Below, piece by piece: positions 1 to 20,369 of a DNA stretch of 20,369 bases. A model generated the notes under the pieces. The model searched no databases. It had not been told where the DNA came from and saw nothing but the letters and a program-made list of their open reading frames with translations. The stretch lies in IMG/VR virus record IMGVR_UViG_3300035701_004121, positions 1 through 20,369 of that record; one strand, 5' to 3'. The position numbers were made by a program, and so were the translations under genes. This stretch comes from a virus. Numbering within the stretch: position 1 is the stretch's first letter; every line of letters begins with the position of its first letter.

Positions 1-487
1 GTAAACCCGGAAGCAAAAGTTTCAACTCTGATCGTTTGAAAATCTTAAATGGACAGTTAGCATCTTTTATCCACAATCGGTGTCTAATTAAAATTGTCAT
101 TTTAAGGATAAAACTTACTATTTTTCTAAAAAACTTATCTTGTCTATTCACACGATATCCACTTAATAAGTCAAAATTCAATGGTTCTAATTTAAAATTG
201 GACAATCGTATTTGATTATCGGCATCCATATAAAGAATATAATCACCCTTAGCTTCTTTTAATCCTCTAAGTAGAGATTTGGCATGGCCGATATTTTCTT
301 TATTATGTAAAACTTTAAGATTAGAAAATATATTTTGATATCTTGATAGAATTGCAGGTGTTAAATCAGTTGATTTATCATTTACGACAATTATTTCTGC
401 TTTAGGATATTTTGTAGCAATATCCGCAACAACTTCTCCTATGGTCTGTTGTTCATTATATGCCGGAATAACAATAGATAATTTCAT
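1..487 (-). CDS. GT2-family glycosyltransferase, 3' end cut by window
   Basis: This is an open frame from an ATG at 487 that runs off the left edge after about 162 codons, so the C-terminus is missing. The N-terminus reads KLSIVIPAYNE, then IIVVNDKSTD, then GDYILYMDADNQ. These are the nucleotide-sugar-binding start, the first Asp motif and the DxD-type metal site of GT-A glycosyltransferases. The overall spacing is like polyprenyl-phosphate/dolichol-phosphate mannosyltransferase-type GT2 enzymes. Its ATG overlaps the TGA of the upstream gene (ATGA), so it is translationally coupled and is the most distal visible member of the sugar operon. The donor and acceptor sugars cannot be read from sequence. 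The family call is secure; the polyprenyl-phosphate specificity is inference. Confidence 0.88.
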   Translation of the reverse strand, partial: MKLSIVIPAYNEQQTIGEVVADIATKYPKAEIIVVNDKSTDLTPAILSRYQNIFSNLKVLHNKENIGHAKSLLRGLKEAKGDYILYMDADNQIRLSNFKLEPLNFDLLSGYRVNRQDKFFRKIVSFILKMTILIRHRLWIKDANCPFKIFKRSELKLLLPGL

Positions 488-1146
488 GGGTGTGGACTGG
501 TTAATTTAACAAATCGATTATGATATTGATGTGTTTTTAAAACCTGCACTTTAAGTCCCAGCTTCCAGAAAGCATAAGGTTCGACCACCTGATCACAAGT
601 AAAGAAGCGCGATGAATGATACCACCAAAAACATAATGCCTGTTGGACTTTTAGAGTATTTCTATAGAAAAAGACGGTTGAAGTGTAAAGTTTGTCGTCT
701 TTATAATCCTTATCGGCTTCTATGACTTCAAGTTGTTCTTTATGAAAGCCATTTTGATACCGTTTAGAGATATATAGATTTCTTAAAGATAGTTTCCATT
801 CAATATAAGTAACTTCCTCCTTGATTGAGTTTCGGTGAGGATGTTTAAAGACTACTACATCGTGATCTTTACACCAATCAAAAAAATACATTAAAGAATT
901 AGGATGCTGCATGGTAAATGATCCATCCATCCAGAGATAATAATCATATCCGGGGAACATCTGCCAGCCAAACATCTTAGGAATCCGATATTGCATTCTT
1001 GGAGTCAATCCGGCACAAGGCGGGAAGTTCTTATCATCCCACCGATGAAATGTCATTTCGACATCCTCTCTTAAATTCTGTTTCTTATTATCAACATTAA
1101 CATCAAAATTCCCCAAGTTTGCTGTTAAAACTCCAATTTTTATCAT
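484..1146 (-). CDS. DUF616/TOD1-MUCI70-like putative glycosyltransferase
   Basis: A 220-residue protein. It opens with a beta-strand-like KIGVLTANLG and has a central segment FPGYDYYLWMDGSF (about residues 63-76), which resembles the W-x-D-g-s metal/donor-site signature of the DUF616 (TOD1/MUCI70) glycosyltransferase-like family. It is followed by VVVFKHPHR and a C-terminal histidine/aromatic-rich segment. No signal peptide or membrane span is visible, so it is probably cytosolic. Its ATG overlaps the TGA of the methyltransferase upstream, and its own TGA overlaps the ATG of the GT2 downstream, which puts it firmly inside one operon. The family assignment rests on motif recognition only; another small GT-A enzyme is the alternative. 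Confidence 0.62.
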   Translation of the reverse strand: MIKIGVLTANLGNFDVNVDNKKQNLREDVEMTFHRWDDKNFPPCAGLTPRMQYRIPKMFGWQMFPGYDYYLWMDGSFTMQHPNSLMYFFDWCKDHDVVVFKHPHRNSIKEEVTYIEWKLSLRNLYISKRYQNGFHKEQLEVIEADKDYKDDKLYTSTVFFYRNTLKVQQALCFWWYHSSRFFTCDQVVEPYAFWKLGLKVQVLKTHQYHNRFVKLTSPHP

Positions 1147-1787
1147 GGTTTAATAAACGACCAAGATTTCCATTTGTCTTGCTTAAAGTCGGAAATCCTA
1201 GCATTCAATCCCCAAATTATTAATGGTTTAATATTATTTTCTTTTACATATATGTTTACTGCGTTCTTTACACCAACTGCTATCCTACTCATCGATCTTG
1301 TATTATAATAATCATGTCCAGAGACTATCCCACCCTTTCTTACTTTTTTAGTCCATATAGTTATATCTTCTAAAGCATGACAATATTCATGGTCGGCATC
1401 GATATAGACGAAATCTATTGAATTATTCTTAAATCTTTTTACTGCATCTCTACTCCATGCCTTTATGATTCTATAATTAGGATACTTCTTCATATTTTTT
1501 TTAGTTATTCCAAAATATCTATCGGCTGTCTTTTGTGAAGTCAAGTCTCCGATATTAGGATTAGCGATATAAGCCCTCCAAGCATCAACTCCATAGAGCA
1601 TCATTTGAGGATTCTTTTGACAGATAATTTCAGAATATAGTCCTGTCTGGACTCCAATTTCAACTCCGACTTTAAAATTAAATTCATGCAATAAATCAAT
1701 AAGATCATTTCTATTGACATTAGGAATTTCAATTTTATCTTGTAAAGTTAGTTTATATTTTGCCAGTATGAGACAAAGCGTATCCAT
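1143..1787 (-). CDS. SAM-dependent methyltransferase (Methyltransf_24 type), copy A
   Basis: A 214-residue class I methyltransferase. The SAM-binding loop is VGVEIGVQTGLYSE (about residues 40-53), followed by the acidic strand LYGVDAW. Motif DFVYIDADHEY (about residues 125-135) and the late motif VRKGGIVSGHDYY are typical of the Methyltransf_24 family, which is often found in glycan-biosynthesis clusters and O-methylates sugars. The start is an ATG 35 nt inside the preceding epimerase gene. The gene ends in an ATGA overlap with the DUF616-like gene. It is a clear paralogue of the gene at 2298-2852: both carry the same KVRKGGIVSGHD stretch. The substrate is unknown; a sugar hydroxyl is inferred from the neighbours. 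Confidence 0.85.
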   Translation of the reverse strand: MDTLCLILAKYKLTLQDKIEIPNVNRNDLIDLLHEFNFKVGVEIGVQTGLYSEIICQKNPQMMLYGVDAWRAYIANPNIGDLTSQKTADRYFGITKKNMKKYPNYRIIKAWSRDAVKRFKNNSIDFVYIDADHEYCHALEDITIWTKKVRKGGIVSGHDYYNTRSMSRIAVGVKNAVNIYVKENNIKPLIIWGLNARISDFKQDKWKSWSFIKP

Positions 1788-2301
1788 ATTCTCTAATAAG
1801 ATCAGAGACGATCTCTTTAACTTTTAACATTCTCCCCGGAATATTCATCTCACAATTCCAATCGGGTATTAATTTCATCCAATATATAAATTCTTTCTTA
1901 TCTATCAAATAGCGATAAGTATTTTGGATTTTCAAATTACCCAACCCATCTTTCTTAAATTTATTTCTGAAATGGTTGAGTAAAGTGTGAGGATTCTTGC
2001 CCCATGTTATATTGCCTAATCTAACTATTGTATATTTTGGAAAAACCTCTTTAATTGTTCTCTCCATCTTTTTCTTATGTCTAATATAAGGAGTATTAGG
2101 AAAATTAGGATAAAAAAGTGAAAGCGAGCTAAAATAAACAATATGTTTTTTTGTATTCTGATCTAAAAGTAAATTTATTTCTCTGTCAAATTCTGATCCT
2201 CGGTCTTCTTTTGAATTTGAGACACCACTAGCAAAGAATAATAAATCTTTACGATCTACTTTTTTTAAGGCGTGAGCTATATCACCATTTCCTATAATCA
2301 T
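1753..2301 (-). CDS. Small NAD(P)-binding sugar epimerase/reductase-like protein (SDR fold)
   Basis: About 182 residues, with a Rossmann-type N-terminus MIIGNGDIAHAL, a strand HIVYFSSLSLFY in the position of the SDR Ser motif, and Y-I-R-H-K following it in the place of the catalytic YxxxK. VRLGNITWG resembles the post-catalytic strand of nucleotide-sugar epimerases. It is clearly shorter than the roughly 300-residue family norm, so the substrate-binding lobe is reduced. I chose the ATG at 2301 because it overlaps the TGA of the upstream methyltransferase (ATGA); a TTG at 2319 would only add six residues. It is probably a nucleotide-sugar reductase/epimerase feeding the neighbouring transferases. 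The exact reaction is unknown. Confidence 0.7.
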   Translation of the reverse strand: MIIGNGDIAHALKKVDRKDLLFFASGVSNSKEDRGSEFDREINLLLDQNTKKHIVYFSSLSLFYPNFPNTPYIRHKKKMERTIKEVFPKYTIVRLGNITWGKNPHTLLNHFRNKFKKDGLGNLKIQNTYRYLIDKKEFIYWMKLIPDWNCEMNIPGRMLKVKEIVSDLIREYGYALSHTGKI

Positions 2302-2852
2302 CTTTTTGTAAAATACCAACTGGGTTGTCTTTCATCCCTATTTAGATTCTCCAAATCCCAGTCGGTTGTTTTTAATGTAATTCTGTGAGCTGATACATAT
2401 TCTAAAACAGCAAATATTACTCCATGATCGCCTGAAGGAAAAACATAGAAGTCATGTCCAGAGACAATCCCGCCTTTTCTTACCTTCGGAGTCCAAGCAT
2501 TAATATCTTCTTTGACGAAATCGTAAGTATGGTTACCATCAATGAAGACAAAATCTAATGATTCATCGGCAAATTGTTTAACCGCAATCATACTGGTTTT
2601 AATAATAAATTCATAGGTAGGATACAGTGCTAGTTTCTCTTTAGCATGACCATACGCTCTCTCTAGACTACCTTGTCGCCTATAATCAGCATATCTTTGA
2701 TAAGTGATATAAGGGTCGACTCCATAGAGTTTTACTCCGGGGATACTTTGTTCCAGAACCAATGAATAAGTACCATCACAAACACCAACTTCAACACCAG
2801 TTTTAAAACCTAACTCATTAAAATATTTAGCAAGCTCGCCTCGGTTTTTCAT
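2298..2852 (-). CDS. SAM-dependent methyltransferase (Methyltransf_24 type), copy B
   Basis: A 184-residue paralogue of copy A. It has the SAM loop VGVEVGVCDGTYSL near the N-terminus, LYGVDPY, DFVFIDGNHTYDFV and KVRKGGIVSGHDFY. I chose the ATG at 2852, which begins one base after the TAA of the GT2 gene upstream (stop at 2854-2856). The TTG at 2885 would overlap that gene by 32 nt. It ends in an ATGA overlap with the epimerase-like gene. Two diverged methyltransferases flanking one epimerase suggest two methylation positions, or two sugars, in one glycan; this is inference. Confidence 0.85.
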   Translation of the reverse strand: MKNRGELAKYFNELGFKTGVEVGVCDGTYSLVLEQSIPGVKLYGVDPYITYQRYADYRRQGSLERAYGHAKEKLALYPTYEFIIKTSMIAVKQFADESLDFVFIDGNHTYDFVKEDINAWTPKVRKGGIVSGHDFYVFPSGDHGVIFAVLEYVSAHRITLKTTDWDLENLNRDERQPSWYFTKR

Positions 2853-2853
2853 T

Positions 2854-3792
2854 TTATTTGTAGCGATAATCTTTGAATTTATCAACTTCTAATCGTACTT
2901 TCCAATCTTCAGGCCATGTCGGAACTGGCCAAAACTTCTTAACCAGCCATTCCAGATTATGGGTATAGTTTTTAGTCTGAGTCCAATAATCTATGCAGTA
3001 TCTTCTTCCCTTCTCATTATCGGCTTTGAGTTTAGCCCATTGAGCATTGCAAAAGCGAAATCCCTTTCCTTTTTGCCCCTTGTGATAATGAGCATACCAA
3101 GTTTTTTTATTAACCACCTGTCTGCCTCCTGAGAACTGGCACTTGAATCCAATCTCCTGAGCTTCATGGGTAAACTGGCCGTATTTATCGCCATCCATCT
3201 CTCCTAAGTATTCCCAATAGCTTTTCTTCATAAAATAACAACTCCCTTGAGAAGCCATTGTATCATCAATTAATATGTCTCTTCTCTCCCACCACCGGGC
3301 TTTCCATTCAGCTCCATGTAATCCGCAGACAATATCATATGGCCGTTCAAACGGATAGGCAATAAACATATAATCGATAGGTGGCCGATTATCCTTTGGC
3401 TCATCATCTTTAGTTAAGATCCATTTATCAGCATTTAGTCTCCAGCGCCTTGGAATTACTACCCAATTATCATCACAATCGGCTTTTAACTTCTTGTCAT
3501 ATCCTTGATCCATCATGCAATGTTCATCAATCTTCATTACATATTCCCCTGTTGCTACCCTCATCCCTGCATTTATACAATCCCTCATTCCCCTGTTATT
3601 AAAGAAGATCCCTTGATGAAGATAGATAACCCGCTTATCCTCAACAAACTCTTCCGGCCAGTAACCATCCAATACGACAATAACTTCAACTTCATCTTCA
3701 GCTTTAGCCATTAGATCCTTAATTGTTGGATTAAGATAAGTATCAATCCGGGATGGAATAATAACTGATAGTTTATTCGCCATATAATTCAT
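2854..3792 (-). CDS. GT2-family glycosyltransferase
   Basis: A 312-residue GT-A glycosyltransferase. It starts KLSVIIPSR, then VEVIVVLDGYWPE, then GEYVMKIDEHCMMDQGYD, where IDEH occupies the DxD metal-site position (about residue 91). The rest is rich in Trp/Tyr and includes GSCYFMKKSYWEYLG and HYHKG segments typical of acceptor lobes. No transmembrane span is seen. Two in-frame starts are possible: ATG 3792 and ATG 3783. Both lie inside the end of the dehydrogenase gene, and a GGAGA lies 2 nt before the first and 11 nt before the second, so the spacing does not settle it. It ends one base before the ATG of methyltransferase B. Confidence 0.85.
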   Translation of the reverse strand: MNYMANKLSVIIPSRIDTYLNPTIKDLMAKAEDEVEVIVVLDGYWPEEFVEDKRVIYLHQGIFFNNRGMRDCINAGMRVATGEYVMKIDEHCMMDQGYDKKLKADCDDNWVVIPRRWRLNADKWILTKDDEPKDNRPPIDYMFIAYPFERPYDIVCGLHGAEWKARWWERRDILIDDTMASQGSCYFMKKSYWEYLGEMDGDKYGQFTHEAQEIGFKCQFSGGRQVVNKKTWYAHYHKGQKGKGFRFCNAQWAKLKADNEKGRRYCIDYWTQTKNYTHNLEWLVKKFWPVPTWPEDWKVRLEVDKFKDYRYK

Positions 3793-4537
3793 ATTCTCCG
3801 CTTCTTCTAATTAATGCTCTGGTTAAATCTGGTTTATATCCTACCGATTCCGCCCAAGCGCACCATGCTGGGACATCCTTTCTTAGACATTTGGAGTTGT
3901 TGAATCCCCTTTTTTCAGGGTAGACTAATGTCCACCAGAGAGTAAAGCGAGGATCATCACCATAAACAGAATCGCGAATATTATAGTAATCGATACCAGC
4001 CTTTTGACATACATCATATAATTCCTGACATTGCATAACTTTAAATGCAATAGCCCGGTTTTCAGTTAGTTTAACAACTTCTGCTTCAAGAAGCGTCATC
4101 TGTCTGATTTTGATATTAGCGTTATAGACCGTTCCATATAGGTCAATGACTTCTTTTCTATAATCTGGTTCTCCTCCTAAGATAATGAAAGAAACCTTTT
4201 TATTATCAAGAAGCGGATGATTTGGAGTCTCACCAAGATATTCAGGTTGAAATACTATCTTTTTACTGTATTTAATAGCCCACCTATCGCAATCTCCCGG
4301 ATTGACTGTTGATCTAATAATAATTAGAGGACATTTAATCCAGCTCATTATATTATCGATAAGTTCTACTCCTAATTTATAGCCATTATACGGAGTTGGG
4401 ACACAAATGAAAGCGACATCACACTTATTAACCTCTTCTTTTGTTCCAATCTTTGAAGTATAGGCATAAGCATCAGGGAAAAGTTGCATCATTGATCTAC
4501 CAACCCACCCGGTTGCACCAATAACCGCTATTTTCAT
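3773..4537 (-). CDS. Short UDP-glucose/GDP-mannose dehydrogenase-like protein
   Basis: A 254-residue protein with the N-terminal NAD-binding domain of the family (GATGWVG, residues 7-13; FICVPTP, 43-49; STVNPG, 76-81; PEYLGE, 98-103). It also has the central dimerisation helix (EAEVVKLTEN, with Lys156 and Asn160) and the catalytic-loop signature GFNNSKCLRKD with Cys217. Active-site residues for oxidising a UDP-sugar C6 hydroxyl to the carboxylate therefore appear intact. Family members usually have about 390-450 residues. This one stops shortly after the catalytic Cys and lacks the C-terminal UDP-binding domain, so it may bind its substrate differently or have another role. Its ATG directly follows the TAA of the Tad2-like gene (TAAATG). 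Confidence 0.82.
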   Translation of the reverse strand: MKIAVIGATGWVGRSMMQLFPDAYAYTSKIGTKEEVNKCDVAFICVPTPYNGYKLGVELIDNIMSWIKCPLIIIRSTVNPGDCDRWAIKYSKKIVFQPEYLGETPNHPLLDNKKVSFIILGGEPDYRKEVIDLYGTVYNANIKIRQMTLLEAEVVKLTENRAIAFKVMQCQELYDVCQKAGIDYYNIRDSVYGDDPRFTLWWTLVYPEKRGFNNSKCLRKDVPAWCAWAESVGYKPDLTRALIRRSGEYELYGE

Positions 4538-4786
4538 TTAGTTAACTTCTACAACTATTAACCAATCGGTAGCTGTAATATCCAGTTTATGCAACATCCA
4601 TTGAAATAAACCATTGATTCTCTTGATTTTCAAGAATCCCTCGGTATCAATGAAACCATATTCTCCTTCAGGCCAATCGACTCTAGTCACTTTCTTCCCT
4701 TCGACCATTTTTATTAATGCCTCGGCAAAGACCATCGGTGGATTAGTATTTTTTTTCATTACCGGGCTCATTGTTGATTCTGACAT
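4538..4786 (-). CDS. Tad2/DUF2829-like protein, putative anti-Thoeris factor
   Basis: 82 residues. From about residue 19 it matches the DUF2829 pattern: F-x2-AL-x3-EGKKVTRxxW near the front and LDITATDWLIV at the end, spaced for one small domain. DUF2829 proteins include Tad2, a phage protein that binds and sequesters the cyclic ADP-ribose signal of the bacterial Thoeris defence system. The first ATG (4786) lies 44 nt inside the upstream RHH gene. ATGs at 4771 and 4759 are alternatives, since the first 18 residues are outside the domain and no clear ribosome binding site decides. It is co-transcribed with the RHH gene from the promoter at 4943-4972. The family is fairly sure; the ligand is inferred. 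Confidence 0.75.
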   Translation of the reverse strand: MSESTMSPVMKKNTNPPMVFAEALIKMVEGKKVTRVDWPEGEYGFIDTEGFLKIKRINGLFQWMLHKLDITATDWLIVVEVN

Positions 4787-4934
4787 ATGATGATGATTGT
4801 GAAACTTTTAACTTTCTAATCACTTCAATATATTTATCAATGGCACGTCTGATATGTTCTGAAACGCTTATCTCATCTATATCTTCAAGGAATTTGTATT
4901 TCTCTTCGCTTAAATAGAAATTCTTACGGATCAT
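4743..4934 (-). CDS. Ribbon-helix-helix (Arc/CopG-type) DNA-binding protein
   Basis: 63 residues. MIRKNFYLSEEKYKFLEDI, then the turn SVSEHIRRAIDKYI, gives the beta-strand/helix/helix pattern of RHH repressors: an alternating basic/hydrophobic strand (IRKNFYL) for major-groove contact and SxSEHIRRAI as the second helix. The tail from about residue 45 is polar and probably disordered. It is the first gene after a strong promoter and sits directly upstream of the Tad2-like gene. That arrangement recalls the autorepressor-plus-anti-defence operons known for anti-CRISPR associated (Aca) proteins. The mRNA is predicted to start about 1-3 nt before the ATG, so the gene may be translated without a leader. 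Confidence 0.82.
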   Translation of the reverse strand: MIRKNFYLSEEKYKFLEDIDEISVSEHIRRAIDKYIEVIRKLKVSQSSSYVRINNEPGNEKKY

Positions 4935-4942
4935 ATACGCCT

Positions 4943-4972
4943 TTTATACAGACGATATTTATTTTATGTCAA
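4943..4972 (-). promoter_or_regulatory. Sigma70-type promoter for the RHH/Tad2/sugar operon
   Basis: On the minus strand there is a perfect TTGACA (4972-4967), an 18-bp spacer and TATAAA (4948-4943). Exactly 8 nt separate the -10 hexamer from the ATG of the RHH gene, so transcription should begin at or within 3 nt of the start codon. The first half of the spacer (TAAAATAAAT) is shared with the promoters at 7218-7247 and 10761-10790. Confidence 0.8.
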
Positions 4973-4979
4973 GCGGAAG

Positions 4980-5942
4980 TTAAGGAAGTGGGAACTCTGG
5001 GCTTGAAGGTGAGGCAGACTCTGAAGCTGAAGGAGATCGGCTGGCTGACGGAGAATAACTGGCCGAAGGTGAAATTGACCAAGAGGAAGATCTTGACGGA
5101 CTAATCGAGGCCGAGGGACTAAGTGAAGCTGAGGCACTCCCAGATGGACTGATACTGGCTGACGGTGAGACGCTAGCACTTGCTGAAGCCGAAGGACTGA
5201 TACTCCATGAGGCTGATGCCGAAGGGCTAACTGATGCGGAAGGTGAAAGCGAGGCACTTGGGCTGACCGAGGCCGAGGGACTAATGCTCCAAGACATAGA
5301 TTTCGATGGTGAGATACTGGCACTTGGGCTGACCGAGGCCGAGGGACTAATGCTAGCTGAAGGGGAAACACTCCAAGAGGAAGATCTTGACGGACTAATC
5401 GAGGCCGAGGGACTGATACTGGCACTAGGACTCTCCGAGGCTGACGGACTGATACTCCAAGAGGAAGATCTTGACGGACTGACTGAGGCAGAGGCGCTTC
5501 TTGAAGGTGAGATACTGGCACTTGGGCTGACCGAGGCCGAGGGACTAATGCTAGCTGAAGGCGATTTTGAAGTGCTTGGTGAAATACTGGCACTTGGTGA
5601 GACTGAAGCTGACGGAGATCCAGCAGCTAATACATATTGGAAGGCTGAAGTTGTTTCAGTTCCAGTATTAATATACATATTTGCCCCGGATGATATTCCT
5701 AATACATAAAAAATAGCACCTTTTTTGAATCCTGAATATCCAGTAGGAAGATAATAACCCTCAGCAATAAGAATTTTGCCGTCTGTATGATAAGCTATGA
5801 CTGCATTATATTGATATGGCTTTAGAGCATCTAGGAAGGCTTGCTCTGTTGAAGTCCTTTGGTTAGTAGTAATGGCTAGGACTCTAGTGAGTTCAGCTTG
5901 AGTTCTTTTCGGTAAGTCTCCTATTAATTCAAAATTAGCCAT
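4980..5942 (-). CDS. Virion fibre-like protein with Ser-Pro-Ser-Ala-Ser repeats
   Basis: 320 residues from the ATG at 5942 (a GTG at 5963 would add seven). Residues 1-107 form a compact, non-repetitive domain with mixed strands and one helix, probably a virion anchor. From about residue 109 almost to the end the protein is an array of SPSAS(V/I/L) hexapeptide-like units, interrupted several times by SSSWS or ASWS. There is no globular tip. The gene follows the major capsid gene, so a capsid-surface or head-fibre role is likely. At DNA level the array includes a 56-nt perfect repeat (5308-5363 and 5506-5561), so length variation by recombination is plausible. The serine-rich, mucin-like composition makes it a candidate glycosylation target of the adjacent cassette (inference). 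Confidence 0.8.
4990..5620. repeat. Degenerate tandem repeat array encoding SPSAS units
   Basis: Most units are multiples of 6 codons built on the same few words, such as GCCGAGGGACTAAT and GATACTGGCACT on the plus strand. The 56-nt stretch at 5308-5363 recurs without change at 5506-5561, 198 nt (66 codons) apart. Shorter copies occur around 5256-5289, 5078-5115 and 5371-5411. All spacings preserve the reading frame. The array is noticeably richer in G+C than the surrounding DNA. Confidence 0.92.
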
Positions 5943-5966
5943 ATTAGTTTTTAGTAATATCACTCT

Positions 5967-5981
5967 TAGGCTTTTCGCCTA
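5967..5981 (-). promoter_or_regulatory. Short hairpin between capsid and fibre genes
   Basis: TAGGC / GCCTA arms with a 5-nt loop lie 25 nt upstream of the fibre-gene ATG, in the 80-nt gap after the capsid stop. There is no U-tract, so this is not a typical terminator. It could slow nucleases or adjust translation of the fibre gene. The stem is only 5 bp and chance cannot be excluded. Confidence 0.35.
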
Positions 5982-6022
5982 TCACACTACTTCCAATCTA
6001 ACTATCAAGAAACTTCCGAACT

Positions 6023-7132
6023 TTAAGCAAATGTCCAGAAACCCTCGGCTGCGAATGATCTTCTACGATCTGCTACTTTAGCACCGTATACGAAAAGATC
6101 CTTATAAGCTGAACCGAAGTTTCCGATTAACACTTCTTCTATATCTGCTGATAGTAATTTCTCAGCAAATGTCATCCAATTCGGGTGTCCTGCTAAACAA
6201 TGGTAACCTGATGTGTTATTTCCTGTCAGACGATTACTCTTGAAGATTTTAAATCCTAAGAGCGATCCGATATACCCTTTTTGAATAAGATCGGCATATA
6301 CCGCATCAACCGATAACACAACTCCAGTTGACCTAACTACTGTATTCTCAAATTCTGGAGGAACGATTAACCATCTATCGCTATCTGGAACGGCGTTCAT
6401 GCCGTATGTTTCAGCTTTATCTAGTTTTTGTCTAAGCTGAGCTACTCTTGCAACTAAAGTTCCAGTTGTTACTGAAACTGGTGTAACTGCAGAAATTATA
6501 TAAGCTGCACCTCCACCTAGAACTCCACCTGTATATTGAGTAGTAACATCATCTAGATCATCTTCAATAACAATTGAGTCTGTTCCACCATAGGAAGCTA
6601 CTCTATACCATTTCAAATGTCCGGTAGCTTTAAATCCTCTACCTACACAGGCTGACGTAAATACGCCATTTGTTCCAGTTACATTTCCTGAAGCATCAAT
6701 TGTAACTGTTCCGGCTGTAATATCTGTTCCATCCCTGTTTCCGGCTTGTACTTTTGCATATAAGGCAAAAGCATAGAGTTCCATATTTCTTGCTCGCTCT
6801 TCTGCTTTTTGTTTTACAACTGTTGGATGAGGATCTTTTATATATGAAAGCCAATTGTCTAAAGTCTTTTCTCTCCAATAGAACGATTTATATTGTGAAA
6901 TCGTTAGAATGGCATTGTTTTCTGTCAGATCATCGGCAGTTGTAAGATTAGCGCCGGTATAAGTTCTTTCTGTAATACGATCAAAATTCAAAATATTTAA
7001 CTTTGAACCTATTGCATTAACTTCTCCTTGATAATCTCTATTGACGATTGAGTCGAGAATGCTCAAGTCGTACATCTCAAGCAGTAGTTTTTGGGAAAAC
7101 CCTTGAGCTAGAGTAGTTGCTCTTGCTGCCAT
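6023..7132 (-). CDS. Major capsid protein (P22/HK97-fold type)
   Basis: 369 residues starting MAARATTLAQGFS. It sits immediately after a scaffold-like gene and in order with the portal and terminase genes, the expected place for a coat protein. The N-terminal helix (LLLEMYDLSILDSIVNRDY) and the segment ITERTYTGANLTTADDLTENN resemble the N-arm and E-loop region of P22-like coat proteins. Residues about 130-210 form a Gly/Thr-rich, strand-rich insertion. The C-terminal third has DRWLIVPPEFEN, GFKIFKSNRL and a late DLFVYGAKVADRRRSFA segment, as in A- and P-domains of HK97-fold capsids. It has its own promoter (7218-7247) and an approximately 80-nt leader with a hairpin, consistent with strong late expression. 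Confidence 0.87.
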   Translation of the reverse strand: MAARATTLAQGFSQKLLLEMYDLSILDSIVNRDYQGEVNAIGSKLNILNFDRITERTYTGANLTTADDLTENNAILTISQYKSFYWREKTLDNWLSYIKDPHPTVVKQKAEERARNMELYAFALYAKVQAGNRDGTDITAGTVTIDASGNVTGTNGVFTSACVGRGFKATGHLKWYRVASYGGTDSIVIEDDLDDVTTQYTGGVLGGGAAYIISAVTPVSVTTGTLVARVAQLRQKLDKAETYGMNAVPDSDRWLIVPPEFENTVVRSTGVVLSVDAVYADLIQKGYIGSLLGFKIFKSNRLTGNNTSGYHCLAGHPNWMTFAEKLLSADIEEVLIGNFGSAYKDLFVYGAKVADRRRSFAAEGFWTFA

Positions 7133-7176
7133 ATTTTTGTATTGGTAAGAAAATAATAATATGAAGTTTGTTTCGG

Positions 7177-7194
7177 CCTCTTCTCAAAAAGAGG
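7177..7194 (-). promoter_or_regulatory. 5'-UTR hairpin of the capsid gene (copy 1 of a shared motif)
   Basis: CCTCTT / AAGAGG arms with a 6-nt loop lie in the capsid leader, about 45 nt before the ATG. The flanks on the minus strand are AA before and CCGAAAC after. The same arrangement (6-bp stem, 6-nt loop, GAGGCCG on the 3' side) occurs before the scaffold gene at 8088-8105, with one stem pair changed on both sides. See that entry and the finding. Confidence 0.6.
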
Positions 7195-7217
7195 TTATGA
7201 AGTTGTCTTCAGAAGTA

Positions 7218-7247
7218 ATGATAAAGACGCAATTTATTTCATGTCAA
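7218..7247 (-). promoter_or_regulatory. Sigma70-type promoter for the major capsid gene
   Basis: On the minus strand: TTGACA (7247-7242), an 18-bp spacer, TATCAT (7223-7218). The spacer is nearly identical to that of the promoter at 4943-4972 (T-R-AAATAAAT, then CGTCT). The -35 begins just past the stop of the scaffold gene. The predicted start near 7211 gives a leader of about 79 nt carrying the hairpin at 7177-7194. Confidence 0.75.
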
Positions 7248-7255
7248 GGGGAATA

Positions 7256-8077
7256 TTATTCGATAGGTTCAAGTTCCAAAGTTCCGGCTTTAATTTGTTT
7301 CAATTTCTCTTTATAGAGTTTATAATTGCTTTCTCTAATCCTTGTCATTTCTTCAGTTGAGATCTTATTACCTGACTCTTCTTTAGTTGATGGCCCACCC
7401 GATCCTCTAGGAAACATCTCATCCTTATTTTTGGGTTTTTTAGCTTCTTCTTGTCCTATATCATATAAGAAGGCTTTGACCAAATCCTCAAAATCAACTC
7501 CCCGCCTTGTTTCCTTACTGGCAAACATTCTAAATTCTTCCTGTTTACCTTCAAGATCAGGATTAGCTATTAATGTTTTTGGATCTTCAATAAACTTATC
7601 CACCTTATCATACCATTCTGCAATAGGCTTACCAGCTTGTGAGGCTTGGTGAAGAACTTTCATCTGCCGTTTATTAAGTTCAGTATCTTTGGCTAATCTT
7701 TTTTCAAAGTCTGATAATACATCCCAATCAGGAATAGAAGCTATCATCTCTTTATCAGTTGGTTCATGTAAGGCATTGGCTTGTTCTATGGCTTGGTTCA
7801 TTGCCTTATCTTTAGAATAAAGAACTTTAGCCTCTCTAGTTGAAGCGATATATTGCTTTTTATAATCTATTTCTGGTTTCTCTTCCTTTTTCTTTTTTGA
7901 TGGAGGTGGTTCAGATGGAGTTTCTTTTTCTGGTTCAGAGGAAGGAGGAGTAGGAGTATCTTCTTTTGGAATCTCTTCTTTAACTTCTAATTCTTTTTCA
8001 ACTTCTTCAGTTGCTTTCTTTATCCCTTCTTCTAGTTCTGCCTTAGTTGGTTTTATATGCAATTTTTGTTCTGCCAT
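7256..8077 (-). CDS. Putative capsid scaffolding protein
   Basis: 273 residues, highly charged, directly upstream of the capsid gene and downstream of the portal, which is the standard position of a scaffold. Residues about 15-75 are Glu/Lys/Pro/Ser-rich and probably disordered (PPSSEPEKE, PPPSKKKKEEK). The middle is predominantly helical (residues about 80-195). The C-terminal approximately 35 residues form a basic/amphipathic helix (ESNYKLYKEKLKQI), the type of segment that binds coat protein in P22-like systems. It has no recognisable protease motif. The start is an ATG at 8077, preceded by a hairpin in the 46-nt gap. The identity is from position and composition, not from a sequence signature. 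Confidence 0.68.
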   Translation of the reverse strand: MAEQKLHIKPTKAELEEGIKKATEEVEKELEVKEEIPKEDTPTPPSSEPEKETPSEPPPSKKKKEEKPEIDYKKQYIASTREAKVLYSKDKAMNQAIEQANALHEPTDKEMIASIPDWDVLSDFEKRLAKDTELNKRQMKVLHQASQAGKPIAEWYDKVDKFIEDPKTLIANPDLEGKQEEFRMFASKETRRGVDFEDLVKAFLYDIGQEEAKKPKNKDEMFPRGSGGPSTKEESGNKISTEEMTRIRESNYKLYKEKLKQIKAGTLELEPIE

Positions 8078-8087
8078 ATTTGTCCGG

Positions 8088-8105
8088 CCTCATCTAATTA
8101 TGAGG
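8088..8105 (-). promoter_or_regulatory. 5'-UTR hairpin of the scaffold gene (copy 2 of a shared motif)
   Basis: CCTCAT / ATGAGG arms with a 6-nt loop lie 10 nt before the scaffold ATG. Compared with 7177-7194, stem length, loop length, the preceding AA and the 3' GAGGCCG are the same, while one internal base pair differs on both arms (A-T against T-A). No U-tract follows, so a translation- or stability-controlling element is more likely than a terminator. Confidence 0.6.
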
Positions 8106-8123
8106 TTGTGGAATAATTGGTAA

Positions 8124-8351
8124 TTATTTAACTTTTTTTGTCGGTTCTAATATACTTTTGAATTTAACTTTCTCTTCTGGTTTCAAATAAGAAATCCTTG
8201 CTCGAAGAAATGCTATTTGGAACGCATTTAATTCATGGATTTCTTTTTTAGTGATTTTATCAATCTCGTCCTGAAATTCTTTTCTCGCTATTTCACGATT
8301 TCTTTTAAGAGTTGCTTCCATTTTTACTGGATCATCTACTACATCAATCAT
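8124..8351 (-). CDS. Small helical protein of unknown function, head region
   Basis: 75 residues, rich in Lys, Glu and Ile, and predicted almost entirely helical (EATLKRNREIARKEFQDEIDKITKKEI, read in two pieces, then AFQIAFLRARISYL). There is no known motif. It lies between the portal and scaffold genes, so it may be a minor head or assembly factor, but this is positional only. The ATG at 8351 is 8 nt downstream of a -10-like TATCCT, which suggests a leaderless message. The gene could also be co-transcribed from further upstream. Confidence 0.68.
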   Translation of the reverse strand: MIDVVDDPVKMEATLKRNREIARKEFQDEIDKITKKEIHELNAFQIAFLRARISYLKPEEKVKFKSILEPTKKVK

Positions 8352-8359
8352 AGGATATA

Positions 8360-8389
8360 AGGATAAATGTCAATTTTATCTAAAGTCAA
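8360..8389 (-). promoter_or_regulatory. Promoter-like element upstream of the 75-residue gene
   Basis: On the minus strand: TTGACT (8389-8384), an 18-bp spacer containing ATAAAA at the same position as in the other minus-strand promoters, and TATCCT (8365-8360), then 8 nt and ATG. The -10 matches only 4 of 6 consensus bases; the support comes from the shared architecture. Confidence 0.5.
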
Positions 8390-8409
8390 GAGTATATTAT
8401 CTGTATAAG

Positions 8410-8598
8410 TTAAAATCCTTTAGTTAAAGCTATTCTTCTTGCTTTATTTTTGTCTTCAATTCTAGCGGTCTTTTTACCTTTTCTTTTGGCTACTTTATTC
8501 GGCAGCTTTTTACCCTTGGTCATCTTAGCCCATTTCTTAGCCCACGGTTTCTTATTAGCAAAAGCCCATTTTTCCTGTTTTTTTGATTTGAATGGCAT
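8410..8598 (-). CDS. Small lysine-rich phage protein
   Basis: 62 residues, about a third Lys or Arg, beginning MPFKSKKQEKWAFANK. This N-terminal pattern (MP-x-KSK-x-Q-x2-W/F-x-AN-x-P) is common in short basic proteins found among phage head genes, whose function is not established. It may bind DNA or be packaged. The start is the ATG at 8598, two bases after the TAA of the gene upstream (8601-8603), so it is co-transcribed. The 58-nt gap downstream contains the promoter-like element at 8360-8389. Confidence 0.7.
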   Translation of the reverse strand: MPFKSKKQEKWAFANKKPWAKKWAKMTKGKKLPNKVAKRKGKKTARIEDKNKARRIALTKGF

Positions 8599-8600
8599 AG

Positions 8601-8927
8601 TTATTTGTTTTTAATTGATAACACTGCTTGTTCGATTGCCTGTTTTGCCCGTTCAGGAGATGTTAAGAGGGCTTCAATCAACATATAATTTCTAAGTCTT
8701 GCTTTAAGTAATATTTGTCTTCTATTAATAAAGAAGAAGAACCGTGTTTCAGGTTCATTGATTAACTCCTGTTCAACTGCATACTTCATATTGGCTATCG
8801 CATCTTTAATCTTCTCTATCGTAAGAGAACTTTTCTGAAGAGCATCCATCCATTGATTCAAGGTTTCTTTCTCGGCTTTATTTAAATCCTCATATTTTAA
8901 TCCTAGTTTATTTAAAATCTCATCCAT
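8601..8927 (-). CDS. Helical protein of unknown function downstream of portal
   Basis: 108 residues from the ATG at 8927, which begins one base after the portal TAA (8929-8931). A GTG at 8936 would overlap the portal gene. The sequence is helical throughout. The first half is acidic (LKYEDLNKAEKETLNQWMDA); the middle has the unusual run RFFFFINRRQILLKARLRNY, combining a short hydrophobic patch with basic residues. Its place directly behind the portal gene fits a head-completion or portal-associated role, but no family is recognised. Confidence 0.68.
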   Translation of the reverse strand: MDEILNKLGLKYEDLNKAEKETLNQWMDALQKSSLTIEKIKDAIANMKYAVEQELINEPETRFFFFINRRQILLKARLRNYMLIEALLTSPERAKQAIEQAVLSIKNK

Positions 8928-8928
8928 A

Positions 8929-10752
8929 TTAAACACTTAAACTATTAACTGTTCCTTGATTTGGATTAGCTGGCTGGGGTGTTGATTGTGCTGACTTGGG
9001 TGGTGGTTGTCCAGTCTGCGCTGCCATTGCTGCCTGTTGTGCCATCGCTTGTTGGACTTCCATTTCAGTTTGTAGAATATTTTTGACTTCTTCAGCATCT
9101 AAACCTGCAAATTCCAAGAGCTTTCTATTCATAACTTCATTTAACTTTGGATTCATTGGCATATTGGCTTTTGCCATCTGTAATTTCTGAATACTCATAT
9201 TATCTTTAGTATTCTTGTCATCCTGACTCCAGACTTTGCAGCGATAACCTGATTTAGTCTTCCAGTCTTTAGGCCCGATAGTTCTTGCATAAATATCATT
9301 AGTATTTCTACCTTTTTTATAGACCTTAACAGCATCGATCTTACTGGCTGCTGCCTCAAGGAGTTTAATAAACATTTCTCCCCGATCCATCCATGCTTGA
9401 GTATAGAACTTGGACATATCCTTGATTCTCTCCTGAGACATCTGGGCTGTCATTTGAGCAACACCAAGCTGCACTCTTCCCGGAAGCGGTGTCCCTTGAA
9501 GTAAACTTGAAGCACCAGTTGCCTCATTAACCATACCTGTTATAAATTCGATATCATCTTTAGAGTTCTTCAGCTCCGGGATCTCAACATTTTGCAACAC
9601 ATCATTGATATTCTGGTTTTGCGGTACTGGTATTCCATACCATCCCCACGGAATCGGAGCATATGATTGTGGCTGGAATCCTTCCAAGTTTGAGTTGAAG
9701 TAGTGCATATTGAAGTTTCTCATCGTTCTATTTTCAACTAACTGTGAATACCAGCTATTGATGACCTTATTAGGTTGTCGAATAATGTCAGCAATAGAAT
9801 CACTCCAAAAGTCCTGTCTTTCAATATCGTCAGCCCATGAACAATAAGGATAATGATTCTGGAAGTAATGGTCTGAAGTTGTCCCCATGATCTCCTCTAA
9901 TGGCTTTTTCATTAAAATCTGCATATTATCAGCCTCAACATAAAGAATTATTTGTGTTGGAATCTCTTTGCCGTTCTCATCAGTAGCATTATCTCTGAAA
10001 ACAAAATGAAGTGATAATTCAACATATGTTTCACCTAAGATTGGTGCATGAGCATCAAACACTCCCATATCTGTAAGTTTCTTCTGACGCATAGCTAACA
10101 TATTAAGATTTGTAGTCGATTTAATAAGTCCTAATTTCCCAGCATGCCATATCTTTAATCTCTCAACTGCATCCTGATCGTATCCTGGGTGCTGATCTAA
10201 TGTAGATAAGGGAACAAAGATATGAGTATGGATAAGAAAGCGTGATGAATGAATATTATGCGGTTCAGTATATCGTGAGACTAAGATATCTTCTGGATCT
10301 TGAACAGTCATTACCACTTTACCATCGATTACCTGCCATTGGTCAAAAGACCTGCCAAATAACATAACTTGTTTTTTATCAATAATGTCCTGCATCTCCA
10401 TTTTGTTTTGCTCTACTGTATATTTCCAATACTCATTCTTGAAGATTTCAGCTGTCTTATCATTATCTAAGTTCTCAAAAAGTAAAATTGGCATTTCATC
10501 GACATATTTAAGCATTGTCTTAATGCTTTTCTTCATTAGAGGTAGATTGACTGACTGCCTTTGGGTTAATCGGTTATAGATAACCTTATCCCGGTAAAAT
10601 TCATAATTCTCAGTCCAATCATTATATTTTCTAAATCGGTAGTTATAGCCATGAAGTTTATTGTTACGAAGCATCACTAATTCTGGAGAGGTGAGTTCTA
10701 TTCCATCTAAGTTATTTCCGGCAGTTAGCATTGGTTTAGGAGGAGCGATCAT
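8929..10752 (-). CDS. Phage portal protein
   Basis: 607 residues, the right size for a portal, immediately after the terminase large subunit and before the head genes. The N-terminal half is mixed alpha/beta with many aromatic residues. The segment EATGASSLLQGTPLPGR (about residues 410-430), followed by a long helix with QMSQERIKDMSKFYTQAW, corresponds to the stem/long-helix region typical of dodecameric portals. The C-terminal approximately 60 residues are Gln/Ala/Pro-rich and probably disordered, lining or leaving the crown. It would form the DNA-entry ring and dock the terminase. The ATG at 10752 lies 8 nt after a -10-like hexamer. Confidence 0.87.
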   Translation of the reverse strand: MIAPPKPMLTAGNNLDGIELTSPELVMLRNNKLHGYNYRFRKYNDWTENYEFYRDKVIYNRLTQRQSVNLPLMKKSIKTMLKYVDEMPILLFENLDNDKTAEIFKNEYWKYTVEQNKMEMQDIIDKKQVMLFGRSFDQWQVIDGKVVMTVQDPEDILVSRYTEPHNIHSSRFLIHTHIFVPLSTLDQHPGYDQDAVERLKIWHAGKLGLIKSTTNLNMLAMRQKKLTDMGVFDAHAPILGETYVELSLHFVFRDNATDENGKEIPTQIILYVEADNMQILMKKPLEEIMGTTSDHYFQNHYPYCSWADDIERQDFWSDSIADIIRQPNKVINSWYSQLVENRTMRNFNMHYFNSNLEGFQPQSYAPIPWGWYGIPVPQNQNINDVLQNVEIPELKNSKDDIEFITGMVNEATGASSLLQGTPLPGRVQLGVAQMTAQMSQERIKDMSKFYTQAWMDRGEMFIKLLEAAASKIDAVKVYKKGRNTNDIYARTIGPKDWKTKSGYRCKVWSQDDKNTKDNMSIQKLQMAKANMPMNPKLNEVMNRKLLEFAGLDAEEVKNILQTEMEVQQAMAQQAAMAAQTGQPPPKSAQSTPQPANPNQGTVNSLSV

Positions 10753-10760
10753 AAACTCAT

Positions 10761-10790
10761 ATATTAGAAGAGGATTTTATTTTAATGCAA
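10761..10790 (-). promoter_or_regulatory. Promoter-like element upstream of the portal gene
   Basis: On the minus strand: TTGCAT (10790-10785), an 18-bp spacer beginning TAAAATAAAA, TAATAT (10766-10761), then 8 nt and the portal ATG. The hexamers match consensus only in part. The geometry and the spacer word are the same as at the RHH promoter. The -35 abuts the terminase stop codon. Confidence 0.55.
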
Positions 10791-12206
10791 CTAGTAAATT
10801 CCAAGTTCAGGATAAAGCGGTTTTATTCCTCCCGGATCATTTGGTTTCCATGTATTATTTTCAGGTTTATCTACCTCAAAATACATTCTCATTAACATCA
10901 TATCTGAAAAGTCAGGAGATCGACCCAATGCTTCTTTTACTTCTTCTTTTGGTATCAACTGTAAAGGTGCTTCGATTGATGTTTCTTTTTTCTTTATTTG
11001 CTGTAAATCTTCAATAATCATTTCTTTTGTGATTTCATCTATCTTTGCACTAATTGCTATTTCATGATTTTTAATCTTGGTAGCTAATATAAATCCGCAT
11101 TGAGATCGTAAGTTTCTATAATTTTCTTTTTTTGTATTATTTGCGTATATATTGATAATCGGTTTAATTGGTGTACTATTCCCAACGAATCCTTTAATAC
11201 CCTTAACTATATCAACCACACCACCACCTACTCCGTCATCATCTGCAATTGCGTGACTATAAGGAATATTTCCGTCTCTTAATTCTATTTTTATATCTTC
11301 AGATGTTTGAGGTATGCTTCTATTTTGTTTCCAAGTAATCTTATAAAGATTTAATCCTTTCCAACTTCCTAAAGTTATTTTATCGCTTCCATATCTTGCT
11401 ACATCAGCCGTAAAGAAAGATGATTCTTGTACTGCTACACTATTTGTAAATAAATCTACAATAGAATCATAATCAATTAGACTATTATCACCTTTTGCAT
11501 ATTCCCATAATCCAAGTTTTAATCTTGCTCGAAGTATCGGATCAGTTATTTGCTCTAATCTAGATTCGGCCTCTTTTGAAGTATAAGGATTATCTTTATA
11601 AAGTGCAGGAATAAAAGCATATCCTTTTGGAAGTGTATTTTTTTTATATGGTTTATAAAATATCCTATATAGCCAATTTTGTTCAGGATTGCAAGTCAGA
11701 AGAATCTTTGGAAACAAATTATATTCTTTATTTTTCCATCTTCCAACGCGCCCTTTTAAAACATCAAAAGCAAGAAAATGAACTTCACCTGCTTCTTCAA
11801 TCCATCCTCCTGTATATTCCGTTGATCCATATCTTTGAAACATTGGATCAGTCGGAGAAAACTTTAAATCAAGTAAATCAATTCGTGATCCATTCTTAAA
11901 CTGTATATAGTGATATTGACCATTAAATGTCCAATCTTCAGGAGGAATATCGTGATATACACACACTTTTCTAAATGTTTGATAAGAAGATGCCATTAAT
12001 CTTGTTAATTCATTTCTTCCTATAAACCATTTTGTACCGGGATATCTATAACAGTTTGTAAGCAACCATTCAGCTCCCAACCAAGATTTACCTCCTTCTG
12101 CTCCTCCACCAAATAAGAGAAAACGAACAATATCATCCCAAAGAAGTTCATAGGCAAGACTTTGTTTATATGTTGGTTTTATTGTCGGTGTTATTTGTTG
12201 TTGCAT
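10791..12206 (-). CDS. terL: Terminase large subunit
   Basis: 471 residues with both terminase domains. ATPase: Walker A GGGAEGGKS (residues 33-41), Walker B GGWIEEA (133-139), coupling motif LLTCNP (169-174), and YKDNPYTSKE (203-212) as in many phage terminases. Nuclease, RNase H-like: FFTADVARYGSD with Asp268 as the first metal ligand, then HAIADDDGVGGGVVD around residues 320-335 with the second acidic cluster. It cleaves concatemers and pumps DNA into the procapsid through the portal. The ATG at 12206 overlaps the small-subunit gene by 41 nt. The stop is TAG. Confidence 0.93.
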   Translation of the reverse strand: MQQQITPTIKPTYKQSLAYELLWDDIVRFLLFGGGAEGGKSWLGAEWLLTNCYRYPGTKWFIGRNELTRLMASSYQTFRKVCVYHDIPPEDWTFNGQYHYIQFKNGSRIDLLDLKFSPTDPMFQRYGSTEYTGGWIEEAGEVHFLAFDVLKGRVGRWKNKEYNLFPKILLTCNPEQNWLYRIFYKPYKKNTLPKGYAFIPALYKDNPYTSKEAESRLEQITDPILRARLKLGLWEYAKGDNSLIDYDSIVDLFTNSVAVQESSFFTADVARYGSDKITLGSWKGLNLYKITWKQNRSIPQTSEDIKIELRDGNIPYSHAIADDDGVGGGVVDIVKGIKGFVGNSTPIKPIINIYANNTKKENYRNLRSQCGFILATKIKNHEIAISAKIDEITKEMIIEDLQQIKKKETSIEAPLQLIPKEEVKEALGRSPDFSDMMLMRMYFEVDKPENNTWKPNDPGGIKPLYPELGIY

Positions 12207-12594
12207 CTTTTGGTTTTTCAGGAGGAAGATAATTAAATCCTACTATTTGTTTATCTGCTGATGTAGTGTCGGTTCTTTCTTTCATACCATGATTATTTTG
12301 AAGAATAAGTTTAACGATAGTTGAATTGACTTCTTTACCACCATAAATACCATCATCTATTAATTGTTCTTTTTGTCTAGCCATTAATTTTTTTAAAGCG
12401 GCGGAAAACTCTGGATATATCTTTCCCCATTCAACAAGAGTATCACCATTTACATTGATATAAAGAGCAAAACTCTCCATCTTAGGTAAATGCATTTGTT
12501 CCTTACCAGTAGTTTGTAAATATTCATCTACCTTTTGAATGAAGATAGGATCATATTTTGTTGGTCTGCCTCCCAGATGTTTAGTTTCTTCCAT
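12166..12594 (-). CDS. terS: Terminase small subunit
   Basis: 142 residues directly upstream of and overlapping the large-subunit gene. It begins with GGRPTKYDP (residues 8-16), a common opening of terminase small-subunit/DNA-packaging proteins. A helix-turn-helix-like segment follows (SFALYINVNGDTLVEWGKIYPEF, read in two parts, about residues 46-68) and then helices with LKKLMARQKEQLIDDGIYGG for oligomerisation. The C-terminus is polar and Thr/Asn-rich. It recognises the packaging site and stimulates the large subunit. The ATG at 12594 lies two bases after the stop of the winged-helix gene. Confidence 0.82.
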   Translation of the reverse strand: MEETKHLGGRPTKYDPIFIQKVDEYLQTTGKEQMHLPKMESFALYINVNGDTLVEWGKIYPEFSAALKKLMARQKEQLIDDGIYGGKEVNSTIVKLILQNNHGMKERTDTTSADKQIVGFNYLPPEKPKDATTNNTDNKTNI

Positions 12595-12596
12595 AT

Positions 12597-12845
12597 TTAA
12601 ATATTACGAATCATAACATATTCTGTAGTATTCTGTTTTTCAGTCCAAGCCCTTCTTATATATCCTTTGTTAATCAAAGAATGTAGGGAATACTTTACCG
12701 TAGCACCATTTATTCCTTTATTAATCATATCTTTAATAATCTCTTTTTGGGGAATAGTAGTTTTTTGGGTATTGGCCCAACATTTGATAAATACCATAAT
12801 CTTAAACTGTAAATCATTTATATCCCGCACCGGAAAATGATTCAT
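12597..12845 (-). CDS. Winged-helix DNA-binding protein
   Basis: 82 residues from the ATG at 12845. A helix pair and wing are visible: TIPQKEIIKDMI, then NGATVKYSLHSLINKGYIRRAWT, and the hairpin QNTTEYVMI, the pattern of MarR/replication-initiator-like winged helices. It could regulate the packaging genes it precedes, or act in packaging itself. A TTG at 12890 would add 15 residues, but these would be encoded by a strong inverted repeat (12846-12881), which is better explained as a control site; I therefore chose the ATG. No ribosome binding site is obvious for either start. Confidence 0.68.
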   Translation of the reverse strand: MNHFPVRDINDLQFKIMVFIKCWANTQKTTIPQKEIIKDMINKGINGATVKYSLHSLINKGYIRRAWTEKQNTTEYVMIRNI

Positions 12846-12881
12846 AACTGGGGAAAGGCTAGCCGCTCTTTTCCCCCAGTT
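12846..12881. promoter_or_regulatory. Strong inverted repeat before the winged-helix gene
   Basis: Arms AACTGGGG-AAAG and CTTTT-CCCCCAGTT (one extra base in each run) enclose a GGCTAGCC palindrome. It abuts the ATG at 12845. Either a DNA operator for the winged-helix protein or a hairpin at the mRNA start would fit. There is no U-tract, so it is not a standard terminator. Confidence 0.7.
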
Positions 12882-12895
12882 AAGTACCAAGTACC
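12882..12895. repeat. Tandem heptamer AAGTACC x2
   Basis: Two exact copies of AAGTACC (GGTACTT on the minus strand) directly flank the inverted repeat at 12846-12881. Adjacent heptamers in phase with each other and next to a dyad are typical of regulator-binding sites, though a two-copy repeat this short can arise by chance. Confidence 0.55.
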
Positions 12896-12972
12896 GATAG
12901 GATATAAGAATTGTTTATGAAGATTATTTTAAGAATAAAAGTTACAGCCATTCATGGAGAGGTCTGAAAAAC

Positions 12973-13001
12973 ATTTTATACATTTTTAGTCGAATTGTCA
13001 A
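12973..13001 (-). promoter_or_regulatory. Promoter for the winged-helix/terminase genes
   Basis: On the minus strand: TTGACA (13001-12996), a 17-bp spacer, TAAAAT (12978-12973). It overlaps the last codons and stop of the integrase gene. The predicted start near 12966 gives a leader of about 120 nt that includes the heptamer pair and the inverted repeat. Confidence 0.65.
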
Positions 13002-13938
13002 TAATTAAACTTATACGGTCATTTTCCTCTTTTAAAGTTACATTGATTTTGCTTGATTTGATCTTCTCTATGAAAAACCTCAATTTTGTTTTAATTACAT
13101 CAAGATTGATACCAGACGTTGCCAATGGATGTTCTTTGATGATATTTAACAGATCATCAGTTATTAAATGGGTATAGGCTAGGGTAGTCTCCAACTTCTT
13201 ATGACCTACAATTTGAGCTACTTTGAATGGGTTTTGGTCGTTTCTTAAACATTCCGTTATAAATGAATGTCTGAAAGTATGATTGTGGATGGATTTGTCA
13301 ATATGACAAGCCCTTGCTCTAAGTTTTAATTCAAGATTTAGATAATTAGATTGTAACCTTCCACCTCTCATTCCAAATATATACTTGTTTTTGGGAAGTT
13401 TATCCAATATCAGTTTTAATTTAGGGGCAACTGGTATTTGCCGTGCTTCATTGGTTTTACTATCTCTTATTATAAAATTATCATTGATAATATCAGTCCA
13501 TTTTAAATTGCAAAGCTCGTTAATTCTAGCGCCTGTTAAGGCTAAAGCATAGATAACAGCCCTGAATCTACGGTTAATCGCTCTGGTGTTTTTCTTTCTT
13601 TTAATCCTGATCTCGGCCAATCGCTTTATTTCAGTTGTAGTTAATGTTTCTATAAATTTCTTAGTTGGATTTGGAGTTTTATAATCTTTAGTAAATTCAA
13701 GGTGAAGTATCTTGCCGATATGGTGGAGAACTAGGATATAATTTTTTAGGGTTGACTTTTCATTAACTTTTTGTCTATCATATATAAACGCATCAACGTT
13801 TTCTTTATTAAAATCAATATTTTCAAAGTAAGTTTTTATATGACGGAAGAAGTAGGAGAGCGATTTAACAGTTGAGTCTTTTACTTGGCGGTTTAAGTAT
13901 AAATAATTTGCAAACTGATTTTCGTTTAACTTTAACAT
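12976..13938 (-). CDS. int: Tyrosine recombinase (phage integrase)
   Basis: 320 residues. The N-terminal SAM-like core-binding domain covers about residues 1-85 and the catalytic domain about 100-270. All catalytic residues are present: Arg138 (LTGARINEL), Lys161 (DSKTNEARQIPV), His220-x-x-Arg223 (HTFRHSF), His246 (VGHKKLETT) and the nucleophile Tyr255 (AYTH). An approximately 50-residue C-terminal extension follows the active site. It would catalyse site-specific integration and excision, which implies a temperate life cycle; no att core could be identified here. It is divergent from the plus-strand regulator. The ATG at 13938 lies 8 nt after the -10 of its promoter, suggesting a leaderless mRNA. 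Confidence 0.92.
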   Translation of the reverse strand: MLKLNENQFANYLYLNRQVKDSTVKSLSYFFRHIKTYFENIDFNKENVDAFIYDRQKVNEKSTLKNYILVLHHIGKILHLEFTKDYKTPNPTKKFIETLTTTEIKRLAEIRIKRKKNTRAINRRFRAVIYALALTGARINELCNLKWTDIINDNFIIRDSKTNEARQIPVAPKLKLILDKLPKNKYIFGMRGGRLQSNYLNLELKLRARACHIDKSIHNHTFRHSFITECLRNDQNPFKVAQIVGHKKLETTLAYTHLITDDLLNIIKEHPLATSGINLDVIKTKLRFFIEKIKSSKINVTLKEENDRISLIIDNSTKNV

Positions 13939-13946
13939 TAATTATT

Positions 13947-13976
13947 ATCATAAGGCTAAATATGATTACTAATCAA
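13947..13976 (-). promoter_or_regulatory. Integrase promoter
   Basis: On the minus strand: TTGATT (13976-13971), an 18-bp spacer, TATGAT (13952-13947), followed by exactly 8 nt and the integrase ATG. It is back to back with the plus-strand promoter at 13984-14012; the two -35 boxes are only 7 bp apart, so the two transcripts may compete or be controlled by one bound regulator. Confidence 0.65.
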
Positions 13977-13983
13977 TTACCAC

Positions 13984-14012
13984 TTGACAAATAAAAAAGA
14001 CTATGTTAGACT
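13984..14012 (+). promoter_or_regulatory. Rightward (early) promoter
   Basis: Perfect TTGACA (13984-13989), a 17-bp spacer, TAGACT (14007-14012, 4 of 6). It is the only convincing plus-strand promoter and heads the rightward gene block. The predicted start near 14019 leaves a leader of about 75 nt that contains the dyad at 14031-14080. Confidence 0.7.
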
Positions 14013-14030
14013 TTAAATTATTGAAAGTTT

Positions 14031-14080
14031 AGCTTCGTTTATTATCTTAATTATATCATCTTTAAGATAGTAACGGAGCT
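14031..14080 (+). promoter_or_regulatory. Long imperfect dyad / RNA stem-loop in the rightward leader
   Basis: Arms 14031-14050 and 14062-14080 pair over about 19 positions with one bulge and an 11-nt loop. The two non-Watson-Crick positions are both G-U in RNA, which favours an RNA stem on the plus strand. The innermost TATCTTAA / TTAAGATA is perfect. It ends immediately before an ATG at 14081. It could also be a DNA operator between the divergent promoters and the regulator gene. Confidence 0.7.
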
Positions 14081-14094
14081 ATGATAAGAGCCTT

Positions 14095-14322
14095 ATGACA
14101 AACAATCATAGCACAATCGATCCGGAAAGTCAAAAAGCCTTAGAGTTCGCAAAGGCAATGATAGAAAACGTTACTGTCGGTAAAACGGCTGCGCATTTTA
14201 ATAAATTCTTTACCCTCCGTAAACTAGCGGATATTTATTCTACTTGTTTAAACCGGAGTTACTCTTATGAACGGATTAGACAGTTGATTGTAATGTACGG
14301 AAAGCGGGGTGAAAAATCATGA
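14095..14322 (+). CDS. Small helix-turn-helix regulator (sigma-region-4-like)
   Basis: 75 residues. The C-terminal half FTLRKLADIY, then SYSYERIRQLIVMYGKRG (about residues 40-72), resembles the helix-turn-helix of sigma70 region 4 (L-x2-IA-x2-L...S-x2-RVRQ). The N-terminal half is acidic and helical. As first gene after the rightward promoter and divergent from the integrase, it is a good candidate for the early/lysogeny switch regulator. A five-codon ORF (14081-14098) ends on its ATG in an ATGA overlap, so translation may be coupled to that leader peptide. It ends in an ATGA overlap with the membrane protein gene. Confidence 0.75.
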   Translation: MTNNHSTIDPESQKALEFAKAMIENVTVGKTAAHFNKFFTLRKLADIYSTCLNRSYSYERIRQLIVMYGKRGEKS

Positions 14323-14492
14323 AAAACAAACTAATGAAAGTTAAACCTTATATTTTGGGTTTCCTGTTTGCAGTTTTAATGTTCGGCGCTTTCTGGATAT
14401 ATAAACATTTTAATGCGTTTATAGTGGCGGCCAACTACCCTGAAGTAGTCAGTAATTTAAAAATCCAGAAGGAATTTTCGGTAAAAAAATAA
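14319..14492 (+). CDS. Small single-span membrane protein
   Basis: 57 residues. A lysine-rich start (KNKLMKVK) is followed by one hydrophobic helix (ILGFLFAVLMFGAFWI, about residues 12-27) and a polar C-terminal tail. The positive-inside rule predicts the N-terminus in the cytoplasm. The ATG overlaps the TGA of the regulator (ATGA) and its TAA lies in the 5' arm of the hairpin at 14488-14515. No family is recognised; superinfection exclusion or a holin-like role are possibilities only. The overlap and the clean transmembrane pattern argue it is real. Confidence 0.72.
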   Translation: MKNKLMKVKPYILGFLFAVLMFGAFWIYKHFNAFIVAANYPEVVSNLKIQKEFSVKK

Positions 14493-14515
14493 CGTCAGCT
14501 TGAACTGACGTTATT
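14488..14515 (+). terminator. Perfect 11-bp hairpin after the membrane-protein gene
   Basis: AATAACGTCAG and CTGACGTTATT pair perfectly around a 6-nt loop, with AAAAAA before and TTATTC within and after the stem. It could terminate on either strand, but the U-run is poor and genes continue rightward, so partial attenuation or an mRNA-processing site is as likely. Confidence 0.55.
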
Positions 14516-14548
14516 CACAAAAATTACAAGTTTTTATGAAGGATTCTT

Positions 14549-14755
14549 ATGAAGAATATAACAAAAAAAGGAAGGTTTGTCAAGGAGTGTGTCATGTGCT
14601 ACAGGGAAGCAACCATTCCTAGACGGCATGAAACAGGTCATCTCTTTTGGTTATGTGAAAGTGATGATCGGGGATTTGGCGACCTTTATGGGAAAAGGGA
14701 ACTCTCATTTAGAGAGTGTGGCCTGTTAAAAATTGTTACAAGATTATTTATATGA
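14549..14755 (+). CDS. Small putative zinc-binding protein
   Basis: 68 residues with CVMC (residues 14-17) and two later cysteines (LWLC-like FWLCES and FRECG). A four-cysteine zinc site is therefore possible, although the last two are about 22 residues apart. It is rich in Arg and Lys. Two things support it: an AAGGA five bases before the ATG at 14549, the best-placed ribosome binding site in this block, and a TGA that overlaps the ATG of the annealing-protein gene (ATGA). No family is recognised. It may assist DNA metabolism with its neighbour. Confidence 0.66.
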   Translation: MKNITKKGRFVKECVMCYREATIPRRHETGHLFWLCESDDRGFGDLYGKRELSFRECGLLKIVTRLFI

Positions 14756-15354
14756 ATAAATTACCAACAATAAATATCAAAGGACACGAATACGTCATGG
14801 TCAAGGATAGAATCCTAGCCTTTAATGAAATGTGTCCAAACGGCAGAATAACAACCGAAATAATCAAATACGAGAATGGAAAGGTTGTTATTAAAGCAAC
14901 GGTTTTACCGGATGTTAAAAATCCGGACAGATTCTTTAACGATTATTCCCAAGCGGATGAATCGCAGGGGATGGTTAATAAAACATCAGCCCTAGAAAAT
15001 GCGTCTACTTCATCAATAGGGCGTTGTTTAGCACTAATGGGTATAGGAATACTAGACGGTGTTGCTTCAGCAGATGAAATAAAGAAAGCAACCATTGGTA
15101 AAACAAAAGAAGTTGATCCAACTGATGACTGGCCAACCCAAAAGGATGAGTTTTGCAAAGTCCACAACAAACCCATGAAACCGAGAGCCGCCTCAAATGG
15201 TGGTACTTTTTACGACCACAGGGCTAAGGGATTTCTTGATGGGCCAGAGGGTGATGAGTTTATGGTTAGTGAGGAAGGTAAATGGCATGTTTGTTCAGGT
15301 AAAGGATGGAAACTAAGTGCCGGAGAAGTAATTAAAAATGCACAGTCTATTTAA
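14752..15354 (+). CDS. Single-strand annealing protein (ERF/Rad52-like)
   Basis: 200 residues from the ATG at 14752, chosen for its ATGA overlap with the preceding stop; an upstream GTG is not needed. Residues about 1-115 contain a strand-rich core and the signature ALENASTSSIGRCLALMGIGI (in two parts, residues about 75-95), typical of phage ERF/Rad52-type recombinases, where the helix A-x2-A-x-T-x-AIGR-x-LA precedes a Gly-rich turn. The C-terminal 75 residues hold a Cys/His cluster (FCKVHNKPM ... YDHRA ... WHVCSGKGW) like the zinc-ribbon tail of some annealing proteins. It would anneal complementary single strands during replication and recombination. Confidence 0.75.
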   Translation: MNKLPTINIKGHEYVMVKDRILAFNEMCPNGRITTEIIKYENGKVVIKATVLPDVKNPDRFFNDYSQADESQGMVNKTSALENASTSSIGRCLALMGIGILDGVASADEIKKATIGKTKEVDPTDDWPTQKDEFCKVHNKPMKPRAASNGGTFYDHRAKGFLDGPEGDEFMVSEEGKWHVCSGKGWKLSAGEVIKNAQSI

Positions 15355-15366
15355 CAATTAATAGTC

Positions 15367-15396
15367 GCTCTGAATAAAAGAGAGGTTATTCAGAGC
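15367..15396 (+). promoter_or_regulatory. Leader hairpin with an alternative partner, before the initiator gene
   Basis: GCTCTGAATAA and TTATTCAGAGC pair perfectly (11 bp, 8-nt loop). The end of the 3' arm (AGAGC) can instead pair with GCTCT at 15405-15409, so two mutually exclusive folds are possible in the 113-nt gap. There is no U-tract. It might be an attenuator or an operator; nothing else is seen in the gap. Confidence 0.6.
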
Positions 15397-15467
15397 AAAT
15401 CTTAGCTCTTATTAGGGGACGAGTAGCTTAGCCCATGAGGGTTGAGATTTAACAGTTTTGTAAAAAT

Positions 15468-16529
15468 ATGGCTAGAAAAAGAATGATTGATCCAGAGTTT
15501 TGGCTAGATGAAAAACTAGCAACTGTGTCGCCTCATGCAAGACTTCTTTTTATCGGACTTTGGGGTATTTGTGATGACAATTACGCTACATTACCAAATA
15601 GACCTGCTTGGATAAAAGCACAAATCTTTCCTTATGAGAATGTTGACACTCCACGACTACTCGACGAGTTATCAATGACTGGTGGTCTAGTACTCTTTAA
15701 AGATGAAAATGGTGAAGAATACTGGTTTATTAAAAATTTCTTCAAATATCAGAAGATTGATAAACCTTCAAAACCAAAATACGCACAGTTCGACGAGCAC
15801 TCGACGAGTACTCCTGCTGAAGTTAAGTTAAGTAAAGATAAATTAAGTAAAGATAAGAAAAGCGAAGCGAAGCTTAAGGAAGAGAGTGTTAGAGAGAAAC
15901 CAATTATCCCTCCGGCTTCGCCGTCGGGATCGCCTTTTACAAAAGAAGAACAAGAAATTTTAAATACCCCAGAAGATAAGAAGTTTTCCAGTAAGTGTGA
16001 ACGTTTAGAAGAAATCGAAAAGCTACAGTATTTTAAAAGCGGACTTAAAGCTAAAGGACTGATGTTTCTAATGTTTTTCCTGCTTGTCTTACCAGTTCAC
16101 GCCACTACCGTTTCGATTAACTACCAAATCTCACTTAGCCCCGCCAAAGCCTATAAGTTAGTCCTGAAAGAGCCATCGATCTCACCTCCAAAACAAGCAC
16201 TTAAGACTACTGGCTCTGGCGGTTCAAAGACATTTGAAGGTTATACGTTAGAAGAAATTGTCAATAGGGTAGCTGTTCTTGAGTCTGGTGATGGTAAGGA
16301 AGTCGGGCTACACGGTTATTGTCTAAGACAGGGTGGCACAAACAAATATGGCTATCTCCCCACTCCTACATTTTGTTTTAAGACAGAAGAAGAAGCAAAA
16401 CTCACAATTTCAAAGTGGTTTGCTAAAAGACTAGATAAAAGACCACTTTATGACTGTTTATGTGAATATAACTTAGGCAAAAAAGGATTAGTGAATTGCA
16501 TGTATTACCAGCATTTTATTTCGATATGA
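15468..16529 (+). CDS. Replication-initiator-like protein fused in frame to a secreted lysozyme-like domain
   Basis: 353 residues in one uninterrupted frame. Residues 1-110 (DPEFWLDEKLATVSPHARLLF ... WGICDDNYATLPN ... FIKNFFKYQ, shown in parts) match the N-terminal winged-helix domain common in phage replisome-organiser/DnaD-type initiators. Residues 111-190 are a Lys/Glu/Ser linker with repeated LSKDK. At residue 199 begins a typical secretion signal (MFLMFFLLVLPVHA) followed by a Pro/Gly-rich stretch and a Cys-containing domain with VLESGDG ... NKYGYLP ... FCFKTEEEA, resembling lysozyme/transglycosylase-like folds with Glu as catalytic acid. An AAAGGA lies before the internal ATGs (16062, 16071). 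These may be two proteins from one frame. Confidence 0.65.
   Translation: MARKRMIDPEFWLDEKLATVSPHARLLFIGLWGICDDNYATLPNRPAWIKAQIFPYENVDTPRLLDELSMTGGLVLFKDENGEEYWFIKNFFKYQKIDKPSKPKYAQFDEHSTSTPAEVKLSKDKLSKDKKSEAKLKEESVREKPIIPPASPSGSPFTKEEQEILNTPEDKKFSSKCERLEEIEKLQYFKSGLKAKGLMFLMFFLLVLPVHATTVSINYQISLSPAKAYKLVLKEPSISPPKQALKTTGSGGSKTFEGYTLEEIVNRVAVLESGDGKEVGLHGYCLRQGGTNKYGYLPTPTFCFKTEEEAKLTISKWFAKRLDKRPLYDCLCEYNLGKKGLVNCMYYQHFISI
16062..16529 (+). CDS. Possible nested gene: secreted lysozyme-like protein
   Basis: If translation starts at the ATG at 16062 (or 16071), the product is about 155 residues with an N-terminal hydrophobic segment and a plausible signal-peptidase site after VHA. The mature part carries ESG as candidate catalytic region, four or more cysteines, and NKYGY. 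AAAGGA sits 3 nt before 16062 and 12 nt before 16071. It ends in an ATGA overlap with the next gene. In phage, a peptidoglycan-cleaving protein would act at lysis or entry. A product starting here is inference; the frame is also open to the upstream domain. Confidence 0.5.
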   Translation: MFLMFFLLVLPVHATTVSINYQISLSPAKAYKLVLKEPSISPPKQALKTTGSGGSKTFEGYTLEEIVNRVAVLESGDGKEVGLHGYCLRQGGTNKYGYLPTPTFCFKTEEEAKLTISKWFAKRLDKRPLYDCLCEYNLGKKGLVNCMYYQHFISI

Positions 16530-16822
16530 GTAAATCCCAAGAACACAAAATCTTATCAGCTTTGAAAAACCATATTTACGGTTTACACCCTACTTTCTTT
16601 ACCGAACATCTACACATAACGCAGTATGGACGGGCCATTAATAATTTAAGAAAATGGTTCAGGTGTGAATGTAAATCCGGCAACCGTTGTTCATCTGACG
16701 AACACATAATAAATAAAAGGCTTCCTAATAAGACAACGGTCTTTATTTACAAGAAAAATCCTTCTATTAACAGTTATTTTAAGGATTTAAACAAAGAGGC
16801 TGAAATGCCTTTGTTTGTATGA
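16526..16822 (+). CDS. Small winged-helix/HTH-like protein
   Basis: 98 residues from the ATG at 16526 (ATGA overlap with the preceding TGA; the ATG at 16496 lies inside the upstream gene). The N-terminus EHKILSALKNHIYG, then ITQYGRAINNLRKWF (about residues 28-45), has the helix-turn-helix arrangement seen in phage regulators. It is followed by CECKSGNRC, a possible metal-binding knuckle, and a strand pair TTVFIYKK that could be the wing. The C-terminus EMPLFV is short and hydrophobic. The function is unknown; DNA binding is likely. Confidence 0.66.
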   Translation: MSKSQEHKILSALKNHIYGLHPTFFTEHLHITQYGRAINNLRKWFRCECKSGNRCSSDEHIINKRLPNKTTVFIYKKNPSINSYFKDLNKEAEMPLFV

Positions 16823-17100
16823 GTGCAACAATAAACAAAATTAGCGATACTTTTAGGTTCATAAAAGTAGCCTCGGAATTAAAAAGAGGTACCGTAACTC
16901 GTAAAAAGAATAAAAACCTCAAGAAGAGGCGTTTAAATGTTAAATTTCATAGGGTACGAAGTAATCCGACACTTAAAGCAAGCAGGAATGAAATTACCAC
17001 TATAGGAGAATTGTTGAATTATGCAGAGGCGTATCGTATAGCTTTGTTTAAAGATAGTTATGGACAGCTTTGGAAGTTACAAAAAGTTAAGAAACTATGA
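16819..17100 (+). CDS. Small basic protein of unknown function
   Basis: 93 residues. The middle (about residues 22-50) is strongly basic (KRGTVTRKKNKNLKKRRLNVK in two parts), suggesting nucleic-acid contact. The C-terminal half is helical (IGELLNYAEAYRIALF) and ends with a strand-like YGQLWKLQKV. It starts in an ATGA overlap with the HTH-like gene and ends in an ATGA overlap with an 18-codon ORF (17097-17153) that bridges to the next large gene. No family is recognised. Confidence 0.66.
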   Translation: MSATINKISDTFRFIKVASELKRGTVTRKKNKNLKKRRLNVKFHRVRSNPTLKASRNEITTIGELLNYAEAYRIALFKDSYGQLWKLQKVKKL

Positions 17101-17124
17101 TCATTATAAATTTTAATAAATCTT

Positions 17125-17916
17125 ATGTGTACGGGAGTAGCAATTTTCGCTAACAATAAAAAAGCTCTTTATGCTAAAAAGACTACCTCTCATTCTGATG
17201 GGGCAAAAGAATTAAAAATTAATGAGGATAAGTTCAGAAAATTCGAGTATTTATGGTGGCATAGAAAGATACAGCAAGTTCATTACGATAATGTAGCGGA
17301 AGATATTTTAAAGGAAATAGATGAAAAGAAAGCCACTGAATTAGTAGAAAGGCTAGTTAAGAATAAATTAACCAAAGAAAAAGACCTTGTTAAATGGTTA
17401 AAGAATGTTACAGGCGAATGGGATAAACTCTTAGATCCAAAGTTTGAGAGATTGGCTAGGAAAGTTAATCCTCTGCTTTTAACCTTTAAAGATAAAATCG
17501 AAAAGTTTAAAAAACAACCGATTGAAAAATATAACCCTTATCAAGCAACAAAAATTCCTTCATTAAAAGCCATTAAGAAAGTAATTCCCCATCAGGTCGG
17601 GCATCAGGTCTGGAATCAGGTCGGGAATCAGGTCAGGAATCAGGTCGGGGATCAGGTCTGGAATCAGGTCTGGAATCAGGTCGGGGATCAGGTCTGGAAT
17701 CAGGTCAGGAATCAGGTCAGGAATCAGGTCTGGAATCAGGTCAGGACTACGTCTTATTGGGCTATAAAAGTCGTTTTAGGATTACCGATAAAACATTGGT
17801 TTTTTAACTTTTTAAAACTTGGAGTAATGATTGTTTTTGTAGAAGGCAAGGTTAAAGTTTTCGGGAAAAAGGGTAAATATTTAGGAGAATATGACCAGAA
17901 AGAATTTAATAAATAA
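17125..17916 (+). CDS. Protein with 13 tandem (H/N/D)QV(G/W/R) tetrapeptides
   Basis: 263 residues. It begins MCTGVAIF; after Met removal Cys2 would be N-terminal, as in Ntn-type hydrolases such as choloylglycine hydrolases, but no other part of that fold is recognised, so this is weak. Residues about 30-150 are charged and helical. Residues 156-207 are 13 exact 4-residue repeats. The tail has a hydrophobic helix (KHWFFNFLKLGVMIVFV, about residues 221-237) that may touch a membrane, then a basic end. Initiation may be coupled to the 18-codon ORF starting at 17097. I do not recognise a family; a repeat-containing surface or regulatory protein is possible. Confidence 0.72.
   Translation: MCTGVAIFANNKKALYAKKTTSHSDGAKELKINEDKFRKFEYLWWHRKIQQVHYDNVAEDILKEIDEKKATELVERLVKNKLTKEKDLVKWLKNVTGEWDKLLDPKFERLARKVNPLLLTFKDKIEKFKKQPIEKYNPYQATKIPSLKAIKKVIPHQVGHQVWNQVGNQVRNQVGDQVWNQVWNQVGDQVWNQVRNQVRNQVWNQVRTTSYWAIKVVLGLPIKHWFFNFLKLGVMIVFVEGKVKVFGKKGKYLGEYDQKEFNK
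17590..17745 (+). repeat. 12-bp tandem repeat, 13 units (NAT CAG GTC NGG)
   Basis: Thirteen contiguous 12-nt units without indels. CAG and GTC are invariant. Variation is confined to the first base of the first codon (C, A or G before AT) and the first base of the fourth codon (G, T or A before GG). Expansion or contraction by slippage would keep the frame. Confidence 0.95.
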
Positions 17917-17920
17917 AACC

Positions 17921-18055
17921 ATGATCGACTGCATTTTCTGTTGCGGTAAAGGAAAACTAAACTTATGGGCGTTAGCAGGATGGATAATGTTCATTTCAAA
18001 TACTATTTGTATTTTTATGTTAATAAATTTATTAGTTTTTAGAAGGTGTAAATGA
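17921..18055 (+). CDS. Cys-rich micro membrane protein
   Basis: 44 residues: an N-terminal C-x2-CC cluster (DCIFCCGKGK), then one long hydrophobic helix (LWALAGWIMFISNTICIFML in part) and a basic end (RRCK). It is probably inserted in the membrane with a small metal or disulfide knuckle. It starts 4 nt after the stop of the repeat protein and its TGA is one base before the next ATG. No family is recognised. Confidence 0.55.
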   Translation: MIDCIFCCGKGKLNLWALAGWIMFISNTICIFMLINLLVFRRCK

Positions 18056-18056
18056 T

Positions 18057-18143
18057 ATGAAAAAAATAATCACAATAGTCGCTTTTCAAGATAGTACAAG
18101 AAAAATTATTATATATCCCCCATTAGAAACATTAGAAATATGA
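18057..18143 (+). CDS. 28-residue micro-ORF
   Basis: It reads MKKIITIVAFQDSTRK and continues to LETLEI. It starts one base after the preceding TGA and its own TGA overlaps the ATG of the 53-residue gene (ATGA). Support is only the coupling on both sides. It may be a translation-coupling peptide rather than a functional protein. Confidence 0.4.
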   Translation: MKKIITIVAFQDSTRKIIIYPPLETLEI

Positions 18144-18147
18144 AAAA
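18130..18147 (+). repeat. 18-nt direct repeat, copy 1
   Basis: CATTAGAAATATGAAAAA, identical to 18379-18396. It contains the ATG of the 53-residue gene. Confidence 0.85.
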
Positions 18148-18301
18148 TAGAGATAAGATAAAAGTAATCGCCACTATAAAAGATTTTTATAAATGTATTA
18201 AAGGCGATTGTTATTATAGTGGAATAGATAGTTGTCCTACTCATGGATATATGTTTATGAAAAAATTAAAACCTGAAGAATTATCTAAAAACTATGAATA
18301 A
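18140..18301 (+). CDS. 53-residue protein of unknown function
   Basis: Short, mixed-charge protein: MKNRDKIKVIATIKDFYKC, then a Cys-containing centre (C-I-K-G-D-C-Y and S-C-P-T-H), giving three cysteines and one histidine that could bind zinc. The C-terminus is EELSKNYE. It is coupled to the upstream micro-ORF by ATGA. Its first codons lie in one copy of the 18-nt direct repeat. Its last codons overlap a 15-codon ORF (18294-18341) that runs into the structured-RNA candidate. Confidence 0.55.
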   Translation: MKNRDKIKVIATIKDFYKCIKGDCYYSGIDSCPTHGYMFMKKLKPEELSKNYE

Positions 18302-18341
18302 ACCAATAGGGAGAGAGAGTTTTTACTCTCCACGACGCTAA
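18294..18341 (+). CDS. 15-codon ORF resembling the start of the gene at 19314
   Basis: It encodes MNKPIGRESFYSPRR. Its first 20 nt match the start of the gene at 19314 with one change (ATGANTAAACCAATAGGGA), but the frame stops inside the structured-RNA candidate. It could be a decayed paralogue or a leader peptide. It is unlikely to be a functional protein. Confidence 0.3.
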   Translation: MNKPIGRESFYSPRR

Positions 18342-18372
18342 CGTCTTATAAAGACCAAAGCGTGAGGCTCCC
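18309..18372 (+). ncRNA. Candidate structured RNA with a three-way junction
   Basis: Closing stem GGGAG (18309-18313) / CTCCC (18368-18372). Hairpin GAGAGT-TTTT-ACTCTC (18315-18330). A second arm ACGCT (18335-18339) / AGCGT (18359-18363) leads through an AAC/CAA internal loop to GTCTT (18343-18347) / AAGAC (18351-18355). Nearly all 64 nt take part in nested helices in an AT-rich stretch without a long ORF. An alternative GGAGAG/CTCTCC pairing exists. No known RNA class is recognised. Confidence 0.5.
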
Positions 18373-18378
18373 AACCGC

Positions 18379-18396
18379 CATTAGAAATATGAAAAA
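18379..18396 (+). repeat. 18-nt direct repeat, copy 2
   Basis: CATTAGAAATATGAAAAA, 249 nt downstream of copy 1. Here the ATG opens only a seven-codon frame; the real nuclease start (18402) lies just after. Confidence 0.85.
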
Positions 18397-18401
18397 ACAA
18401 A

Positions 18402-18836
18402 ATGATTATTAGAAAATCAACACTTAAAGCTCTAGCTAAACAATACGCTAGGGAAAACTCGAATCCAATATTTTCAAAAAGAAAGCAAGTAGGTAGAGTT
18501 CCTTCATATATTAAGTGGGGAAGTAAATATCATAACACACCCAGCCAGTATAAAGGAAGGTTATACCATTCACGTTTCGAAGCGGAATATGCCATGATTT
18601 TAGATGACATGAAAAACAATAGTGAAATTATGGATTGGCAACCACAGTATGTCTTGAGATTAGATGTTAATGGAAAACATATTTGTAATTATATTGCTGA
18701 TTTTGTTGTTGTAAAAGCTGGACAAGATAATGCTGAAATTCATGAAACTAAGGGCTATTTCACACCGATAAGTAAATTAAAATGGAGATTGGCTCAAGCG
18801 TTATACCCTGATTATAAATTTGTTCTAATACGCTAA
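18402..18836 (+). CDS. DUF1064-type phage nuclease (PD-(D/E)XK-like)
   Basis: 144 residues. After a basic N-terminus it has KYHNTPSQYKGRLYHSRFEAEY (in parts, residues 42-63), QPQYVLRL, NYIADFVVV (97-104) and EIHETKG (112-118), then SKLKWRLAQALYP. This is the DUF1064 layout: Glu60, Asp100 and Glu115-x-Lys117 as PD-(D/E)XK-type metal/catalytic residues. Such proteins occur widely in phage replication and recombination regions and are thought to act as endonucleases. No clear ribosome binding site is present, but the ATG at 18402 gives the natural N-terminus. The gene ends two bases before the ATG of a 41-residue ORF. Confidence 0.82.
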   Translation: MIIRKSTLKALAKQYARENSNPIFSKRKQVGRVPSYIKWGSKYHNTPSQYKGRLYHSRFEAEYAMILDDMKNNSEIMDWQPQYVLRLDVNGKHICNYIADFVVVKAGQDNAEIHETKGYFTPISKLKWRLAQALYPDYKFVLIR

Positions 18837-18837
18837 T

Positions 18838-18963
18838 ATGAAAAAGAAAATTCACAAGAAGGTCTATTTTCCAAAGCAGGGCTATAAGAAAACCAAAAAT
18901 AAGATATTTGGTTGGACTGATAAAAGGTTAAATGGGAAGAATGTATTAGTGGTGATTGAATAA
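18838..18963 (+). CDS. 41-residue basic protein
   Basis: It starts one base after the nuclease stop. The sequence is very basic at the front (KKKIHKKVYFPKQGYKKTKNK in two parts) and ends in strands (FGWTDKRL, KNVLVVIE). The even spread of aromatic and basic residues is like small nucleic-acid-binding phage proteins, but no family is recognised. Support comes from tight spacing to the nuclease gene. Confidence 0.5.
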   Translation: MKKKIHKKVYFPKQGYKKTKNKIFGWTDKRLNGKNVLVVIE

Positions 18964-19003
18964 TTACAGGATGAATTATTAATTTTAAATTAAGACTTAT
19001 AAT

Positions 19004-19189
19004 ATGACAGAAAATGAGTATCAACAAGCATTTTTAAAAAGAGCGATTGAAATGATTAAAGAAATACAAAAACTATCAGAAGAAAAAGATCAGGGCGTTA
19101 ATGTTATATTTAAGTTAAGAGCATTAGAAGGCTATCTCACAGGAGGACTCGAAATTTTTTCACAATTAAATAAGATGGTTGAGGATTGA
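19004..19189 (+). CDS. 61-residue helical protein of unknown function
   Basis: The protein is helical throughout, with MTENEYQQAFLKRAIEMIKE then KLSEEKDQGVN and LRALEGYLTGGLEIFSQL. Heptad-like hydrophobic spacing suggests a small coiled coil or helical hairpin. The preceding 40-nt gap is almost pure A+T with a TTAATTT/AAATTAA palindrome. A TATAAT abuts the ATG but is too close to act as the -10 for this start. Confidence 0.58.
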   Translation: MTENEYQQAFLKRAIEMIKEIQKLSEEKDQGVNVIFKLRALEGYLTGGLEIFSQLNKMVED

Positions 19190-19221
19190 AAATAGTCCTT
19201 TATAAATTTATTAACGGAGAT

Positions 19222-19317
19222 ATGTTACCAATACTTTTAGGATATGTTTTAGCTCTTATACTTGGTTTTGTATTAGGATTTGAATTAGGTAAAAACGGAT
19301 TACGAAACCCAAAATGA
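19222..19317 (+). CDS. 31-residue single-span membrane peptide
   Basis: It is a nearly continuous hydrophobic helix (LPILLGYVLALILGFVLGF) with small residues spaced like GxxxG, then a short polar tail. A GGAGA lies 2 nt before the ATG. A TTGAAA, 17-nt spacer, TATTAA arrangement ends 7 nt before the ATG and could be a promoter. The TGA overlaps the ATG of the next gene (ATGA). The function is unknown; a holin-like or membrane-modulating peptide is possible. Confidence 0.55.
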   Translation: MLPILLGYVLALILGFVLGFELGKNGLRNPK

Positions 19318-19445
19318 CTAAACCAATAGGGAAAGAGAAGAAGATAGAGAAGGATTTACCATTTTTAAAACCTTTTATCAGTCAAGCAGAAGATTTTTAT
19401 AAAAAAATGATAAAGAAAGGAAGGTATGAAAAATCTAAAAAGTAA
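19314..19445 (+). CDS. 43-residue basic protein (KPIGKE start)
   Basis: It reads MTKPIGKEKKIEKDLPFL, then KPFISQAEDFYKKMIKKGRY. It is basic and mostly helical. It starts in an ATGA overlap and itself overlaps the next gene by 20 nt; AAAGGAAGG inside its end serves as that gene's ribosome binding site. Its first 20 nt resemble the 15-codon ORF at 18294. No family is recognised. Confidence 0.55.
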   Translation: MTKPIGKEKKIEKDLPFLKPFISQAEDFYKKMIKKGRYEKSKK

Positions 19446-19686
19446 AATACTGAAGATATTAATGGAATTTATAAAAGAGGCTGTTCATAATAAGAATAAG
19501 CATTTATACGCTTTTCCCGATGCTACCGATAAACTCCTCTCTCTTTTCAAAAATACAATGTTGAAGAAGATGCCAAATAAGAAGGGAATATACAAATCTA
19601 AGATATATGATGCTGATGATAGAAGGTATGCTTATGGGTTTAACGAAGCCATAGATAAAATTAAAAAGATGATTGAGGAGAAATAA
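19426..19686 (+). CDS. 86-residue helical protein of unknown function
   Basis: Three or four amphipathic helices: KSKILKILMEFIKEAVHN, ATDKLLSLFKNTMLKKM and AYGFNEAIDKIKKMIEE. The repeated pattern DxRRYAYGFNEAIDKI near the C-terminus may be a functional segment. Ribosome binding site AAGGAAGG is close to the ATG. The TAA is followed after one base by the ATG of the next gene. No family is recognised. Confidence 0.62.
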   Translation: MKNLKSKILKILMEFIKEAVHNKNKHLYAFPDATDKLLSLFKNTMLKKMPNKKGIYKSKIYDADDRRYAYGFNEAIDKIKKMIEEK

Positions 19687-19687
19687 T

Positions 19688-19846
19688 ATGACAATCTATT
19701 CATTCCCAGAAAGAGATAAATTAGAAGAACTACTAGATATATGGTTTCCAAAGGGTAAGTGTAAAGAAAGAGGTAAAGCGTTAATATTATTTGCTGAATT
19801 TGTTATTTGGCTTGGTAAAAGACAAAAAAGACCAGAATATAAATAA
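19688..19846 (+). CDS. 52-residue protein at the end of the rightward block
   Basis: It reads MTIYSFPERDKLEELLDIW, then FPKGKCKERGKALILFAEF and VIWLGKRQKRPEYK. It is probably helical with a basic end. It starts one base after the previous stop. Its last base is directly followed by the last base of the convergent proline-rich ORF (minus strand), so the two transcripts meet with no room for a terminator between the coding regions. Confidence 0.58.
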   Translation: MTIYSFPERDKLEELLDIWFPKGKCKERGKALILFAEFVIWLGKRQKRPEYK

Positions 19847-19978
19847 CTACTTCGGTCTATGTTTTACCCTATCTCCCACTCCGCTATGTTTAATTCTCCA
19901 ATTCACTTCAGGTTTTATTGGTCTTGAAACTGGTGGTGGCTTTGGTTTAGGTTCTGGTCTGTAACTTAGGATTTCCAT
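19847..19978 (-). CDS. Proline-rich micro-ORF overlapping the phosphoesterase 3' end
   Basis: 43 residues: MEILSYRPEPKPKPPPVSRP, then IKPEVNWRIKHSGVGDRVKH. It overlaps the metallophosphoesterase gene by 32 nt in another frame and ends exactly at the convergent gene's end. Two readings are possible: an independent micro-gene, or the original C-terminal tail of the phosphoesterase separated from it by a frameshift (natural, programmed or sequencing error). Confidence 0.5.
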   Translation of the reverse strand: MEILSYRPEPKPKPPPVSRPIKPEVNWRIKHSGVGDRVKHRPK

Positions 19979-20369
19979 TCATTCCAAGCATTGAAACTGC
20001 CTGATGTTTGTGAAACTGATAAATAGCATCAATCATCTCTTTAGCGGTATCTATATCCTCTACTACTTCAACATTGTGCCTTTGGGGGAAGAACATCAGG
20101 GTTGGATAGAAGATGTCAAAAGGGGTAATTCTGCCACTATCTTTTAGGAAAGCGTCCTCGGTCTTAAATGTCCCGCAGGATACTATCATTGGCTTGGCAT
20201 TATTCCTATGGGTTGTTTTCTCTACCGCCCCCCGATGGTGGTGTCCGCTAACCACTACATCAGCCTCCTTATACATCTCAATAGCCTTTTTTCCGCTATG
20301 GGTGGCGTTCATGTTAGAGTGAAACAAAACTATCCTATGGAAGCCTAAGATTTTATACTTCTCCTCATC
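19947..20369 (-). CDS. Calcineurin-like metallophosphoesterase, 5' end cut by window
   Basis: The frame is open to the right edge, so the N-terminus with the first metal motifs (DxH, GD, GN) is outside. The visible 140 residues contain RIVLFHSNMNATHSG, then EADVVVSGHHHRGAV with the GH-x-H metal-binding signature of calcineurin-like phosphoesterases, and MIVSCGTFKTEDAFL, the strand that normally follows it. Phage enzymes of this family act as Ser/Thr phosphatases or phosphodiesterases, and some as SbcD-like nucleases; substrate not inferable. It is the only minus-strand gene right of the integrase. The TTG and ATG codons near 20327 and 20312 are internal, not the true start. Confidence 0.8.
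   Translation of the reverse strand, partial: DEEKYKILGFHRIVLFHSNMNATHSGKKAIEMYKEADVVVSGHHHRGAVEKTTHRNNAKPMIVSCGTFKTEDAFLKDSGRITPFDIFYPTLMFFPQRHNVEVVEDIDTAKEMIDAIYQFHKHQAVSMLGMNGNPKLQTRT

Follow-up and report, generated by a model that had tools for sequence, protein, structure and literature searches.

In a phage genome fragment of 20,369 nucleotides (the window), four genes on the minus strand start directly behind a promoter-like pair of hexamers, and the same arrangement recurs in related phages and in host genomes. Judging from sequence, it is very likely that these sites are sigma70-type promoters giving leaders of about 0–3 nt, and that this leaderless mode is common to phage and host. 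From the motif, its position, its conservation and its distribution over hosts we infer that the sites are active promoters, where exactly transcription starts, and translation at a 5'-AUG.

Four promoter-like sites next to start codons

An earlier note on this DNA described four genes with particular hexamers, 18-bp spacers and 8-nt gaps, and direct reading confirms all of them (Table 1). All four fit TTGNNN-18-TANNN(T/A)-8-ATG. Their 18-bp spacers also agree with a sigma70-type promoter, that is, TTGACA-like and TATAAT-like hexamers 16–18 bp apart. A search of both strands of the window for the strict pattern TTGN3-N18-TANNNT-N8-ATG gives three matches, which coincide with three of the four gene starts; the -10 of the RHH gene, TATAAA, falls outside TANNNT. 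The -35 of the integrase (TTGATT) is weak. The promoter of the portal-position gene spans the entire 38-nt space between terL and portal. Genes in the window are closely spaced on one strand.

Table 1. Features of the window, with coordinates.
Feature	Coordinates	Strand	Details
Putative leaderless-type promoter, RHH gene	4935..4972	-	TTGACA 4972-4967, N18, TATAAA 4948-4943, 8-nt gap, ATG 4934
RHH-like small protein, 63 aa	4743..4934	-	weak RHH_1 and PHROG repressor matches
Putative leaderless-type promoter, 75-aa gene	8352..8389	-	TTGACT, N18, TATCCT, 8-nt gap, ATG 8351
75-aa gene, no assigned function	8124..8351	-	ORF
Putative leaderless-type promoter, portal-position gene	10753..10790	-	TTGCAT, N18, TAATAT, 8-nt gap, ATG 10752
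Portal-position gene, 607 aa	8929..10752	-	gene order only
Putative leaderless-type promoter, integrase	13939..13976	-	TTGATT, N18, TATGAT, 8-nt gap, ATG 13938
Tyrosine integrase	12976..13938	-	PF00589, E 5e-21
Putative MCP promoter (contrast, leadered)	7218..7247	-	TTGACA-N18-TATCAT, 85 nt upstream of ATG 7132
Predicted conserved hairpin RNA element, MCP leader (leader 7133-7217)	7166..7207	-	RNA model, window copy 13.2 bits, E 0.09
Predicted hairpin, second copy, just before scaffold ATG 8077	8083..8113	-	direct reading; folds with z -3.3

The gaps were also said to lack a ribosome binding site. This holds for the other gaps, which read directly have no Shine-Dalgarno sequence, but is less clean at the RHH gene, because AAGG in its gap (AAAAGGCGTAT-ATG), a weak Shine-Dalgarno-like string, overlaps the -10. 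The label portal comes from gene order only: searches of Pfam and PHROGs gave no match for this protein, and its AlphaFold model is poor (pLDDT 51). PHROG and Pfam profile searches gave no matches for the 75-aa gene either.

The shared geometry is unlikely to be accidental, as the earlier note had argued. We compared 33 gene starts over 186 spacer/gap cells with 3000 dinucleotide shuffles. Four genes share one cell; the shuffle mean for the same cell is 0.04, and none of the 3000 shuffles put four genes into any cell.

Related phages and host genomes

In about 140 related loci we scored 1619 gene starts. TTG-TANNNT with an 18-bp spacer and gaps of 6–9 nt occurs at 86 of them (background 6.8), and with a 17-bp spacer at 19 (background 3.6). 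A -35/-10 pair with the 18-bp spacer lies 6–9 nt before 72 of 1497 start ATGs (4.8%) versus 106 of 41565 other ATGs (0.26%).

The pair is found at particular genes. It adjoins the ATG in 40 of 50 portal orthologues (shifted-position controls 0–9), 10 of 17 RHH orthologues and 16 of 63 glycosyltransferase orthologues, and in 17 of 58 loci at the gene directly upstream of scaffold (shifted controls 1–3); terL orthologues have it in 0 of 47 cases and MCP orthologues in 1 of 71, all of these counts overstating the independent evidence, since orthologues share descent. Shine-Dalgarno sequences are scarce (2/50 portal and 0/17 RHH orthologues). The relatives give the integrase case no support: just one distant homologue turned up, and it showed no clear match.

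The claim of exactly 8 nt is true of all four window genes but does not extend to the relatives, where the gap is 5–9 nt and most commonly 6. Hence it is a local feature of the window, and we reject 8 nt as a special constant. Measured from the first T of the -10, the start codon is 14 bp away in the window and mainly 12 bp away in relatives. The 18-bp spacer is more constant than the gap; the MCP promoter has it as well, even at its position 57–89 nt before the gene.

The ultra-small Patescibacteria form a very large phylum, most of it uncultured, and have reduced ribosomes. A patescibacterial contig of 149 kb (G371:C1) carries a prophage with integrase, terS, terL, portal, scaffold and MCP in the same order, and a related phage contig is present in a Woesebacteria MAG. 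The relatives thus have Patescibacteria as hosts, and from them we infer the same for the window.

The host genomes carry the signal themselves. TANNNT stands exactly 6 nt before the ATG in 128 of 562 genes of G371 (background 14.6), 61 of 409 of G190 (14.4) and 26 of 271 of G001 (6.5), compared to 2 of 180 in E. coli (3.4). In a fourth genome, G049, the peak is visible only in combination with the -35. G371 has TANNNT at gaps of 6–8 nt in front of 40% of its divergent genes; for genes at least 25 nt from their upstream neighbour the share is 38%, versus 21% for closely packed genes (shifted controls 6–9%); the E. coli comparison gives 1–2%, and 1.4% for divergent genes. Unit heads are therefore favoured in this host. 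Among the phage genes the portal gene behaves in this way, and terL and MCP do not.

Across the phylum the pattern is uneven and its average modest. A pooled sample of 40 further Patescibacteria genomes has 65 cases at gap 6 versus a background of 27.2 (sd 6.3), with a clear peak in nine of the 40. A phylum-wide pattern count, only mildly informative and superseded by the gene-start analysis, gave 157 of 240 genomes for gaps 6–8 versus 108 for gaps 14–16.

The capsid gene leader and its predicted hairpin

The MCP gene has its promoter-like pair further away. In 55 MCP orthologues TTGAC(A/T)-N18-TANNNT lies 50–95 nt upstream of the ATG. The regions upstream of MCP and scaffold share a conserved, covarying predicted hairpin, whose core precedes 36 of 60 scaffold orthologues. 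Placing the sequences by landmarks only, 47 of 63 are fully paired, whereas 2000 permutations average 31 and reach 41 at most. A hand-placed alignment gave 100% pairing, a biased value, its rows having been picked partly for pairing. RNAalifold predicted no pairs from the raw leader alignment, in which loop lengths vary and helices are misaligned. Rfam has no match in window positions 4900-14100 (E <= 1), nor in eight relatives at gathering cut-offs. Matches to the RNA model in host genomes outside the phage contig (G090, G083 and G047) look like chance because two lie inside coding genes and one after clpP.

Proposed leaderless initiation, its alternatives and known systems

We propose that the four sites act as sigma70-type promoters with a TTGNNN -35, an 18-bp spacer and a TANNNT-like -10. 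Placed as they are, they would make transcription start 0–3 nt before the AUG, giving mRNAs with no leader or almost none, on which Patescibacteria ribosomes would begin right at the 5'-terminal AUG. The phage would place such starts at the heads of transcription units: the portal-position gene, the small gene before scaffold, RHH and glycosyltransferase. The hosts likewise have a -10 next to the ATG at many operon heads, and use Shine-Dalgarno sequences more inside operons. Because hosts and relatives favour a gap of 6 and the window has 8, a leader of 1–3 nt may be likelier here than a strict 5'-AUG. The central proposal of the earlier note, a programme of phage and host in which some genes have mRNAs with little or no leader, came through every computational test applied (chance controls, orthologue conservation, shifted positions, host genomes and E. 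coli as negative control).

Alternatively, the sites could belong to a phage-specific class of promoters, with a strict 18-bp spacer, TA at spacer positions 6–7 and a phage-encoded factor, their proximity to the ATG being a by-product. In the phages 18-bp spacers predominate (86, against 19 of 17 bp), whereas four large host samples use 17 and 18 bp about equally or 17 bp more (17-bp/18-bp counts of 40/25 in G371, 24/8 in G190, 14/12 in G049 and 9/10 in G001). T at spacer position 6 (portal 84%, MCP 82%) and A at position 7 (94%, 85%) would fit as well, and so would the same promoter class far from the ATG of MCP. We nevertheless hold this to be unlikely. Proximity is not a by-product, because hosts show the same -10-to-ATG distance independently of the phage, and no candidate activator was identified. 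It is also quite unlikely that the promoters, though real, play a secondary part, with most protein coming from upstream read-through mRNAs by internal or coupled ribosome entry and leaderless mRNA being a minor species. The close packing on one strand, the location of the portal promoter just after terL and terminator-like sites in the region no more frequent than in shuffles all suit read-through, but the scarcity of Shine-Dalgarno sequences at portal and the retention of the pair there, with none before terL, do not.

It is very improbable that these strings act in translation or as repressor operators instead of as promoters. Some RHH upstream regions (L002, L046) do have palindromes over the -10 up to the ATG, as an autorepressor operator would, but strong palindromes occur in just 2 of 17, and the enrichment requires both hexamers at a fixed 17–18 bp spacing and favours operon heads over interiors. 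Chance in an A/T-rich genome has next to no probability left. A generic sigma70 scan alone would permit it, finding 46 promoter-like sites against 40.9 in shuffles (sd 7.4), no clear excess, but the position-specific tests reject it: shuffles, shifted positions, internal ATGs and E. coli controls are all against it. The earlier note had said that finding the pattern just as often in shuffled or internal sequence would speak against it; this was not the case.

The leaderless mRNA of phage lambda belongs to a single regulator gene. As in lambda, a phage gene would here be translated from a 5'-terminal AUG; unlike in lambda, this would concern several unit heads, a structural gene included, and be conserved across a phage family. 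The lambda case is mentioned in a survey of 953 genomes, which describes TA-led leaderless genes whose TANNNT -10 precedes the start codon by about 12 bp and which have no Shine-Dalgarno sequence, and lists Actinobacteria, Deinococcus-Thermus and other groups with Patescibacteria unnamed (Zheng et al. 2011, PMC3160421). Our sites resemble these genes in a position-specific excess of TANNNT at a short distance, with the TATAAA of RHH deviating: in the window the first T lies 14 bp from the start codon (gap 8), and most relatives have it at 12 bp (gap 6). They differ by a clear -35. In Mycobacterium tuberculosis leaderless genes make up about a quarter of those with a primary TSS; they have TANNNT promoters, and their transcripts start no more than 5 nt from the start codon (Cortes et al. 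2013, PMC3898074). Those promoters have no -35 consensus and were mapped experimentally, whereas the phage sites are known from sequence. In Deinococcus-Thermus, leaderless mRNAs arise from a -10 motif lying a few bp ahead of the ORF, and its distance from the ORF is important; most of these promoters lack a -35, although adding one 17 bp upstream raises expression (PMC12340547). There the -10 mostly stands alone; the phage genes scored here carry both hexamers. Published Patescibacteria phages share the host phylum with ours, and the words leaderless and promoter are absent from the main texts of these papers (PMC13059738, PMC12911398, PMC10746230).

Leaderless TANNNT genes are familiar elsewhere, and Patescibacteria seem to add a new case. 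Leaderless starts look like a normal way in which many Patescibacteria genes are read, for which we found no published description in the phylum. More tentatively, Patescibacteria and their phages may share the leaderless mode while phage genes fall into two classes: leaderless unit heads (portal, RHH, glycosyltransferase), and the scaffold and capsid genes, where a new covarying hairpin upstream takes the place of ribosome recruitment or tunes it. One small phage genome would then contrast leaderless genes with structured-leader genes, and the phage family supplies compact, conserved test promoters. If up to 40% of operon-head genes are leaderless in some Patescibacteria, gene-start calls would need a -10-aware model, phages included. 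If true, Patescibacteria ribosomes would be a natural test of leaderless initiation.

The arrangement in the window

The earlier note had described four minus-strand genes, the RHH gene (ATG 4934), a 75-residue gene (ATG 8351), the portal gene (ATG 10752) and the integrase (ATG 13938), as sharing an 18-bp spacer between the -35 and -10 hexamers and exactly 8 nt between the -10 and the ATG. We read the 20,369 bp of the IMG/VR virus record directly and all four arrangements are present exactly as described. The label 'portal' is putative, as it is based on gene position alone; the promoter of this gene fills the entire 38-nt space from the terL stop to the ATG. On both strands, TTGN3-N18-TANNNT-N8-ATG matches three times, every time at a start of one of the four genes. 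The RHH gene, with its -10 TATAAA, counts as the fourth case under a relaxed pattern only.

Such a coincidence was thought hard to put down to chance, and it is. Of the 186 spacer/gap cells scored over 33 gene starts, a single one holds four genes. In 3000 dinucleotide shuffles the mean for that cell is 0.04 genes, and four are never reached in any cell. Nor is the pattern equally frequent in shuffled or internal sequence: in related loci the pair (TTGNNN with TANNNT) is found at 72 of 1497 start ATGs vs 106 of all 41,565 other ATGs.

Further features of the window
Feature	Position	Strand	Observation
Sugar and methyl-transfer gene cluster	484-4537	-	Glycosyltransferase 2, UDP-sugar dehydrogenase, Methyltransf_24, TOD1-like; perhaps surface modification
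Tad2-like protein	4538-4786	-	PF11195 above Pfam cut-off; directly after RHH gene; candidate anti-Thoeris gene
Protein downstream of MCP	4980-5963	-	Long serine/proline repeat; similar protein in related locus L002
Hairpin, MCP leader	7166-7207	-	Model match weak (13.2 bits, E 0.09); folds with z -2.9
Hairpin before scaffold	8083-8113	-	Seen by eye; weak for model; folds with z -3.3
Promoter-like site	13984-14012	+	TTGACA-N17-TAGACT with TG, 82 nt before first rightward ATG (14095); apparently an early promoter with a leader, divergently paired with the leaderless-type promoter of the integrase
Repeat protein	17125-17916	+	Consecutive four-residue repeats, nearly identical (NQVW, NQVR, DQVW)

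Conservation among related phages

About 140 related loci were collected by searches with the portal-position gene, the major capsid gene (MCP) and the terminase. Across their 1619 gene starts, the pair with an 18-bp spacer and a gap of 6-9 nt occurs 86 times against a background of 6.8, although many of the counted genes are orthologues and hence not independent events. Spacers of 17 bp (19 vs 3.6) and 16 bp (13 vs 3.8) follow; all others are near background. The commonest gap is 6 nt (46 cases), with 16 cases each at 7 and 8 nt and 7 at 9 nt. The window's fixed gap of 8 nt is thus one local version of an arrangement that the family uses with varying gaps. Most portal and MCP promoters of the related loci have TA at spacer positions 6-7; the host promoters examined do not show this element.

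Within the family the arrangement is gene-specific. In orthologue sets drawn from BLAST, the pair adjoins the ATG in 40/50 portal-position genes (0-9 once the search window is shifted upstream), 10/17 RHH genes and 16/63 glycosyltransferases. Of 58 loci, 17 have the pair at the gene immediately before the scaffold, the position of the 75-residue gene (shifted controls 1-3). It is absent from all 47 terL orthologues and rare at MCP (1/71) and scaffold (1/61) genes; Shine-Dalgarno-like strings occur in 25 of the 61 scaffold genes.

In two related loci, L002 and L046, the region upstream of the RHH gene contains near-perfect palindromes (TTGTGTATCATATACACAA, TACACATAATATGTGTA) that overlap the -10 and extend to the ATG, which suggests autorepression. 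These palindromes are weak in most other family members.

A hairpin in the MCP and scaffold leaders

The MCP gene is leadered rather than leaderless: 55 orthologues have a promoter, TTGAC(A/T)-N18-TANNNT, at 50-95 nt before the ATG. Conserved within the leader is the element CC-(W)AAC-YYY-loop-RRR-(A/C)C-GG. Its core occurs upstream of MCP in 57 of 73 cases (1.2 in shuffled sequence) and upstream of the scaffold in 36 of 60; none of the 49 portal or 63 glycosyltransferase upstream regions has it. Both helices show compensatory changes (C-G to U-A) in an alignment whose rows were chosen partly because they pair. When 19 copies were used to build a model, it detected additional ones at the scaffold position, roughly 900 bp upstream of those at MCP. 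Both window copies fold well despite weak model scores.

The covarying hairpin, with its WAAC/MC internal loop, is kept upstream of MCP and scaffold genes in the window and its relatives. The leader element has no Rfam match in the nine sources scanned, and the hairpin is a candidate new structured RNA. Its role may be ribosome recruitment without a Shine-Dalgarno sequence, mRNA stabilisation or the binding of a phage protein.

Host gene starts and probable leaderless expression

The phage family infects Patescibacteria, because one match in the genome collection lies on a contig of 21.8 kb in the bin of a Candidatus Woesebacteria MAG, and a 149-kb contig from another genome of the phylum preserves the gene order integrase-terS-terL-portal-scaffold-MCP. 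On this longer contig, glycosyltransferase-like genes flank the integrase side of the phage block. Extrapolating from these relatives, the window's own host is presumably Patescibacteria as well.

The earlier note had invoked a host, or phage programme, that uses leaderless initiation, and the arrangement is indeed found both in the phage relatives and at Patescibacteria gene starts. TANNNT stands exactly 6 nt before the ATG in 128/562 genes of the large host sample G371 (background 14.6 per position), 61/409 of G190 (background 14.4) and 26/271 of G001 (background 6.5). In E. coli K-12 stretches, the negative comparison, the count is 2/180 (background 3.4). Forty further Patescibacteria genomes, pooled, give 65 at gap 6 vs 27.2 (sd 6.3). 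Only 9 of these 40 (20 kb sampled from each) are clearly positive, so the phylum shows the trait unevenly. In hosts, the 17-bp spacer is favoured in two of four large samples, with a roughly even split in the other two.

A -10 beside the ATG could be read as a promoter or as a translation signal. For gaps of 6-8 nt in G371, 40% of divergent genes, 38% of genes at least 25 nt from their upstream neighbour and 21% of tightly packed genes have the arrangement, vs 6-9% in shifted controls; E. coli has 1-2% in the same gene-position comparison. Shine-Dalgarno strings are commoner inside operons. Since divergent and spaced genes are favoured over packed ones, and Shine-Dalgarno strings show the opposite, the host distribution is promoter behaviour and not translation-signal behaviour.

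Transcription from sigma70 promoters begins some 7 nt past the -10. With a 6-nt gap the A of the ATG would then be +1, and an 8-nt gap would leave 0-3 nt of leader. In Cortes et al. (PMC3898074), genes with a start site at most 5 nt from the start codon were classed as leaderless. Promoter activity at these genes, the position of their start sites and translation from a 5'-AUG are inferred.

Leaderless genes led by TANNNT are well established in several groups, among them Actinobacteria and Deinococcus-Thermus (PMC3160421, PMC3898074, PMC12340547). We found no description of them in Patescibacteria, Saccharibacteria or the Candidate Phyla Radiation in a search that excluded all preprints and most subscription journals, and three papers on Patescibacteria phages (PMC13059738, PMC12911398, PMC10746230) do not mention leaderless expression. 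Within this scope, this known kind of initiation is likely to be new for the phylum. The arrangement itself is real and well conserved, and is best read as leaderless expression common to the phage family and its Patescibacteria hosts.
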